Source of the DNA: Leucobacter allii
GTDB taxonomy: Bacteria; Actinomycetota; Actinomycetes; Actinomycetales; Microbacteriaceae
Assembly (NCBI RefSeq): GCF_022919155.1
Contig: NZ_CP095045.1
Location: forward strand, 1,984,001 to 2,048,000
Direction: 5' to 3'
DNA: 64,000 nt
This document shows positions 1 through 64,000 of the stretch, piece by piece. The notes beneath the pieces are model-generated. The model was not told the DNA's origin. It saw only the letters and a program-made list of their open reading frames with translations, and made no database searches. Made by a program: the position numbers and the translations under genes. The first letter of the stretch is position 1; every line of letters starts with the position of its first letter.

Positions 1-651
1 CAGCTTCCGCAACTGCTCCTGGTACGCATCGCGAAAGCGTTCGGGCGCGAAGTCGTCCGAGAAGCTCTTCACGAGGGCGGCCGAGAGCTGCAGCTCCTTC
101 GCCGAGATCCGCACCCGCTGCTCGAGCGCCGGGAAGGCCGGCTCCCGGATCTCGTCGGGCCAGAGCAGGGTCTGCAGCAGCAGCACGTCGCCGCGGACGC
201 GCAGCGCCGCGAGGCGCGTTTTCTGGCGCAGCGCGAACTCCACGATCGCGGTGCGCTCGGTCCGTTCGAGCGTGCGGCGCAGCAGCGCGTACGCCTTCGG
301 CGACTTCCCGCTCGGCTCCAGGTAGTAGCTGCGCTCGAAGAGCATCGGGTCGATCTGCCCGCTCGGCACGAACTCCACGACGGAGATCTCCCGGTCGCGC
401 TCCTGCGGGATCGACGCGAGGTCCTTCCGCGTGAGCACGACGGTCTCCTCCTCGTCGGCGTAGGCGCGGTCGATGTGCTCGTAGGGCACGACCTCCCCGC
501 AGACCTCGCAGCGCCGCTGATACCGGATCCGCCCGCCGTCCTCGTCGTGCACCTGGTGCAGCTCCACGTCGTGGTCCTCGGTCGCGCTGTAGAGCTTGAC
601 GGGCACGTTGACGAGTCCGAAGGTGATCGCTCCGCTCCATATCGCTCGCAT
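1..651 (-). CDS. ku: Non-homologous end-joining protein Ku (partial, C-terminus outside window)
   Basis: Ku is a homodimeric ring that binds double-strand DNA ends and recruits LigD for end joining. The visible 217 residues start MRAIWSGAITFGLVNVPVKL, the hallmark N-terminus of bacterial Ku. A CEVC pair at about residues 49-52 and the Ku core motif GKSPKAYALL follow. Bacterial Ku is usually 270-300 residues, so about the last quarter lies left of base 1. The gene is divergent from ligD across about 70 bp, the classic NHEJ pairing. The ATG at 651 is fixed by the family N-terminus. I see no clear Shine-Dalgarno sequence. Family assignment is very secure. Confidence 0.95.
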   Translation of the reverse strand, partial: MRAIWSGAITFGLVNVPVKLYSATEDHDVELHQVHDEDGGRIRYQRRCEVCGEVVPYEHIDRAYADEEETVVLTRKDLASIPQERDREISVVEFVPSGQIDPMLFERSYYLEPSGKSPKAYALLRRTLERTERTAIVEFALRQKTRLAALRVRGDVLLLQTLLWPDEIREPAFPALEQRVRISAKELQLSAALVKSFSDDFAPERFRDAYQEQLRKL

Positions 652-720
652 GCGTACAGTACACCCCCGACCGCTGTCAAAGGTCTACCGCTTGCGCGAC
701 CCGCCGCGCATCCTGTACAG

Positions 721-3330
721 ATGGCGGGCACACGGCGGAGCGACGGCGGGCGGCAGCGCACGAGCCGACGGCGGGGCGCGAGCCCGCCCGCGGGCAGCCG
801 CGCGGACGCGGCGCAGACCGTGGAGATCGGCGGCCGCCGGATCCGGATCACCCACCCCGACAAGGTGCTCTACCCCTCGACGGGCACCACCAAGGGCGAG
901 ATCATCGGCTACTACAGCGCGATCGCGGAGACGATGCTGCCGCACTGCCGCGACCGGCCCGCGACCCGCAAGCGCTGGCCCGACGGCGTGGGCGCCGACG
1001 GCCGCGGCGACGTCTTCTTCCAGAAGGATCTCGGCGACACCGCGCCGGAGTGGGTGCGCACCGGGCGCATCCAGCACAAGGATCATGTCAACGCCTATCC
1101 ACTCGTGAACGACGAGGCGACCCTGGTGTGGCTCGCCCAGCTCGCGGCGCTCGAGATCCACGTGCCGCAGTGGCGATTCGACGCGACGGGCGAGCCGCAG
1201 CCGCCGGATCGCCTCGTCTTCGACCTGGACCCCGGCGAGGGCGTGTCCCTGCAGCAGTGCGCCCGTATCGCGTTCCTCGTCCGCGAGGTGCTCCGCGGCA
1301 TGGGACTCGACCCCGTTCCCGTCACGAGCGGCAGCAGCGGGATCCACCTCTACGCCGCCCTCGACGGTTCCCAGAGCTCCGACGCGGCCTCCGCGGTCGC
1401 CCGGGAGCTCGCGCGCTCGCTCGAGGCCGACCATCCCGACGAGATCACCAGCTCGATGAAGCGCTCCCTGCGCCCGGGACGCGTCTTCATCGACTGGAGC
1501 CAGAACAACGCGGCGAAGACCACCGTGGCCCCCTATTCGCTGCGCGGCAGGATCGCCCCGACGGTGGCCGCCCCGCGCAGCTGGCGGGAGCTCGCCTCCC
1601 CGCACCTGCGCCAGCTGGAGTTCCGGGAGGTGCTGGCGCGGGTCGCGCGGCGCGGCGACCCGCTCGCGGAGCTCGTGGCGCGCGGGAGCGACGCAGCGCC
1701 GGATCGGCTCGACGACTACCGCGCCAAGCGCGACGCGCGCCGCACGCCGGAGCCGGTGCCGGCGCGGGGCCGATCCCGCTCCGGCTCACGCGGCGGGGGT
1801 GCGGCACGCGGCGCCGACGACGATACGGAGGGCGACCGGGGCGACGCCCCGGTCTTCGTGATCCAGCGCCACGAGGCGCGGCGGCTGCATTTCGACTTCC
1901 GCCTCGAGCACGACGGCGTGCTCGTCAGCTGGGCCCTCCCGAAGGGGGTGCCGACCGATCCCGGGGTGAACCATCTCGCCGTGCCGACGGAGGACCATCC
2001 GATGGCGTACCGGCACTTCGAGGGGGTCATCCCCGCGGGCGAGTACGGCGCCGGGGAGGTGCGCATCTGGGACTCCGGCCGCTACGCGCTCGAGAAGTGG
2101 CGCGAGGACGAGGTCGTCGTCGCGCTCGAGGGCGGCCCGGGCGGCGGCCTCGGCGGCACCCGGCGCTACGCACTCTTCCGCACGGGCCGCGAGGACGGGG
2201 CGCCGTGGATGATCCACCTCATGTCCGAGGAGACGCCGCATCGGCGGCTTCGGCGCGGACGCGCCTCCGCCGCCGGGGAACCCGCCGCCGCAGGTCCCGA
2301 CGTGCCGCCCCCGATGCTCGCCGTGGCCGGCGCGGCCGGCGCACTGCCGCGGCTCGACCCCGCGGCCTGGGCCTTCGAGATGAAGTGGGACGGCATCCGC
2401 GCGATCGCCCGCATCGACGTCGAGCACTGCGCCCTCCGCAGCCGCTCCGGCGGCGACCTCACCGCGGCGTACCCCGAGCTCGCCGCCCTCCCGCGGATCG
2501 TGAACGCCGAGGACGCCGTGCTGGACGGCGAGATCGTCTCCCTCGGCGGTGATGGGGCGCCGAGCTTCTCGCGGCTGCAGCAGCGCTTCGGTCTCACCGC
2601 GCCGCGCGACGTCGCCCGGGCTCGCCGAGCGGCCCCGGCCTCCTATCTGATCTTCGACGTGCTGCGCATCAACGGCCGGGACTGCCGCGGCCTGCCGTAT
2701 CGGCAGCGCCGCGAGCTCCTCACCGCGCTCATCGACGCGGATCCCGGCGTGCCCGCGGCACTGCCGGAGGTCTTCGCGGGCAGCGGCGCCGAGGCCGCGG
2801 AGGCGAGCCGGAGCCTGGGGCTCGAAGGCGTCGTGGCCAAGCGCTGGGAGAGCCCGTACCGATCCGGCGCGCGCACGGCGGATTGGCGGAAGTTCCCGAG
2901 CATCGCCACCGCCGAGTTCGCGGTCATCGGCTGGCGCGAGAGCCCGTCCGATGCTCGAGGCATTGCCTCGCTGCTGCTCGCGGAGCCCGCAGAGCTCGCC
3001 ATGCCCGCGCATGCACCGGATCGCGCGGGCGGCCCCGACCGTACGGCCGACGGCGCGGCAGGCGCCTCGCCCGCGTGGCACTACGCGGGGCGGGTGGGCA
3101 CCGGCTTCTCCGCGGCGGAACGGCGCGCGATCCGCGCCCGCCTCGCGCCGCTCGAGTGCGCCCGGCCCGTGGCAGCCGTGCCGCCGGAGGCGCGCCGGGA
3201 CGCCCACTGGGTGCGACCGGAACTCGTCGCCGAGGTCGTGGCGAAGGGTCGCACCGCGGGCGGCAGCCTGCGGCAGCCCGTGTGGCGCGGCTGGCGCCCC
3301 GACAAGCGCCCCGGCGATCTCGACGCGTGA
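721..3330 (+). CDS. ligD: Multifunctional NHEJ protein LigD (polymerase-phosphoesterase-ATP-dependent ligase)
   Basis: LigD repairs Ku-bound breaks. It fills gaps with its primase-like polymerase, trims 3' ends with its phosphoesterase and seals with its ATP-dependent ligase. Domains run polymerase (about residues 35-325, with the catalytic DLDPG motif near 168), phosphoesterase (from about 378, FVIQRHEARRLHFDFRLEH) and ligase (KWDG nucleophile lysine near 555, followed by LDGEIV). This Pol-PE-Lig order is the mycobacterial/actinobacterial one. Length (869 residues) is normal. The start is uncertain: ATG 721 has no Shine-Dalgarno sequence, and GTG 820 just before the conserved EIGGRRIRITHPDKVLYP segment is an alternative. 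A basic, low-complexity linker separates the polymerase and phosphoesterase domains. The gene is divergent from ku. Confidence 0.93.
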   Translation: MAGTRRSDGGRQRTSRRRGASPPAGSRADAAQTVEIGGRRIRITHPDKVLYPSTGTTKGEIIGYYSAIAETMLPHCRDRPATRKRWPDGVGADGRGDVFFQKDLGDTAPEWVRTGRIQHKDHVNAYPLVNDEATLVWLAQLAALEIHVPQWRFDATGEPQPPDRLVFDLDPGEGVSLQQCARIAFLVREVLRGMGLDPVPVTSGSSGIHLYAALDGSQSSDAASAVARELARSLEADHPDEITSSMKRSLRPGRVFIDWSQNNAAKTTVAPYSLRGRIAPTVAAPRSWRELASPHLRQLEFREVLARVARRGDPLAELVARGSDAAPDRLDDYRAKRDARRTPEPVPARGRSRSGSRGGGAARGADDDTEGDRGDAPVFVIQRHEARRLHFDFRLEHDGVLVSWALPKGVPTDPGVNHLAVPTEDHPMAYRHFEGVIPAGEYGAGEVRIWDSGRYALEKWREDEVVVALEGGPGGGLGGTRRYALFRTGREDGAPWMIHLMSEETPHRRLRRGRASAAGEPAAAGPDVPPPMLAVAGAAGALPRLDPAAWAFEMKWDGIRAIARIDVEHCALRSRSGGDLTAAYPELAALPRIVNAEDAVLDGEIVSLGGDGAPSFSRLQQRFGLTAPRDVARARRAAPASYLIFDVLRINGRDCRGLPYRQRRELLTALIDADPGVPAALPEVFAGSGAEAAEASRSLGLEGVVAKRWESPYRSGARTADWRKFPSIATAEFAVIGWRESPSDARGIASLLLAEPAELAMPAHAPDRAGGPDRTADGAAGASPAWHYAGRVGTGFSAAERRAIRARLAPLECARPVAAVPPEARRDAHWVRPELVAEVVAKGRTAGGSLRQPVWRGWRPDKRPGDLDA

Positions 3331-3436
3331 GGCGCGAGGCGCGCGAGACGGCCTCGGCGCGGTGATCTCGGCGCGCGAGCTGCGCGAATCGAAGCCGGCG
3401 ACGGCGCCGGACGCACGCGCCGGGTAGGCGCCGGCC

Positions 3437-4318
3437 TCACGCGAGGGGCTCGAACGGCGCGAATCGCGGCGGGGCGTCCCGGCTGCAGACGCCGAGGGCG
3501 CCGACGGGCACCTCGGTCCAGCTCCGATGGCTCCAGTGCGATTCGAGCGGCTCCGAGACGACGAGCTGCGCGTCCTCAGGCAGGCGATCCGCCGAGCCGT
3601 CGACGGTCCGCAGCGCGGTCGCGCCGGCCGCGTGGTAGAGGGTCGGGGCGAGCGCGCCCGGCGCGTCCGGGCTCACCCAGCGCAGCACGAACAGCCGCGC
3701 ACCGTCCGAGGCGCACACCGTGGCGCGGAAGGGCGCGACGATCCCGTGCTCGCGCCGCGCGCGTTCCACCCGCCCGACCATGCGGGCGAGCGCGGAGGCC
3801 GGATCGTCCCGCAGCCCGTAGCCGAGGGCGAGCGCCAGGCAGAGCTCGGAATCGGTGCTTCCGAGGAGCGACGGATAGCGCTCCGGCGCGACGTCGAAGG
3901 TGAGCTCGCGCTTCAGCTCCCCGAACGCCGGGATCTCGCCGTTGTGCTGGAACATCCAGCCCTCCTGCACGAAGGGATGGCAGTTCTGCTCGGCGATCGA
4001 GCCTCCGGGCGCCGCGCGCACGTGCGCGAGGAAGCAGTCCGACTCGATCTGCGCCGCGAGGTGCCGCAGATTCATGCTGTCCCAGGCCGGCTCGATCTGC
4101 CGGTACTGCCCGAGTCTGCCGCCGCGACCGTGCCACGCGATGCCGAAGCCGTCGCCGTTGGTCGGGAAGGCGTGCCGCCGGAACCCCGCGGCGCGCGGAT
4201 CATCCGGCAGGAACAGCTCCCGCGCGAGCAGGCTCTGGTCGATGAGCGAGTGCTCGGGCCGCACGAGCACGTCCTCGAGCGGGATCGACGATCCGAGATA
4301 CGCGAGCCATCGGCACAT
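3437..4318 (-). CDS. Class II glutamine amidotransferase (YafJ/EgtC-like)
   Basis: This is an N-terminal-nucleophile (class II) glutaminase or amidohydrolase. After removal of Met1, Cys2 of MCRWLAYLGSSIPLEDVL is the catalytic residue. HVRAAPGG near residue 91, the NGEI loop (QHNGEIPAFGE) and STDSE are the other family motifs. ATG 4318 is preceded by GAAGGGGGAGCGC, a good ribosome binding site, and it places Cys at position 2 as the family requires. The protein has 293 residues. No egtA, egtB or egtD gene is adjacent, so a role in ergothioneine synthesis cannot be claimed. The physiological amide substrate is unknown. Confidence 0.88.
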   Translation of the reverse strand: MCRWLAYLGSSIPLEDVLVRPEHSLIDQSLLARELFLPDDPRAAGFRRHAFPTNGDGFGIAWHGRGGRLGQYRQIEPAWDSMNLRHLAAQIESDCFLAHVRAAPGGSIAEQNCHPFVQEGWMFQHNGEIPAFGELKRELTFDVAPERYPSLLGSTDSELCLALALGYGLRDDPASALARMVGRVERARREHGIVAPFRATVCASDGARLFVLRWVSPDAPGALAPTLYHAAGATALRTVDGSADRLPEDAQLVVSEPLESHWSHRSWTEVPVGALGVCSRDAPPRFAPFEPLA

Positions 4319-4401
4319 GCGCTCCCCCTTCCCGAGGGCTGCTCCACTCGCCTCGAGGCTACCCCCGCCGCCGGCATCGCGCACCCGCCGCCCCCGCGCA
4401 G

Positions 4402-4413
4402 TACGCTGAACGG
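4402..4413 (+). promoter_or_regulatory. Putative leaderless promoter -10 of the DUF4031-HD gene
   Basis: TACGCT (4402-4407) ends 6 nt before ATG 4414. That places the expected transcription start at the initiation codon. No Shine-Dalgarno sequence fits between them and no convincing -35 is visible. The arrangement recurs at several other genes in this window. Confidence 0.55.
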
Positions 4414-5487
4414 ATGGCGATCCTCATCGACCCGCCCGCGTGGCCGGCGCACGGCACGCTCTGGAGCCATCTCGTCTCGAACGCGGACTACGCCGAGCTG
4501 CACGCCTTCGCCGCACGCCTCGGGCTCCCCCGACGCGGCTTCGACCTCGACCACTACGACGTCCCCGCGGCGCGCTACGCCGACGCCGTCGCCGCCGGAG
4601 CCCGGCCGGTGACCGCGAAGGACGTCGTGCACGAGCTGCGGGCGGCCGGGCTCCGCGTGCGGCAGCGCGACCGCGATGCCGTCGCGCCGCTGCGACGCCG
4701 AGAGTACCTCGCGGGCGAATGGGCGTCGCTCGGAGCGCGGCTCGGGATCGCGGCCGGATCCGGCACCGTGACGGACGGCGCGGCCGAGTCCGCGGCGACG
4801 CCCGCGGACGCCTGGCGGCGCCTCGGCGATGATCTCCTCGGCCGCTGGGGCGAGGCGCACCGCAGGTACCACGACGCCCGCCACCTCGAGGACGTGCTCC
4901 TCGCCCTCGACATGCTCGGCACCCGCGGCGAGCGCATCGCCCCGGAGACGCTGCTCGCGGCGTGGTTCCACGACGCCGTTTATGCGGGAGCGGGCAGCCG
5001 CTCTCAGGCGGACGGCATCGGTACGGGCGACGCGCGGGCGGACGGCACCGGCGCGGGCGCCGAGACCGCTCCGGGTGCCGACGAGCGGGCCTCCGCGCGT
5101 CTCGCAGCGGCGTCGCTCGGGTCCCTCGGCATCGATCCCGAGCTCGCGCAGCGGGTCGCCGCCCACATCGAGGCGACGGCACCCGGGCACGCCGAGGCGG
5201 CCCCCGCCGCCCCGGAGCGCGCGCTGCTGCTCGACGCCGACCTCGCGATCTTCGGGGCGTCCCCCTCGCGCTACGCGGAGTACGCCGCCGCGGTGCGGGA
5301 GGAGTACGCGCACGTTCCCGACGCCGATTTCGCCGCCGGGCGCACCGCGATCCTCGCCGGCTACCTCGCGCGGCCCGCGATCTACCGCACCGCGGCCGCG
5401 CAGGGGCTCTGGGAGGCGCGCGCCCGGGAGAACGTGGGCGCCGAGATCGCGCGGCTTGAGCGGTCTCGGGACGCCGAGCGCGCGTAG
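4414..5487 (+). CDS. DUF4031 domain fused to an HD-superfamily phosphohydrolase
   Basis: Residues 1-90 (MAILIDPPAWPAHGTLWSHL and on to VTAKDVVHELRAAGL) match the DUF4031 family. From about residue 130 the protein becomes a predicted metal-dependent HD hydrolase: RRYHDARHLEDVL (His near 152), AAWFHDAVY (HD near 185), a later His near 251 in AAHIEAT, and LLLDADLAIFG supplying Asp. These are the ligands expected for a metal site in HD proteins. The substrate is unknown; nucleotides are common for the HD class. A Gly/Ala/Asp-rich insert at about residues 190-225 interrupts the HD core and looks like a disordered loop. The gene appears leaderless. Family assignment is firm, function is not. Confidence 0.85.
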   Translation: MAILIDPPAWPAHGTLWSHLVSNADYAELHAFAARLGLPRRGFDLDHYDVPAARYADAVAAGARPVTAKDVVHELRAAGLRVRQRDRDAVAPLRRREYLAGEWASLGARLGIAAGSGTVTDGAAESAATPADAWRRLGDDLLGRWGEAHRRYHDARHLEDVLLALDMLGTRGERIAPETLLAAWFHDAVYAGAGSRSQADGIGTGDARADGTGAGAETAPGADERASARLAAASLGSLGIDPELAQRVAAHIEATAPGHAEAAPAAPERALLLDADLAIFGASPSRYAEYAAAVREEYAHVPDADFAAGRTAILAGYLARPAIYRTAAAQGLWEARARENVGAEIARLERSRDAERA

Positions 5488-5501
5488 CGCGGCCCGGAGG
5501 C

Positions 5502-5624
5502 ACCGGCGCGAATCGGATCTCACCGGCGCCGGATCGGATCGGACCGGCGCCGGGTCCGGGCGCACCGGCTCGAATCGGCACCCGCCCGAGCCGTGCCCGA
5601 CCGAACCGTGCCCGCCCGAGCCGC
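5502..5624. repeat. Two short imperfect tandem repeats upstream of the sulfur operon
   Basis: Four imperfect 20-21 bp units, each starting ACCGGC, run from 5502 to 5583. Three 15-bp units with the pattern GCCCGCCCGAGCCGT run from 5580 to 5624. The block lies in the roughly 210-bp gap before the ABC transporter operon. I see no good promoter hexamers inside it. Confidence 0.6.
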
Positions 5625-5696
5625 CGCGGCCCGATTGCGTCGGAGTGTTACGAGCCGCCTTCGCGATCCGGCCGGCGTTCGGCATGCTTGGTCACT

Positions 5697-6635
5697 ATGC
5701 CCGAACCCGTCGCCCCCGCCGCGACCGCCCCCGCGGGACGGGTGCGGCTGCGCGGCGTCGAACGCACCTTCCCGACGACGGACGGGGCGCGCACCGTGCT
5801 GCGCGACGTCTCCCTCGACGTCGAGGCGGGCGAGATCATCGCGGTCGTCGGCCCGTCCGGCTGCGGCAAGTCGACGCTGCTGCGCCTCATCGGTGGGCTC
5901 GACGCCCCCACGGCGGGCGCGATCGCGCTCGATGACGAGGAGGTGCGCGCCCACGACGACACCACGGCGATCGCCTTCCAGGAGCCTCGGCTCCTGCCCT
6001 GGCGCACCATCGCGCAGAACGTCGCCATCGGCCTGCCCCGCGGCACCCGCGGCCGCGCCGCGAAGGAGCGCGTGGCCGAGCTCCTCGAGCTCGTCGGCCT
6101 CAGCCATGCCGCGGAGCAGCGGCCCCGCGAGGTCTCCGGCGGCATGGCGCAGCGCGCTTCGCTCGCCCGAGCCCTCGCCCGCAGCCCCCGTGTGCTGCTC
6201 CTCGACGAGCCCTTCGGCGCCCTCGACGCGCTCACGCGGCTGAAGATGCACGACCTGCTGCTCGACATCCACCGCGCCCAGCCGACCACCGTGGTGCTCG
6301 TCACGCACGACGTCGAGGAGGCGCTCTACCTCGCGGACCACGTGCTCCTCCTGCGCAATCTCCACGCCGCGCAGGCCGAGCCCGAGCGCCCGCGCGCCCG
6401 CGTCGTCGCTCTCGGCTCGACCTCGGGCATGGGCGCGCTGGGACCCGCGCGCACCCCCGATCCGGTGCCCGCGGCAGCCGATCTCGAGCCGCGTCGCTCC
6501 GGTTCCATCGCGCGCCTCGTGCCCGTCCCCGGATCCCGCCCGCGCGACCGCGGCGCGCGCAGCTTCACCGACCTCCGCAGCGCCCTGCTCGACGGGCTGG
6601 GCGTGCACAAGCTCACGACACAGGAGAACGCATGA
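5697..6635 (+). CDS. ABC transporter ATP-binding protein, sulfonate/nitrate/taurine type (SsuB-like)
   Basis: This is the cytoplasmic ATPase that drives the importer formed with the next two genes. Walker A is GPSGCGKST near residue 53. Then come a Q-loop (AFQEPRLLPW, typical of SsuB/TauB), the signature SGGMAQR, Walker B VLLLDEPFGALD and the H-loop VTHDVEEA. A 75-residue Pro/Arg-rich C-terminal tail beyond the usual SsuB end is unusual. ATG 5697 is chosen over the in-frame TTG at 5688. Neither has a Shine-Dalgarno sequence, so this transcript may also be leaderless. The stop overlaps the binding-protein ATG by 4 nt. It is the first gene of a six-gene coupled operon. Confidence 0.88.
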   Translation: MPEPVAPAATAPAGRVRLRGVERTFPTTDGARTVLRDVSLDVEAGEIIAVVGPSGCGKSTLLRLIGGLDAPTAGAIALDDEEVRAHDDTTAIAFQEPRLLPWRTIAQNVAIGLPRGTRGRAAKERVAELLELVGLSHAAEQRPREVSGGMAQRASLARALARSPRVLLLDEPFGALDALTRLKMHDLLLDIHRAQPTTVVLVTHDVEEALYLADHVLLLRNLHAAQAEPERPRARVVALGSTSGMGALGPARTPDPVPAAADLEPRRSGSIARLVPVPGSRPRDRGARSFTDLRSALLDGLGVHKLTTQENA

Positions 6636-7660
6636 GCACCCTCACCCGACGCACCGTCCCCGCCCTCGCCGCCGCGGGCCTGATCGCGCTCAGCCTGACC
6701 GGCTGCGTGCAGGGCGAGAACTCCGGGGGCGATGCCCCCGAGGCCGCCTCCGGGGAGTGGTCGACGACCACGCTGTCCATCGACTGGGCGACCTACAACC
6801 CGCTCAGCCTCGTCGTCAAGGATCAGGGCCTCATCGAGGAGGTCCTCGGCGACTCCGTCGAGGTCGAGTGGCTGCAGTCCGCCGGCAGCAACAAGGCGAA
6901 CGAGCTGCTGCGCTCGGGCTCCATCGACGTCGGCTCGACCGCGGGCTCCGCGGCGCTCTTCGCCCGCGCGAACGGCTCGCCCATCCAGGTGATCGACGTC
7001 TACTCCCAGCCGGAGTGGTCCGCGATCGTGGTCGGCCCCGACAGCGGCATCACCGACGTGGCCGAGCTCGCGGGCCAGTCCGTCGCCGCGACGAAGGGCA
7101 CCGACCCCTACTTCTTCCTGCTGCAGGCGCTCGAGGAGGCAGGCCTCAGCGTCGACGACGTCGAGGTGCAGAACGTGCAGCACGCGGACGGCCGCGCGCT
7201 GCTCGACGGCGGCTCGGTCGCCGCGTGGGCCGGGCTCGACCCGATCATGGCCGCCGCCGAGGTCGAGTCGGACGACCAGCTCGTCTACCGCAACGTCGAC
7301 TTCAACACCTACGGCTTCCTGAACGCCACCGAGGAGTTCATCACGGAGCACGCCGACGTCGCGCAGGTCGTCGTCGACGCCTACGAGGAGGCCCGCGCGT
7401 GGGCGCTCGCCCACCCGGAGGAGACTGCGCAGCTCCTCGCCGACGCGGCGTCGATCGACCTCGAGGTCGCGCAGACCGTCATCGACGAGCGCTCCAACCT
7501 CGACGTCTCCGGCGTCCCCGGCGACGCGCAGCTCGCCGTGCTCGAGACCATCTCGCCGATCATCGCGGAGTCGGGCGACGTCGCGGGCGGGCAGGACGCC
7601 CTCGACGAGGCCATCGCGACGATCGTGCACGACGAGTTCGCGCTCAAGGCGACCGAATGA
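6632..7660 (+). CDS. Substrate-binding lipoprotein of a sulfonate-type ABC importer (SsuA-like)
   Basis: This extracytoplasmic receptor hands its ligand to the membrane permease. The N-terminus has a lipoprotein signal peptide ending in LSLTGC, so Cys24 or close by becomes the lipidated anchor. The mature protein follows the NMT1/SsuA-like plan: STTTLSIDWATYNPLSLVVK, then DVGSTAGSAALFARANG, then a long segment after VAELAGQSVAATKGT. Length (342 residues) is normal. ATG 6632 sits in an ATGA overlap with the upstream stop, implying translational coupling. The ligand cannot be read from sequence. The neighbouring metY argues for an organosulfur compound such as an aliphatic sulfonate. Confidence 0.87.
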   Translation: MSTLTRRTVPALAAAGLIALSLTGCVQGENSGGDAPEAASGEWSTTTLSIDWATYNPLSLVVKDQGLIEEVLGDSVEVEWLQSAGSNKANELLRSGSIDVGSTAGSAALFARANGSPIQVIDVYSQPEWSAIVVGPDSGITDVAELAGQSVAATKGTDPYFFLLQALEEAGLSVDDVEVQNVQHADGRALLDGGSVAAWAGLDPIMAAAEVESDDQLVYRNVDFNTYGFLNATEEFITEHADVAQVVVDAYEEARAWALAHPEETAQLLADAASIDLEVAQTVIDERSNLDVSGVPGDAQLAVLETISPIIAESGDVAGGQDALDEAIATIVHDEFALKATE

Positions 7661-8505
7661 CCGATGGCACGACGGCGGTCGCGCGCCCGGACGCTCCGGC
7701 GGCCGGGCGCGCGGCCGAGCGTTCGGGAGGCGCGCCGCGCCCCCCGTTCTTCGCGCGCGGCTGGGTGAGGATCGCGGGAGGCTTCGTCGTCCCGCTCGTC
7801 ATCCTCGCGGCGTGGCAGTACGTCACGGCGACCGGGATCATGCCGCCCTACCGCCTGCCCAGCCCCTGGTCGGTGGTCGAGGCCGGCATCGAGCTCGCGC
7901 AGCGCGGCGAGCTGTGGCTGCACATCGCGATCTCGGTGCAGCGCGTCTTCATCGGCTTCCTGGCCGGCACCGCCGTCGCGCTCGTCTTCGCCGCGCTCGT
8001 CGGCCTGTCGCGGGCGGGCGCCGTGCTGCTCGCCCCGATGCTCGTCGCCATCCGCGCCGTGCCGTCGCTCGCGTGGGTGCCGCTGCTCATCCTGTGGTTC
8101 CAGGTCGGCGAGGAGTCGAAGATCATCCTCATCGCGATCGGCGCCTTCTTCCCCGTGTACACGACCGTGGCCGACGCGCTCCGCCACGTCGACCCGCAGC
8201 TCGTGGAGGCCGGGCGCACCTTCGGGCTGCGCGGCTGGTCCCTCTTCCGCACGGTGCAGCTGCCCGCCGTGGTCCCCTCCGTCGTCTCGGGCCTCAGGCT
8301 CGCGCTCGCCCAGGCCTGGCTCTTCCTCGTCGCCGCCGAGCTCATCGCCGCCTCCATGGGCCTCGGCTGGATGCTCAACGACTCGCAGCAGACCGGCCGC
8401 GTCGACCGGATCCTGCTCGCCATCGTGCTGCTCGCTCTGCTCGGCACCATCACCAACGCGATCCTCGTGCTCTTCGAGCGCGCCGTGCTGAAGAGGTGGA
8501 TGTGA
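7657..8505 (+). CDS. ABC transporter permease, sulfonate type (SsuC-like)
   Basis: This is a BPD-type inner-membrane permease of 282 residues. After a Pro/Ala-rich cytoplasmic start, about six hydrophobic segments follow: GGFVVPLVILAAWQYV, FIGFLAGTAVALVFAALVGL and later ones up to IVLLALLGTITNAILVLF. The ATPase-contact (EAA) loop is LVEAGRTFGLRGWSLFRTVQ near residues 180-200. The ATG at 7657 overlaps the preceding stop (ATGA), and the stop overlaps the following GTG. The family is clear. Transport specificity is inferred only from the SsuA/SsuB-like partners. Confidence 0.9.
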   Translation: MTDGTTAVARPDAPAAGRAAERSGGAPRPPFFARGWVRIAGGFVVPLVILAAWQYVTATGIMPPYRLPSPWSVVEAGIELAQRGELWLHIAISVQRVFIGFLAGTAVALVFAALVGLSRAGAVLLAPMLVAIRAVPSLAWVPLLILWFQVGEESKIILIAIGAFFPVYTTVADALRHVDPQLVEAGRTFGLRGWSLFRTVQLPAVVPSVVSGLRLALAQAWLFLVAAELIAASMGLGWMLNDSQQTGRVDRILLAIVLLALLGTITNAILVLFERAVLKRWM

Positions 8506-10526
8506 ACGGCGCGAGCGAGGCGCGCCTGCACGAGACCCGCGTCTTCCCGCCGCCCGCCGCCTTCGCCGCCCGAGCGAACGTCGATGCCTCGGCCTATGCG
8601 GAGGCCGAAGCCGATCCGATCGCCTTCTGGGAGCGGCAGGCCGCCCGCCTCGACTGGGCGGAGCCCTGGCGCACCGCGCACACCTGGTCCCCGCCGGTGA
8701 CGGGCCCGTCGGGGCTCAGCGTGCCCGAGGCGACGTGGTTCGCGGGCGGCCGCCTCAACGCCGCGGTCAACTGCGTCGACCGGCACGTGGACGCGGGCCG
8801 GGGCGAACAGGTCGCGCTGTTCTTCGAGGGCGAGCCCGGCGACCGCGAGGCCGTGAGCTACGCCGAGCTGCAGCGCCGCGTGTCCCGCGCCGCGCACGGC
8901 CTGACCGCGCTCGGCGTCGAGCCGGGCGACCGCGTCGTCGTCTACCTCCCCGTGCTCGTCGAGACCATCGTGATCGCCCTCGCCTGCGCGCGGATCGGCG
9001 CCGCGCACTCCCTCGTCTTCGGCGGCTTCTCCGCCGAGGCCGTGCGCTTCCGGCTCCAGGACACGGGCGCGAAGCTGCTCGTCACGAGCGACGGCCAGTT
9101 CCGCCGCGGCCGCGCGGTCGAGGTGAAGTCGACCGCCGACGAGGCGGCTCGGGGTCTGCCCGCGCTCGAGCACGTGCTCGTCGTGCGTCGGACGGGCCAG
9201 GACGTGCCGTGGACGCCGGGCCGCGACGTGTGGTGGCACGACGCCGTCGACGCGCAGCCCGACACCCACGAGGCGCGCGCCTTCGACGCCGAGCACCCGC
9301 TCTTCATCATCTACACCTCCGGCACCACGGGGAAGCCGAAGGGGCTCGTGCACACGACCGGCGGCTATCTCACGCACGCGAGCTACGCGCACTGGGCGCA
9401 CTTCGACGCGAAGCCCGGGGATGTCCACTGGTGCACGGCCGACCTCGCCTGGGTCACCGCCCACAGCTACGAGATCTACGGCCCGCTCACCAACGGCCTC
9501 ACCCAGGTCATCTACGAGGGCACGCCCGACGCCCCGCACCGCGAGCGGCACCTCGAGATCATCGCGCGCTACGGGGTCACCGTCTACTACACGGCGCCGA
9601 CCCTCATCCGCACCTTCATGACCTGGTTCGGCGACGCCCTGCCCGGAGCCGGAACGCCCGAGGGCCACGACCTCTCCTCGATCCGCCTGCTCGGCACGGT
9701 CGGCGAGGCGATCAACCCGGAGGCCTGGGTGTGGTTCCGCCGCAACTTCGGACGCGACGAGACCCCGGTCGTCGACACCTGGTGGCAGTCGGAGACCGGT
9801 GCGGCGATGATCGCACCGCTGCCCGGGGTCACCGCGGTGAAGCCCGGCTCGGCGACGGTCGCGCTGCCCGGCATCGACATGGCCGTCGTCGACGAGACGG
9901 GCGATCCCGTCGCGCCCGGCCGCGCCGGCACCCTCGTGGCCCGCAGGCCCTGGCCGGGCATGGCCCGCACCGTGTGGGGCGATCCCGAGCGCTACCGCGA
10001 TGCCTACTGGGCCCCGTACGCGGGGCGCGGGCCGCACGGCGGCTACTACGTGGCGGGCGACGGCGCGACGATCGACGCCGACGGCTGCTTCTGGATCCTC
10101 GGCCGACTCGACGACGTGGTGAACGTCTCCGGCCACCGCCTCTCGACCATCGAGATCGAGTCATCGCTCGTCGCCCATCCGGCGGTCGGCGAGGCCGGGG
10201 TGACCGGGGTGGCGCACCCCGTGACCGGTCAGGCCGTCGCCGCCTTCGTGGTCGACGGCGCCGCGGGCGTCGCGGATCACGACGAGCTCCGCGCCCGGGT
10301 GGCCCGCGATATCGGGCCGATCGCGAAGCCCGCGATCATCGTCCGCGTGCCCGAACTCCCGAAGACTCGCTCGGGCAAGATCCTCCGGCGGCTGCTCGCG
10401 CAGCTGTGGCAGGGCGATACGCTCGGAGACACCACCAGCCTGCAGAACCCCTGGGCCGTCGACGGCGTGCGCGACGCCGTGCGCCTGGCCCGATCCCCGC
10501 ACGTTCCAGCGAAGGAGCTCACATGA
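8502..10526 (+). CDS. Acetyl-CoA synthetase-like AMP-forming acyl-CoA ligase
   Basis: This ANL-superfamily enzyme adenylates a carboxylate and then transfers it to CoA. It begins with the ACAS N-terminal domain (FWERQAARLDWAEPW), then YTSGTTGKPKGLVHTTGGYL near residue 270 for ATP binding, DTWWQSETG, the hinge LGRLDDVVNVSGHRLST, and PKTRSGKILRR, whose lysine is the acetylation-regulated catalytic residue in Acs. The 674-residue length fits Acs. The GTG start at 8502 overlaps the permease stop (GTGA). Its place inside a sulfur-transport/metY operon is odd for housekeeping acetate activation. The true substrate may be a sulfur-containing or other short carboxylate, which is inference. Confidence 0.88.
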   Translation: MNGASEARLHETRVFPPPAAFAARANVDASAYAEAEADPIAFWERQAARLDWAEPWRTAHTWSPPVTGPSGLSVPEATWFAGGRLNAAVNCVDRHVDAGRGEQVALFFEGEPGDREAVSYAELQRRVSRAAHGLTALGVEPGDRVVVYLPVLVETIVIALACARIGAAHSLVFGGFSAEAVRFRLQDTGAKLLVTSDGQFRRGRAVEVKSTADEAARGLPALEHVLVVRRTGQDVPWTPGRDVWWHDAVDAQPDTHEARAFDAEHPLFIIYTSGTTGKPKGLVHTTGGYLTHASYAHWAHFDAKPGDVHWCTADLAWVTAHSYEIYGPLTNGLTQVIYEGTPDAPHRERHLEIIARYGVTVYYTAPTLIRTFMTWFGDALPGAGTPEGHDLSSIRLLGTVGEAINPEAWVWFRRNFGRDETPVVDTWWQSETGAAMIAPLPGVTAVKPGSATVALPGIDMAVVDETGDPVAPGRAGTLVARRPWPGMARTVWGDPERYRDAYWAPYAGRGPHGGYYVAGDGATIDADGCFWILGRLDDVVNVSGHRLSTIEIESSLVAHPAVGEAGVTGVAHPVTGQAVAAFVVDGAAGVADHDELRARVARDIGPIAKPAIIVRVPELPKTRSGKILRRLLAQLWQGDTLGDTTSLQNPWAVDGVRDAVRLARSPHVPAKELT

Positions 10527-11857
10527 GCGATCACCGTTTCGGGTTCCGCACCCGGGCCCTCCACGCGGGGGGCACCCCCGACGCGAGCACCGGCGCGCGC
10601 GCCGTGCCCATCTACCAGACGACCTCCTTCGTGTTCGACGACGCGAAGGACGCCGCGAACCTCTTCGCCCTGCAGAAGTACGGCAACATCTACTCGCGCA
10701 TCGGCAACCCGACGGTCGCGGCGCTCGAGGAGCGCATCGCCTCCCTCGAGGGCGGGATCGGGGCCGTCGCGACCGCGAGCGGCATGTCCGCCGAGTTCAT
10801 CACCTTCGCGGCGCTCGTGGGCCACGGCGACCACATCGTCGCCTCAGCGCAGCTGTACGGCGGCACGGTGACGCAGCTCGACGTCACGCTGCGCCGCTTC
10901 GGCGTCGACACGAGCTTCGTCGCGAGCGCCGACCCCGAGGAGTTCCGGAAGGCGATCCGCGCGAACACGAAGGTGCTCTACGTCGAGGCGATCGGCAACC
11001 CGGGCGGTGAGATCGCCGACCTCGAGGGGCTCGCGGCCGTCGCGCACGAGGCGGGCATCCCGCTCGTCGTCGACGCGACGCTCGCGACGCCCTACCTCCT
11101 GCGCCCCATCGAGCACGGCGCCGACATCGTCATCCACTCCGTCACGAAATTCCTCGGCGGCCACGGCACCACCCTCGGCGGCATCGTGGTCGAGGCCGGG
11201 ACGTTCGACTGGGGCAACGGCAAGTTCCCCGCGATGACCGAGCCGGTCGACTCCTACGGCGGCATCAGGTGGTGGGACAACTTCGGCGAGTACGGCTTCC
11301 TCACGAAGCTCCGCAGCGAGCAGCTGCGCGACATCGGGCCGTCGCTCAGCCCCCAGGCGGCCTTCAACCTGCTGCAGGGCGTCGAGACGCTGCCGCAGCG
11401 CATCGACGCGCACGTCGCGAACGCGCGCCTCGTCGCCGAGTGGCTCGCGAGCGATCCGCGCGTGTCCTTCGTCACCTGGGCCGGTCTCGACGGCCACCCG
11501 CACCAGGACCGGGCGCAGAAGTACTTCCCGCTCGGCCCCGGATCGGTGTTCGCCTTCGGCGTGAGGCCCTCCGGCGACTTCGCCTCGGAGGCGGAGCGGC
11601 TGCAGGCCGCCCGCAGCACGGGCGAGAAGCTCATCGAATCCCTGCAGCTCGCGAGCCACCTGGCGAACATCGGGGACGCGCGCACCCTCGTCATCCATCC
11701 CGGCTCGACCACGCACCAGCAGCTCACCCCCGAGCAGCTGGAGGCGGCCGGCGTGCCGGCCGACCTCATCCGCATCTCGGTGGGCATCGAGGACCCGGAG
11801 GACATCATCTGGGATCTGGATCAGGCCCTCACCCTCGCGACAGGAGCACAGCGATGA
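10523..11857 (+). CDS. metY: O-acetylhomoserine sulfhydrylase / aminocarboxypropyltransferase
   Basis: This is a Cys/Met-metabolism PLP enzyme that makes homocysteine from O-acetylhomoserine and sulfide or a thiol. The N-terminal [10 protein letters not shown], the [20 protein letters not shown] block and the PLP lysine in [12 protein letters not shown] (about residue 209) are diagnostic. The C-terminal [12 protein letters not shown] and [12 protein letters not shown] are typical of the MetY branch. Length is 444 residues. ATG 10523 overlaps the upstream stop (ATGA). No metX is in the window, so the acetylhomoserine supply must come from elsewhere. Its co-translation with a sulfonate-type importer suggests assimilation of sulfur released from an imported organosulfur compound. 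Confidence 0.93.
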
Positions 11858-12501
11858 GCGACGCCACGACCCCCGATCCGGCACCCGCCGGATCCGCCTG
11901 CGCCCTCCCCGGCGCGGCCCCCTCCGATCCCGCAGCGGCTCATGCCGCGGGGGCCCCTGCCGCGGGTTCGAATGCCGCGGGAGCCCCTGTCCTCGCCGGG
12001 TCGGGTGCCGCCGCGGTCCGCCGCTGGCAGGGACCGAGCGCCGCCGAGCGCCTCGGGATCCTCGGCCGCGCGTCATCCATCGCGATCGTGGGCGCGTCGA
12101 GCAATCCGGCGCGCGCGAGCTATTTCGTCGGCACCTATCTGCTGTCGAGCTCGCCCTACCAGGTGTACTTCGTGAACCCGCGGGCCGACGAGATCCTCGG
12201 ACGGCGGGCGTACGCCTCCCTCGCGGATCTCCCCGTGGTGCCCGACATCGTCGATGTGTTCCGCCGGGACGAGGATCTCCCCGACGTCGCCCGCGAGGCC
12301 GTCGCGGTCGGCGCGAAGGCGCTGTGGCTGCAGCTCGGATCCTGGAACGAGGAGGCCGCTGCCATCGCCGAGGAGGGCGGCCTCGATGTGGTGATGGATC
12401 GCTGCGTGAAGATCGAGCACGCCCGCTTCCACGGCGGGCTGCACCTCGCCGGCTTCGACACGGGCGTCATCTCCTCGAAGCGGCAGGTCGTCGCCCGCTG
12501 A
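11854..12501 (+). CDS. CoA-binding (YccU-like) Rossmann protein
   Basis: This is a small protein of the CoA_binding/YccU family, which resembles the CoA-binding domain of succinyl-CoA synthetase. The Rossmann start is SSIAIVGASSNPARASYFVG near residue 70. FVNPRADEILGRRAYASLADLP and KALWLQLGSWNEEAA follow, and it ends with MDRCVKIEHARFHGG. The first 55 residues are a Pro/Ala/Gly-rich extension not seen in the core family. It is the last gene of the coupled operon (ATGA overlap with metY). YccU-like genes are often beside metY in actinobacteria. The molecular role is unknown. Confidence 0.85.
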   Translation: MSDATTPDPAPAGSACALPGAAPSDPAAAHAAGAPAAGSNAAGAPVLAGSGAAAVRRWQGPSAAERLGILGRASSIAIVGASSNPARASYFVGTYLLSSSPYQVYFVNPRADEILGRRAYASLADLPVVPDIVDVFRRDEDLPDVAREAVAVGAKALWLQLGSWNEEAAAIAEEGGLDVVMDRCVKIEHARFHGGLHLAGFDTGVISSKRQVVAR

Positions 12502-12604
12502 GGCCCGCGCCGGCGCCGGCCCGAGCGGGGCACTGCGGGGACGCGGCTGTGAGCTGGTCGCGCGCGTGCTCGCGCGACCAGCGCGGCCTCAGGTGCGTCG
12601 GCAT

Positions 12605-12830
12605 GGAGACCCGAGCTCTGCTCGGGCTCGGACTCGGTCAACCTCGGGCTCGGGATCGGCTCGACTCTGGCTCGATCCCGGTCGACCTCGGGATCGGGCT
12701 CGGCTCAACTCGGTTTCGGTCGCCCTCGGTCTCGGTCGCCCTCGGTCTCGGTCGCCCTCGGTCTCGGTCGCCCTCGGGACCGGGCGCGGGCTCGGGTTCG
12801 GGTTCGGGCTCGGGCTCGGGCGAGTCGGCA
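12605..12830. repeat. CTCGG-rich minisatellite with four 16-bp tandem units
   Basis: The 334-bp gap between the sulfur operon and the ComB-like gene is mostly variations on CTCGG/CTCGGG. At 12709-12772 four consecutive 16-bp units CTCGGTCTCGGTCGCC occur; the first differs at one base. A run of GGGTTC/GGGCTC units follows to about 12830. The 16-bp period is not a multiple of three, which argues against coding. No terminator hairpin stands out. Confidence 0.75.
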
Positions 12831-12835
12831 ACCGC

Positions 12836-13498
12836 TCAGGCGACGCGGTGGGCGTCGTCGTCCGCGTCGAGCGCCGCAGCCGCATGCACCGCGTCCCGGC
12901 CGTCGGCGGCGGCGAGCGCGAGCCCCGCGGCACTCGCGGAGACCAGGTGCTTCAGCGCCCGCGTGAGCGGCCGGAATCCCTCGGTCGCGACGGCGAGGTC
13001 GGGCGAGGTGTGGTCGATCCCGAGCGCCGAGAGCGCGTCGCCGATCGCCCCGGCGGCGAGGTAGTCCTCGACGGCGAAACCGCCGGCGACGGCAGCGGTG
13101 TCGCGCGCAGCAGCGCCGCCGCCGGTGCCGGTGCCGGTGCCGGTGCCGGTGCGCTCATCCGGCTCGCCCACGAGCACGAGGTTGATCGCGGTGCGCCCGC
13201 CGCGGGCGAGCTGCTCCGCGTAGACGGCGCGGGCCGTCGCCGTCGCGTTCCGCAGTGAGGCCCGGAAGACCGCCGGAGCGTGCGGCGACGCGGCGGCGCG
13301 GCGCGCGAGGCTGTCCGCGGCGCTGGTCGGCGCGGCGCCGTCCGTCTCGGCGGCCGGGCCCGCATCGCCCGCGGCGGCAGCCGATCCGACCGGATCCTCG
13401 ATCGCATCCACGACGACCACGATCCCGGACTCCGCGAGCCGCTCGAGCGCCGCGCTCCCCCAGCCGAGTCGCACCTGATAGCTGGCCTGGGAGCGCAT
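12836..13498 (-). CDS. ComB-like (2-phosphosulfolactate phosphatase family) protein
   Basis: The protein (220 residues) begins ASYQVRLGWGSAALERL and contains VVVVDAIED, YAEQLARGGRTAINLVLVG and FAVEDYLAAGAIGDALSALG. This layout matches the actinobacterial branch of the ComB family, whose archetype dephosphorylates phosphosulfolactate in coenzyme M synthesis. Actinobacteria lack that pathway as a rule, so the real substrate is unknown. The usual VIDVLR(A/F)xTT core is altered to VVDAIEDPVGS and is followed by an Ala-rich insert. ATG 13498 is preferred over 13507 because GGAAGG lies 9 nt upstream of it. A GCCGGT microsatellite runs through the middle of the gene. Confidence 0.6.
   Translation of the reverse strand: MRSQASYQVRLGWGSAALERLAESGIVVVVDAIEDPVGSAAAAGDAGPAAETDGAAPTSAADSLARRAAASPHAPAVFRASLRNATATARAVYAEQLARGGRTAINLVLVGEPDERTGTGTGTGTGGGAAARDTAAVAGGFAVEDYLAAGAIGDALSALGIDHTSPDLAVATEGFRPLTRALKHLVSASAAGLALAAADGRDAVHAAAALDADDDAHRVA
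13121..13150. repeat. GCCGGT hexanucleotide microsatellite inside the ComB-like gene
   Basis: Five perfect tandem GCCGGT units encode a Thr-Gly run on the minus strand. Copy-number change would add or remove two residues without a frameshift. Confidence 0.85.
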
Positions 13499-13673
13499 GT
13501 CCGTCATCCTTCCAGGATAGAGGAGCCCCGCCCGCGCCGCGCCCGCTTCCGCGTCCTCTGGCCTTCTCCCGGACCCATCGACCCACCTCCCGGGCCCTTC
13601 GATCCACCACCCGCGCGCTCGTTCTCCCCCTCCCCCGCACCACTTCCCCCGTGTCCCCTGCTGCGGCCCTTCG

Positions 13674-13727
13674 GAATTCACTCGAAACGGGCGTGTTCTC
13701 CGCGATTCCCCCGGTTCGCGTGAACTC
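13674..13727. other. Imperfect 18-bp inverted repeat upstream of msrB (intergenic 13499-13805)
   Basis: Arms at 13674-13691 (GAATTCACTCGAAACGGG) and 13710-13727 pair at 15 of 18 positions around an 18-nt spacer. It is unusually AT-containing for this DNA and lies about 70 bp upstream of the msrB -10. It may be an operator or the terminator-like end of an upstream transcript. The rest of the 307-bp gap is pyrimidine-rich and I see nothing else in it. Confidence 0.45.
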
Positions 13728-13793
13728 CGAGGGCGCAGCGTGCACGGATCCACGCTGCGGGCGAACCCGAGGGCGCCGGGCGCCCCGACGGCG

Positions 13794-13805
13794 TAGAATC
13801 GCAGC
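13794..13805 (+). promoter_or_regulatory. Putative leaderless promoter -10 of msrB
   Basis: TAGAAT (13794-13799) ends 6 nt before ATG 13806, with no ribosome binding site between. The -35 is not recognisable. Confidence 0.6.
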
Positions 13806-14243
13806 ATGGCATACGACGTCTCGAAGTCCGAAGAGGAATGGCGCGCGGAGCTCGGCGCGGAGCAGTACGAGGTGCTGCGCAACGCGGGCACGGAGCGCGC
13901 GTGGACGGGTGAGCTGCTCGATGAGGATCGCGCCGGCTTCTACACCTGCGCCGGCTGCGGCAACGAGCTCTTCGTGAGCGGCACCAAGTTCGACTCGCAC
14001 TGCGGCTGGCCGAGCTTCTACGAGTCGGTGCGGCCCGACGCGGTGGAACTGCTCGAGGACACTTCGCACGGCATGGTGCGCACGGAGGTCCGCTGCGCAC
14101 GCTGCGGCGGACACCTCGGCCACGTATTCCCCGACGGCTTCGGCACGCCCACCGGCAACCGCTACTGCATGAACTCGCTCTCGCTGAACTTCACCCCGGC
14201 GGAGTCCGAGGCGGGCGACGGATCCGAGACCCCCGCCTCCTGA
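13806..14243 (+). CDS. msrB: Peptide-methionine (R)-S-oxide reductase
   Basis: MsrB reduces the R-epimer of methionine sulfoxide in proteins, using thioredoxin. The 145-residue protein has both zinc-binding CxxC pairs (FYTCAGCGNELF and RCARCGGHLGHVF), the substrate-pocket motif SHCGWPSF and the catalytic cysteine in NRYCMNSLSLNF. It is complete and of normal length, with a short acidic tail. It is monocistronic, with a putative leaderless promoter upstream and a GC hairpin 10 nt after the stop. Confidence 0.97.
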   Translation: MAYDVSKSEEEWRAELGAEQYEVLRNAGTERAWTGELLDEDRAGFYTCAGCGNELFVSGTKFDSHCGWPSFYESVRPDAVELLEDTSHGMVRTEVRCARCGGHLGHVFPDGFGTPTGNRYCMNSLSLNFTPAESEAGDGSETPAS

Positions 14244-14253
14244 TCCGCGCAGG

Positions 14254-14287
14254 CACGCCGTCCGCGCTCCCGAGCGCGGTCGGCGTG
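14254..14287 (+). terminator. GC hairpin after msrB (no U-tract)
   Basis: CACGCCGTCCGCGCTC (14254-14269) pairs with GAGCGCGGTCGGCGTG (14272-14287), 15 of 16 positions. It lies 10 nt beyond the msrB stop. There is no T-run, so a classical intrinsic terminator is uncertain. Confidence 0.55.
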
Positions 14288-14477
14288 CGCGGACGCGGTT
14301 CGCCGTCGCTCACGGCAGGCCCGCGCGCGGGCGTCGCGTCGTACCGTCCGATCCCGCGCGTCACGCGGCGCAACACTGGCGCCCCGGCGGTGACGGCGGA
14401 CCGCGCTCCGAGTACCTTCGGTGACGTCGGTCCTCGCGCCCCGCGGACTCCGACGTCGAGTTCGAAGGAGCGTCCCC

Positions 14478-15923
14478 GTGTCCGCAGCAGCGCAGCCCCC
14501 GCAGCACATCAGGCTCAACGCCTTCGATATGAACTGCGTCGCCCATCAGAGCTCGGGACTGTGGCGGCACCCCGATGACCGGTCCTGGAACTACAAGGAC
14601 ATCGGGTACTGGACGGAGCTCGCGCGCATCGCGGAGCGGGGGCTCTTCGACAGCATCTTCATCGCCGACGTGCTCGGCACCTACGACGTCTACGGCGGCG
14701 ACGACGTCGCCGCGATCCGCAACGGCGCGCAGGTCCCCGTCAACGACCCGGTGCAGCTCGCCGCGGTGATGGCCGCCGTGACCGAGCACGTGGGGTTCGG
14801 GATCACGGCGGGCACGGCGTTCGAGCATCCGGTGCCCTTCGCCCGGCGGCTCTCCACCCTCGACCATCTCACGAGGGGCCGCGTCGGCTGGAACGTCGTG
14901 ACGGGCTACCTGCCGTCGGCCGCGCGGAACCTCGGCCAGGCGGACCAGCTCGAGCACGACCAGCGCTACGACCACGCCGACGAGTACCTCGAGGTCGTCT
15001 ACAAGCTGCTCGAGGGCTCGTGGGAGGATGACGCGGTCGTCCGGGATCGCGAGCGCGGGGTGTTCGCCGAGCCCGACAAGGTGCACCACATCGGCCACCG
15101 GGGGACGCACTTCACCGTGCCGGGGATCCACCTCTCCGAGCCCTCCCCGCAACGCACGCCGCTCGTCTTCCAGGCCGGGGCCTCGCCCCGTGGCATCGCA
15201 TTCGCGGCGCGCCACGCCGAGGCCGTCTTCATCGCCGCGCCCACGAACGCGGTCGCCAAGCGCAGCGTCGACGCGATCCGCGCCGCCCTCGTGGACGCCG
15301 GCCGCTCCCCCGACGCGGCCAAGATCTACCTGCTGCTCACGGTGATCGTCGACGAGACCGACGAGCTCGCGCGGCGCAAGCACGAGGACTACCTCTCCTA
15401 CGTGAGCCCCGAGGGCGCGCTCACCTTCCTCTCGGGGTGGATGGGTGTCGACCTGTCCCGCTACGAGCTCGACGAGCCGCTCGGCAACGTGCAGAGCAAC
15501 GCGATCCAGTCGACCGTGGCCGCGTTCCAGGAGGAGAACGACGAGGGGCGGGTCTGGACGATCCGCGACATGGTGGAGCGCAACGGCATCGCGGGCCTCG
15601 GGGCGACGGTCGTCGGCTCCGCCGCGACGGTGGCCGACGAGATGCAGCGGATCGTGGCGGAGACCGGTGTCGACGGCTTCAACCTCGCGTACGCGATCAC
15701 CCCCGGAACCTTCGAGGACGTCGTCGAGCACGTCGTCCCCGAACTGCAGCGTCGTGGCGTCTACCCGACCGAGTACGCGCCCGGCACGCTGCGCGACCGG
15801 CTCTTCGGCGCCGGCGATCGGCTTCCGGAGGATCACCGGGGTGCGCGGTACCGGGTCGGCGGACCGCTCTCGACGATCGACGACTCGATCCGGAACACCC
15901 CCGCGGTGGCCGTCGCCGGGTGA
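14478..15923 (+). CDS. LLM-class flavin-dependent monooxygenase, NtaA/SnaA/DszA family
   Basis: This is a reduced-FMN-dependent two-component monooxygenase of the bacterial luciferase superfamily. The 481-residue protein opens with IRLNAFDMNCVAHQSSGLWR. It carries RGLFDSIFIADVLGTYDVYGG, TLDHLTRGRVGWNVVTGYLP (residues about 135-155) and PLVFQAGASPRGIAFAARHAE, all hallmarks of this subgroup. Family members desulfurise or dealkylate xenobiotics (DszA, NtaA, SoxA) with a separate flavin reductase, which is not seen here. GTG 14478 is chosen because AAGGAG lies 7 nt upstream. It sits close to msrB and the organosulfur operon, so scavenging sulfur from organic compounds is plausible. Confidence 0.87.
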   Translation: MSAAAQPPQHIRLNAFDMNCVAHQSSGLWRHPDDRSWNYKDIGYWTELARIAERGLFDSIFIADVLGTYDVYGGDDVAAIRNGAQVPVNDPVQLAAVMAAVTEHVGFGITAGTAFEHPVPFARRLSTLDHLTRGRVGWNVVTGYLPSAARNLGQADQLEHDQRYDHADEYLEVVYKLLEGSWEDDAVVRDRERGVFAEPDKVHHIGHRGTHFTVPGIHLSEPSPQRTPLVFQAGASPRGIAFAARHAEAVFIAAPTNAVAKRSVDAIRAALVDAGRSPDAAKIYLLLTVIVDETDELARRKHEDYLSYVSPEGALTFLSGWMGVDLSRYELDEPLGNVQSNAIQSTVAAFQEENDEGRVWTIRDMVERNGIAGLGATVVGSAATVADEMQRIVAETGVDGFNLAYAITPGTFEDVVEHVVPELQRRGVYPTEYAPGTLRDRLFGAGDRLPEDHRGARYRVGGPLSTIDDSIRNTPAVAVAG

Positions 15924-16006
15924 TCCGACGCCGCATCGCGCGGCTCGGGCCCTGCGCGCTCCGCTCCGTTCGGTGCTCGTCCCCTCCCCTCCTCGCTTCA
16001 CCGACC

Positions 16007-16071
16007 CCGCTCGCACGTCAGGAATCGCGACTTGAGAGCCCGGCAAGTCGCGACGAGTGACGTGCGAGCGG
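16007..16071. terminator. Long two-stem hairpin between convergent genes
   Basis: A perfect outer stem of 14 bp (16007-16020 with 16058-16071) contains GCTCGCACGTCA. An inner perfect 9-bp stem (TCGCGACTT 16025-16033 with 16045-16053) is separated from it by a 4x4 internal loop and closed by an 11-nt loop. It lies between the monooxygenase gene and the converging 16221-17546 gene, so it could act as a bidirectional terminator. It lacks U-tracts and could instead be a dispersed palindromic element. Confidence 0.6.
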
Positions 16072-16074
16072 ACG

Positions 16075-16141
16075 GGGGAAGACGGGGTGGCCGAGAGGGA
16101 CGACGCGGGCGGGGAAGACAGGGTGGCCGAGAGGGACGGCG
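16075..16141. repeat. Two 31-bp direct repeats, period 36 bp
   Basis: 16075-16105 and 16111-16141 (both beginning GGGGAAGAC) match at 29 of 31 positions. The repeats are in the 297-bp convergent intergenic region, next to the long hairpin. The remainder to 16220 is GC-rich with no evident gene. Confidence 0.7.
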
Positions 16142-16220
16142 AGGACGGGGAGGACGGGACGAGCTCGCCGCCGCCGGCCGAGGCGCTCGCGAGGCGTGCT
16201 CGGTGCGGGCGTCGCGAGGC

Positions 16221-17546
16221 TCAGCGCCCGGCGGCCCACTCGGGGTCGACGGCGATCGCGTGGACGTGCAGATCGCGCTTCGGGAAGTCGATGTCGTCGA
16301 TATCGATCTCGACGCGCCACTCGCCCGTTCCGACGTCGGCGCTCACGATCGCGAGGCCCAGGAGCTTGTCGTAGGACGGTCCCTTGCTCGGGTTGACGAA
16401 CTCGTCCTCCTCGGCCACGCCGAAGACACGACCGCCGCTCGCCGCGAGCACTCCGTCGTCGCTCCCGACGACGAGCTCGTAGTCGTCGATGAAGCCGCCG
16501 AGTTCGGCCGCCGGCACCGCCTCGGCCACGACGGGCTCCCGGTGCGCAGTTGATCCCTCCGGGGCGGTCGCGACACGGTGTGCGCCGCGGTTCTCGGGCA
16601 CCGGGATCGACCAGAGCCGCCAGTCCGCGGACCAGTAGAGGCGGCCGTCGTGGACGAACGCGGTCCCGGGGAACGTGTCGATCAGGCCATCGGGGTAGCG
16701 GATCAGGATCTCCTCCGCTCCCGTGGCCGCGCGATCCCACACCCGGAGCCGCTCCTCGGATCGCGCGCCGTCGGAGATCTCGTCGAGCCCGTACACCCGC
16801 TCGCCGTCGCACTCGAGGGTGCCGACCCCGTCGAAGACGCCGAGCCCGGTGAGCTCGGGGGACTCGCGGGTGACGCTCCGCACGCCATCCTCGCTCACCG
16901 TCACGGCCTCGCCGTCGCAGCTCGCGAGCGCGGCGCCCCCGTACCCCGCGGACACCGATTCCAGGCTCCGCCGTTCGGCGTCGACGAAGGCCAGCACATC
17001 CCCACCGATCGTCGATCCCGTACGCACGAGGAAGCCATCGTCGGTGGTGAGGCGCGCGTGTTCGAAGAGGGCGCCATCGGTCGCGGGCAACGGGAGCTCC
17101 GTCAGTCCGCTCTCGCCGATCAGATACTCCTTCGTCGGCCCCCCGGTGCTCATCCCGGCCTCCGACCACGCGATACGCGAGTTCTCGAAGCCGCGCTCCT
17201 CGAGCTGGACCGAGCGGGTCTCGCCGGCCTCGTTCACGAGCACGAGGTAGGAGGTGTCGCGGGCGTCGAGCCGCAGGGCGACGACGGCGTCCTCGATCCC
17301 GAAGCCCTCGGAGATGGGCGGCGCCTTGAGGAAGCGGATGCCCGCGGGGATCCCGAAGAAGACCGCCCAGACGCCGAGCAGCACCGCGAGGACGGCTGCC
17401 CAGCTGCGCAGCGCGCCGGACTTCGTCGACGATGCGGGTGCCGACGAGGCCCGGTCCTGCGAGCCCGACGCCCGCGCCGATGACGCCCGGCCCGAAGACC
17501 CCGACGTCCGGGTGCGGCGCGTCGGTCCGGAGGAAGTGCTGCCCAT
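16221..17546 (-). CDS. Uncharacterised single-pass membrane protein with a large extracytoplasmic domain
   Basis: I do not recognise a family. The 441-residue protein has a Ser/Ala/Arg-rich cytoplasmic N-terminus of about 45 residues and one hydrophobic segment (WAAVLAVLLGVWAVFFGIPAG, residues about 49-69). An acidic ectodomain of about 370 residues follows, rich in short beta-like stretches and Tyr/Trp-Gly turns (DGRLYWSADWRLWSIPVP), suggesting a propeller-like or sensor fold. This is inference from pattern only. ATG 17546 has GGAAGGATCG upstream, a plausible ribosome binding site. It is transcribed towards the convergent monooxygenase gene, with tRNA-Gln upstream on the same strand. Confidence 0.7.
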   Translation of the reverse strand: MGSTSSGPTRRTRTSGSSGRASSARASGSQDRASSAPASSTKSGALRSWAAVLAVLLGVWAVFFGIPAGIRFLKAPPISEGFGIEDAVVALRLDARDTSYLVLVNEAGETRSVQLEERGFENSRIAWSEAGMSTGGPTKEYLIGESGLTELPLPATDGALFEHARLTTDDGFLVRTGSTIGGDVLAFVDAERRSLESVSAGYGGAALASCDGEAVTVSEDGVRSVTRESPELTGLGVFDGVGTLECDGERVYGLDEISDGARSEERLRVWDRAATGAEEILIRYPDGLIDTFPGTAFVHDGRLYWSADWRLWSIPVPENRGAHRVATAPEGSTAHREPVVAEAVPAAELGGFIDDYELVVGSDDGVLAASGGRVFGVAEEDEFVNPSKGPSYDKLLGLAIVSADVGTGEWRVEIDIDDIDFPKRDLHVHAIAVDPEWAAGR

Positions 17547-17648
17547 GCTTCGATCCTTCCACGGATGCGGCTCCCGCTGCAGCGACCGGGCAGCCGCTCA
17601 GGACTCCCCACGCGTCTGCACCGACGCGTTCACGAACGCCTGCGCGGA

Positions 17649-17725
17649 CACCGGGCTGCGCGGGCACCGGGCTGCGCGGCGGCCGGGCGATCCGGGGGCG
17701 ACGAGGCGATCCAGGGGCGACGAGG
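17649..17725. repeat. Short tandem repeats (16-bp x2 and 19-bp x2) between a gene and tRNA-Gln
   Basis: CACCGGGCTGCGCGG begins two 16-bp units (17649-17664 and 17665-17680). CGATCCGGGGGCGACGAGG and a one-base variant form two 19-bp units (17688-17706 and 17707-17725). No coding potential is evident in 17547-17837. Confidence 0.65.
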
Positions 17726-17837
17726 GCTCAGGGCAACGGGGCTCAGAATGACAGGGGGCGGGATCCGACGACGACCCGGCGACCCGATCGCGGCCGCCCG
17801 CCCGGCAGTGCCGACTGCCGACGGCCGGACATGCGAA

Positions 17838-17868
17838 AGCCCCGACCCTCCGGTGAGGCATCGGGGCT
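17838..17868 (-). terminator. Rho-independent terminator of tRNA-Gln
   Basis: On the minus strand AGCCCCGA (17868-17861) and TCGGGGCT (17845-17838) form a perfect 8-bp stem, followed by TTTCG. It lies just downstream of the tRNA and is one of the few hairpins here with a short T-run. Confidence 0.8.
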
Positions 17869-17878
17869 CCGACGTGGC

Positions 17879-17949
17879 TGGGATACCAGGACTCGAACCT
17901 AGAATGACGGTACCAGAAACCGTAGTGTTGCCAATTACACCATATCCCA
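17879..17949 (-). tRNA. tRNA-Gln, anticodon CTG
   Basis: Read on the minus strand, the 71-nt sequence starts TGGGATA and ends TATCCCA, closing a 7-bp acceptor stem. The D-arm contains TAATTGGCA. The anticodon stem ACGGT/ACCGT encloses loop TTCTGGT, giving anticodon CTG (decodes CAG). The T-arm reads GGTTCGAGTCC. CCA is not encoded. A terminator follows. Confidence 0.96.
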
Positions 17950-18069
17950 CTGGTGATCCCGCGGCCTCCGAAGAGCGCGGCACCGAGAGATCACTCTACC
18001 GCGGATCGCGGAGGAACTCAAAACGACGCGACGCTCGCGGCGGCCCGGGCGCGTCCTCCCCGCGCCCCG

Positions 18070-19011
18070 CTACATGCTCCCTCCGGGGGACTGCGCCTCG
18101 TAGCGCGCGGTGTGCGGATCGAACTCCGGAACGCACTCGGGGTCGAGCTCGATATGCACCTCGCGGGGCTCCGGCGGGGCGCCGGCCGGTGACCCCACGA
18201 AGACGAGCAGGCGAGTCCCCGGCATCGGGACACGGAAGGACGCCGCGTGCAGGGTCGCCGCGATGCGCTGCTCCCCCGCGTCATCCCGATAGCGGATCGG
18301 GATCTCGCCGCGGCCGCGCCAGCGACCGGGATCCGGCAGCGCCGAGACCTCCCCCGCGTACATCGCGCCGTGCGCGCGCAGGCGCAGGATCCGCGCCGCG
18401 CCGCGTCGTGCGGCTCGGAGCGCGCCCGGCACGGTCGCCGCGACGATCCCGGCCGCGAGCGCGAGCGCCGCGGCGAAGCCGAGCAGCACCGGGTTCGGCA
18501 TCGCCTCCGACCCCTCGGGCATCGTCTCCTCCGGCATCGATCCCGGGTTCGCGCCGGCACCCGCGCCGAGGCCCGCGCCGGCGAGCACGCCGGCGCTCCA
18601 CGGCAGCAGCGCGTTCACGGCGCAGCCGATCCCGAGTCCGAGCAGGACGCCCGCGAGCCCCAGCGCACCGGCGATGCCGCCCCGGCCGTAGCGGGCTGCG
18701 CCGAGGAACATCATGCCGAACGGCACGCAGCCCGCGGCGAGCGCCGCGGGGATCGCGAGGGCGAGCCACCAGTAGCCCCAGGGCTTGGCGCTCGAGACGA
18801 GCGCGGCGATACCCACGACGGCGAGCGCCGCGCAGCACGCGACGACGCATGCCGCCACGACGAAGTCCCAGACGCGGAGATTGCTGGCGAACTCCGGCCG
18901 GAGACGGGTGACGCGGGGGCCGTGCTCCACGGTCGAGAAGACCGGCCCGCTCTCCCACCAGTCGATCGTCTCTCGGGTCTCCCGCGATGCTCTCCCGCTA
19001 TGCTCGTCCAT
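18070..19011 (-). CDS. Uncharacterised multi-pass membrane protein
   Basis: No family is recognised. The 313-residue protein has a charged N-terminus. It is followed by at least five hydrophobic segments: FVVAACVVACCAALAVVGIAALV, WWLALAIPAALAAGCVPF, IAGALGLAGVLLGLGIGCAV, LLPWSAGVLAGAGLGAGAG and LLGFAAALALAAGIVAATV. A hydrophilic C-terminal domain of about 110 residues contains IPIRYRDDAGEQRIAATLHA and RLLVFVGSPAG, which may fold as a small beta-barrel. ATG 19011 has AAGGGGG 6 nt upstream, and a TATAGAGT-like -10 further up. It is transcribed towards tRNA-Gln. Confidence 0.7.
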   Translation of the reverse strand: MDEHSGRASRETRETIDWWESGPVFSTVEHGPRVTRLRPEFASNLRVWDFVVAACVVACCAALAVVGIAALVSSAKPWGYWWLALAIPAALAAGCVPFGMMFLGAARYGRGGIAGALGLAGVLLGLGIGCAVNALLPWSAGVLAGAGLGAGAGANPGSMPEETMPEGSEAMPNPVLLGFAAALALAAGIVAATVPGALRAARRGAARILRLRAHGAMYAGEVSALPDPGRWRGRGEIPIRYRDDAGEQRIAATLHAASFRVPMPGTRLLVFVGSPAGAPPEPREVHIELDPECVPEFDPHTARYEAQSPGGSM

Positions 19012-19165
19012 GGTGCCCCCTTGACGCGCACTCTATACCGGGCCGGCGACGCGCGTCACGGGGACGGCGCCGGAACAGCATTCCCGAGCGACGCAACCGC
19101 GCGACTCCCGCGCCGCGGAGATCCGCGCCCGGCGCCGACCGGAGCCCGAGACGGAGAACGCCAGC

Positions 19166-20053
19166 ATGCCCGACCGCCCGAAGCCGACCGTCCTGCTGCG
19201 CAGCCGCCACGCCACGGCGTTCCCCGATCCGAGCCGCGAGCGGCTCTCCGTCGACCGGCCCGATCCCGAGGTGCTCGAGCGCGTCGAGGACGCGCAGCTC
19301 TGGGCACCCCGCGACGACCGCTTCGCCCGCCTCCCCGAGATCATCGGCGCGATGCCGGCGCTCCGCTCGCTGAGCATCGGCGCGGGCAGCGCCGAGCCGT
19401 CGCTCATCACCCGGGCCGAGCCCGGCGGGTTCCCGGAGACGCTCGAGGAGCTCCGCCTCCTCGAGGAATCCGGCCGGATCCTGGTCTGGCCCGAGCTCGC
19501 GCTCCCCCGCCTGCGCTCCCTCACGGTGCTCGGCAGGCTCCGCGTCGATCCCGACATGCTCCCGAACCTCGAGCATCTCGCCGTCGTCCCCGACTGCGCG
19601 CTCCGCGATCTGCCGCAGCTGCTGCGGCTCCCGCTGCGCGGCCTCGAGCTCCTGCGGCTCCCCGTGGGCGGCGAGATCTTCGAGGCACTCGCCGGACGAC
19701 CGCTGGAGCGGCTCGCGCTCGTCTCCGGCACGAAGCTCGCGAGCCTCGACGGCATCGCCGCGCTCCCCGGGCTCGCCTCGTTGCGACTGAAGAATCTCTC
19801 GGGGCTCGCGGACATCTCGGCGCTGCGCGCCCTCGCGGAGCTCACCCGGCTCGACATCCAGTACTGCCGGCGCACCACCGGCCGGACGAGCTGCGCGCGG
19901 GGTCGCATCGTCACCGGGCGGGCTCGGCGCGAGGACGCGCCCGCCGGTCCCCTCAGCGCGCCGCGCGCCGCACCGGTTCGGCGCCGCGGCCGTCGAGCGC
20001 GTCGATGTAGCGCAGCACGATCCCCTCGCGGAGCGCCCACGGCGAGATCGTGA
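19166..20053 (+). CDS. Leucine-rich-repeat protein with a degraded C-terminus
   Basis: Residues about 45-235 contain leucine-rich repeats (MPALRSLSIG, LPRLRSLTVLGRLRVDPDMLPNLEHLAVV, LPGLASLRLKNLSGLADISALRALAELTRLDIQYC). After LDIQYC (about base 19868) the reading frame turns into Arg/Ala-rich sequence typical of out-of-frame high-GC DNA, and it runs 101 bp into the convergent ppx gene. A one-base deletion near 19881 is suggested because DELRA appears in another frame, but that frame also ends without further repeats. The gene therefore looks truncated or decaying. The function is unknown; LRRs bind protein. ATG 19166 has GGAGAA upstream. Confidence 0.6.
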   Translation: MPDRPKPTVLLRSRHATAFPDPSRERLSVDRPDPEVLERVEDAQLWAPRDDRFARLPEIIGAMPALRSLSIGAGSAEPSLITRAEPGGFPETLEELRLLEESGRILVWPELALPRLRSLTVLGRLRVDPDMLPNLEHLAVVPDCALRDLPQLLRLPLRGLELLRLPVGGEIFEALAGRPLERLALVSGTKLASLDGIAALPGLASLRLKNLSGLADISALRALAELTRLDIQYCRRTTGRTSCARGRIVTGRARREDAPAGPLSAPRAAPVRRRGRRARRCSAARSPRGAPTARS

Positions 20054-20915
20054 GCGTGTCGACGCCGAACACCTTCATCGCCGTACGCAGCACGATCGCC
20101 CCGGCCATGATCTGGTAGCCGCGCTCGGGGGTGATGCCCGGGAGGTACTCGCGCACGCTGCCCGGCATCTCGCGCAGCGACGGCTCCCACTCGCGCAGGC
20201 CGACGTAGTGGAGCTGGGCGAGATCGCCCGTGATCGGGTCGGGCGGTCCGCCGACGAGCCGGGCGAGGGATCGGATCGTCTTCGAGGTGCCGACGACGCG
20301 CGTGGGGCGCGGGCGATCCGCGAAGATCTCGTCGCGCACGCGCGTGAACTCGGCGCGGGCGTGGGCGCGCAGGCGGGAGACGGCCTCCCGCGGGGGCGGA
20401 TCCTCGGCGAGGAAGTTGATGGTCGAACGCCCGGCCCCGAGCGGCAGCGACACCTGCACATCGGGGTACTCATCGGCGCCCTGGGCGATCTCGAAGGAGC
20501 CGCCGCCGATGTCGAACAGCAGGATCTCCCCCGCCGACCAGCCGAGCCAGCGCCGCACGGCGAGCATCGTGATCCGCGCCTCGTCCTCGCCGGAGAGCAC
20601 GCGCAGCACGACGCCCGTCTCGCGGGTCACGCGGGCGAGGACCTCCTCGCCGTTCGCGGCCTCCCGGATCGCGCTCGTGGCCGTGGAGATGAGGTCGTCG
20701 ACGCCCACCTCGCGCGCCGCCTCCGCCGACTCGCGGACCGCGTCGACGATGCGGCGCACGCCCTCCTCGGCGATCGCGCCATCGGCGTCGAGATAGCGCA
20801 TGAGCCGCAGCACCGAGCGCTGCGAGTGGTACGGCACGGGGCTCGCGCCCGGGTGCGCGTCCACGACCAGCAGGTGGACGGTGTTGGATCCGACGTCGAT
20901 CACTCCGAGACGCAT
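19953..20915 (-). CDS. ppx: Ppx/GppA phosphatase (exopolyphosphatase)
   Basis: The protein hydrolyses terminal phosphate from polyphosphate or pppGpp, and has the ASKHA fold. The N-terminal MRLGVIDVGSNTVHLLVVDA is the phosphate-1 loop. STATSAIREAANGEEVL, LSGEDEARI and the phosphate-2 motif LFDIGGGSFEI are all present. The length of 320 residues fits the short actinobacterial Ppx type. A TAGACT -10 lies 6 nt before the ATG, so the mRNA is probably leaderless. It is divergent from a GntR regulator. Assignment to the family is firm; polyphosphate versus pppGpp preference is not readable. Confidence 0.93.
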   Translation of the reverse strand: MRLGVIDVGSNTVHLLVVDAHPGASPVPYHSQRSVLRLMRYLDADGAIAEEGVRRIVDAVRESAEAAREVGVDDLISTATSAIREAANGEEVLARVTRETGVVLRVLSGEDEARITMLAVRRWLGWSAGEILLFDIGGGSFEIAQGADEYPDVQVSLPLGAGRSTINFLAEDPPPREAVSRLRAHARAEFTRVRDEIFADRPRPTRVVGTSKTIRSLARLVGGPPDPITGDLAQLHYVGLREWEPSLREMPGSVREYLPGITPERGYQIMAGAIVLRTAMKVFGVDTLTISPWALREGIVLRYIDALDGRGAEPVRRAAR

Positions 20916-20927
20916 GGGGAGAGTCTA
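20916..20927 (-). promoter_or_regulatory. Putative leaderless promoter -10 of ppx
   Basis: On the minus strand TAGACT (20927-20922) is followed by CTCCCC and then the ppx ATG at 20915, a 6-nt gap. Confidence 0.6.
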
Positions 20928-20969
20928 GTGGGATCGGCCGGTCTCCCCGCGCGCCCGAGCACCGTCCCC

Positions 20970-20981
20970 TACGCTGGGCTT
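20970..20981 (+). promoter_or_regulatory. Putative leaderless promoter -10 of the GntR gene
   Basis: TACGCT (20970-20975) ends 6 nt before ATG 20982. Two divergent leaderless promoters would thus share the 66-bp ppx/gntR gap. Confidence 0.55.
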
Positions 20982-21416
20982 ATGAGCGAGGGCGACGCAC
21001 GGACGGCCGGTGGGGAGACGGCGCCGCAGGGGCGGGCGCTCGGGGCGCCGGAATGGCCGCGGCTCTTCCGTGTCGATGCGGGGAGCGACGCGCCGCCGTA
21101 CCGGCAGCTGCACGACGCCGCGGTGCACGCGATCGCCGCGGGAACGCTGCGGCCGGGGCAGCGTCTGCCGACCATCCGCGCCCTCGCCGGCGAGCTCGGG
21201 CTGGCGGTGAACACGGTCGCCGCCGCCTACAAGGCGCTCGAGGCCGCCGGGGTCGTGGAGGGCCGCGGTCGCGCCGGCACCTTCGTCGCGCTCGGCGAGG
21301 ATCCCGTCATCGCGGCGGCGCGCCGGATCGCCCTCGAGGCGGCCGCCGGGCTGCGGGAGCTCGGGATCGATGCCGGGCAGGCGCGACGGATCCTCGTGGA
21401 GGCCGTCACCGACTGA
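20982..21416 (+). CDS. GntR-family transcriptional regulator (YtrA-like, short form)
   Basis: This is a DNA-binding repressor of 144 residues. The winged helix-turn-helix spans about residues 35-105: YRQLHDAAVHAIAAGTLRPGQRLPTIRALAGELGLAVNTVAAAYKALEAAGVVEGRGRAGTFV in outline. Only a short helical C-terminus follows, as in the YtrA subfamily, which has no large effector domain. YtrA-type regulators usually control adjacent ABC exporters. None is directly adjacent here, so its target is unknown. It is divergent from ppx. Confidence 0.88.
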   Translation: MSEGDARTAGGETAPQGRALGAPEWPRLFRVDAGSDAPPYRQLHDAAVHAIAAGTLRPGQRLPTIRALAGELGLAVNTVAAAYKALEAAGVVEGRGRAGTFVALGEDPVIAAARRIALEAAAGLRELGIDAGQARRILVEAVTD

Positions 21417-21447
21417 CGCGCGCGGCCCGTTCCGGCACCCCGGCCGC

Positions 21448-22152
21448 TCAGTACCCGGCCGGTTCCCGCTCCGCGGTCGCCCCGGCCGCCGGATCGTCCC
21501 AGCCGGCGAGGATCGCGGCGGTGCCGGACACGCCGAAGCGGGTGGCGCCGGCCGCGGCGAAGGCCCGCACGGCCTCGGCCGTGCGGATGCCGCCCGAGGC
21601 CTTCACCCCGAGGCGCCCGTCGACCGCGCTCGCCATGAGGCGCACGGCGTCGAGGCTCGCTCCTCCCGCCGGGTCGAAGCCCGTGGACGTCTTGACGAAG
21701 TCTGCGCCGGCGGCCTCCGCGGCGCGGCAGACGCCGATGATCTCGGCGTTCGAGAGCGCCGCGGACTCGAGGATCACCTTGAGCACCCGGCCGGGCACGG
21801 CCTCGCGCACGGCGCGGATCTCCGTCTCGACCCCGGCGAGGTCGCCCGCGCGGGCGAGCCCGCGGTTCACGACCATGTCGATCTCACGGGCGCCATCCGC
21901 GACGGCGCGCGCCGCCTCGGCCGCCTTCACCGCGGCTGCGTGCGCCCCGGAGGGGAAGCCGACGACCGCGACCACCTCGAGCTCCCCGAGCAGCTCGGGG
22001 TCGATCGGCAGCAGCGAGGGGCTCACGCACACCCGCGGCACCCCGAGCCCGTGCGCGTCCCGGAGGAACGCCGCGAGCTCCGCCCGGGTCGTCCCCGGAG
22101 CGAGCAGGGTGTGGTCGGCCGCGGCGAGGAACGCCGTCTTCGTGAGCGTCAT
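21448..22152 (-). CDS. deoC: Deoxyribose-phosphate aldolase
   Basis: DeoC cleaves 2-deoxyribose-5-phosphate to glyceraldehyde-3-phosphate and acetaldehyde. The 234-residue protein shows the class I aldolase features: DHTLLAPGTT, VAVVGFPSGAHAAAVKAAEA, EIDMVVNRG, KVILESAAL, FVKTSTGF (Schiff-base lysine) and GVKASGGIRTAEA. ATG 22152 overlaps the upstream glycosyltransferase stop by 4 nt (ATGA). This coupling to cell-envelope genes is unexpected, because deoC usually accompanies nucleoside catabolism genes. Confidence 0.95.
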   Translation of the reverse strand: MTLTKTAFLAAADHTLLAPGTTRAELAAFLRDAHGLGVPRVCVSPSLLPIDPELLGELEVVAVVGFPSGAHAAAVKAAEAARAVADGAREIDMVVNRGLARAGDLAGVETEIRAVREAVPGRVLKVILESAALSNAEIIGVCRAAEAAGADFVKTSTGFDPAGGASLDAVRLMASAVDGRLGVKASGGIRTAEAVRAFAAAGATRFGVSGTAAILAGWDDPAAGATAEREPAGY

Positions 22153-23516
22153 GCCGCTCCCTCCTCGGGCGCCGGGTCGAGCGCCTCGCGTTTCGTCTTG
22201 GCCCAGCCGGTCCGCCCGAACAACTGCCGCAGCAGCGCGCGGTAGACGACCGGGTAGATGAGCCAGGAGTAGATCAGGTACAGATGCGCGAGCAGCAGGT
22301 TGGCCAGCACGGGGACGATGCCGCGGCGGCGGCGCGCGAACAGCACGCCGGCGATCCCCGGCGCCGCGGAGAACACGTAGAAGAGCACGAGGATCAGGAT
22401 CGACCACTCCGGCCGCACCCACTCGAACGCCAGGAAGACCACGCTCAGCACGACGGAGAGACCGACCCAGGCCTGCACGAGCGGGGTGAGCAGGTACCAG
22501 AGCTGATCGCAGCGCGCCGCGACGCCGAGACGGCGATTGCCGACGCTCGGTCCGAGGAGATCGAGCACCTGCCACGACCCCTGCGCCCAGCGGGTGCGCT
22601 GGCGGTAGAGGGCGCGCAGCGAGTGGAGCCCCTGCTGTTCGATGGTCACGTCGTCGGCCTGCGCCCCGCGCCATCCCGCGTGGATCAGGCGGAGGCCAAT
22701 GTCCTGATCCTCCGTGAGGCGGCCCGCGCGCCACGGCCCGATTCGCCCCGCGGCGTCCGTCACCGTCACCTCGTCGAGCGCGGCGAGCCGGTTGAACTGG
22801 CCGTTGCCCCCCATGTTCGCGGTGCCCCAGGCCATGCGACCGAGCTGGAACACGGAGCCGAAGACCGCGAACTCCAGATCCTGCGACCAGGTGAGAAACC
22901 CGCGACGGTTGTAGATGCGCACCTGCGACTGCACGCCGCCGCAGCGCTCGGAGGCGGCGAAGTGCTCCGCCGCCCGCCACGCGGCGGGATCGAGGCGGCC
23001 GTCGGCGTCGACGATGGCCACGATGACCCGGCGCGGATCCCATCCCGCGTAGCGACCGCTCCCGAGCACCTCGCGGTGCAGGTAGCGCCACGCATCGTTG
23101 AGCGCCTCCGACTTCCCCTGCCTCGCCTCCGGGAGCACGCGGCTGAGCACCGTCAGTTCGGGCGACGCGATCCCGGCGAGGATCTCCCCGGTCGCGTCGT
23201 CGGAGCCGTCGTCGATGACGAGGATCGTCTTGTGCGTGACCTCGACGTCGAGCAGGCGCCCGACGGAGTCCGCGATGGTGACCTCCTCGTTGAGCGCCGG
23301 CACCATGAAGACCCAGAGGAACTCGGCCTCCGCGGAATCCTCGCGGGAGCGCGGGCTGCGGCGGCCCCGCCGGCGCTGCATGCCCGCGCGGACGATGAGC
23401 ACCGCGAGCGAGACGACGCCGGAGAGGATGCACACGAGCGCGATCCAGAAGACCGGGATCGCCCAGACCGGCATCCCGTCGTACAGATGGACCAGGAAGT
23501 CGACGAGCTCAGCCAT
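22149..23516 (-). CDS. Processive family-2 glycosyltransferase, membrane-embedded
   Basis: This is a polysaccharide synthase-like GT2 of 455 residues. One N-terminal membrane segment (VWAIPVFWIALVCILSGVVSLAVLI) precedes the catalytic domain. Conserved carboxylates are VIDDGSDD near residue 100, VDADGRLD near 152 and TEDQDIGLR near 240. The processive signature QRTRW lies near 277. Four or more C-terminal membrane helices follow, as in hyaluronan, chitin or cellulose synthases. ATG 23516 overlaps the end of wecB by 8 nt. With UDP-GlcNAc 2-epimerase immediately upstream, UDP-ManNAc or UDP-GlcNAc is the likely donor; the polymer is unknown. Confidence 0.9.
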   Translation of the reverse strand: MAELVDFLVHLYDGMPVWAIPVFWIALVCILSGVVSLAVLIVRAGMQRRRGRRSPRSREDSAEAEFLWVFMVPALNEEVTIADSVGRLLDVEVTHKTILVIDDGSDDATGEILAGIASPELTVLSRVLPEARQGKSEALNDAWRYLHREVLGSGRYAGWDPRRVIVAIVDADGRLDPAAWRAAEHFAASERCGGVQSQVRIYNRRGFLTWSQDLEFAVFGSVFQLGRMAWGTANMGGNGQFNRLAALDEVTVTDAAGRIGPWRAGRLTEDQDIGLRLIHAGWRGAQADDVTIEQQGLHSLRALYRQRTRWAQGSWQVLDLLGPSVGNRRLGVAARCDQLWYLLTPLVQAWVGLSVVLSVVFLAFEWVRPEWSILILVLFYVFSAAPGIAGVLFARRRRGIVPVLANLLLAHLYLIYSWLIYPVVYRALLRQLFGRTGWAKTKREALDPAPEEGAA

Positions 23517-24870
23517 GCGGCGCCTCGGGCGCGGCGGCAGACTCGGGAGCGGCGGACGACTCCGTCGCGGCGGCGGGCGCCTCCGTCGCGAGGGTGTCCG
23601 CCGCGTCGAGCCCGAGTCGGCGGCGCACCGCCTCGCGGAGCGCGTCGCCTGTGAGCTCGGCGGGCGCCCGGCCCTCCCGGAGGATGTGCTCGAGCGCCTG
23701 GACGATCCGCTCGGAGGCGCGCCCGTCGCCGTAGGGGTTGCGCTTCGCCGACCGCGCGGCGTACGCCGCGGCGTCGTCGAGCAGCAGGGCGGCTTCCGCG
23801 ACGATCCGCTCGGGATCGGTGCCGACGAGCGTGAGCGTGCCGGCCTGCACGCCCTCCTGCCGCTCGGTCGTATCCCTGGCCACGAGCACCGGCGTGCCGA
23901 GCGCGGGCGCCTCCTCCTGCACCCCGCCGGAATCGGTGATGATGAGGTGCGCCGCATCCATGAGGCGCGCGAAATCGAGGTACTCGCGGGGCTCGACGAG
24001 GTGCGCGTTCGGCAGGTGGGCGAGCGCGGCCTGCAGCGGAGCGCGGGCCACCGGATTCGGGTGCATCGGGATGGCGAAGCGCGTCTCGGGGTAGCGCTCC
24101 GCGAGGGTGCGCACGGCGGCCGCGATGCGCTCGAGTCCGGCGCCCCAGTTCTCCCGCCGGTGCGCCGTGACCAGCACGATGCGCGGCCCCGACCCGTCCG
24201 AGTCGGGCTCGAGCGCCTCGAGCCCGGGACCGAATCCGCCAGCCCAGGAGGAGGCCCAGCTGAGCATGTCGATCGAGGTGTTGCCGGTGACGAGCACGCG
24301 ATCGTAGTCCACGCCCTCGCGGACGAGGTTCATCTTGTTCGCCGTGGTCGGCGCGAGGTGGAGCGCCGCGATGCGCGAGATGAGCTGGCGGTTCCCCTCC
24401 TCGGGGAACGGCGAGAGCAGGTTCGAGGTGCGCAGGCCCGCCTCGACGTGCACGACGGGGATCTGCAGGTTGAAGGCGGCGAGCGCCGCGGCCGCCGCCG
24501 AGCTCGTGTCGCCGTGCACCAGGCACGCGGCCGCGCCGGAGACCCTGCGCCGGCCATCGGCGCGGAACGGCTCGTCGACCGTGTCGCTCGCCCAGATGCG
24601 ATCGATGCCCGTCATCACGCGGGCGAACATGCCGTTGAGCGTCGGGCGCACGCCGTCGCTCGCCTCGGAGACCCGGAGGTTCGCGTCGACCCGCATGCCC
24701 GATCGCCTGAGCAGCTCGTCGACGAGGTCGGTGTGCTGCCCGGTGGCGATGACCACGGGCCGGAAGGTCTCGGACGCCTGGAGCGCCCGGATCACCGGGA
24801 TCATCTTGATCGCCTCGGGCCGCGTGCCGATGACCACGAGCACGCGCGTCCGCTCCTCGTACGGAATCAT
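23509..24870 (-). CDS. wecB: UDP-N-acetylglucosamine 2-epimerase (non-hydrolysing)
   Basis: WecB interconverts UDP-GlcNAc and UDP-ManNAc in the cytoplasm for cell-surface glycan synthesis. The 453-residue protein has VVIGTRPEAIKMIPVIRAL, HGDTSSAAAAALAAFN, VHVEAGLRT, PFPEEGNRQLIS, TNKMNLVREG-like spacing, TAHRRENWG and TDSGGVQEEAPALGTPVLV. All are core family motifs. The last 70 residues are an Ala/Glu/Pro-rich extension absent from typical WecB (about 370-380 residues). GGGGGAAGAC lies just upstream of ATG 24870. No UDP-ManNAc dehydrogenase (wecC) is adjacent, so ManNAc itself may be used. Confidence 0.93.
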   Translation of the reverse strand: MIPYEERTRVLVVIGTRPEAIKMIPVIRALQASETFRPVVIATGQHTDLVDELLRRSGMRVDANLRVSEASDGVRPTLNGMFARVMTGIDRIWASDTVDEPFRADGRRRVSGAAACLVHGDTSSAAAAALAAFNLQIPVVHVEAGLRTSNLLSPFPEEGNRQLISRIAALHLAPTTANKMNLVREGVDYDRVLVTGNTSIDMLSWASSWAGGFGPGLEALEPDSDGSGPRIVLVTAHRRENWGAGLERIAAAVRTLAERYPETRFAIPMHPNPVARAPLQAALAHLPNAHLVEPREYLDFARLMDAAHLIITDSGGVQEEAPALGTPVLVARDTTERQEGVQAGTLTLVGTDPERIVAEAALLLDDAAAYAARSAKRNPYGDGRASERIVQALEHILREGRAPAELTGDALREAVRRRLGLDAADTLATEAPAAATESSAAPESAAAPEAPHG

Positions 24871-24928
24871 GTCTTCCCCCTGTTCGCCCGGCCTCGCCGC
24901 GGCTCCTCGCGTCGACCTGGTCCGGGAC

Positions 24929-27597
24929 TCACACCCCGGCGTGCGGCCCGATGCGGAGCACCCGCACCACGGGCTCCCCCTCGGCTTCCGAGGCGGCGAG
25001 GTCGACGACCCCCTCGATGCCCCAGTCGCGGTCGCCGTCCGGGTCGAGCAGCACCTGGCGGAACCGCCACACCCCGTCGGCGACGACCTCCGCGTCGCGG
25101 TCGAGCTCGAGGAGCCCGGCCGCTCGCGCGTCGGCGTCCACACGGATCTCATCGTAGTCCGCGAAGTAGTCGTCGAGGGCGTCGCGCCACTCCGTCTCGC
25201 CGAGTCCGGTCCCGCCGGGCAGTGCGCCGGGATGCGCGCCCGCGGTCGCCGCCGCCGCGGCCGCGGCCTCCGCCTCCATGGCCGCGAGCTCGGCCGTGCG
25301 CTCGAACGCGGCGGCCTGCACGCGGCGGAAGAGCGCGTTGCGCAGCATCACGGTGAACGCGCGATCGTTCGCCAACACGGAGCGCGCCGGCGGGGCGAGC
25401 GGCGTGTCGGGATCGCCGTCGAGCTCGAGCAGCGCCCGCGCGGCGCGGTGGGCCTCCGGATCGATCTCGGGGTTCGCGAGCTCCTGCCACTCGTCGATGA
25501 GGCTCGAGTCGACCTGGCGCACCAGCTCGCCGAGCCATTCGACGAGTTCGTCGAGCTCGGCGTTCTTCGCCTGCTCGGGCACCGTGCGCTCGATGGCGCG
25601 GTAGGCGTCGCTGAGGTAGCGCAGCACGCCGCCCTCGGCGCGGCCGAGCTGGTAGAAGGAGACGATGTCGCGGAAGCCGAAGGCGCGCTCGACCATGTCG
25701 CGCACCACCGACTTCGGGCGCAGGGCGTAGTCCCGCGCCCACGGCACCTCGCTCGTGTAGGCCTGGAAGGCCTCGTCGAGGAGGGGCTTCAGCGGCTGGG
25801 GATGCGTGATCTCCTCGAGCCGCTCCATGCGCTCCTCGTACTCGATCCCCTCGGCCTTCATCGCCGCCACGGCCTCGCCGCGGGCCCGGTGCTCCTGGGC
25901 CCGGAGGATCGCCCGCGGGTCTTCGAGGGTCGCCTCGATGATCGAGATCACGTCGAGCGCGTAGCTCGGCGCGTCGGGGTCGAGCAGCTCGATCGCCGCG
26001 AGGGCGAACGGGGACAGGGGCTGGTTGAGCGCGAAGTTCGCCTGCAGCTCGATCGTGAGGCGCAGCAGCCGCTGCCCCCTCGCGTCCTCGTGCACCTCGA
26101 CGATGCCACCGCGACGGAGCGTCCGGAAGATCGCGAGCGCGGTCCGGGCGTGCGCGAACTGGGCGCGCCGGGGTTCGTGGCTGCCGAAGACGAGCGTGCG
26201 CATGGTCGCGAGCGCTTCGCCCTCGCGCTGCTCGCCGCGCCCGATGACGCCGAGCACCATCGCGTGCGTCACGCGCATGCGGCTCACCAGTGGCTCGGGC
26301 TCGGCGGCGACGAGCTTCTCGAGCGTCTGCTCCGACCAGGCGACGAAGCCCTGCGGCGGGGCCTTCTTCTTCGCCGGCTTCGCCTTCTTGCCCCGGACGC
26401 CTTCGCGGCCGCCTTCGCCGCGGCCTTCGCGTTCTCGATCTCGTGCTCGGGGGCGAGCGCGACGACGTCGCCCTCGGTGTCGAAGCCGGCCCGGCCCGCG
26501 CGGCCGGCGATCTGGTGGAACTCGCGCGCCGAGAGCCGACGCATCCTCTCGCCGTCGAACTTCGTGAGCGCGGTGATGACGACCGTGCGGATGGGCACGT
26601 TGATGCCGACGCCGAGGGTGTCGGTGCCGCAGATGACGCGCAGCAGCCCGCGCTGCGCGAGCTGCTCGACGAGGCGCCGGTACCGCGGGAGCATGCCGGC
26701 GTGGTGCACGCCGATCCCGGAGCGCACGAGCCGCGAGAGGGTCGTGCCGAAGCCCGTGGAGAAGCGGAAGGCGCCGATCGCGTCGGCGATCTCGTCGCGC
26801 CCGGCGCGATCGACGATGCGGATGCTCGCGAGCGCCTGCGCCTGCTCGACCGCGTGCGACTGGTTGAAGTGCACGAGGTAGGCGGGGGTCTCGCGCTCCT
26901 CGACGAGCCGCTCGACGACCTCGTGCGCGGGCGAGACCGCGTAGGAGAAGGCGAGCGGCACGGGCCGTTCGACGCCGGTCACGAGCGCGGTGTCGCGCCC
27001 GGTGCGGCGTTCGAGATCCTCCGCGAGCGCGGTCACATCGCCGAGGGTCGCGGACATGAGCAGGAACTGGGCGCGGCCCATGAGCAGGAGCGGGACCTGC
27101 CACGCCCATCCGCGATCGGGATCGGCGTAGTAGTGGAACTCGTCCATCACCACCTGCGTGATGCCGCCCGCCTCCGGGTCGTCCGCCGCCGCGTCGCGGA
27201 TCGCGAGGTTCGCGAGGATCTCGGCCGTGCAGCACAGGATCGGGGCCCCGGGATTGATGGACGTGTCCCCCGTGACCATGCCCACCCGTTCCGCGCCGAA
27301 CACCTCGACGAGGTCGAAGAACTTCTCGCTCACGAGCGCCTTGATGGGCGCCGTGTAGACCGTGCGCCGCCCCTCCGCGAGGGCCGTGAAGTGGGCGCCC
27401 AGGGCGACGAGGGACTTGCCCGTGCCCGTCGGGGTCGCGAGGATGACGTTGCTGCCGAGCGCGATGCCGAGCACCGCCTCCTCCTGGGCCGGGTACAGCC
27501 GGAGCCCCCGCTCCTCCCAGCTCCACTCCTCGAAGGCGGCGAAGATCTCGTCGGGTTCGCGCCCGGCGCCGTCGTCGAGGATCGTTCCGAGGGTCAT
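24929..27597 (-). pseudogene. Ski2-like DEAD/DEAH-box helicase with C-terminal DUF3516, frameshifted
   Basis: The N-terminal frame carries a full SF2 helicase: Walker [75 protein letters not shown] and [16 protein letters not shown]. The remainder, from [18 protein letters not shown] through the DUF3516 domain to RIGPHAGV, is in a different frame. The switch falls in a Lys/Ala-rich linker at the CCCC run 26391-26394. One extra C (plus strand) would restore a single 889-residue protein. The start ATG 27597 fits relatives; 27612 is an alternative. Both halves look uneroded, so this is either a very recent mutation, a sequencing error or slippage. The family is thought to act on RNA. Confidence 0.85.
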
Positions 27598-27616
27598 GCG
27601 CGTGCCGTCCATCCGC

Positions 27617-29047
27617 TCAGGCGCCCGTCGAGGGCTCGGGCGCGCCGGCATCCCCCGGCGCTCGATCGAGCTCCGCGAACTTCGCCTGCATGGTCGGGTT
27701 GCCTCGCGTGAGCCTCTTGATGGTAACGCCCTGCGCCTTGTCGTTGGCCAGGCGCAGGTTGTTCTCGGACTTCAGCAGGTTGTCCTTGACCTTCTGCATC
27801 TCGGCGATAGAGGTGTCGATGCGCTTGATCGCCTCCTGGAACTGCCGCGAGGCGAGGTCGTAATTGCGCCCGAAGGCGTCCTTGAAGGTGTCGAGCTGCT
27901 CCTCGAACTGGGTGATGTCGATGTTCTGCGCGCGCACCTGCGCGAGCTCCGACTTGTACTGCAGCGCGCCCAGGGCCGCGTTGCGCAGCAGCGTGATGAG
28001 CGGCAGGAAGAACTGCGGCCGGATCACGTAGGTCTTCGGGTAGCGATGGGAGACGTCGACGATGCCGCCGTTGTAGAGCTCGCTCTCGGGCTCGAGGAGC
28101 GACACGAGCACGGCGTACTCGCAGCCCTTCTCGCGCCGGTCCTTGTCGAGCTCGCGCAGGAAGTCCTCGTTCTTGTGCTTCGTGGCGGTCGTGTCGGCCT
28201 CGTTCTTCATCTCGAACATGATCGACACGATCTCGATCCCCTCCGCATCGGCATCGCGGAAGATGTAGTCGCCCTTGCTCCCCGTGCGGGCGTCGTTGTC
28301 CTTCTCGAAGTAGGCGTTGGGGAAGGCCATCGCCCGCGCCTGGTTGAAGGTGTTCTCGCAGTGGAGCTCGAGCGTCTCGCCGAGCATCTTCGTGGACAGC
28401 CTGGCCTTGAGGTCACGGAGCCGCTCGATCTCGATGTCCCGGTCCCGAAGCTGCAGCTCGTAGCGCTCCTTCAGGGAGCGCTCGGCCAGCTCGCTCTCGA
28501 GCACGGCCCGCTCGAGGCCGCCGCGCAGCTCGTCGCGCTGCTGCTCCACCGCGCCGACCGCCTCCGAGATCGCGAGCTGCTGGGACAGCTCGATGCGTCC
28601 GAGCTCGGCCCGGAGGCCCTGGATCTCGGCGTCCTTCGCCGCCTCCGCGCGCTGCACCTCCTGCGCCAGTCGCGACGCGGCGAGCTCCTCGGCGGCGCGC
28701 TGCTCGCTGCGGTGCTGCTCGAGCTCGTGGGCCAGCGCTTCCCGCTGCTTCTCGACGGCGGAGACGGCCTCGGCCACGGCGAGGCGCTGCGCGGTCTCGC
28801 CGGCGTCGAGCTGCGCCCGCAGCTCCTGGATCTGCGCGTCCTTCGCCGCCTCGGCCCGCTGCCGCTCCCCCGCGGCGGTCGCCCGCTCGAGTTCGAGCGC
28901 CCGGCGCTTGTCCTGCTCCGCGAGCTCGAGCCGCTCGTGCAGCTGCGCCTCGAAGTCGCGATCCCGCACCTGCGCGAGGATGTCGGCGTAGCCGGCCTCG
29001 TCGACGGCGAACGCCTTGCCGCAGTGCGGGCACTGGATCTCGTGCAC
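27617..29047 (-). CDS. DUF2130 protein: Zn-ribbon, coiled coil and PD-(D/E)XK-like domain
   Basis: The 476-residue protein starts with a [12 protein letters not shown] zinc-ribbon half-site. It continues as a long charged coiled coil (residues about 40-225, many EL/QR heptads, with two internally similar blocks beginning [14 protein letters not shown] and [14 protein letters not shown]) and ends in DUF2130. Within DUF2130, [15 protein letters not shown] and [12 protein letters not shown] contain the D...ExK pattern of PD-(D/E)XK nuclease-like folds. [28 protein letters not shown] is a further conserved block. The function is unknown; a DNA-associated role is an inference. It sits 19 bp upstream of the helicase, likely in the same transcript. 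Confidence 0.88.
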
Positions 29048-29135
29048 GGGGCCTCCTTCGGGGTTCGGGACGCTTCCACCCTGGCACAGACCGCCGACGC
29101 CCGCCGACGACCGTCGGCCGGGACGCCGCCGTGGG

Positions 29136-31013
29136 CTATCCGACGACGTCGAAGTCCTGCAGCCGCTTCCGGTCCGCCCGGGCGGAGGAGGCCTGCAGCG
29201 CGAGCAGTTCGGCGTAGATGCCGCCGGAGGCGGCGAGCTCCGCCGGCGGGCCGATCTCGTCGATGCGCCCGTCCTTCAGCGTCACGATGCGGTCGACCTC
29301 GGCGATCGTGGACAGCCGGTGCGCGATGATGAGGCTCGTCCGACCGCCCATGAGATCCTCGAGACCGGCCTGCACGAGCCGCTCGGACTTCGTGTCGAGC
29401 GCGGAGGTCGCCTCGTCGAGCACGAAGATCGGCGCATCCTTGAGCATCGCCCGCGCAACGGCGATCCGCTGCTTCTGCCCGCCGGAGAGCTTGATGCCGC
29501 GCTCCCCGACGACGGTGTCGTAGCCGTCGGGGAGCTGGTCGACGAAGCGGTCGACGGCGGCGCGCGCGGCGACGGCCTCGATCTCGGCGCGGCTCGCGCC
29601 CGGCCTGCCGTAGGCGATGTTCTCGGCCACGGTGCCCGAGAAGAGCGCGGGCTCCTGGAACACGACGCCGATGCTGCGCCTGAGGTCCTCCAGCCCGCGC
29701 CCGGCTCCCGCGATCTCGATGCGGCCGTCGCGCACGCCGTACAGGCCCATGAGGAGGCTCATGATGGTGGTCTTGCCGCCGCCCGACTCGCCGACGAAGG
29801 CGACCCGCTCCCCCGGCGCCACGGCGAAGTCGACGCCGGCGAGCACCTCGTCGGCATCGCCGTAGCCGAAGCGCACGCCCCGGAACGCGATGGCGGGCGG
29901 CGCGCCCGCGCCGGCCGATCCCGGCCCGACGGCAGCGTCCGCCTCCGCCGATCCCGCGGCGCCGACTCCGTCGCCCCGCGGTTCGACCGGCCGCTCGCCG
30001 CCGCCGTCCACGGCCGCCGGATCCAGGTCCATCACCTCGAAGTACGACTTCGAGCCCGCGATGGCGCGCTGCGCCGTGTCGACGACCCAGCTCAGGCTCG
30101 TGACCGGCTGCCTGGCCATCGCCATGAGCTGCACGAGCATCACCATGTCGCCCGGGGTGAAGCGCCCCGTCACGGTCTGCACGAAGATGATCGCGTAGAG
30201 GCCGAAGAAGATGAGGTGCAGCACGCCCTGCCGCAGCGCGTCCATGCGGTGCCAGTGCCGCGACTGCGACTCGGTGAGCGTCTCGGTCCTGGCGAAGCGG
30301 TCGGCGAAGGCGTTCAGCTCGCGACGCTCGCCCACGAAGGACTTCACCACGCGCATCTGCCCGACCACCTCGGCGAAGCGCCCCGAGGCGACGTCGACGT
30401 GCGCGTTCTTCTCGCCCTCGAGACGCTGCCAGCGCCGGCTCGTGAGCGCGGTGAGCCAGAAGTAGACGGGGTACGCGATCGCGAGGAGCACGGCCAGCGG
30501 CCAGTAGTACCAGGCGCTGATCGCGAGCACCGAGACCGTCGTGAGGATGAGCGTCACGAAGAGGTTCGAGAACGACTTCATGAAGTTCGTGACCTCGGAG
30601 ATCGATCGGTTCAGACGCGCGACGATCGTGCCGGTGAGCTCGTCGTCGTAGTAGCGCTGCGGCAGGGCGAGCAGCTGCTCGAAGTAGCGGGTCGAGAGGA
30701 TCGTGCGCATCTTCGCGCTCATCACGTCGCCCCAGTAGCCGCCCACGTTGCCGATCCCCGCCTCCACGAGGCTCACCGCGAGCAGGGCGAGCGCGAGCAG
30801 CAGCACCGTGCCCACGGTGCCGGCCACGGCCTCGGCCGCCGGATCCCCCGCGATCCCGCTCGACACCGCGTCGACGACGACGTCGGTCGCGCGCCCCGTG
30901 ATGAACGGCACGGCGAGCCCGGCGGCCGTCACGATGGCGGCGGCGATCATGATGCCGACGTAGTACGGGGCGAGGGTGCGGGTGAAGCGCAGGATGCGCA
31001 GGAGCGTGGTCAC
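29136..31013 (-). CDS. ABC transporter, fused permease-ATPase (exporter type)
   Basis: This is a half-transporter of the MsbA/MdlB class (625 residues) that probably homodimerises. Six membrane helices occupy residues about 15-330 ([60 protein letters not shown] and others). The ATPase domain has Walker [20 protein letters not shown]-loop [10 protein letters not shown], signature [16 protein letters not shown] and Walker [14 protein letters not shown] Gly/Ala/Asp-rich linker separates the two domains. The exported substrate is unknown; lipid or drug are family possibilities. It may be the first gene of a minus-strand run reaching deoC. Confidence 0.92.
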
Positions 31014-31134
31014 GGCGGAGGGCCTCCCGGGAGCGGTCGTCTCCCGGCATAACGCCGGGCGCGGCGGTTTCTTCCCCGATTCCCCTCGCAGCGAACCCCG
31101 GGGCTCGGACGCGGCGGAGGCGGGCGGGCCGCGC

Positions 31135-31148
31135 TAGGCTCTGGGCCC
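31135..31148 (+). promoter_or_regulatory. Putative leaderless promoter -10 of the Old Yellow Enzyme gene
   Basis: TAGGCT (31135-31140) ends 8 nt before ATG 31149, and no Shine-Dalgarno sequence is visible. It is a weaker example than the others because of the longer gap. Confidence 0.4.
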
Positions 31149-32222
31149 ATGGCCGACCCCCTCCTCTTCCAGCCCATCGTCCTCCGCGAGCTCGAGATCC
31201 GCAACCGGCTCTGGGTGGCCCCCATGTGCCAGTACTCGGCGCGGGACGGCATCGTCGGCGACTGGCACCTGCAGCACCTGGGCGGACTCGCCCGCGGCGG
31301 CGCCGGGCTCGTGATCATGGAGGCGACGGCGGTCGTCTCCGAGGGGCGCATCAGCCCGCGCTGCCCGGGGATCTGGGACGACGCGCAGCTGCCCGGTCTC
31401 GAGCGCGTGGTCGCGGCCGCCCACGCGCACGGCGCGCGGATCGGGATCCAGCTCGCGCACGCCGGGCGGAAGGGGTCGACCCACCCCTCCCTCCCGGGGT
31501 TCCCGGACGGCAGCGTGCCGGAGTCGGAGGGCGGCTGGACGACGGTCGCGCCCTCCGCGCTCGCCTTCCCCGGCCTGGCCGAGCCGCGCGCCCTGGACGC
31601 CGAGGAGCTGCCGGGGCTCGTGCGCGCCTTCGCCGACGGCGCCGCGCGCGCCGTCGCGGCGGGCTTCGATCTCGTCGAGATCCACGCCGCGCACGGCTAC
31701 CTGCTGCACGAGTTCCTCTCGCCGCTGTCGAACCGGCGCACCGACGACTACGGCGGCGATCTGGCCGGGCGGGCGCGGCTGCTGCGGGAGGTCGTCCGCG
31801 CGATCCGCGCCGAGCAGCCGGAGCTTCCCGTCATCGTCCGCATCTCCGCGACCGACTGGACCGAAGGCGGGCTCGACGCCGAGGAGTCGACGGCGCTCGC
31901 GGCGCTCATCGCCGCGGACGGCGCGGACCTCGTCGACGTCTCCTCCGGCGCGAACGTGCCCGCGCGGATCCCGGTGGGCCCCTCCTACCAGGTGCCGCTC
32001 GCGCAGGCGGTGCGGCGCGGGCCGCTGCCCGTCGGCGCCGTCGGGCTCATCACCTCCGCGACGCAGGCCGAGGGGATCCTCGCGAGCGGCCAGGCCGACG
32101 TGATCCTCCTCGGCCGGCCCGTGCTCGCGAACCCGCACCTCCCGATCGCCTGGGCGCACGAGCTGCGCGCCCCCGGGGCGGCCGACCTCGTGCCGCCGCA
32201 GTACGCGCGGGCCCGCTTCTGA
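31149..32222 (+). CDS. NADH:flavin oxidoreductase, Old Yellow Enzyme family (YqjM-like)
   Basis: This FMN-dependent ene-reductase acts on activated alkenes. The 357-residue protein shows LWVAPMCQYSARDG, where Cys and Tyr near residues 25-28 are the redox-tuning and substrate residues of the thermophilic-like (YqjM) class. GIQLAHAGRKGS, HAAHGYLLHEFLSPLSNRR (FMN and catalytic region, near 180-200) and DLVDVSSGAN complete the barrel. GGCGDL is not needed for assignment. It is a single gene, closed by a long hairpin shared with the converging ABC cluster. The physiological substrate is unknown; quinones or enones are typical. Confidence 0.93.
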   Translation: MADPLLFQPIVLRELEIRNRLWVAPMCQYSARDGIVGDWHLQHLGGLARGGAGLVIMEATAVVSEGRISPRCPGIWDDAQLPGLERVVAAAHAHGARIGIQLAHAGRKGSTHPSLPGFPDGSVPESEGGWTTVAPSALAFPGLAEPRALDAEELPGLVRAFADGAARAVAAGFDLVEIHAAHGYLLHEFLSPLSNRRTDDYGGDLAGRARLLREVVRAIRAEQPELPVIVRISATDWTEGGLDAEESTALAALIAADGADLVDVSSGANVPARIPVGPSYQVPLAQAVRRGPLPVGAVGLITSATQAEGILASGQADVILLGRPVLANPHLPIAWAHELRAPGAADLVPPQYARARF

Positions 32223-32232
32223 CGCGCGCGAA

Positions 32233-32267
32233 TGCGGGCGCGGGACCGCTCCGGTCCCGCGCCCGCA
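32233..32267. terminator. Bidirectional GC hairpin between convergent genes
   Basis: TGCGGGCGCGGGACC (32233-32247) pairs perfectly over 15 bp with 32253-32267 around the loop GCTCC. It lies 11 nt after the Old Yellow Enzyme stop and 11 nt from the stop of the converging binding-protein gene. No U-tract is present. Confidence 0.7.
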
Positions 32268-32277
32268 CGGCGGCCGC

Positions 32278-33138
32278 TCAGAGCAGGTTCGCCTCCCCCG
32301 GCTCGGCGATCGAGGCCGGGAAGCCGTACTGCTCCGCGAGCTCGGCGATGGTGCCGTCCTCCCGCAGCGCCGCGATGTCGGCGTCGATCGCCTCGCCGAG
32401 GGCGTCGTTCTCGAGATTCACGGGGAAGTTCGTCTGCCCGACGTTGACGGTGGCCGAGAGCCGCTCGTCGGGCTCGATCGGCTCGACCGTCGCCCCCTCG
32501 ACCGGGTAGAGCTCCATGAGCGTCACCGCGGCGCCGAGGCCGAGCACGGCGCCCTCGATGCGCCCCGACTGGAAGTCCGCGAACTCGGCGTCGTTCGTCG
32601 AGTACAGCTTCAACTTGGCGCCGAGGAGCCCCTGGAGCTCCTCGATGCCGACGAGCGCCTGGCCCGCCCCGACGGCGTCGAGCTCCGCGAGCTCATCGAC
32701 CGTGCTGATGCCGCTCGTGGAGACGATCGAGAGCGGCGAGGTGACGACGGGCTCGCTCAGCCGCACGACCTCGGCGCGCTCGGCCGTGCGGTACCAGCTG
32801 CCGAGCGTGGTGTCGGCCCGCCCGGTCTGCACCGAGGTGATCATCGCCGAGGAGTCGCCGGGCACGAGCTCGAGATCGAGGCACTCCATCTCGGCGATCT
32901 TCGCGATGATCTCGCCCTCGATGCCGACGAACTCCCCCTCCTCCATGTACGCGAACGGCGGGTAGTCGTAGTGCGCGACGGTGAGCACGCCGGGCGTGAT
33001 GGTCTCGATGCCCTCGTGCACGGGCACGCAGTCCTCGCTCACGGCGCCGCTCGCCTCCTCGGCTGCGGTGCTGCATCCGGCGAGCAGCAGGGCGGCCGCG
33101 GCGCCGAGGGCCGCGGTGCGGATCAGTCGATACTTCAT
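32278..33138 (-). CDS. Polar amino-acid-type ABC substrate-binding lipoprotein
   Basis: This is the receptor of the amino-acid importer encoded upstream. MKYRLIRTAALGAAAALLLAGC is a lipoprotein signal with lipobox LLAGC (Cys near residue 22). The mature part follows the SBP_bac_3 plan: GVLTVAHYDYPPFAYMEEGEFVGIEGEIIAKIAE, then ADTTLGSWYRTAERAEVVRLSEP, and a C-terminal FPVNLENDALGEAIDADIAALREDGTIAEL in outline. It is 286 residues, complete, and the last gene of the cluster. The ligand is unknown. The neighbouring dipeptidase suggests an amino acid, a dipeptide-like or a cyclic amide compound. Confidence 0.9.
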   Translation of the reverse strand: MKYRLIRTAALGAAAALLLAGCSTAAEEASGAVSEDCVPVHEGIETITPGVLTVAHYDYPPFAYMEEGEFVGIEGEIIAKIAEMECLDLELVPGDSSAMITSVQTGRADTTLGSWYRTAERAEVVRLSEPVVTSPLSIVSTSGISTVDELAELDAVGAGQALVGIEELQGLLGAKLKLYSTNDAEFADFQSGRIEGAVLGLGAAVTLMELYPVEGATVEPIEPDERLSATVNVGQTNFPVNLENDALGEAIDADIAALREDGTIAELAEQYGFPASIAEPGEANLL

Positions 33139-33181
33139 TGCATCCTCCTGGTACGGGTGGGTGATGGTGCGGGGCTGGGGG

Positions 33182-33940
33182 TCATACGGATACGGACTCG
33201 ATGCGGCCCGCCGGCTCCTGCGGGCGGTCCGGCCGGACCACCGGGGTCGCACGTGATCGGCCGCCGCGCCGCCGGGGGCGGCGGCCGCCGGCGAGCCGGC
33301 GCTCGAGCCGGCCGGCGAGGATGGCGCCGGGGATCGCGATGACGGCGTAGACGAACGCCGCCGCGATGTAGACGGACATGTAGCGCCAGCTGATCGCGCC
33401 GCTGAGGTACCCGGCGTGCATGATCTCCGCGACCGTGATCACGCTCGCGAGCGAGGTGATGTGGAACATCGTGATCGTGAGGGTGACGAGCGGCGGGATC
33501 GAGACCCGCGCGGCCTGCGGCAGGATGACGAATCGGAAGCGATCGACGCCGCCGAGGCCGAGCGCGTCCGCGGCGTCGCTCTGCCCCCGGGGGATGGCGG
33601 CGATGCTCGCGCGGATCATCTCGGCGGAGTAGGCCGCCGCCCTGAGGGTGAAGGCGACGATCGCGGCCGGCAGCGCGTCGAGCAGCACGCCGATCTGCGG
33701 GAGGCCCCGGTAGACGAGGTAGAGGAGCACGAGCGCCGGGACGCCGCGGCCGATCTCCACGATCCCGATCGCGAGCCAGCGGACCCCGCGGGACCGCGCG
33801 TCGGAGAGCAGCGCGAGCAGGAAGCCGAGCGGGTACCCGATGAGGCAGGAGACCGCGGTGAGCAGGACGGCCACGGCCAGTCCGGGGAGCAGGTTGGGGA
33901 CGTGGGCGGGCCAGTCCCAGAGCCAGGAGTAGTCGTTCAC
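33182..33940 (-). CDS. Amino-acid ABC transporter permease (HisM/GlnP type), second subunit
   Basis: This permease (252 residues) starts at GTG 33940, which overlaps the stop of the companion permease (GTGA). Membrane segments include LLPGLAVAVLLTAVSCLIGYPLGFLLALL and YIAAAFVYAVIAIPGAILAG. The ATPase-coupling loop is QSDAADALGLGGVDRFRFVILPQA near residues 135-160. GRGVPALVLLYLVYRGLP is the typical HisM-family block. The C-terminal 30 residues are Arg/Pro-rich. It is likely to form a heterodimer with the adjacent permease. Confidence 0.9.
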   Translation of the reverse strand: MNDYSWLWDWPAHVPNLLPGLAVAVLLTAVSCLIGYPLGFLLALLSDARSRGVRWLAIGIVEIGRGVPALVLLYLVYRGLPQIGVLLDALPAAIVAFTLRAAAYSAEMIRASIAAIPRGQSDAADALGLGGVDRFRFVILPQAARVSIPPLVTLTITMFHITSLASVITVAEIMHAGYLSGAISWRYMSVYIAAAFVYAVIAIPGAILAGRLERRLAGGRRPRRRGGRSRATPVVRPDRPQEPAGRIESVSV

Positions 33941-34581
33941 AGGACCGCGTACCTCCGGGTCAGGCGGGTGTGGACCACGCGCGACAGCGCGCCGAGCGGC
34001 ACGCTGAGCACGAGGTAGAGCAGCCCCGCGAAGGCGAAGAAGGTGAGGCCGTCGCCGAAGTACTGCACCTGCAGTCCGGCGACGAAGGTGATCTCGGCGA
34101 CGCCGATGGTCGACGCGAGCGCCGATTCCTTGATGAGGCCGACGAGATAGGTGGCGACCGTGGGCGAGACCGCGCGGAAGAGCTGCGGGAACAGCACGTC
34201 CCGCGCGGTGCTCCACGGGCCGAGCCCGAGGGCGGCGCTCGCCTCCCACTGGCCTGCCGTGATGGCGTTGAGGCCGCCGCGGTAGATCTCGGCCATGCTC
34301 GCCACCGCGATCACGCTCAGCGTGATCATCGCGGAGGCGACCGCCGTGAGGGTGATGCCGAGCTGCGTGATGCCGAAGAAGGCGATGAAGAGCCACACGA
34401 GCGTCGGCACGCCGCGCACGAGGTGCACGAAGCCCCAGTAGAGGGCGCGCACCCAGGCGTGGCGGCTGCGCGAGAGCAGCATCACCGGGGCGCCGAGGAC
34501 GATGCCGACGGCGCCGGCCACGGCGGTCAGGAGCACGGTCATCCCCGCCGCGAGGGTGATCGCGAGCAGTGCCTCGCCCAT
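33937..34581 (-). CDS. Amino-acid ABC transporter permease (HisQ/GlnP type), first subunit
   Basis: This is a 214-residue permease with about five membrane helices. It begins MGEALLAITLAAGMTVLLTAVAGAVGIVLG and includes LVRGVPTLVWLFIAFFGI, and the coupling loop QWEASAALGLGPWSTARDVLFPQ near residues 115-140. ATG 34581 lies 2 nt after the ATPase stop, and its own stop overlaps the second permease start. This spacing implies coordinated translation of the membrane heterodimer. Confidence 0.9.
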   Translation of the reverse strand: MGEALLAITLAAGMTVLLTAVAGAVGIVLGAPVMLLSRSRHAWVRALYWGFVHLVRGVPTLVWLFIAFFGITQLGITLTAVASAMITLSVIAVASMAEIYRGGLNAITAGQWEASAALGLGPWSTARDVLFPQLFRAVSPTVATYLVGLIKESALASTIGVAEITFVAGLQVQYFGDGLTFFAFAGLLYLVLSVPLGALSRVVHTRLTRRYAVL

Positions 34582-34583
34582 GC

Positions 34584-35384
34584 TCAGCGCCCCAGCACCG
34601 CCGAGAGGAAGCGCCCGACGCGCTCGCTCTTCGGCTCGGTCATGATCTGCTCGGGCTGCCCCTGCTCGACGATCGCCCCGTCCACCATGACGATGACGCG
34701 GTTCGAGACGTGCCGCGCGAACTCCATCTCGTGCGTCGCGATGAGCATCGTCATGCCCGAGTCGGCGAGCTCGCGCATGACCGCGAGGATCTCGGCGCCG
34801 ACCTCGGGGTCGAGGCCGGAGGTCGGCTCGTCGAAGAGCATGAGCTGCGGGTCCATGGCGAGGGCCCGGGCGATCGCGATGCGCTGCTGCTGCCCGCCCG
34901 AGCACTGGCTCGGGTACGCATCGGCCTTCGCTGCGAGCCCGACGCGCGCGAGCAGCGTCCGCGCGCGATCCGCCGCCTCCTCCGCACTGCGCCCGAGCAC
35001 CCGCTTCTGCGCGAGCTCGATGTTCTGCGCGGCCGTGAGATGCGGGAAGAGGTTGAAGGACTGGAATACCATCCCGGCCTGCCGGCGGAGCCTGGACACC
35101 TGCGCCCGGGCCGGCGCGCGCCCCTCGGCGAAGACGATCTCCTCGTCGCCGATGGCGAGGGAGCCCTCCTCGGGGAGCTCGAGCAGGTTCAGGCAGCGCA
35201 GGAAGGTGCTCTTGCCCGCCCCCGAGGGGCCGATGACGGAGATGACCTCGCCGCGGCCGACGGCGAGCGACACGTCATCGATGGCGCGATGCTCGCCGAA
35301 GCGCTTGACGATGCCCTCCGCGTTGAGGAATGGGCGGAGTGTGGATCCGGTGTACGTCGTCGTCGACGTATCGATCTGGGCCAT
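34584..35384 (-). CDS. Amino-acid ABC transporter ATP-binding protein (GlnQ/HisP type)
   Basis: This is the ATPase of the polar amino-acid importer, 266 residues. Walker A is GPSGAGKSTFLRCLNLLE near residue 50, the Q-loop is VFQSFNLFPHLTAAQNI, the signature is CSGGQQQRIAIARALA (Cys replaces Leu at the first position) and Walker B is LMLFDEPTSGLDPE. The THEMEFA H-loop is typical of PAAT ATPases. A 20-residue Thr-rich N-terminal extension (MAQIDTSTTTYTGSTL) precedes the core. It lies 27 bp after the dipeptidase gene and 2 nt before the permease. Confidence 0.92.
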   Translation of the reverse strand: MAQIDTSTTTYTGSTLRPFLNAEGIVKRFGEHRAIDDVSLAVGRGEVISVIGPSGAGKSTFLRCLNLLELPEEGSLAIGDEEIVFAEGRAPARAQVSRLRRQAGMVFQSFNLFPHLTAAQNIELAQKRVLGRSAEEAADRARTLLARVGLAAKADAYPSQCSGGQQQRIAIARALAMDPQLMLFDEPTSGLDPEVGAEILAVMRELADSGMTMLIATHEMEFARHVSNRVIVMVDGAIVEQGQPEQIMTEPKSERVGRFLSAVLGR

Positions 35385-35411
35385 AATGGTGCTCTTTCTC
35401 GTCTCGCTCGT

Positions 35412-36398
35412 CTAGAGCTCTCGGAAGACGTCGTCGTAGAACCGCAGCCAGTTCTCGCCCATGATCGCGGCGACCTCCTCCTCCGCGAAGCCGCGCTCGC
35501 GCAGGCACTGCTCGGCGTTGGGGAAGTGCGCGGGGGTGCTGAACCAGTCGAGCGGGGGCGTGGGGCCGGGCTTCGCGGGACCGGAGGCGCCGTACTGGAT
35601 CTCCCGGGCCCACCGGCCCTGGCGCATCCACTCGACGTACGCGAAGCCCCCGTTCTGGTCGAGGTCGGTGCCGATGCCGACGCGCTCGATCCCGATCCGG
35701 TCGACCGTCCAGGCGACGAGCTCCGACCACTTCTCCGGCGTCGTGTAGTCGCCGACGAGGTTGCGGTAGACGGAGACGCCGAGCATGCCCTCGCGGTCCT
35801 TGAGCGCGTCGAGCACGCGGTCCGACTTGTTCCGCGCGTGCGGCGCGAGGCTCGCGGGGTTGGCGTGCGTGATGGCGACGGGCACGGCCGAGGCCTCGAT
35901 GGCGTCGAGGGTCGTGCGCTCGCCGACGTGCGAGAGGTCGACGACCATGCCGCAGCGGTTCATCTCCTGCACCACGTACCTCCCGTAGCGGGAGAGCCCG
36001 CTGTCGTGGGGCTCGTAGCAGCTACCGCCGAGGTCGTTCTGGATGTTGTAGGTGAGCTGGCCCACCCGGGTGCCCATGCGGGCGAAGAGCTCCACGTAGC
36101 CGAGCCGCCCCTGGAGGAACGACACGTTCTGGAAGCCGAGGATGATGGCGGTGCGGCCCGACTCGGCGATGCGCCTGATGTCGCTCGCGCGGTACGCGAT
36201 CTCCACGAGATCGGCGTTGTCCTCGGCCATGTTGCGCCACTTCACGATCTGGTCCATGGACTCGGTGGCGTCCTCCCAGAAACCGACCGTGACCGTGATG
36301 GCGCCGAGCTTGCCCGCGGCGACCTCCTCGAGGTAGCGGCGGTCGTCGGGGCGCTCGGTCTCGAGCGGTGAGCAGAGCAGGCTGTCGACGTAGATCAT
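35412..36398 (-). CDS. Peptidase family M19 (membrane dipeptidase-like), variant metal site
   Basis: The family comprises amidohydrolase-fold zinc dipeptidases. The 328-residue protein keeps VVDLSHVGERTTLDAI and AITHANPASLAPHARN (the two barrel His ligands) and GIGTDLDQNGG near residue 240. Two usual first-site features are missing. The N-terminal HxD motif is replaced by VDSLLCSPLE, and the bridging glutamate (normally EG) is Gln in LGFQNVSF. Only one metal may be bound, or the substrate may not be an ordinary dipeptide. The gene is 10 bp downstream of the 858-residue unknown and 27 bp upstream of the ABC ATPase, so all act together. Confidence 0.85.
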   Translation of the reverse strand: MIYVDSLLCSPLETERPDDRRYLEEVAAGKLGAITVTVGFWEDATESMDQIVKWRNMAEDNADLVEIAYRASDIRRIAESGRTAIILGFQNVSFLQGRLGYVELFARMGTRVGQLTYNIQNDLGGSCYEPHDSGLSRYGRYVVQEMNRCGMVVDLSHVGERTTLDAIEASAVPVAITHANPASLAPHARNKSDRVLDALKDREGMLGVSVYRNLVGDYTTPEKWSELVAWTVDRIGIERVGIGTDLDQNGGFAYVEWMRQGRWAREIQYGASGPAKPGPTPPLDWFSTPAHFPNAEQCLRERGFAEEEVAAIMGENWLRFYDDVFREL

Positions 36399-36408
36399 CG
36401 TTCTCCTT

Positions 36409-38985
36409 CTAGACGGATGCGGGGTGCGGGGTGGACAGGGAGGCGAGCTGGTCGGTGTCGCGATTCGGATCGCTCGCGTTGGCGACCTCCGCGGGGTCGA
36501 AGAGGCGGGTGAGGCGCTGCCCGGGGACGTAGACGTCCTTCACGGTGCCGGTGTGCTGCCGGGAGAGGGGGGTGTCCGGGTAGAGGCCGGCGTTGCCCGG
36601 GTAGTAGACGTCCCACCACTCCTGCGCCGGAACCTCGAGCCCCTCGGCGATGAGCCGACGGAACGCGCCGCGGTACCGCTCCCGCGTCGCCGCCGGATCG
36701 TCGGAGACCCGCGCCCGCAGTCGCAGGGCGGTCCCGGCGGACCCCGGTACCGCACCGGCGGGATCGGCCCCGGCCTCGACCTCGATGCCGACCCGCGCGA
36801 GCGCGAGCGCGAGCCCGGGCTCCGCGCCGTCGCCCGAGACCCCGTCGAGGCGCACGTCGATCCCGGCCTCGTCGGCGGCCGCGGCGATCGCCTGCACGAG
36901 CACGTGCCCGACCGCGTGCAGGCTCGCGCCGTGGCAGTCGATCTCGAGCGCGCCGCCGGCGGCGCGCGTCGCGCTCGGCGCCCGCCATGCCGGCGCCGAT
37001 CCGTCGTCGGCGATCGCGCGCGACAGGGCGGCGCCGAAGCCCGCGACCGCCGCGGGATCGGCGATGAGCGCGGTCACGAAGAAGTCCCTGGCGCCGTGCC
37101 ACGAGCCCTCGGGGACGTTCAGCGCCTGCATGGCGCGGCCGCCGGCCAGCCGCAGCTCGCGGAACTTCATGGTGATCCGCTCCGCCTCCGGGTGGCGCGG
37201 CGCGCGGATCGCGCTCTCCACGGGGCTCAGCGTCGGCGCGGTCGCCGACACCGGAGCCGCGAGCGCGGCCTCGGCCGCCGCGGCGGGCATGGCGGGGCGG
37301 TACCGCCACCACCAGCCGTCGGCGCGCGCGCCGGCGAGCTCGTCGCGATACGGCGCGCCGTCGAAGATCAGTCCGAGGACCGAGCGGTTGAGGTAGTCCT
37401 CGGTGCGGTCGACGCCGTGGATGAACGCGTTCATGAGGCGCACGAGCCAGACGGGCACGAAGTCGATGTCGTGCGGATCGGCGTGGGGCACGGCGTAGGG
37501 CTGCCCGCGCAGCGCGAGCACCGAGCGGACCATGTGCTCGAGCTCGGGGTGCGCGGCGACGAGCGCGCCGATCGGCGCCGCCGGGTCGCTCGCCGCGAGG
37601 AGATCCGCCAGCTCGCGCGCCCGAGACGGATAGTTCGGGATCACCTCGTGCGCGCCCGGCACCTCCTCTGCCGGGCCGGATCGCGGCTCCTCGGCCGCGC
37701 GGGACTGGTACCAGACGCGGTCGCGATGCGCCGGGTCGTTGAGTGGCAGCTCGAGGGCCCAGCCGAAGACGCCGTGGAGGGCCTCGGCGACGGCGGACAC
37801 GGGGGTCCGCGGATCCCACTCGAGCGTCTCGTCGAAGCTCAGGCGCTCGGCGAGCAGCGCGTCCGCGTGCTCCGGATCCAATTCGATGAGCAGCGAGTTG
37901 AAGGTGTGCAGCGCCTCGGGCGTGACGCGCGCGGCGACGAAGCGGTGCGCGGCCGCGAGCAGCGTCTCCCCGGGGCCGCGGACGATCTCGCCGCGCCGTG
38001 CGGCGCGCACGGCGGCGCGCACCCGCCGCAGGTCGGCGGCGAGCTGCGTGCCGTTCGTGAAGACCCGGTACTGGGTGTCCTCCAGCGCCCGGTACTGGAT
38101 CGTGCGGTCGAGGAGCCGCTCGAGACGGTCGAAGCGCGCGTCGCCCGGCTCCAGCTCGAGCTCGAGGACGTGCGTGACGGCTTCGACCGTGAGCGACACG
38201 TAGGCGTTGATCAGCGCCGGGCGGTTGTAGACGAACATCACGAGCCCCAGGGCGGAGCCGTTGCCGACGCCGATGTTGCCGCGGACCGCGGGATCGAGCC
38301 GCACGGCGGACCCGGGGGCGTCGATGCGGGCCAGCTCCTCCACCACGTCGACCGAGAGCTCGCGCATGAGGTACGCCGAGAGCATCTGCGCGTGGTAGGA
38401 GAGCGCGAGTGGGTGCCCCTTCGGGATCGCGGGGAACGACACCGAGCCGAAGGTGCCGTTGCCGTCGAGGCCCGTGTTGCGCATGAGATACCCGACGCGC
38501 TTCACCTCGGCCGCGTCGGGCTGCTCGCCGGCGGCGAGCGCATCGCGCACGTGCCGGAAGAGCCTGAGGCTCTGATTGGAGCGCATCCAGATGAGCGTCC
38601 CCTCGGGCGCGCGCCCCTCGTAGAGCTTCGGGAGCTCGCGCTCGGAGGCCGCGATCTGGGCGTCGCTCGCGCGACCGTCGATGAGGGTGCCGAGCATGTC
38701 CCAGGAGGTCCCGATGATGCGCCCCGTGCGGTTCTTCCCGCGGGGCTCGCGCAGCCACGCCGCGAAGGTGAGGGGCCCGGCCGGCGTCGTGATCGTGTAG
38801 CGGGCGTCGCCGTTGCCCCGAGCGTCCAGACGCAGATGGTCGCGCTCGATCCGCCAGCCCTCGCGGAGCATGCGGGCGATGAAGCTCCGCGAGGCGCTCA
38901 GCCGGTTCGGCTGCATCGCTCCGAGATTCCTGGGGTCCATCACCCTGCCGGGTGAGAAGACCTCGTCGAGGTAGGGGTTCCGCAT
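36409..38985 (-). CDS. Large conserved-looking protein of unknown family in the dipeptidase/ABC cluster
   Basis: I do not recognise a family. The 858-residue protein has no signal peptide and no convincing membrane helix, so it is predicted cytoplasmic. Notable segments are MRNPYLDEVFSPGRVMDPRN at the start, GRIIGTSWDMLGTLIDGR, LMRNTGLDGNGTFGSVSFP near residues 160-180 and GNIGVGNGSALGLVMFVYNRP near 240. Later come PVWLVRLMNAFIHGVDRTEDYLN-like text near 510, and a distinct C-terminal region with ALEIDCHGASLHAVGHVL and EWWDVYYPGNAGLYPD. A linker near 585-610 separates two possible domains. ATG 38985 (GGAGCGGAAGCG upstream) is preferred over 39042. It is the first gene of the cluster controlled opposite IclR. 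Confidence 0.75.
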   Translation of the reverse strand: MRNPYLDEVFSPGRVMDPRNLGAMQPNRLSASRSFIARMLREGWRIERDHLRLDARGNGDARYTITTPAGPLTFAAWLREPRGKNRTGRIIGTSWDMLGTLIDGRASDAQIAASERELPKLYEGRAPEGTLIWMRSNQSLRLFRHVRDALAAGEQPDAAEVKRVGYLMRNTGLDGNGTFGSVSFPAIPKGHPLALSYHAQMLSAYLMRELSVDVVEELARIDAPGSAVRLDPAVRGNIGVGNGSALGLVMFVYNRPALINAYVSLTVEAVTHVLELELEPGDARFDRLERLLDRTIQYRALEDTQYRVFTNGTQLAADLRRVRAAVRAARRGEIVRGPGETLLAAAHRFVAARVTPEALHTFNSLLIELDPEHADALLAERLSFDETLEWDPRTPVSAVAEALHGVFGWALELPLNDPAHRDRVWYQSRAAEEPRSGPAEEVPGAHEVIPNYPSRARELADLLAASDPAAPIGALVAAHPELEHMVRSVLALRGQPYAVPHADPHDIDFVPVWLVRLMNAFIHGVDRTEDYLNRSVLGLIFDGAPYRDELAGARADGWWWRYRPAMPAAAAEAALAAPVSATAPTLSPVESAIRAPRHPEAERITMKFRELRLAGGRAMQALNVPEGSWHGARDFFVTALIADPAAVAGFGAALSRAIADDGSAPAWRAPSATRAAGGALEIDCHGASLHAVGHVLVQAIAAAADEAGIDVRLDGVSGDGAEPGLALALARVGIEVEAGADPAGAVPGSAGTALRLRARVSDDPAATRERYRGAFRRLIAEGLEVPAQEWWDVYYPGNAGLYPDTPLSRQHTGTVKDVYVPGQRLTRLFDPAEVANASDPNRDTDQLASLSTPHPASV

Positions 38986-39236
38986 CGCTTCCGCTCCGTT
39001 CGTCGTCGACTTCGCTGCAACACCCGCGTAACAATTAAGCAATCTTTAATCGTCATTAAGGTATGTTGAAAACATTACGAAGCGATGCCCGATTCGTCAA
39101 GCCCGGATCCGCGAGGATCCCCGCAGGCCGCCCAGGCGGTAGATTCGAGGCGGCGGATGGCGCGCTCACCGCCCGCCGCGACGCCGCGCGATCGCAGGCA
39201 CCGGGCCCGGGCGCCCTGAACAGAACGGAGACCCCG
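38986..39236. promoter_or_regulatory. AT-rich divergent control region with phased ATTAA half-sites
   Basis: Between the IclR gene and the 858-residue gene lies the most AT-rich stretch of the window (39030-39075). ATTAA (39034-39038) and TTAAT (39046-39050) form an inverted pair with a 7-nt spacer. A third ATTAA (39055-39059) lies exactly 21 bp from the first, about two helical turns. These are candidate IclR operator half-sites. On the minus strand TTCAAC followed after 16 nt by TAAAGA is a possible promoter. No gene is seen in the remaining 150 bp. Confidence 0.5.
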
Positions 39237-39944
39237 ATGTCGGGACCCACCACGCTGCAGTCCGTGGAGAAGACCATCCGCGTCCTCGAGGTGTTCCTCC
39301 AGCTCGACCGGGCCACGGTCACGCTCACGGAGGTCGCCGAGGCGCTCGGCTGGAGCCGCCCTGCGACGCATCAGTACCTCACGACGCTCGTCCACTGCGG
39401 CTGGCTGCAGCAGGACGAGCGGCGGCAGTACCGCCTCTCGATCCGCGCGGCGACGTTCGGGCGCTTCGCGACGGCCCACGCCGGCGTGCCCGAGGCCGTC
39501 TCCCGGACCATGCGCGCCCTCGTCGCGCGGCTCGAGGAGCCCATCTCCTTCGCGGTGCGCAACGGGGGGTCGGCGCTCATCGTCGAGCGCGTCGAGCCGG
39601 AGCGCTCGCTGAGCGTACGGCGCGAGGCGGAGCGGCAGCTCCCCCTCGGCTCGACCTCCGGGCAGGTGCTGCTCGCCTTCGACCCGCACGCGAGCGACGC
39701 CGAGCGCGCGCCGCACGCCGAGGCCATCGCCGAGATCCGCGAGCACGGGTACTCCGTCCACCGGGCCGTCTGGATGGGCGACGCCATCGAGGTCGTCGCG
39801 GTGCCCGTCATGCAGGGCGAGGAGTGCCTCGGCGCGCTCAGCGTGATCGCCCCGGAGGGACGGATGGAGATCACGGCCGCGATCGACACCCTCGTCTCGG
39901 CGCGCAACGCCCTCGAGTCGGAGCTCGCGGGCCCGGAGGGATGA
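39237..39944 (+). CDS. IclR-family transcriptional regulator
   Basis: This 235-residue regulator has an N-terminal winged helix (SVEKTIRVLEVFLQL, then TLTEVAEALGWSRPATHQYLTTLVHCGWL, residues about 5-60). The C-terminal effector domain (residues about 70-235) contains ALVARLEEPISFAVRNG, LPLGSTSGQVLLAF and IREHGYSVHRAVWMGDAIEVVAVPVMQ. ATG 39237 has CGGAG 7 nt upstream. It is transcribed away from the 858-residue/M19/ABC cluster and most likely controls it and itself, binding the catabolic substrate or an intermediate. That regulatory link is inferred from gene order and the AT-rich repeats between them. Confidence 0.92.
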   Translation: MSGPTTLQSVEKTIRVLEVFLQLDRATVTLTEVAEALGWSRPATHQYLTTLVHCGWLQQDERRQYRLSIRAATFGRFATAHAGVPEAVSRTMRALVARLEEPISFAVRNGGSALIVERVEPERSLSVRREAERQLPLGSTSGQVLLAFDPHASDAERAPHAEAIAEIREHGYSVHRAVWMGDAIEVVAVPVMQGEECLGALSVIAPEGRMEITAAIDTLVSARNALESELAGPEG

Positions 39945-39971
39945 CGCGCCGCCGATGTCGCCGGATCGCCC

Positions 39972-39983
39972 TACACTGGCGGC
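39972..39983 (+). promoter_or_regulatory. Putative leaderless promoter -10 of the AlkZ-like gene
   Basis: TACACT (39972-39977) ends 6 nt before ATG 39984, with no Shine-Dalgarno sequence between. The IclR stop is 28 bp upstream of the hexamer. Confidence 0.6.
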
Positions 39984-41258
39984 ATGACCCCCGGAGGCGG
40001 AACGGCGCAGACGCTGCGCACCGATGAGCTCCTCGAGCTGCGCATGCGCGCGCTCGGGCTCGCGCCCGGCGGCTGGGAGACGGCCCCGCCGGAGGACTCG
40101 GGTCCCGGCTCCGAGCGGATCGCCGCGGTCGCGCGGCGCATGCTCGCGGTGCAGGGGCAGGACTGGCGGTCGGCGCGCTGGGCGCTGGGCGTCCGCGCCC
40201 CGGGGACGACGATGCGCGACGTCGCCGAAGCGTTCGACGCCGGGCTCATCGTCCGTTCCTGGCCGATGCGGGGCACGGTGCACGTCGTCGCCGCCGAGGA
40301 CATCGGCTGGATGCAGGCGGCGACGAACCACCGGGTGCTCGCCGGCGCGGCGAAGCGCCGCGCGTTCCTCGGCATGAGCGACGCCGCGCTCGACCGCCTG
40401 GTGGAGGTGTCGCTGCGGGCGCTCGACGAGCCCGACGGGCCCGGCGAGCCCGGCGAGCCCGCCGGGCTCGACCGCGACGCCCTCGCCGAGCGCTGGACCG
40501 CGGCGGGCATCGAGTGGCAGAGCTCGTGGCGCTACCACGTCATCTGGTGGCTCTGCCAGAACGGGCTCGCGGTCTTCGGCCCCGTCGGCGACTCCGGGGA
40601 GCCCCGGCTCGTGCGCGCCGAGCGCTGGATCCGCGCACCCCGCGAGCTCGCGGGCGACGCGGCCCTGGGCGCGCTCGCCGCCCGCTACGCGGCCGCCCGC
40701 GGTCCGATCCGGGACCGCGATCTCGCCTGGTGGACCGGGCTCACGCTCGCCGAGGCCCGCGTGGCGCTTCGGGTCGCCGAGGAATCCGGCACCCTCGCCT
40801 CGGTCCGGCTCCGCGACGCCGCGGGCGACCCCGTCAGCGGTGCGGCCGGCGCGCTCTGGGCCGATCCCGCGCAGCTCGGCGGTGCTCCGCTCGGGGGTGA
40901 TCCGCCCGGGGACGCCCCGTCCGGCGCAGGCGCGAGCCGCACGGCGGCGGGCGGTGCCGCGGCCGGCTGGCGGCTCCTCGCCGCATTCGACGAGCACCTG
41001 CTCGGCTATACGGACCGCTCGGCGCAGCTCGATCCCGCGCACTTCGAACGGATCGTGCCGGGGCGCAACGGCATGTTCCTCGCGACGATCGTGCGGGACG
41101 GCCGGGTCGTCGGCACCTGGAAGCGCCTCCCGGGGAAGCACGTGCGGGTCGCGCTCTCCCCCTTCCCCGGCGCGCGGGCGAACCGCCGGGCGCTCGCGCC
41201 CGCGCTCGCCTTCTGGGCCAGATTCCACGCGCTCGACGGGGCCGCGTTCGCCGACTGA
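39984..41258 (+). CDS. Winged-helix DNA-binding protein of the AlkZ (YcaQ) DNA glycosylase superfamily
   Basis: The family consists of tandem winged-helix proteins. Characterised members (AlkZ) excise interstrand-crosslinked or alkylated bases. The QxQ catalytic-type motif occurs in RRMLAVQGQDWRSARWALG near residue 55. The other conserved blocks are LIVRSWPMRGTVHVVAAEDIGWM and FDEHLLGYTDRS with NGMFLATIVRDGRVVGTWKR near the end. Length is 424 residues, with Pro/Gly-rich loops near 150-160 and 300-325. The gene appears leaderless and stands between the IclR gene and an antiporter. Family is confident; actual glycosylase activity is not shown by sequence. Confidence 0.87.
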   Translation: MTPGGGTAQTLRTDELLELRMRALGLAPGGWETAPPEDSGPGSERIAAVARRMLAVQGQDWRSARWALGVRAPGTTMRDVAEAFDAGLIVRSWPMRGTVHVVAAEDIGWMQAATNHRVLAGAAKRRAFLGMSDAALDRLVEVSLRALDEPDGPGEPGEPAGLDRDALAERWTAAGIEWQSSWRYHVIWWLCQNGLAVFGPVGDSGEPRLVRAERWIRAPRELAGDAALGALAARYAAARGPIRDRDLAWWTGLTLAEARVALRVAEESGTLASVRLRDAAGDPVSGAAGALWADPAQLGGAPLGGDPPGDAPSGAGASRTAAGGAAAGWRLLAAFDEHLLGYTDRSAQLDPAHFERIVPGRNGMFLATIVRDGRVVGTWKRLPGKHVRVALSPFPGARANRRALAPALAFWARFHALDGAAFAD

Positions 41259-41310
41259 GCCGAGCGCGGGGGCGGAGGAGCCCCGATGCGGATCCCGACG
41301 GGGCCTTCGC

Positions 41311-41322
41311 TAGAATCGGTGC
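41311..41322 (+). promoter_or_regulatory. Putative leaderless promoter -10 of the antiporter gene
   Basis: TAGAAT (41311-41316) ends 6 nt before ATG 41323. No Shine-Dalgarno sequence is seen. Confidence 0.6.
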
Positions 41323-43056
41323 ATGGAGATCGGGATCGTCGCCGTCGCCGCCGTCGTCGTGCTCGTGGGCGTCTCGATCCTCGGCGGGCGCATCGGCGTC
41401 GCCGCTCCCCTGCTGCTCGTGGTCGTCGGCATCGGGGCGGGGTACCTGCCGTTCATGCCGGCGATCGAGGTGGATCCGGAGATCATCCTCCTCGGGGTGC
41501 TGCCGCCGCTCCTGTACTCCGCCGCGGTGAACGTGCCGCTCGTCGACTTCCGCCGCAACCTCCGGCCCGTCGCGGGGCTGTCGGTGCTGCTCGTCATCTT
41601 CTCCGCCGTCATCGCGGGTCTCCTCGTGCACCTCGTCGTGCCGGCCATCCCGCTGCCCGTCGCGATCGCGCTCGGCGCGGTCATCAGCCCCACCGACGCC
41701 GTGGCCGCGACCTCCATCGGCAAGCGGCTCGGCATGCCCGACCGCCTCGTGTCGATCCTCGAGGGCGAGAGCCTCGTGAACGACGCGACCTCCCTCGTGC
41801 TGCTGAAGACGGCGCTCGCGGCCGTCGCGGGCAGCTTCGTGTTCTGGGACGCCGCGGGCAGCTTCGCCTTCTCCGTCGCCGCGGCCATCGTCATCGGCTT
41901 CGTCATCGGGATCATCACGGTGTGGCTGCGCTCGAAGCTCAACAACCCGGTCTACGACACGATCCTCTCCTTCGTCGTGCCGTTCATCGCCTTCATGCCG
42001 GCCGAGGAGGTCGGCGCCTCGGGCGTGCTCGCCGTCGTCGTCACCGGGCTCTACACCGGGCACCACGCCGCACGGCGCTTCAGCGCGACGGCCCGCATGA
42101 ACGAGCGCCTCAACTGGCGCACCGTGCAGTTCGCGCTGGAGAACGGCGTCTTCCTGCTCATGGGCCTCGAGCTGCACACCCTGCTCGACGAGGTCGACGA
42201 CACCGACCTCCAGCTCGCCCACGTCGGGCTCCTCAGCCTCGGACTCGTCGTGCTCCTCATCCTGCTGCGCGGGATCTTCATGGTCCCGCTCATCTGGACG
42301 ATGCGGGGCGACGAGGGGCGCTACCAGCAGCGCAGCGACGGCTTCTCCCGGATCCTGTCGCGCGCGCGGAAGGCCGAGGACACCGACACCCGGAAGATCC
42401 GCAAGCTGGAGCTCCTCGAGCAGCGCTCCCGCGCGGACCTCGCGCACGAGCAGGACCAGCAGCTCGGGTGGCGCGACGGCGTGCTGCTCTCCTGGAGCGG
42501 CATGCGCGGCGTGGTCACGCTCGCCGCCGCGCAGTCCATCCCCACCGGCGTTCCGTATCGCGCGCAGATCATCCTCATCGCCTTCGCCGTCGCCGTCATC
42601 ACGCTGCTCCTGCACGGCCTGAGCCTGCCGCTGTTCATCCGGAAGCTGTGGCCGGACGGCGCGCGGACCGGCAGCGACGTCGGCGAACTCGCCTCGCTCA
42701 GCCACGACCTCATCGAGGCCGCCAACGAGGCCATCGACGACGCGCTCGAGATCGAGGAGGATGCGAAGGGACCGGACAACGCCTGCGCCCAGATGTCCGA
42801 GCGGGCCCGAGCGAGCGCGCGCAACGCCCTCGCCCCCATCGCCATCGCCCTGCCGGCCACGGGAGCGGTGATGCTCCCCTCTTCGGAGACCCCGGCGCAG
42901 GCGTACCTGAGACTCGCGCGCATCGCGCTCGAGGCGCAGCGCGACGCCCTCCTGGAGGAGCGCGCGATCGGCCGCTACAGCTCGCGGGCCCTGCGCGCCG
43001 CCGAGCTCGCGCTCGACGCCCACGAGGCGAGGCTCAACCCGCCGGGGGGACACTGA
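41323..43056 (+). CDS. Monovalent cation/proton antiporter, CPA1 family (NhaP-like)
   Basis: This integral-membrane Na+ (or K+)/H+ exchanger has 577 residues. About twelve hydrophobic helices fill residues 1-440. The transport core is marked by ALGAVISPTDAVAATSIGKRLG near residue 122 and ILEGESLVNDATSLVLLKTA near 147, the ND/SPTDAVA motifs of CPA1. GMRGVVTLAAAQSIP near 395 is also typical. The last 130 residues form a cytoplasmic, helical, charged tail. The TM-cytoplasmic loop near 330-380 is long and basic. It is monocistronic with a putative leaderless start. Confidence 0.93.
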   Translation: MEIGIVAVAAVVVLVGVSILGGRIGVAAPLLLVVVGIGAGYLPFMPAIEVDPEIILLGVLPPLLYSAAVNVPLVDFRRNLRPVAGLSVLLVIFSAVIAGLLVHLVVPAIPLPVAIALGAVISPTDAVAATSIGKRLGMPDRLVSILEGESLVNDATSLVLLKTALAAVAGSFVFWDAAGSFAFSVAAAIVIGFVIGIITVWLRSKLNNPVYDTILSFVVPFIAFMPAEEVGASGVLAVVVTGLYTGHHAARRFSATARMNERLNWRTVQFALENGVFLLMGLELHTLLDEVDDTDLQLAHVGLLSLGLVVLLILLRGIFMVPLIWTMRGDEGRYQQRSDGFSRILSRARKAEDTDTRKIRKLELLEQRSRADLAHEQDQQLGWRDGVLLSWSGMRGVVTLAAAQSIPTGVPYRAQIILIAFAVAVITLLLHGLSLPLFIRKLWPDGARTGSDVGELASLSHDLIEAANEAIDDALEIEEDAKGPDNACAQMSERARASARNALAPIAIALPATGAVMLPSSETPAQAYLRLARIALEAQRDALLEERAIGRYSSRALRAAELALDAHEARLNPPGGH

Positions 43057-43085
43057 GCGACGGCGATGGCGACGCGGCGTCTGAC

Positions 43086-43658
43086 TCAGACGATCTCGAC
43101 GCCCGCCGCTGCGAGTTCCCGGAGGGCCGCCGCGGAGGATTCCGGACGCACACCGGCGACGAGTTCGGAGCGCACCCGGACGCGCAGTCCGAGCCCGACG
43201 GCGTCGAGACCGGAGCGCAGCACGCAGTAGTCGGTCGCGAGACCGACGATGTCGAGCGTCTCGATCCCGCGCTCCGCGAGGACCTCGGAGAGCCGCCGGC
43301 CATCCGTGGTCTCCCCCTCGAATGCCGAGTACGCCGGCTCGCCCATGCCCTTGCGCACATGCACATCGATCCGCGAGACGTCGAGCAGCGGATGGTACTC
43401 GGCGCCCTCGGTGCCCTGCACGCAGTGCACCGGCCACGTCGTCACGAAGTTCGGGTCGACGCCGGCCGGTGCGAAATGCCCGCCATTCGTCCCCTCGGCA
43501 TCGTGCCAGTCCCGTGAGCCCACCACCAGCTCGTAGCGGTCGGGCCCCCGCAGCAGCCCCCGCACTCCCTCGGCGACGGCGTCGCCGCCCGCGACGCCGA
43601 GGGCGCCGCCCTCGGTGAAATCGTTCTGCACGTCGACGATGAGCAGTGCTCGCGCCAT
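43086..43658 (-). CDS. pncA: Nicotinamidase (isochorismatase-like hydrolase)
   Basis: PncA deamidates nicotinamide to nicotinate for NAD salvage. The 190-residue protein has the catalytic Asp in LLIVDVQNDFTEGGAL, the metal-binding segment SRDWHDAEGTNGGHF, TWPVHCVQGTEGAEYHPLL, a likely catalytic Lys in HVRKGMGEPAYSAFEG, and the nucleophile Cys in VGLATDYCVLRSGLDA. ATG 43658 is supported by GAGGAGAGGACG upstream. It converges with the antiporter gene, 29 bp apart. Confidence 0.93.
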   Translation of the reverse strand: MARALLIVDVQNDFTEGGALGVAGGDAVAEGVRGLLRGPDRYELVVGSRDWHDAEGTNGGHFAPAGVDPNFVTTWPVHCVQGTEGAEYHPLLDVSRIDVHVRKGMGEPAYSAFEGETTDGRRLSEVLAERGIETLDIVGLATDYCVLRSGLDAVGLGLRVRVRSELVAGVRPESSAAALRELAAAGVEIV

Positions 43659-43806
43659 GATCCGCGTCCTCTCCTCGCCGCGGCGACCCCGGCTCACCGA
43701 CGCCCCCGCGTGTCCCGACATCCGTCGCCCCCAGACTACGGTCCGGGCGCGCCCCGCGTCGAGAGGGACGCCAGGGGAACGCCCGAGCGCGCCGCCTCGC
43801 CTCCGC

Positions 43807-44304
43807 CTACCGCTCCCCGCGGAGCGGGTTCTGGTGATGGCTGAAGACGATGCTCGTGCGGGTCGAGGAGACCGCGGGGTGCGCGGAGAGATGCTCGACC
43901 ACGAAGTCGCGGACGTGATCGGAGTCGCGTGCCGCGAGATGGATGATGAAGTCCTCCACGCCGCCGAGGAAGAACAGCTGCATGACCTCGGGCTGCGCCC
44001 GCAGCTCCTCGCTGAGCTCCGTGATCCGCTGGCGGGCGCCCGAACGCACGGTCACGCTCACGAGCACCTCGAGGTCGAGCCCCATGGCCCGCGGATCGAC
44101 GGTCGCCGTGAAGCCCGTGATGATCTTGCGGGAGACGAGGCTGCGGACGCGCGCGATGCAGGTCGACGCCGCGACGCCCACGCGCTCCGCGAGCTCGGCG
44201 TTCGTGATCCTGCCGTTCGCCTGCAGCTCCTCGATGATCCTGCGATCCACGTCGTCGAGATCCGCCTCGTGACGCAGATTCTTCGACGCATCAGCCATTT
44301 TCAT
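43807..44304 (-). CDS. Lrp/AsnC-family transcriptional regulator (likely alanine dehydrogenase regulator)
   Basis: The 165-residue regulator has a helix-turn-helix (DDVDRRIIEELQANGRITNAELAERVGVAASTCIARVRSL, shown here only in outline, residues about 17-57) and the RAM ligand-binding domain (LEVLVSVTVRSGA and MQLFFLGGVEDFIIHLAARD). It is divergent from ald. In mycobacteria the equivalent AldR controls ald in response to alanine, so that role is inferred here. ATG 44304 (GAAGGGCGG immediately upstream) and ATG 44298 are both possible. The 188-bp intergenic region is relatively AT-rich, as expected for Lrp sites. Confidence 0.9.
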   Translation of the reverse strand: MKMADASKNLRHEADLDDVDRRIIEELQANGRITNAELAERVGVAASTCIARVRSLVSRKIITGFTATVDPRAMGLDLEVLVSVTVRSGARQRITELSEELRAQPEVMQLFFLGGVEDFIIHLAARDSDHVRDFVVEHLSAHPAVSSTRTSIVFSHHQNPLRGER

Positions 44305-44354
44305 CCGCCCTTCGCTCGATTGAGCACAACTTTACTGGAATGTCCCGAAGAGAA

Positions 44355-44386
44355 TTCAGGAAACAACCTCGAAACACGAATATACT
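44355..44386 (+). promoter_or_regulatory. Probable ald promoter
   Basis: TATACT (44381-44386) is a near-consensus -10. The best -35-like element at 17-nt spacing is AGGAAA (44358-44363), which is poor, suggesting activator dependence. A, T-rich tracts flank it. The 5' leader to ald would be about 100 nt. Confidence 0.55.
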
Positions 44387-44492
44387 GCAAAATTGAATGC
44401 GTACCGGCATCATCCCCGTGCGCGCTGCGTCGCCGCGCGGCAGACGATCCGGCGCACCACTCCATCATCCGCAGATTCCTCAGGAGCATCTC

Positions 44493-45620
44493 ATGCGCGT
44501 CGGTATCCCCACCGAGATCAAGAACAACGAGAACCGCGTCGCGATCACGCAGGCCGGGGTCTTCGAGCTGACCCGCCGCGGCCACGAGGTGCTCGTGCAG
44601 GCCGGCGCGGGGCTCGGCTCGATGATCACCGACGACGAGTACGTCGCCGCCGGCGCGAAGATCGTCGAGGGCGCCGACGACGTCTGGGCGCAGGCCGACA
44701 TGATCCTCAAGGTGAAGGAGCCCATCGCCTCCGAGTACGCGAAGCTCCGCAAGGGCCAGGTCCTCTTCACCTACCTGCACCTCGCCGCCGACAAGGAGCT
44801 CACGGAGGCCGTTCTCGCCTCGGGCACGACGGCGATCGCCTACGAGACCGTGCAGCTGCCCAACCGCGCGCTCCCCCTCCTCGCCCCCATGTCCGAGGTC
44901 GCCGGCCGGCTCTCGGCGCAGGTCGGCGCGTACAGCCTCATGAAGGCGAACGGCGGCCGCGGCATCCTCCTCGGCGGCGTCACCGCGACCCGCCGCGGCA
45001 AGGTCGTCGTCATCGGCGGCGGCGCAGCCGGCGAGCAGGCCGCGCGCATCGCCTACGGCATGGGCGCCGAGGTCACCGTGATCGACATCGCGATCCCCCG
45101 CCTCAAGCAGCTCGAGGACGAGTTCAACGGCCGCATCCAGACCCGCACCTCGAATGCGCACAACATCACCGAGGCGCTCAAGGACGCCGATCTCGTCATC
45201 GGTTCCGTGCTCATCCCCGGCGAGAAGGCGCCGAAGCTCGTCACCGACGAGATGGTGGCGCAGATGAAGCCGGGCTCCGTGCTCGTCGACATCGCCATCG
45301 ACCAGGGCGGCTGCTTCGAGAACTCGCGTCCGACCACGCACGACGATCCCACCTTCCAGGTGCACAACTCCATCTACTACTGCGTCGCGAACATGCCGGG
45401 CGCGGTCCCCGAGACCTCGACCGCGGCGCTCACCAACGCGACGCTCCCCTACGTCGTCGCGCTCGCCGACAAGGGCTGGGTCAAGGCGCTGAACGACGAC
45501 GCGTCGCTCGCCAAGGGCCTGAACGCGCACGACGGCGTGGTGGCCTTCAAGGGCGTCGCCGACGCCTTCCCGGAGCTCGCGTACTCGCCGCTCGAGGATG
45601 TGCTCGCCGCGAACGCGTAA
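44493..45620 (+). CDS. ald: Alanine dehydrogenase
   Basis: Ald is an NAD-dependent enzyme interconverting L-alanine and pyruvate plus ammonium. The 375-residue protein begins [20 protein letters not shown]. It carries [13 protein letters not shown] (catalytic Lys), [13 protein letters not shown] (catalytic His), the Rossmann [20 protein letters not shown] near residue 175 and [27 protein letters not shown] lies 7 nt upstream of ATG 44493. The divergent Lrp-type regulator probably controls it. Confidence 0.97.
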
Positions 45621-45652
45621 GCACCGCGAGCATCGCGTCCGCCCGCAGGGCG

Positions 45653-45665
45653 TACGCTGGATCCC
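45653..45665 (+). promoter_or_regulatory. Putative leaderless promoter -10 of the 45666 gene
   Basis: TACGCT (45653-45658) ends 7 nt before ATG 45666. It lies 32 bp after the ald stop. Confidence 0.5.
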
Positions 45666-46130
45666 ATGGATCTGAAGTTCACGTTCGGAGGGGCGTCGCC
45701 TGATCATCACGATCACGGCGACGCCCCTTCGGGCATTCCACTGCCCTTCTCCACGACGCCCGCGATCTCCACGAGCAGCGTGCTCGAGCTCCGCGTGCGC
45801 CGCTCGGCCGAGACGCCCGGAGCCCTGCTCGGCGAGGTCGTCACGGGCGACGGCGTCGTCTACGCGAGTGCGGAGGTGACTGCGCGCGGCGCGGACCCCG
45901 CCGATCTCGCCGCGGCCGCCCGTTCGGCGATGTCCCGCGCCATCGCGGGGCTCGAGGGCCCGCTGGCGGAGTCCGTCGAGTCCGTGGCGCTCGATCTCGG
46001 CGGTGGCGAGGTGGAGGCGCTCGCCGCGCTCGGCATCGTGGCACCGGTCAGCGACCTGTTCATGGTCGACGCGGCGCTGCAACGGCGAGTCGGCGTCTCG
46101 GAGGGCACCCCCATCCGCATCGGAGCATAG
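45666..46130 (+). CDS. Small uncharacterised protein with a His/Asp-rich N-terminus
   Basis: No family is recognised. The 154-residue soluble protein starts [20 protein letters not shown], a possible metal-binding tail. Beta-strand-like [20 protein letters not shown] and an acidic helical segment ([25 protein letters not shown]) follow, ending [27 protein letters not shown]. It lies 45 bp after ald but has its own -10, so it may be independent. Codon usage matches its neighbours (GC-rich third positions), which supports it being real. A terminator-like hairpin follows 70 bp downstream. Confidence 0.65.
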
Positions 46131-46200
46131 CCCGCGAGGGCCGCTGCCCCCGCCCCGCCCCTTCTCTCCCCTCCCCTTCTCTCCTCGGATCCACCCCGCA

Positions 46201-46223
46201 CCTCCGATCCCCTGCATCGGAGG
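46201..46223 (+). terminator. Intrinsic terminator-like hairpin
   Basis: CCTCCGAT (46201-46208) pairs perfectly with ATCGGAGG (46216-46223) around a 7-nt loop and is followed by TTTC. It could close the transcript of the 45666 gene, though it lies 70 nt past the stop. Confidence 0.6.
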
Positions 46224-46254
46224 TTTCAGCGGTCCCCCGATGCGAGCACCCTCG

Positions 46255-46577
46255 ATCCGGGTCGCTCCGGCAGGGTACCTGCCGTTCGCACCCTATCGAG
46301 GCGACCCGGATCCCGAGCCGCGGGAGTACCGAGAGCACCGGGAGCACACACGAGGCACGGTGTTCGAGCCGCATCCGTGGAGAGAAGGATCTGTATCGCC
46401 TCGGCAGCGAGAGAGGTTCGGGTCGCTCCGGCAGGGTGCGCATCGACCGAACCCCGTCCGAGCGACCCGGATCGAGAAGACAGGGAGCACCGGGAGCACC
46501 GGGAGCACACACGGCAGGCCGCGTTCGGGTCACTCCGGCAGGGTCGACGGCTCCAATTCCCTGCCGCGGTGACCCGG
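46255..46577. repeat. Array of three REP-like palindromic repeats
   Basis: Three units share CGGGTCGCTCCGGCAGGGT and a downstream arm ending GAGCGACCCGGATC. Unit A is 46255-46311, unit B 46417-46471, unit C about 46524-46577. Each folds into an outer stem. In A and C there is also a perfect inner stem (CGGCAGG/CCTGCCG at 46268-46284; CGGCAGGG/CCCTGCCG at 46536-46566). Unit C replaces a G-C pair of the outer stem by A-T on both arms. Spacers share GAGCACCGGGAGCACACACG, and the B-C spacer has 9-bp CGGGAGCAC repeats. The rest of 46131-46684 holds no gene I can support. Confidence 0.8.
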
Positions 46578-46684
46578 ATCGAGTGGTACTCGGAGAGAAC
46601 AGGGTGCGCGACGGGATCAGCGGCGCACGACAGGATCAGGCGCGGGGCGGCGACGCCGGGAACGCTCGTCGCGCGTCGGTCCGA

Positions 46685-48028
46685 TCAGGCGCGCTGGAAG
46701 CGCAGGATGCGATCCAGCGCCTCGGCGACCGCCGGCTCGCCCGCGGCATAGGAGAGCCGCACCGAGCGGCCCCCCGCGATCGGGTCGAAGTCGACGCCGG
46801 GGACGATCGCGACATCGGCCTGCTCGAGCAGTGCCCGCGCGAAGGCGACGGAATCGGGGAAGCGCTCCAGCTGCTCGCCAAGCTCCGCGTAGAAGTAGAA
46901 CGCTCCGTCCGAGGGCGCGGAGGCGCCCCAGTGCAGCTCCGGTTCGGCGTCGAGGATCAGCGCTCGAGCCCGGGCGAAGCCCTCGACCACGCGGTCCCGC
47001 TCGGCGTAGGACTCCGCGATGAAGGCCGTGAGCGCCAGCTCCTGCGCGGGTGCGGGCGGTGAGAGTGCGAAGTTCGAGGCGAGCGCCTCCATCGGCGCGA
47101 CGAGGTCGGGCGGCAGAATCGCCCAGCCGAGCCGCCATCCCGTCATGCCCCAGTACTTCGAGAACGAGTTGATGACGATCGCGTCCGGACTCGCCGTGAG
47201 TGCCGTCACGCCGCGCGGATCGGCGGCATCGGACCCGGCGTAGACGATGCCGTGGTAGATCTCGTCGCTGATGAGGCGGGCTCCGGAGCGCGTGCACCAC
47301 GCGGCGAGCTCCGCGAGCTCGCCGCGTCCGAGCATCGTGCCCGTCGGGTTCGCGGGCGAAGCGACGATGAGCCCGTCGAGCGGCCCGTGCGCCGCCACCG
47401 CGGCATCGAGGAGCTCCGGCGTCGGCTGGTACCGGGTCGCGGGCCCGGTCGGGATCTCGACGACCTGCACCCCGAGAGCGGTGAGGATGTTCCGGTAGGC
47501 CGGATAGCCCGGGCACGCGAGCGCGACGCGGGCCCCCGGGTCGAACGCCGCCAGGAAGACGAGCTGGAAGGCTCCGGAGGATCCCGTGGTGACGGCGACC
47601 CGCCCCGGATCGACGTCGACGCCGTACCAGGCGGCGTAGTGCCCCGCGATCGCCTCGCGGAGCGGCGTGGTGCCGAGCGGCCCGGTGTATCCGGCCGCGC
47701 GGAGCGTCCCCGGGGCCGGGCGCGCGCCCGGCTCGCCGGCGCAGAGCGAGACGACGTCGCGGCCGGCGGCGCGGCGGCGGGCGATCTCGTCGGTGATGCG
47801 CATGACGTCGAAGGCCGGGATCCGCGATCGTGCGGAGGCGGACGGCGCGGCTCGGCGCACCGCGCCGGCGTCCGATCCCGCATCGCCCGCAGCATCGCCA
47901 GCAGCATCGACAGCATCGACAGCATCAGGGTCGCCCGCACGGGCGCCCGCCGCACCGGACCCGCCGGCCGGCCTCGGCGGGAGCTTCCCCGACGGCGGGG
48001 TCTTCAACGGTCCTCCTGGGCGCATCAT
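46685..48028 (-). CDS. PLP-dependent aminotransferase, class I/II
   Basis: This fold-type I aminotransferase has 447 residues. The catalytic domain begins at about residue 68 (SRIPAFDVMRITDEIARRRA). It shows VSLCAGEPGARPAPG, VAVTTGSSGAFQLVFLAAFD, SPANPTGTMLGRGELAEL, DEIYHGIVYAG and the PLP lysine in INSFSKYWGMTGWRLGW near residue 270, then RSVRLSYA. The first 65 residues are Pro/Ala/Asp-rich with short DAVDAA-type repeats and look disordered, unlike normal family members. ATG 48028 overlaps the helicase stop (ATGATG), so translation is coupled. Amino-acid substrate is unknown. Confidence 0.88.
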   Translation of the reverse strand: MMRPGGPLKTPPSGKLPPRPAGGSGAAGARAGDPDAVDAVDAAGDAAGDAGSDAGAVRRAAPSASARSRIPAFDVMRITDEIARRRAAGRDVVSLCAGEPGARPAPGTLRAAGYTGPLGTTPLREAIAGHYAAWYGVDVDPGRVAVTTGSSGAFQLVFLAAFDPGARVALACPGYPAYRNILTALGVQVVEIPTGPATRYQPTPELLDAAVAAHGPLDGLIVASPANPTGTMLGRGELAELAAWCTRSGARLISDEIYHGIVYAGSDAADPRGVTALTASPDAIVINSFSKYWGMTGWRLGWAILPPDLVAPMEALASNFALSPPAPAQELALTAFIAESYAERDRVVEGFARARALILDAEPELHWGASAPSDGAFYFYAELGEQLERFPDSVAFARALLEQADVAIVPGVDFDPIAGGRSVRLSYAAGEPAVAEALDRILRFQRA

Positions 48029-51000
48029 GCCTCCACGGTAGCGCGGGCGCCGCGTTCCAGCAGCCGCAGATATCCCGAGAGCGCCGCGAGACCCTCGGCG
48101 CTCGTCGGGAGTCCCTGGCCGAGGCGATCGGAGGAGACGAGATGCGCGGACCACTGCGCGCGGCTGATCGCCACGTTGAGGCGATTGCGCATGAGCAGGA
48201 ACTCGAGTCCGCGCGGCACGTCCTCGGGGCTGGAGGCGGCGAGCGTCACGATCGCGACGACGGCCTCCTGGCCCTGGAAACGATCGACGGTGCCCACGCG
48301 CACCCGTTCGAGCCCCGCGGCGGCGAGCACCTCGGCGACGCACTCGACCTGCGCGTTGTAGGCGGCGACGACGATGAGGTCGGAGGCGTCGAGCGGACGC
48401 CGGTCCCCGTCCCTCGTCGCCGGCGGATCCGCCGCGACCGTCTTCGCGCCCGGGGGCGAAACGGCGACAGCGCCCGCATCGGCCAGCGTCACGGCGCCGG
48501 CCTCCCTACCGGAGTCGATGCCACTGGCCCGCAGGCCGCCCGAGACGCGTGCCCCACCGGCAGCTCGGGTCGATTCCTCGTCCGTGCGGTCTCCCGCGGC
48601 GACGGCACCCTCCGAGATGCTGGCGCCGCCGAGCAGTTCGCGCACGATGCGCACGACCTCCGCGGCCTCCTCCGGCGAACGCGTGGCGTTCCCGCGATGC
48701 GCGATCGCGTGATGGACGAGGCCGGCCGGTCCCGCGCCGCGCACGGTGCGCGCCGACGCGGTCGGGTGGGCGCGGAGTCGCCCGTCATAGGACAGCTCGG
48801 AGACGATCTCCGCGAGTTCCGGGCGGAGTCGCCGCGTCTCCGCGAGGAAGCAGCCGAGTTCCGTCGGCAGCGTGTCGTGCTCTCCGAGCAGCCAGCCGAG
48901 CGCCGAGGCGTCGACCGGTTCGGGATGCGTCCCCTGCGAGACCTGCGGGAGCTGCTGCGGATCCCCGAGGAGGAGGAGCCGCTCGGCAGCCGAAGCGGCC
49001 GCGATCGTCGGGGCGATGGAGAACTGACCCGCCTCGTCGATCACGATGAGGTCGAGGCTCCGTCTCGGGAACCGCTCCTCGTGACTGAAATCCCAGGCGG
49101 TGCCGCCCGTCAGGCTTCCCCGCCCCGCTTGCCGATGCGCGCGGACGAAGGCCGCCTGACCGCCCGTCGGCAGCACCGTGCGGCGCGGCGGGGCGGCTCC
49201 GGCGGGCAGCCGCCCGCCCTGCGGCGACTTGCCGATCTGCGACTCGTCGAGGCCCGCGTCGGCCACGGCGTCCAGAACGTGCTCAACCACGCGGTGGGAC
49301 TGCGCGACCACGCCGACGTGCCAGCCGTCCTCGGCGACGAGACGGGCGATGACCCGGGCGGCGAGATAGGTCTTGCCCGTCCCCGGCGGCCCCTGCACGG
49401 CGAGCGCGGAGCGATCGAGGCGGCGGAGCGTCGCGACGACCGTGTCGATCGGCGACGCGCCCGCGTCGACCGCACGGCTCGGCGTCGCCTCGGCCTCCCC
49501 CGTCCCTCCGTCACCGGCGATCGCGCGCAGCCTCGGTCCCGTGCGGCGCAGCAGATCCAGAACGGGATCGCGCAGCTCGTCGAGCGCCGATGCCGCCAGC
49601 ACGGCATCCCCCCACTCCTCGATCGCACCTTTCTGGCTGCCCGCGCGCGGCGGCGGCCCCGGCGTGAGCGCCACGGGCAGGACCGCGTAGCGCCCCCCGT
49701 CTGCGGGAAGAGTCTCCTCGATCGTCGCACCGTCCTCGTGCACCTCGGCTACTCGGACGAGCCGCGTGGCGCGTGCGCCCGGAGCGGCGCCGGGGTTGGC
49801 GAACGGCGCGGGTCGCTCGTAGACCGCGAAGAGCTGCGCACCCGGCTTGATGCCGCTGCTTCCCGGCGCGATCTCGCCGCGCAGGCGGAGCGCCCGGCGA
49901 TCGACGCGCGCGCGGGGCGGACGGTGCCAATCGAATTCCACCGTGCTCTCGCCCGATGCGACGAGCACGTCCCGGGTATCGGCCCAGTCCTCGATCGGGT
50001 CGACGAGACGCGCGTAGTGGGCCCACCAGAAGGACTTCTGCTCGCGGCGATGGTAGTCGACGGCGCTCGCAGCGAGCCGGAGGAGCCCCGCGGACTCGCC
50101 GGATCCACTGCGCTCGGCGCTCTCGGCGCGTTCGCGCAGTGCGACCGCCGTGGGGCTCTCCGAACCCGCCGGTTCCTCGGCGACCGCATCGGGGAGCTCC
50201 GGCTCCGGTGCATGCGCGACGCCATGGGCGTCGGCGATGCCGCGGAGCCAGTCCCGCAGCCGCAGCGTCGAGACGCAGTCGTAGGCGTTGTACTCGGCGA
50301 TCGCGTGCATCCGCCTGGCGCCCTCCTCGCGATCCGCCGGCTCGGTGGATCGCAGCAGTGCGCTCGCCTCCGCGTACTCGCCGACGGACTGGGCGCCGCT
50401 CGTCACCCCCGCCTCGTCGCGGAAGCGCTCCCCCATGTACAGCGGTTCGAGTTTCTTGATGGAGTACGAGCGGGAGCCGACGCGCAGCGCGCGCCGCACG
50501 ATGGGGTACAGATCGACGAGCACGTGCTCCGCGAGCAGGCGATCCACGGCCTCCTCACCGATGCCGTGCCGCGCGGCGATGCTCGTGAGATGCGTGCGCT
50601 CGTAGGCGGCGTAGTGGTAGATGTGCATGCCGGGATGCGCGCGGCGCCGCTCCTCCACGAGCGCGAGGAAGCGCTCCAGCGCGCGTCGCTCCGCTGCGAG
50701 ATCGTGCGCCCAGATGGGCGTGAACGTCTCGCGCTCGTCCACCATGCCGAAGAGGTAGTCGATGCCCCACCTCGCCCGGCCGTCGGGATCGGCCTCGCGG
50801 TAGAGCGGGTCGCCCTCGAAATCGAAGAACAGGTCGCCGGGATCCGGTTCGGGGAGCGCTGCGAGCGCGCTCGGGTCGACGACGCGCACGGCCGGCGGAC
50901 CTCCGGCGGACGACTCCAGCTGCACCGCCGCCTGCAGCGCGATCCGGGAGACGACCGCCGCCGACATGCCGGGCACGGGGGACGACGAGGAAACGACGCC

Positions 51001-51960
51001 CGACGGCGGGGCTGCCGACGGAGCGACGCCCGACGGCGCGGCGGAGGCCAGCGCCGCGACGGCATCGATCGTGGGGTACCCCGCAGCGCGCAGGCGATCG
51101 CGCTGGAGGCCGCTGAGCCCGGCGATGAGCAGCGGATCACGGGTGCGCTCGACCTCGGGAGCGCAGACCTCGCAGCGCCCGCACGCGGCGATCCCCTCCG
51201 CGCCCCAGCCGACCGGATCCGCGGAGGCGAAGGCGCCGTCGGGCCCGCGCTCCGCGGCGCGCTCCCGCAGGATCCGGTGCAACCGCAGCCGGCGCGCCCG
51301 GAACACGGGCGCGATGTCCGTGAGACGGTGCCGGCTGCGCGCGCCATCGCCGAGGATGAGCTCCGCCTCGGGCGTCACGGGGACGCCGAGCCGCTCGAGC
51401 TGCTCCGCGTAGGCCGCGAGCTGCATGAGCGCGGTGACCTTCGCCCTGCGCGCGAGCTTCGTGTCCTGCACCTCGTACGCGCCGCCCGACGCCGCGTCTC
51501 GCCGCAGGAAGTCCGCGAAGCCGACGAAACCGACCTCGATCGCCGAGCCCGCGCCCGCGTCCCCGGTCTCGGCCGCTCGCTGCGCCGGCTCGAAGAACGT
51601 CGCCTGGAAGACGATCTCCGCTCCGCCGTGCAGCGCGCGGAGCGTCTGCGCGGCGACCCGCTCGAGATCGGCCTCGCCCATCGACTCGGGGCGCGGGATC
51701 TCGACGACCCCGCCCCGCTCTCCGGCGGTCCCGGCGCCGAAACCGTCACGATAGGCGTCGAGCGTCCGCGCCTCGTGCGCGTCTCCGAGTCGCGCCGCAC
51801 GGGCGAGCATCGGGTCGTCGTCCGGCGGCACGACCACATCGCGGCCGAGTCTCGCGTCGACGCGGCGCAGGAATGCGAACTCGCAGACGCTCGCCGCGGT
51901 GAGGTCGCTCGCGCTCGTCACGAGGCGCCGGCCGCCGCCCGCGCGATCCTGAACGAACAT
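48025..51960 (-). CDS. TM0106-family RecB-like nuclease fused to DnaQ-like exonuclease and SF1 helicase
   Basis: This large DNA-processing protein has 1311 residues. The N-terminal RecB/Cas4-like nuclease (about 1-280) has GFADFLRR and YEVQDTKLARRAKVTALMQL. A single Cys (SVCEFAF) plus CGRCEVC could hold a 4Fe-4S cluster. A DnaQ/RNase H-like domain (about 345-590) has FFDFEGDP, YHYAAYERTHL, VDLYPIV and YNAYDCVSTLRL. The C-terminal DNA2/NAM7 helicase has Walker A VQGPPGTGKTYLAARV near 855, IVIDEAGQFS near 970, DRFQGQEAVVAIVTLA and MRNRLNVAISRA. GGAGGGAG precedes ATG 51960. The cellular role is unknown; repair or RNA/DNA end processing is inferred. It precedes and overlaps the aminotransferase gene. 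Confidence 0.9.
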   Translation of the reverse strand: MFVQDRAGGGRRLVTSASDLTAASVCEFAFLRRVDARLGRDVVVPPDDDPMLARAARLGDAHEARTLDAYRDGFGAGTAGERGGVVEIPRPESMGEADLERVAAQTLRALHGGAEIVFQATFFEPAQRAAETGDAGAGSAIEVGFVGFADFLRRDAASGGAYEVQDTKLARRAKVTALMQLAAYAEQLERLGVPVTPEAELILGDGARSRHRLTDIAPVFRARRLRLHRILRERAAERGPDGAFASADPVGWGAEGIAACGRCEVCAPEVERTRDPLLIAGLSGLQRDRLRAAGYPTIDAVAALASAAPSGVAPSAAPPSGVVSSSSPVPGMSAAVVSRIALQAAVQLESSAGGPPAVRVVDPSALAALPEPDPGDLFFDFEGDPLYREADPDGRARWGIDYLFGMVDERETFTPIWAHDLAAERRALERFLALVEERRRAHPGMHIYHYAAYERTHLTSIAARHGIGEEAVDRLLAEHVLVDLYPIVRRALRVGSRSYSIKKLEPLYMGERFRDEAGVTSGAQSVGEYAEASALLRSTEPADREEGARRMHAIAEYNAYDCVSTLRLRDWLRGIADAHGVAHAPEPELPDAVAEEPAGSESPTAVALRERAESAERSGSGESAGLLRLAASAVDYHRREQKSFWWAHYARLVDPIEDWADTRDVLVASGESTVEFDWHRPPRARVDRRALRLRGEIAPGSSGIKPGAQLFAVYERPAPFANPGAAPGARATRLVRVAEVHEDGATIEETLPADGGRYAVLPVALTPGPPPRAGSQKGAIEEWGDAVLAASALDELRDPVLDLLRRTGPRLRAIAGDGGTGEAEATPSRAVDAGASPIDTVVATLRRLDRSALAVQGPPGTGKTYLAARVIARLVAEDGWHVGVVAQSHRVVEHVLDAVADAGLDESQIGKSPQGGRLPAGAAPPRRTVLPTGGQAAFVRAHRQAGRGSLTGGTAWDFSHEERFPRRSLDLIVIDEAGQFSIAPTIAAASAAERLLLLGDPQQLPQVSQGTHPEPVDASALGWLLGEHDTLPTELGCFLAETRRLRPELAEIVSELSYDGRLRAHPTASARTVRGAGPAGLVHHAIAHRGNATRSPEEAAEVVRIVRELLGGASISEGAVAAGDRTDEESTRAAGGARVSGGLRASGIDSGREAGAVTLADAGAVAVSPPGAKTVAADPPATRDGDRRPLDASDLIVVAAYNAQVECVAEVLAAAGLERVRVGTVDRFQGQEAVVAIVTLAASSPEDVPRGLEFLLMRNRLNVAISRAQWSAHLVSSDRLGQGLPTSAEGLAALSGYLRLLERGARATVEA

Positions 51961-52085
51961 GCGCGCTCCCTCCGAGATATCCGCCCGCCGTCCGGGCGTG
52001 CTCAGAGGCTACCGCGGACCTCCGACACCGCTGCACCTCGCCAAAGCGGCGCGGAGGCGCCGCAGAGCGCGGGCAGCGCGAAGGA

Positions 52086-53381
52086 TCAGAGCCGCGCGAT
52101 GGTGTCGATGTCCTCGAGGAAGGTCGCCTGCTGCTCCTCGGACACCGTCGCGCGGGTCACCGACAGCGCGGCGACGTAGTCCTCGGTCGCGAGCTCCGTC
52201 GGAGCGTCGGGCGCGCGCTTGCCCTCCGCCGGGTCGGCACGGAGCGCGCGCACGAGCGCCTCCTGGGACGCCCGCCGCGCGGCGTACTCGATGTCGGCGG
52301 GGGTGAGGCCTTCGCTGCGGACCACGAGGTCGGCGAAGTCGATGCCCGCCGCGACGCTGTGCGGCACGTAGCGGCGCCAGATGGCCTCGCGCGCCTCTGC
52401 ATCGGGCAGCCCGATGGGGAGGACGTAGTCGAACCGGCCGTGGCGGAGGAACGCCGTGTCGAGGCCGCGGATGAAGTTCGTGGCGCAGACGAGCAGCATT
52501 CCCTCGCGGTCGCGGAAATCCGCGACGATCTTCAGCAGCTCGTTCGTCACCCCCTGCGTCGGCGTCGGCGGATCGCTGCGCTGGGAGGCGATCTCCTCCA
52601 CCTCGTCGATGAACACGACGCCGTGCTCGAGCTCCCCGATGCGCTCGAAGACGTCGCGCAGCGAGGCCGCCATGCTCGACTTCCCGTCGCCGAGACGCGA
52701 GGGGAAGACCTCCACGAACGGCCAGTCGAGGCGCGAGGCGACCGCTTTCGCGAAGGTGGTCTTGCCCGTGCCGGGCGGCCCGAAGAGCATCACGGCGTGC
52801 GGCGGCACCACGCCGTAGCGATCTGCGAGATCGGGCTGCGCGAGGGGCGCGACGAGCCGCTCCTCGAGCAGCAGCTTCTCGCGGCGCATGCCGGCGACCT
52901 GCTCCCAGAGGTGGCGGGGCAGGATCCGCCCGCCGACGTCCTTGAGAAGGTCGATCTCGCGGCGCTGCACCGGCATCTGCCGCTCCAGATAGCGGAGGCT
53001 GTGGCGCATCTGGAAGCCGTTGGAGGTGAGGAGGTCGACCCGGCTGCCCTCGGGCATGAGGACCGACAGCGTCGACAGCCCGATCGATGCCATCTTCCGC
53101 TCGAGCGCGTCGAAGAGCGCCCCGGAGACGTTCTCGGAGCGGGCGTCCTCGAGGATCCCGAAGAACACGATCCAGCCCTGCGCGTGCGCGGCGCGGCCCA
53201 CCGCCGCCGCGACGACCCGTTCGTCCCGGACCGCGACGACCGCGTGATCCTCCCGGCAGGAGGCCGTCACCTCGGCGAGCGAGTAGACCGGCGGCTCCGC
53301 GGAGGACTGCGCCTCCCACCAGAGGCGGACGACGGCGTCGAGGTCGTCGTCGTGGAAATCCCGAATGGTGATGCGTCCCAT
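52086..53381 (-). CDS. GNAT acetyltransferase domain fused to a AAA+ ATPase
   Basis: The 431-residue protein combines two domains. Residues 1-150 look like a GNAT N-acetyltransferase: ITIRDFHDDDLDAVVRLWWE, VAVRDERVVAAAVGRAAHAQG, ALFDALERKMASIGLSTLSV and LLTSNGFQMRHSLRYLERQM. From about residue 180 it is a classic AAA+ module with Walker A FGPPGTGKTTFAKAVAS, Walker B GVVFIDEVEEIASQ, sensor-1 LLVCATNFIRGLDTAFLRHGRFD and a C-terminal lid SEGLTPADIEYAARRAS. The AAA part resembles Cdc48/FtsH-type remodelers. Start 53381 has AGGAT upstream. It lies 125 bp upstream of the nuclease-helicase, same strand. The acceptor and client are unknown. Confidence 0.85.
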   Translation of the reverse strand: MGRITIRDFHDDDLDAVVRLWWEAQSSAEPPVYSLAEVTASCREDHAVVAVRDERVVAAAVGRAAHAQGWIVFFGILEDARSENVSGALFDALERKMASIGLSTLSVLMPEGSRVDLLTSNGFQMRHSLRYLERQMPVQRREIDLLKDVGGRILPRHLWEQVAGMRREKLLLEERLVAPLAQPDLADRYGVVPPHAVMLFGPPGTGKTTFAKAVASRLDWPFVEVFPSRLGDGKSSMAASLRDVFERIGELEHGVVFIDEVEEIASQRSDPPTPTQGVTNELLKIVADFRDREGMLLVCATNFIRGLDTAFLRHGRFDYVLPIGLPDAEAREAIWRRYVPHSVAAGIDFADLVVRSEGLTPADIEYAARRASQEALVRALRADPAEGKRAPDAPTELATEDYVAALSVTRATVSEEQQATFLEDIDTIARL

Positions 53382-53678
53382 GCGCACATCCTGCCAGACG
53401 CGGGCGCGGCCGGGCGAGGGGTTCCGTGCCGCGATCCGCCCCGCACCGCACCTTCCCAGCGGGAAGCCCGCTAGACTGGGGGCACGGGTCCGCACACCGG
53501 GCCCCGCGTCGCTGACAGCCTCGGGTCGCGGTTCCATCCGGACCGCCGGACCTCCGGATTCTCCGCGGCGAACGGATGCGCGATCCCGCGCACTCGCCGA
53601 ACCGGCCGACGCCCTCGTCCCGCGCTCCGCTGCGCAGCGCGCACGACGATGCCTCGCGCCTCAGCATGAAAGGTCCCC

Positions 53679-55286
53679 GTGACCGAACAGCCCAACGTCC
53701 CCACGCCCTCGTTCCTCGAGCTCGGCGTCCCCGCCCCCATCGCCGATGCGCTCGCGCGCAACGGCAAGACCGCCCCGTTCCCCATCCAGCGCGACACGCT
53801 GCGCGACACGCTCGCCGGCAAGGACGTGCTCGGCCGCGGGCGCACCGGATCCGGCAAGACGATCGCCTTCGGCATCCCCCTCGTCGCGAATCTCGCCGAC
53901 CAGGCAGCCGCGAAGCGCCGCCCGAGCCGCCCCCGCGCCATCGTCCTCGCGCCGACCCGCGAGCTCGTCACCCAGATCGCCGAGACCGTGAAGATACTCG
54001 CCGATCCGGTCGGCGTGAAGGTCACCACCATCTTCGGCGGGGTTCCCCAGCGCCGTCAGGAGGTGGCGCTCGAAGCGGGCGTCGACATCGTCGTGGCCGC
54101 CCCCGGTCGCCTCGACGATCTCATGAAGCAGCGGCTCGTCGACCTCGGCGGGGTCGAGATCACGGTGCTCGACGAGGCCGACCACATGGCCGACATGGGC
54201 TTCCTCCCGGTGGTCACGCGGATCCTCAACGCCACGCCGAAGGTCGGCCAGCGCCTGCTCTTCAGCGCGACCCTGGACAACGGGGTCGACAACCTCGTGA
54301 AGAAGTACCTGCACTCCCCGATCCTGCACTCCGTCGATTCCGCGGAGTCCCCCGTGCCGCAGCTCACCCACCACGTGTTCGAGGTGGCCGGCAAGGACGA
54401 CAAGGACGCGCTCATCGAGGCCCTCGCCTCCGGTACCGCGCGCCGCATCTTCTTCACCCGCATGAAGCACCAGGCGAAGAAGCTCGCCAAGCAGCTCACG
54501 GCGCGCGGGATCCCCGCGGTCGAGCTGCAGGGCAACCTCTCGCAGAACGCGCGGGATCGTAACCTCGCCGAGTTCGTCTCCGGCGAGGCGAAGGTGCTCG
54601 TCGCAACCGACGTCGCCGCGCGCGGCGTGCACGTGGACGGCGTGGACCTCGTGGTGCACGTCGACCCGCCGGTCGAGCACAAGGCCTACCTGCACCGCTC
54701 GGGTCGCACGGCGCGCGCGGGCAACGAGGGCGATGTGGTGACGCTCGTGCTGCCCGAGCAGCGCGGCGAGATGCGCCAGATCATGCGCGCGGCGAAGATC
54801 CGCGTGACCCCGCGCCCGGTGAACCCGAACGCCGCGCGGGTCGACGCCGAGGTACTCGAGCTCATCGGCGAGGTCGCGCCGCGAGTCGATCCGCGCGAGA
54901 CCGAGCGCAAGCGCGCCGAGGCGCAGGCCGCGCAGCAGCGCGCCGCGGGTCACAACCCGCCCGGCCAGGGCGCCTCGACCGGGGCGAACGCGAAGCGGAA
55001 GCGGTCGCGCGGCGGTCGCGGCCGCGGTGCGGGATCGGGCGCCGGCGGCGCAGGCGGCCAGGGCGGCGCGTCGCAGTCCGGCGGCGGTCGCGGCCAGCAG
55101 GGCGGCCAGCGCTCCGGGCAGCCGCAGGGCCAGGGCGGCGGGCAGGGCGCGAACCCGGGCCAGCGCTCCGGCCAGCCGCAGGGGCAGCGCGGAGGCCAGC
55201 GCCGCAGCGGACGCCGCGCCCAGGGCGGCGGACAGGGCGGCCAGCGCGGCGGCACCGTCTACTCGACGAGCACGCCGGGGGCGTAG
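53679..55286 (+). CDS. DEAD-box RNA helicase with a Gly/Gln/Arg-rich tail
   Basis: This ATP-dependent RNA helicase has 535 residues. Motifs in order: FPIQRDTLRDTLAGKDVLG (Q motif), GRGRTGSGKTIAFGIPL (I), APTRELVTQ (Ia), VAAPGRLDDL, LDEADHMADMGF (DEAD), FSATLDNGVD (III, SAT), ELQGNLSQNARDRNL, VATDVAARGVHVDGVDLV and HRSGRTARAGNEG (VI). The last 120 residues are low-complexity Gly/Gln/Arg/Ser with repeated GQRSGQPQGQ, a likely RNA-binding disordered tail. GTG 53679 follows AAAGG by 5 nt. A very strong hairpin terminates the gene. A role in ribosome biogenesis or cold response is plausible by family. Confidence 0.95.
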   Translation: MTEQPNVPTPSFLELGVPAPIADALARNGKTAPFPIQRDTLRDTLAGKDVLGRGRTGSGKTIAFGIPLVANLADQAAAKRRPSRPRAIVLAPTRELVTQIAETVKILADPVGVKVTTIFGGVPQRRQEVALEAGVDIVVAAPGRLDDLMKQRLVDLGGVEITVLDEADHMADMGFLPVVTRILNATPKVGQRLLFSATLDNGVDNLVKKYLHSPILHSVDSAESPVPQLTHHVFEVAGKDDKDALIEALASGTARRIFFTRMKHQAKKLAKQLTARGIPAVELQGNLSQNARDRNLAEFVSGEAKVLVATDVAARGVHVDGVDLVVHVDPPVEHKAYLHRSGRTARAGNEGDVVTLVLPEQRGEMRQIMRAAKIRVTPRPVNPNAARVDAEVLELIGEVAPRVDPRETERKRAEAQAAQQRAAGHNPPGQGASTGANAKRKRSRGGRGRGAGSGAGGAGGQGGASQSGGGRGQQGGQRSGQPQGQGGGQGANPGQRSGQPQGQRGGQRRSGRRAQGGGQGGQRGGTVYSTSTPGA

Positions 55287-55295
55287 CCCCGCCGA

Positions 55296-55340
55296 CGCGG
55301 CCGGGCCCGCCGGGAGTCGATCCCGGCGGGCCCGGCCGCG
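55296..55340 (+). terminator. Perfect 20-bp GC hairpin after the DEAD-box helicase gene
   Basis: 55296-55315 (CGCGGCCGGGCCCGCCGGGA) pairs without mismatch to 55321-55340 around the loop GTCGA. It starts 10 nt after the stop. TTCGCG follows, not a U-tract. Confidence 0.75.
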
Positions 55341-55403
55341 TTCGCGACCACGGAAACCGCGGGTTCAACTCGAATTCATGCGCGATTCCGCAGTCGAACG
55401 CTG

Positions 55404-55437
55404 TTCTGGGTGGCGCAATCGGTCGTATACTCGTCTG
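55404..55437 (+). promoter_or_regulatory. Leaderless promoter of the MFS gene
   Basis: TATACT (55426-55431) ends 6 nt before ATG 55438. The transcription start should coincide with the ATG. A weak -35-like TTCTGG (55404-55409) lies 16 nt upstream. An AT-containing stretch with TTCAACTCGAATTCATG (55364-55380) precedes it and may hold an operator. Confidence 0.65.
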
Positions 55438-56661
55438 ATGGGCATTTATCGTGAACTCGCGGGGCATCCCGGGGTCGTGCGCGTCCTGATCTCGCAGCTC
55501 ACCGCCAGATTCCCGTTCGGGATGCTCTCCATCATCCTGCTGCTGCACATGCAGCTCAGCTACGGCGACTACACCTCGGCGGGCATCGTTCTCGCGACGC
55601 AGAGCATCGGTCAGGCGATCTCCGGTCCGCTGAGCAGCCGTCTCATGGGGCGCTGGGGCATGCGCCCCGTGCTCGCGACGACCTCGCTGCTGTGCGCCGG
55701 CCTGCTCGTGGCGATCGCCACGGTGCACCTGCCGCTCCTCGTCGTTGCGGGCATCGCCCTCTGCGTCGGGCTCTGCACGCCCCCGGTCACCCCTGCGGTG
55801 CGCACCCTGTACCCCAAGCTCGTGCCCTCGAACCAGCTGTCGGCGCTGTTCTCACTCGACGCCGCGGCGCAGGAGATCATCTGGGTGCTGGGGCCGGTGG
55901 TCGCGGTCTTCGTCTCCTCGCAGTTCGGCACGACGGCCGGCCTGTGCGTCGCGGCGGGCTTCATGCTGTTCGGCGGCGCCTGGTTCATCCTCAGCCCCGC
56001 GGTCGGGCAGGTCGTACTGCCGCCCTCGCGGCGGGGCTTCGGCGCCGTGCTGCGGTACCCGACGGTCGTCATCTCGACGATCATCGGCTTCTTCTTCGTG
56101 GCCTCCTTCGCCGCGATCGAAGCGGGCATCGTCGCCGCCTTCAGCGGCGGGGACGCGCACGGCAGCAGCATGGAGTCCGGCGTCGTCCTCGCGCTGTTCG
56201 CGGGCGGCTCGCTCGTCGGCGGGCTGCTCTTCGGGCATCGCGAGATGCGCCCCTGGTCGATCCTGCTGCGCATCGGGATCGTGCTCGCCGGCACCCTTGC
56301 CTGCCTCGTCAGCTTGAACATCTGGTGGCTCTCGATCGTGCTCTTCATCGGCGGGCTCGGCACCGCGCCCACCTTCGCCGCGATCTCGAACGTCGTGAGC
56401 TCCACGGTGAAGTTCTCCGAGACGGCCGAGGCGTACGGCTGGGTCGGCACCGGACAGCTCGTCGGCGTCGCCACGGGCTCTGCGCTCGCGGGAATCGCGA
56501 TCGACATCGCCGACGCCCAGGGGGCGATCTTCGTCTCCGGGATGCTGCTCGTCGTGTGCGCGCTGTGCGCCGCCGTGTCGCTGCGCTGGATCCCCGACCT
56601 CAAGGGCCGTTCGGTCGAGCCGCCGCCGGAGACGGGCACACTCGCGCTGCCGCTCAACTAG
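55438..56661 (+). CDS. Major facilitator superfamily transporter
   Basis: This is an integral membrane protein of 407 residues with about twelve hydrophobic helices. Examples are FPFGMLSIILLLHMQLSYG, LPLLVVAGIALCVGLCTPPV, VVISTIIGFFFVASFAAIEAGIV and GAIFVSGMLLVVCALCAAVSL. The loop-2/3 MFS-type motif is GPLSSRLMGRWGMRPVLATT near residues 60-80. It resembles the actinobacterial MFS exporters annotated as drug or metabolite efflux; substrate is unknown. ATG 55438 is the only start compatible with the family N-terminus and the leaderless promoter. Confidence 0.88.
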   Translation: MGIYRELAGHPGVVRVLISQLTARFPFGMLSIILLLHMQLSYGDYTSAGIVLATQSIGQAISGPLSSRLMGRWGMRPVLATTSLLCAGLLVAIATVHLPLLVVAGIALCVGLCTPPVTPAVRTLYPKLVPSNQLSALFSLDAAAQEIIWVLGPVVAVFVSSQFGTTAGLCVAAGFMLFGGAWFILSPAVGQVVLPPSRRGFGAVLRYPTVVISTIIGFFFVASFAAIEAGIVAAFSGGDAHGSSMESGVVLALFAGGSLVGGLLFGHREMRPWSILLRIGIVLAGTLACLVSLNIWWLSIVLFIGGLGTAPTFAAISNVVSSTVKFSETAEAYGWVGTGQLVGVATGSALAGIAIDIADAQGAIFVSGMLLVVCALCAAVSLRWIPDLKGRSVEPPPETGTLALPLN

Positions 56662-56757
56662 CGGCCAGACGCCCCCGGTTCGGCGCGGTCCGGTAACGAT
56701 CCGGTCGCGCCGGGCGAACCCCCAGGAGCTCTCCGACCGCGTCGTCGCGCGGCTGGG

Positions 56758-56769
56758 TAGGGTGTCACC
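56758..56769 (+). promoter_or_regulatory. Putative leaderless promoter -10 of the DUF4349 gene
   Basis: TAGGGT (56758-56763) ends exactly 6 nt before ATG 56770, with no Shine-Dalgarno sequence. Confidence 0.5.
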
Positions 56770-57867
56770 ATGACACGCCGCACGACGAGGTCCGCGCTGC
56801 TCCCGCTCCTGCTCGCCGCCGGGCTGCTGCTCGCCCCGCTCACCGGCTGCGCCCCTGACGGGCTCCGGGGCGTCCCCGATCTCCCCGCGACGGGCTCCGC
56901 GAGCGAGGCGCCCGCCGCGCCCGAGGCAGCGGGCGAGCCGGGCGACGCGAGTGCTCTGGACGATGCCGCCGCAGGTTCCACCGACGGACGATCGGTCGTC
57001 CGCACGGCCGAGCTCTCGCTCGAAGTCGCCGATCCCGACGGCGCCGCGACGGATGCCGGTCGCATCGCTGCAGAAGCGGAGGGATTCGTCGAAGCGGTCA
57101 CGGTGTCGCGCGCGGAGGGCGTGCGACCCGCGAGCGCGCAGCTGACGCTGCGGGTGCCGGCGGATCGCCTCGACGACGTGCTCGCGGAGCTCTCCGGGCT
57201 CGGCGAGCCGATCTCCGAGCAGCGCGGCGCGAGTGACGTGACGGCGCAGCACGTGGACCTGGAGGCGAGGGTCGCCGCGCTCGAGGCCTCGGTGCGGCGC
57301 CTCACGGAGCTCATGGCCGGCGCGGCGAGCACGAGCGAACTGCTCGAGGCCGAGGCCGCACTCGCGCAGCGGCAGCAGGAGCTCGACGGGCTGCAGGCGC
57401 AGCTCGACGCGCTCGAGGGGCAGATCGACGAGGCGACCGTCTGGGTCTCGCTCGACTCGCCGCAAGCGCTGCCCGGCGGCGGCCCCGCGAACTTCTGGGA
57501 GGGCCTGCTCGCGGGCCTGGGCTCCCTGGGCGCCGCGGGCGCCGGGGCGCTCGTCGTGCTCGGGATCCTGCTCCCCTGGCTCGCGATCGCGGGGATCGTC
57601 GCGATCGCCGTCGTGGCTCTCGTGCGCGCCGCGCGGCGTCGGCGGGCCCGGCGGACGACGCCTGCGGCGGGAGCGGGGGATCCGCGGACCGCGTCGCGTC
57701 CGCAGGACGCGGCTCGGCCGCAGGACGTGGAGCGCTCGCCGGACGCGGAGCGGCCACAGGACGCGGAGCGGCCACAAGACGCGGAGCACTCACAGAAGGC
57801 GGAGCGCTCGCCGGACGCGAGTCAACCTCGAGGAGCCGAGAAGCCCGAAACCAGACCCGAGGTGTAG
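56770..57867 (+). CDS. DUF4349 lipoprotein with a repetitive cytoplasmic tail
   Basis: The 365-residue protein starts with a lipoprotein signal (LLAAGLLLAPLTGC, Cys near residue 27). It then has DUF4349: RSVVRTAELSLEVADPDGAA, AQLTLRVPADRLDDVLAELSGLG and VTAQHVDLEARVAALEASVRRL, with a coiled coil up to about residue 215. A membrane helix (GALVVLGILLPWLAIAGIVAIAVVALV, near 255-280) is followed by a basic stop-transfer cluster. The tail is made of seven 6-residue repeats of the (Q/P)DAERP type (57703-57828). DUF4349 function is unknown. An outer-face coiled coil tethered at both ends is the inferred topology. Confidence 0.85.
   Translation: MTRRTTRSALLPLLLAAGLLLAPLTGCAPDGLRGVPDLPATGSASEAPAAPEAAGEPGDASALDDAAAGSTDGRSVVRTAELSLEVADPDGAATDAGRIAAEAEGFVEAVTVSRAEGVRPASAQLTLRVPADRLDDVLAELSGLGEPISEQRGASDVTAQHVDLEARVAALEASVRRLTELMAGAASTSELLEAEAALAQRQQELDGLQAQLDALEGQIDEATVWVSLDSPQALPGGGPANFWEGLLAGLGSLGAAGAGALVVLGILLPWLAIAGIVAIAVVALVRAARRRRARRTTPAAGAGDPRTASRPQDAARPQDVERSPDAERPQDAERPQDAEHSQKAERSPDASQPRGAEKPETRPEV
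57703..57828. repeat. Seven in-frame 18-bp repeats in the DUF4349 gene
   Basis: Seven tandem 18-bp units encode (Q/P)(D/K)(A/V)(A/E/S)-type hexapeptides. Two consecutive units are almost identical at the DNA level (CGGCCACAGGACGCGGAG). Copy-number variation would keep the frame. Confidence 0.75.
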
Positions 57868-58120
57868 CCCGCTTCCCCGACCGCGAGCTCGAGCCTTCGC
57901 GGATGTGACGCGAAACGGGATCTCCCGCGCCGGTGACCCCCGTATGCGTCATCCATGCAAGACCCCGCTCCCCCGAACGCGATACGAGGATCCCGATGCG
58001 AGGGCGCCAGACGAGCGTCCCGGCGCGACGGGGCCGGTTTCCGTGCCGTCCCCGCGGCGGCTGCGGCACGAGATGCGCCTCCGTTTGGCGCACGTCCCAC
58101 TCCTCCGGGAGAATGAGTCC

Positions 58121-59134
58121 GTGAGCAGACGAGACCACGGCGTGACGGTGCGCGACGTCGCCGAGCATGCCGGCGTCGGGCTCTCGACGGTCTCCAACGC
58201 GATCAATCACCCCGAACGCCTCGCCGCGACCACGCTCGCGAAGGTGCAGGATTCGATCTCTGCACTCGGCTTCGTCCGTAACGACGCCGCCCGCCAGCTC
58301 CGACTCGGCCGAAGCCGCGTCTTCGGCCTGGTCGTGATCGACGCCGGCAGCCCCTTCTTCACCGTGCTCGAGCGCGCTGCAGAGGATGCGGCGGACCGGA
58401 ATCATTACGCCGTACTGCTGGGGAACAGCGGCCAGGAGCCGGATCGCGAGCGACGCTACATCGAACTGTTCGAATCCCAGCGCGTGCAGGGGCTCTTCGT
58501 CACCCCGCTCGGACACGACCTGCACCTGCTCGCCGGCGTGCGCGAGCGCGGCACGCCCGTCGTCCTCATCGACTACGCGGCAGCAGCACCCGGCTTCCCC
58601 GCGGTGGCGGTCGACCACATGCGCGGCGGTCGTATCGCCGCTGAGCATCTGCTCGAACTCGGGCGGCGCAGCATCGGGCTCATCGAGGGCCCGGTCGCCT
58701 TCACCCAGGTGCGCGACCGCTACCGCGGCGCCGTGGAAGCCGCAGACGCCGTCGGTGCGACCACGCTGAGCATCCCGAGCCCCGATCTCACGATCCAGGG
58801 CGGGGTCGTCGCGGCCCACCGACTGTTGGGCCTCCCCCGAGGCGAACGTCCGGACGCGGTCTTCGCACCGAACGACCTCGTGGCGCTGGGCCTCATGGAG
58901 ACGCTCGCCGCCGCCGGTGTCGCGATTCCCGAGGAGATCGCCATCATCGGGTACGACGACGTCGCGTTCGCGGCCTCCGCGCGGATCCCGATCAGCTCGA
59001 TGCGTCAGCCGGCCGAGGCCATCGGCGCCGCGGCCGTCGAACTCATGATGGAGGCGATCGCGGACCCCGGATCCGCCCGACGCATCGCCTTCGTGCCTGA
59101 GTTGATCGCGCGGCGGTCCACACTCGGGAACTGA
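58121..59134 (+). CDS. LacI-family transcriptional repressor
   Basis: This 337-residue regulator probably represses the ABC/CocE operon downstream. The helix-turn-helix is TVRDVAEHAGVGLSTVSNAI (residues about 8-27) with hinge NDAARQLRLGRSRVFGLVV. The periplasmic-binding-protein-like effector domain contains LLGNSGQEPDRERRYIELF, PVVLIDYAAAAPGFPAVAVD, DAVFAPNDLVALGLME and IIGYDDVAFA. GTG 58121 is chosen because GGGAG lies 9 nt upstream and it begins just before the HTH; longer in-frame starts add Arg/Pro-rich text. Two palindromic operators flank the downstream promoter. The effector is likely the ABC substrate. 57868-58120 upstream shows no gene. Confidence 0.92.
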   Translation: MSRRDHGVTVRDVAEHAGVGLSTVSNAINHPERLAATTLAKVQDSISALGFVRNDAARQLRLGRSRVFGLVVIDAGSPFFTVLERAAEDAADRNHYAVLLGNSGQEPDRERRYIELFESQRVQGLFVTPLGHDLHLLAGVRERGTPVVLIDYAAAAPGFPAVAVDHMRGGRIAAEHLLELGRRSIGLIEGPVAFTQVRDRYRGAVEAADAVGATTLSIPSPDLTIQGGVVAAHRLLGLPRGERPDAVFAPNDLVALGLMETLAAAGVAIPEEIAIIGYDDVAFAASARIPISSMRQPAEAIGAAAVELMMEAIADPGSARRIAFVPELIARRSTLGN

Positions 59135-59168
59135 GCGACGCTCGGATCCCGTATGTCCGGCACGTTTC

Positions 59169-59180
59169 TGCAACGTTGCA
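59169..59180. promoter_or_regulatory. LacI-type operator O1
   Basis: TGCAACGTTGCA is a perfect 12-bp palindrome with the central CG typical of LacI-family operators. It lies 10 bp upstream of the -35 hexamer. Confidence 0.8.
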
Positions 59181-59189
59181 AGATGATGC

Positions 59190-59218
59190 TTGACGGCCGC
59201 ATCTCGACCCTCTAGCAT
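59190..59218 (+). promoter_or_regulatory. Promoter of the ABC/CocE operon
   Basis: TTGACG (59190-59195) and TAGCAT (59213-59218) are separated by 17 nt, the best-formed sigma-70-type promoter in the window. Transcription should start near 59225, leaving a leader of about 45 nt that contains operator O2 and a strong Shine-Dalgarno sequence. Confidence 0.78.
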
Positions 59219-59232
59219 CGTGAACCGTAAGT

Positions 59233-59248
59233 ATTGTAACGTTGCAAT
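59233..59248. promoter_or_regulatory. LacI-type operator O2
   Basis: ATTGTAACGTTGCAAT is a 16-bp palindrome with one mismatched pair, sharing the AACGTT core of O1. It starts 15 bp after the -10 and so covers the start of the transcript. Its centre is 66 bp from that of O1. Confidence 0.8.
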
Positions 59249-59269
59249 TCATCGGGTCAAGGAGGTCCC

Positions 59270-60334
59270 ATGCATACGAGTCACCGGCTTCGCGCCATTC
59301 CGGTCGCGGCGCTCGCCGCCGCCCTGCTCCTCTCCGGCTGCTCCGCATCGAACGCGGGCGCAGCGCAGGATTCCGCGACGATCAACCTCGACGCCCCGCC
59401 GCCCGAGGTCCCGGAGCTCGTCGCCGAGTTCGAGGACGTGGAGGCCGGGAGCGGAGCGGGCCTCACCATCGGGTTCACCCAGCTCGCGCTCTCCAGTCCG
59501 TTCCCGCAGGCCCTGCAAGCCGGCATGGAGGCGCAGGCGGAACTCGCCGGGATCGACCTGATCACGTGCGATTCCGAGCTCGACGCGGCGAAGGCGCTCG
59601 ACTGCGCACGGCAGTTCAAGACGCAGAATGTCGACGGTCTCGTCACCTTCCAGGCGGATGCGGCGAGTGCGCCCGCGATCTGCGACGCCGGCCCTCAGGT
59701 CCCCGTGTTCTCCGTCGATATCGCCCAGGAGCCGTGCGAGTCGGCCTTCGTCGGCGCCGCGAACGAGTACGCGGGCCAGCTCATCGGCTACCACCTCGGC
59801 CAGTGGTTCGGCGAACACGAGCGCTGCGACTACGACGCCTTCATCTCACTCGAGTCGACCGCCGTCGGCGAGGTCAACGAGCAGCGCATGGGCGGGATCC
59901 GCGAGAGCTTCGCCTCGGTCTGCGGAGAGATCCACGATCTCAAAGTGATCGACACGGGGGCCGGCGGCCAGGCCGACGTCGCGCTGCAGCAGATGACCGA
60001 CACGCTCACCGCCCTGCCCGGCGCGGACAAGGTGATCGTCGTCGGCATCAACGAGGACGTCATCGTCTCCGCCCTCGCCGCCGCGCGCACCCAGAACCGG
60101 GAGGACGACCTCTATCTCGGCGTCCAGAACTTCGATCCCACGAACTGCACGATCACCGATGCTGAGCACTGGCTCGGCAGCGCCGCGTACTTCCCCGAGA
60201 AGTATGCGAACCTCATCGTTCCGAACATGATCCGCGCGATCGCCGGCGAGGACGTCCCGGAGCAGATCCTCGTGCCGCACGAGTTCATCAACGCCGAGAA
60301 CGTCCGCGAGTACTATCCGGACTTCGCCTGCTGA
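59270..60334 (+). CDS. Sugar-type ABC substrate-binding lipoprotein (Rbs-like, Peripla_BP_4)
   Basis: This is the receptor of the importer encoded by the next two genes. The signal MHTSHRLRAIPVAALAAALL ends in lipobox LLSGC (Cys near residue 24). The mature protein (to 354) shows LTIGFTQLALSSPFPQALQAGME, DLITCDSELDAAKALDCARQF, NVDGLVTFQADAASAPAICD and VFSVDIAQEPCESAFVG, the pentose/hexose-binding plan. Several Cys residues (DCARQF, ICDAG, EPCESAF, ERCDYD) could form disulfides, which is unusual for the family. AAGGAGG lies 6 nt upstream of ATG 59270. The ligand need not be a sugar. Confidence 0.9.
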   Translation: MHTSHRLRAIPVAALAAALLLSGCSASNAGAAQDSATINLDAPPPEVPELVAEFEDVEAGSGAGLTIGFTQLALSSPFPQALQAGMEAQAELAGIDLITCDSELDAAKALDCARQFKTQNVDGLVTFQADAASAPAICDAGPQVPVFSVDIAQEPCESAFVGAANEYAGQLIGYHLGQWFGEHERCDYDAFISLESTAVGEVNEQRMGGIRESFASVCGEIHDLKVIDTGAGGQADVALQQMTDTLTALPGADKVIVVGINEDVIVSALAAARTQNREDDLYLGVQNFDPTNCTITDAEHWLGSAAYFPEKYANLIVPNMIRAIAGEDVPEQILVPHEFINAENVREYYPDFAC

Positions 60335-61836
60335 TGCGGGAGGAGCCGTTCATCAGCATCCGCGGGCTGCGCAAGTCCTTCGGCCGCGTCACGGTGCTCC
60401 ACGACGTCGACCTCGATCTCGCCGCGGGCGAGGTCACGGCGCTGCTCGGCGAGAACGGAGCCGGCAAGTCGACCCTCGTGAAGATCCTCACGGGCTCGTA
60501 CCGCTCCGATGCCGGCCGGATCACCATCGGCGGCGAGGACGCCACGAACGCCGGCATCGCGACGACGCGCCGGTACGGCGTGCGGACGATCTCGCAGGAG
60601 CTCTCCGACGCTCCCGCGCTCTCGGTCTCCGAGAACATCTCGCTCGGCTCCTGGCCGATGCGCGGGCCGTTCGTCGATCGCCGCGCGATGGACCGCACGG
60701 CACGACGCGTGCTCGCGGAGCTCGGCAGCGACCTCGATCCCGCTCGTGCCGCAGGAACGCTGAGGCTCGGGGAGCGCCAGCTGCTCGAGATCGCTCGAGC
60801 GACGGCCGGCGACATGCGCGCCGTCATCCTCGACGAGCCGACGGCCGCCCTCTCCGATGCCGAGGCCCGCGTGCTCTTCGCGGTGATCGCACAGCTCACC
60901 GCGCGCGGAGTCGCCGTGATCTACATCACGCACCGACTCGATGAGGTGTTCGCCATCGCCGATCGCACGCTCGTGCTCCGCGACGGGCGCGTGGCCCTCC
61001 ACGCGAGAACGGCCGAGACGAACGCCGAAGAGGTCATCGCCGCGATGGTCGGCAGGAAGGTCGAACAGGTCCGCTACCCCCCAGGCTCGGACGCGCGGGA
61101 GCGACCCGGCGGCCTCACGGTCAGCGGGCTCGACGCCGAGGGATTCTCCGATGTGAGCTTCACCGCCGAACGCGGGCGCGTGGTCGGCATCTACGGCAAG
61201 GTCGGCTCGGGCGTCGTCGAACTCGCGGAGGCGCTCTTCGGCGCTCGTCCGGTCCGGGCCGGACGCATCGAGAAGGATGGCGTCCGGCTTCGGCTGAGCG
61301 GACCCGCGGCGGCGATCCGGGCGGGCATCGGCTTCCTGCCAGCGGACCGGAAGGGCGACGCCCTGCTCCCGACCCGCGGCGTCGCCGAGAACCTCGCCGC
61401 ACCGTCGTGGCGACGGCTCGCTCGCTTCGGCTTCCTCTCCAGACGAGTCGAATCGGCCGCGTACCAGCGCTGGCACGAGCCGCTCGGGATCCGTTCCCAG
61501 GGCGAGCCCGAGCAGCGGATCACCACGCTCTCGGGAGGCAACCAGCAGAAAGTGCTGCTGGGCCGCTGGCTGGAGCAGGGCAGCGACGTCCTCGTGCTCA
61601 CCGAGCCGACGCGCGGCGTCGACGTCGGGGCCCGGCAGGAGATCTACCAGGCGCTGCGCCGCCTCGCCGACGACGGCGCCGTCGTCATCGTCGCCACGAG
61701 CGACTACGAGGACATGATCGCGATCGCCGACGAAGCGCACATCCTCATCCGCGGGCGCCAGGTCGCCCATATCCCCGGCGCGGACATCTCCGTCGCCTCA
61801 TTGACTCACGCCGCAGGAGGCGCCATTCATGTCTGA
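60334..61836 (+). CDS. Sugar-type ABC transporter ATP-binding protein, duplicated (RbsA/MglA-like)
   Basis: The 500-residue protein has two ATPase domains. The first has Walker A LGENGAGKSTLVKILTG near residue 40, signature LRLGERQLLEIARA (degenerate) and Walker B VILDEPTAALSDAEA. The second has a degenerate Walker A (IYGKVGSGVVELAEALFG), signature LSGGNQQKVLLGRWL and VLTEPTRGVDVGARQEI. This asymmetry is normal for RbsA/MglA. ATG 60334 shares its A with the preceding TGA. The 3' end overlaps the permease start by 8 nt. Confidence 0.94.
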   Translation: MREEPFISIRGLRKSFGRVTVLHDVDLDLAAGEVTALLGENGAGKSTLVKILTGSYRSDAGRITIGGEDATNAGIATTRRYGVRTISQELSDAPALSVSENISLGSWPMRGPFVDRRAMDRTARRVLAELGSDLDPARAAGTLRLGERQLLEIARATAGDMRAVILDEPTAALSDAEARVLFAVIAQLTARGVAVIYITHRLDEVFAIADRTLVLRDGRVALHARTAETNAEEVIAAMVGRKVEQVRYPPGSDARERPGGLTVSGLDAEGFSDVSFTAERGRVVGIYGKVGSGVVELAEALFGARPVRAGRIEKDGVRLRLSGPAAAIRAGIGFLPADRKGDALLPTRGVAENLAAPSWRRLARFGFLSRRVESAAYQRWHEPLGIRSQGEPEQRITTLSGGNQQKVLLGRWLEQGSDVLVLTEPTRGVDVGARQEIYQALRRLADDGAVVIVATSDYEDMIAIADEAHILIRGRQVAHIPGADISVASLTHAAGGAIHV

Positions 61837-62821
61837 CACGCTCACCGCACTCCCCGCTCCCCCGTCGCTCGGCTCGCCGAAGCCGGCCCGACGCCGAGTC
61901 CGCCTCCCCGAGGCCGCCGCCCTCCTCGTCTTCCTGGTGGTCGAGATCGTCGTCTTCTCCGTCGGCTCGCCGTACTTCCTGAGCGTCGACAACTTCTTGA
62001 ACATCCTCACCGCGATCTCCGTGACGGGCGTCCTCGCCGCCGGGGCCACCGTGCTCCTCATCGCGGGGCAGTTCGACCTCTCCGTGGGATCCGGCGTCGC
62101 CTTCGTCGGGCTGACCCTCGCCCTGGCGGCGCCGGCACTCGGGCTCCCCGCGGCCGTGCTGCTCTCGATCGTCGTCGGTCTGCTCATCGGCGCCGTCAAC
62201 GGCTTCCTCGTCACCGTCGTCGGCGTCAACGCGCTCATCACCACGCTCGGCACCATGGCGATCTTCCGCGGGCTGACGGTCTCGCTCGGCGAGGGCAGGA
62301 ACATCCCGGTGACGGGGTTCGACTGGGCGATCCAGCGCCCGCTGCTCGGGATCCCGATGCCCGTGATCGTCCTCGCCGTCGTCGTCGCCGTGATCGCCGT
62401 CCTCCTGCATCAGACGCGCTACGGCCGCTCCGTCTACGCGATCGGATCGAACGAGTCAGCGGCGAGACTCGTGGGCCTGCGCAACCGGGGCATCCTCTTC
62501 ACCGCCTTCCTCATCTCCGGAGGCTGCATCGTCATCGGCGGGTTGATGAGCACCTCGCTGCTCGGGTCCACCTCGGGCACGAGCGGCCTCGGGCTCGAGC
62601 TCGCGGCGGTGACCGCCGTCATCCTCGGCGGCACGAGCCTCAAGGGCGGGACCGGAACCGTGCTCGGTACGGTACTCGGCCTCGTGATCGTCGGGGTCAT
62701 GAGCAACGGCCTCACCCTCATGAACGTCGCCTCGAGCTGGCAGAACGTGGCGAGCGGATGCCTCCTGATCCTCGCCGTCTCCTTCGACCGGCTCCGTCAG
62801 CGCCTGGGGGCGCGCGCGTGA
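61829..62821 (+). CDS. Sugar-type ABC transporter permease (RbsC-like, BPD_transp_2)
   Basis: This 330-residue permease has about eight to ten hydrophobic helices, starting AALLVFLVVEIVVFSVGSPYF. The hallmark of the class is LIAGQFDLSVGSGVAFVGL near residue 75, with VVGVNALITTLGTMAIFRGL, the coupling region AIGSNESAARLVGLRNRGI near 210 and AVILGGTSLKGGTGTVLGT. The start overlaps rbsA-like and the stop overlaps the following GTG (GTGA). The gene therefore belongs to the same translationally coupled operon. Confidence 0.93.
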   Translation: MSDTLTALPAPPSLGSPKPARRRVRLPEAAALLVFLVVEIVVFSVGSPYFLSVDNFLNILTAISVTGVLAAGATVLLIAGQFDLSVGSGVAFVGLTLALAAPALGLPAAVLLSIVVGLLIGAVNGFLVTVVGVNALITTLGTMAIFRGLTVSLGEGRNIPVTGFDWAIQRPLLGIPMPVIVLAVVVAVIAVLLHQTRYGRSVYAIGSNESAARLVGLRNRGILFTAFLISGGCIVIGGLMSTSLLGSTSGTSGLGLELAAVTAVILGGTSLKGGTGTVLGTVLGLVIVGVMSNGLTLMNVASSWQNVASGCLLILAVSFDRLRQRLGARA

Positions 62822-64000
62822 GCGTCTCACGACCGGAACCGGCATACCGCGTCCTGCGCGACCTCGCGGTCCCACTCCGCGACGGCGCCCGCCTCGCGAC
62901 CGATGTCTACCTGCCCGAGGGAGGCGGCCCCTGGCCCGTGCTTCTGGCCCGCACCCCCTACGGCAAGGGAGACGTCTTCCAGAGCCAGTTCATCCTGAGC
63001 ATGCAGTTCGCCGACGCGATCACCGAGGGATTCGCGGTCGTCATCCAGGACACCCGCGGACGCGGCGGGTCGGAAGGGTCGTTCACGCCCTTCGCCGACG
63101 AGCGCGATGACGGCTACGACACGCTCGAATGGATCGTGTCGCAGAGCTTCAGCGACGGGAACGTCGTCATGTTCGGGGCGTCGTACGTCGGCGCGACGCA
63201 GTGGGCGGCGGCCGCGAGCGGCCACCCCGCGCTCCGGGCGATCGCGCCCGTGCTCACGTCGCCGAGGTTCCGGGAGGATTGGGTGCTGCCCGGCGGAGCC
63301 TTCCACCTCGCATTCCAGTTGCAGTGGGCGTTCGAGGCGCTCGCCCCCGTCGAAGCGCAGCGGCGCGACTGGGACGGTGCGGGGGCGGGGGCCGCTGCGG
63401 CGCTCCTGCGCGAGATGCGACGGGATCCCGCCTCCGCCTTCGCACGGCGTCCGCTGCTCGACGAGACCCTGCTGACCGTCGCACCGTACTTCGGCTCGTG
63501 GCTGCGCCGCCCGGGCGAGCCGCAGGATCGATTGCCCGCGGGTCCGGCGCTCCCGGACGGTTCGACCCCCCTGCCGGCGCTGCACGTCATCGGATGGAAC
63601 GACCTCTTCGCGCACGGAGGACTCCGAGCGTTCGAGCGCGCCATCGCTCCCGGTGCGCCCGCCGCGGAGCACCAGTACCTCATCGCCGGCCCCTGGTCGC
63701 ACGGGAACATGAGCGATTGGCAGGGCGATACCTGGCACGGCTACGACTCCTCCGGTGCGGGCGCGGATGTGCAGGGTGATCAGCTCCGGCTCGCCGCAGC
63801 CGTCGTGGCCGGCGAACGTCCGGACCTCCCGCGGGTGCGCTACTTCACCAGCGGCATCAACCGATGGCGGACGAGCGAGACCTGGCCCCTCGAAGGCATC
63901 GGCACCCGCGAATTCCGGCTCCGTGCGGACGGTGCATTGCGGTCGCCTGACGCTCCTCCCGGCGCAGAGGACGTCGACGCGCGCCCCGATCCCGCCGTCG
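62818..64000 (+). CDS. CocE/NonD-family hydrolase (partial, C-terminus outside window)
   Basis: This is an alpha/beta-hydrolase of the X-Pro dipeptidyl-peptidase/cocaine-esterase family (peptidase S15-like). It opens with LAVPLRDGARLATDVYLPEG and VLLARTPYGK. VVIQDTRGRGGSEGSFTPF near residue 80 and the nucleophile elbow MFGASYVGATQW (Ser near 121) follow. PALHVIGWNDLFAHGG and IAGPWSHGNMSDWQGDTW give the expected Asp and His of the triad. 394 residues are visible; the family is about 550-600. GTG 62818 overlaps the permease stop. No signal peptide is present, so it acts in the cytoplasm on the imported compound, probably an ester or acylated molecule. Confidence 0.9.
   Translation, partial: MSVSRPEPAYRVLRDLAVPLRDGARLATDVYLPEGGGPWPVLLARTPYGKGDVFQSQFILSMQFADAITEGFAVVIQDTRGRGGSEGSFTPFADERDDGYDTLEWIVSQSFSDGNVVMFGASYVGATQWAAAASGHPALRAIAPVLTSPRFREDWVLPGGAFHLAFQLQWAFEALAPVEAQRRDWDGAGAGAAAALLREMRRDPASAFARRPLLDETLLTVAPYFGSWLRRPGEPQDRLPAGPALPDGSTPLPALHVIGWNDLFAHGGLRAFERAIAPGAPAAEHQYLIAGPWSHGNMSDWQGDTWHGYDSSGAGADVQGDQLRLAAAVVAGERPDLPRVRYFTSGINRWRTSETWPLEGIGTREFRLRADGALRSPDAPPGAEDVDARPDPAV

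Follow-up and report, generated by a model that had tools for sequence, protein, structure and literature searches.

An unnamed protein family fused to a truncated Ldh_2-like domain in a probable uptake-and-degradation module of Leucobacter allii

Introduction

Ectoine-type degradation clusters combine an importer with a peptidase-fold enzyme, a class III aminotransferase and an SSADH-like dehydrogenase. The logic of this layout is similar to that of the module described below, the peptidase family being different, and these clusters are not known to contain a counterpart of the two-part protein, hereafter N/C, that is the subject of this report. Two known protein families come close to parts of the module. 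The Ldh_2 family (PF02615) includes type 2 malate/L-lactate dehydrogenase, ureidoglycolate dehydrogenase and delta1-piperideine-2-carboxylate reductase, and the His of its SHG motif is catalytic. In the peptidase M19/membrane dipeptidase family, the canonical dizinc ligands are supplied by an HxD motif, a bridging Glu and two His; the partner of N/C is most like the 2I5G subgroup of this family. For Sinorhizobium, a putative dipeptidase is mentioned together with an ABC transporter (PMC3687685). Full-text searches of open-licence PMC listed no paper whose title or abstract start deals with the N/C-M19 module.

Import-and-degrade operons are ordinary, but the largest gene of the present one lacks a family name and a solved relative, and even a confident model led to no solved fold. 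The window, that is the whole stretch of 64,000 nucleotides of L. allii DNA that was analyzed, was examined together with related loci from other genomes.

Results

Organization of the locus

An open reading frame of 858 codons extends on the minus strand from an ATG at 38985 to a stop at 36409, directly preceded on the 5' side by a purine-rich ribosome-binding-like stretch. Since 700 homologues were identified at E<=0.001 among 8000 candidates scored, this frame is not a product of chance, and the gene as originally predicted is real, including the three motif-like blocks quoted for its product (at residues 167, 236 and 789). The features of the locus are as follows.

36409..38985, minus strand, whole fused N-C protein of 858 aa (open reading frame, homologues, structure model)
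37294..38985, minus strand, N part, residues 1-564, new family (109-sequence alignment, N-only AF2 model, fold searches)
37186..37293, minus strand, linker where two genes join, residues about 565-600 (low pLDDT, variable length)
36412..37185, minus strand, C part, residues about 601-858, truncated Ldh_2-like domain without SHG (model, hhalign, relatives)
35412..36398, minus strand, atypical M19 protein that constantly accompanies N, nearest to 2I5G among solved structures (PF01244, PDB match, alignments)
34584..35384, minus strand, PAAT-type ABC importer ATPase (profile matches)
33937..34581, minus strand, ABC importer permease 1 (profile matches, locus layout)
33182..33913, minus strand, ABC importer permease 2, start position uncertain (profile matches)
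32278..33138, minus strand, solute-binding protein, family 3 (PAAT), start taken as the ATG of a lipoprotein-like signal
39237..39944, plus strand, divergent IclR-type regulator, start about 39237 (profile match)

The close linkage noted from the sequence was reproduced: the stop of the 858-residue frame lies 10 bases, including AAGGAG, from the ATG of the M19 gene at 36398; a full ABC importer follows downstream in the order M19, ATPase, two permeases and family-3 solute-binding protein; and the IclR gene is placed opposite. Just beyond the binding-protein gene, a gene for an Old-yellow-enzyme-type FMN oxidoreductase is located on the opposite strand (31149-32222). On the other side, the IclR gene adjoins a gene for an AlkZ-like DNA glycosylase family protein (39984-41258), and farther away an isochorismatase-domain protein gene (43086-43721) adjoins an Lrp/AsnC-type regulator gene that is divergent from a gene of the alanine dehydrogenase/PNT family (43807-45620).

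The 858-residue protein was predicted to lack membrane and signal segments, and Kyte-Doolittle analysis with 19-residue means agrees. The N-terminus is not hydrophobic (top mean of -0.04 within the first 40 residues), and the maximum over the whole protein is 1.69, at residue 636, which the model places in a helix of its Ldh_2-like part, so that a membrane segment is unlikely. Homologues are distributed in Leucobacter, Brevibacterium, Streptomyces and other Actinomycetota, and in Rhizobiales, Rhodobacterales, Azospirillum and Paraburkholderia.

The 858-residue protein is a fusion of two parts

Among the 120 matches listed, the homologues P0002 to P0057 cover 87-100% of the query, and those from P0058 on, of about 545-590 aa, cover 64-67%. 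In most of the 80 related loci, a gene for the N part (about 572 aa) is separate from a gene for the C part (about 240 aa; called in 60 of the 80), the M19 gene coming next, and in some Actinomycetota an IclR gene sits between N and C. The 858-residue protein is thus a fusion of N and C parts. At the junction, the linker is variable in length in the alignment, and its pLDDT falls to 51 (residues 571-580) and 63 (residues 581-590). The 15 fused proteins form a single clade (SH-aLRT 100) in a quick tree of 81 rows, made without bootstrap and without the five split N proteins of L030, L037, L044, L059 and L061, which the motif crop missed. These 15 loci are the same 15 that were classed as PAAT by their importers (see below), so that in this sample the fusion coincides with a change of importer. 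The genome of the window also carries a second, split copy of N, which is accompanied by its own IclR, M19 and RidA genes and a divergent Dpp-type importer.

The C part is modelled with an Ldh_2 fold, of which about 190 of the roughly 340 residues are present. The S-H-G catalytic histidine and a complete NAD(P) site are absent from it, an hhalign gap lying opposite S-H of SHG. The C part does not reach the curated PF02615 cut-off of 38.8 bits. Among 36 separate C proteins PF02615 was listed at E<=10 for eight (best 8.3e-5), the C protein of the distant locus L089 gave 30.8 bits (E 2.2e-7), and precomputed PF02615 assignments are found on 5 of the 120 homologues listed. One distant C-like protein lies above the cut-off for DUF3726 (23.1 versus 22.1); genome scans with this profile gave 0 of 1 and 0 of 10 genomes, and are uninformative because the controls likewise gave 0 of 14.

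A profile search with the whole 858-residue protein gave no Pfam family at E<=1. The description of the protein as belonging to no recognizable family, for which profile search and structure prediction had been proposed as the check, applies to the N part, which has neither a family nor a solved fold match, but not to the C part with its truncated Ldh_2-type fold. The N part is a real and widespread protein family that has no name. A confident AF2 model of N alone was used for fold searches, and no solved fold like it was found; there is a small chance that a known enzyme fold, such as a fumarase/aspartase-type helical lyase or a helix-grip or uricase-like sheet, includes N as a very remote member lying beyond the reach of these searches. 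The alignment of 109 sequences contains 43 invariant N residues, among which are eight Arg, three Asn, two Gln, two Glu and one His, with no Lys and no Cys; the invariant polar residues include R28, R33, R89, R135, N137, R141, Q155, R169, N176, H191, Q200, R208, N242, E432, E433 and R435. The lack of an invariant Lys or Cys disfavours a PLP lysine or a nucleophilic cysteine as a feature of the whole family. Position 427 is Gln in the window protein and Lys in at least 90% of the N-only set, and hence lysine chemistry is possible in the split clades.

The M19 partner lacks the orthodox set of metal ligands

The M19 partner matches PF01244 with 234.7 bits (cut-off 26), and its nearest PDB chain is 2I5G, which we take to be PA5396 (E 9.6e-59 versus 3e-25 for the next chain). 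The bridging-Glu position is Gln (G-x-Q-N) and one active-site His position is Tyr (QLTYN) in all of the 81 partners examined; at the expected site of the DGHND-type HxD motif, D-x-L-x-C was found in 78, the pattern having missed the other three. The two later His motifs are kept in 80 of the 81. A crude H-x-D pattern matches 38 of the 81 within the first 30 residues, but this match is unconserved and lies a few residues later (C-G-H-F-D) in the rows of alignment A3. None of the 81 M19 partners has the complete dizinc set of HxD, bridging Glu and two His, and these replacements indicate that the partner is not an orthodox dizinc dipeptidase. The "variant M19 hydrolase" of the original prediction is thus an M19 family member, but "hydrolase" is uncertain because the canonical metal-ligand residues are missing.

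The same replacements bear on a literal reading of that prediction, in which a peptide or amino-acid pathway employs M19 as an ordinary dipeptidase. The PF01244 match, the PAAT importer of the window and the Dpp-type importers elsewhere agree with such a pathway, but the Gln and Tyr replacements are universal among the partners and the closest solved relative carries in its PDB title only the word "amidohydrolase"; we therefore consider an ordinary dipeptidase most improbable.

N is accompanied by M19 at all N loci sampled

All 81 loci with N carry the M19 gene; it is the next called gene in 78, and in 40 of the 81 it shares a 4-base overlap with the gene before it. In L033 and L057, an extra frame was called within gaps of 627 and 759 bases at the expected site of the C gene, and in L032 the M19 gene is 5.5 kb off. 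Genes were called with a home-made caller, which is unreliable at the lower-GC loci L089 and L091; these were read from open reading frame lists.

Since the 80 loci were the best of 146 and contained many near relatives, with near-identical rows among them, two less selected sets of genomes were examined. Within the phylum, N was identified in 5 of 296 genomes, the window's included, and in all four others, which represent distant actinobacterial loci, N is directly followed by M19. Within Leucobacter, N was found in 14 of 54 genomes, and an M19 match lies on the same strand within 1.5 kb for each of 19 N copies, as counted by eye from tables. One of these copies is split over two contigs and four were reported with an in-frame stop; single in-frame stops were observed in the genomes G306, G313, G314 and G324, and the module may accordingly decay as well as spread. 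N is therefore patchy and accessory, and no copy without M19 occurs in the sampled genomes.

In a rival reading, N, C and M19 would form one composite enzyme in which N alone is not catalytic: N would supply residues to, or shape the pocket of, the ligand-poor M19 barrel, and C, derived from part of a dehydrogenase, would hold the assembly together. Such an arrangement would agree with the absence of N without M19, with the lack of HxD, bridging Glu and one His in M19 and of SHG in C, and with the correlation of N and M19 distances (r 0.95 over 3240 pairs, shared ancestry not being corrected for; the analysis of C took in 75 of the 81 loci). However, 5 of the 14 N-bearing Leucobacter genomes contain an M19 of this type (40-42% identity) with no N match nearby, and 2I5G aligns with Gln and Tyr at these two positions as well, so that M19 can exist without N. 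A composite enzyme of this kind is considered unlikely. N/C, with or without M19, probably takes a catalytic part in a catabolic module.

Importers and neighbouring genes

For importers and neighbours, genes anywhere in the fetched stretch were counted, adjacent or not. A named importer class was identified in 79 of the 81 loci: PotD-type in 42 (and in two more together with Dpp-type genes), PAAT in 15, NMT1-type in 10, aromatic-acid-type MFS in five and Dpp-type in five, two being left without a class. L006 was classed as PAAT despite a stretch that does not reach the binding-protein gene, and in the two loci without a class, L041 and L081, the stretch stops within a PotD-type binding-protein gene. 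At the distant loci, BCCT (L090), OpuAC (L091) and another MFS (L089) were found. The expectation that homologues elsewhere would co-occur with M19 and a PAAT importer thus held for M19 and for importers in general, but PAAT itself is restricted to 15 of 81 loci. The prediction thus withstood the refuting test on neighbours that had been set beforehand, co-occurrence with M19 being found in 81 of 81 loci, 4 of 4 genomes and 19 of 19 Leucobacter copies, with importers present as counted above. The diversity of importers may reflect different substrates in different clades.

Neighbours, named from one or two representatives of each sequence cluster, include IclR in 55 of the 81 loci, a TPP enzyme in 31, RidA in 21, a GabT-like protein in 18, aldehyde dehydrogenase in 17 and a PuuR-like protein in 11; RidA, TPP, aldehyde dehydrogenase and GabT are common genes, each found in a minority of loci and counted without a background control. 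Of the 15 clusters of the PAAT kind, to which the window's own belongs, one contains TPP and one aldehyde dehydrogenase, and none contains RidA or GabT. The recurrent catabolic neighbours, the importers and M19 support the layout that had been predicted for uptake and degradation. An operon for biosynthesis or detoxification, for example one in which an imported compound is modified, would likewise be patchy, multi-copy and interrupted by in-frame stops in some copies, as is any accessory function. The dehydrogenase, decarboxylase, aminotransferase and dedicated importers, however, suit degradation, and no resistance gene was found among about 20 named neighbour clusters (about half of the 40 largest clusters are unnamed); we regard such an operon as very unlikely, and nutrient catabolism is the reading followed below.

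With respect to the substrate, the PotD-type binding protein of L031 is nearest to 4i1d, whose title names no ligand, then to 4eq7, which presumably binds GABA, and then to GABA-sensor and mannopine/agropine binding chains. A third M19 gene of the same type in the genome of the window (G000:C1:711601-712572, L104:7542-8591) lies in an operon at about 711 kb that shares with the N/C module the M19 type and, with some of its relatives, aldehyde dehydrogenase and an NMT1-type importer. Unlike the N/C module, this operon lacks N and C and encodes a flavin amine oxidoreductase together with a muconolactone-isomerase-like protein; the amine oxidoreductase appears as if it held the place of N/C. Taken together, the importers, the recurrent genes, the L031 matches and this third M19 operon suggest a small zwitterionic, amine-bearing nutrient and a step at a C-N bond.

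At L091, an OpuAC binding-protein gene lies upstream of N, and genes for Ldh_2, alpha/beta hydrolase, AA_synth and luciferase-like proteins (4359-8018 of that locus) are located on the strand opposite to the N-M19 pair, where they look like another small-molecule pathway. The OpuAC, luciferase-like and AA_synth genes prompted a consideration of homarine/trigonelline-type ring cleavage, which was dropped, the latter two being on the other strand and seen at L091 only.

Discussion

The conservation of N, C, M19 and an importer indicates a conserved uptake-and-degradation module, which is well supported; that it serves catabolic uptake is judged very probable. The best explanation as a whole, which we favour with some reserve, is that the module serves to catabolize a small zwitterion brought in by the importer, in which case N/C would be a new enzyme working with M19. 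The compound taken up would be an amine- or amino-acid-like carboxylate. N/C, with its core rich in conserved arginine and asparagine, would then act early inside the cell, most likely on a C-N bond, giving a product at the level of an imine, enamine or aldehyde, and M19 would act either on this intermediate or on the one that follows. Several relatives carry RidA, TPP decarboxylase, aldehyde dehydrogenase and GABA-type aminotransferase genes, whose products could pass the compound formed on to central metabolism, and IclR would regulate the module. Catalysis by N/C, the bond, the substrate and the regulation are all inferred from these comparisons. The amino-acid substrate and the part of key enzyme, both of which the original prediction assumed, are putative. 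The assignment to a C-N bond in particular is tentative, and a GABA- or betaine-like substrate is the author's guess and rather doubtful.

In a bolder form, held to be possible at best, N would represent a new enzyme fold whose active site is rich in arginine and devoid of invariant Lys or Cys, and, with a cannibalised piece of Ldh_2 and a repurposed M19 barrel, would cleave or rearrange the C-N bond of a widespread natural zwitterion, in a pathway across Actinomycetota and Pseudomonadota that would be new to biochemistry. The fixed core of N, C and atypical M19, combined with interchangeable importers, makes the module experimentally tractable, and identification of the substrate may assign a function both to the M19 subgroup for which 2I5G provides a structure and to a new protein family.
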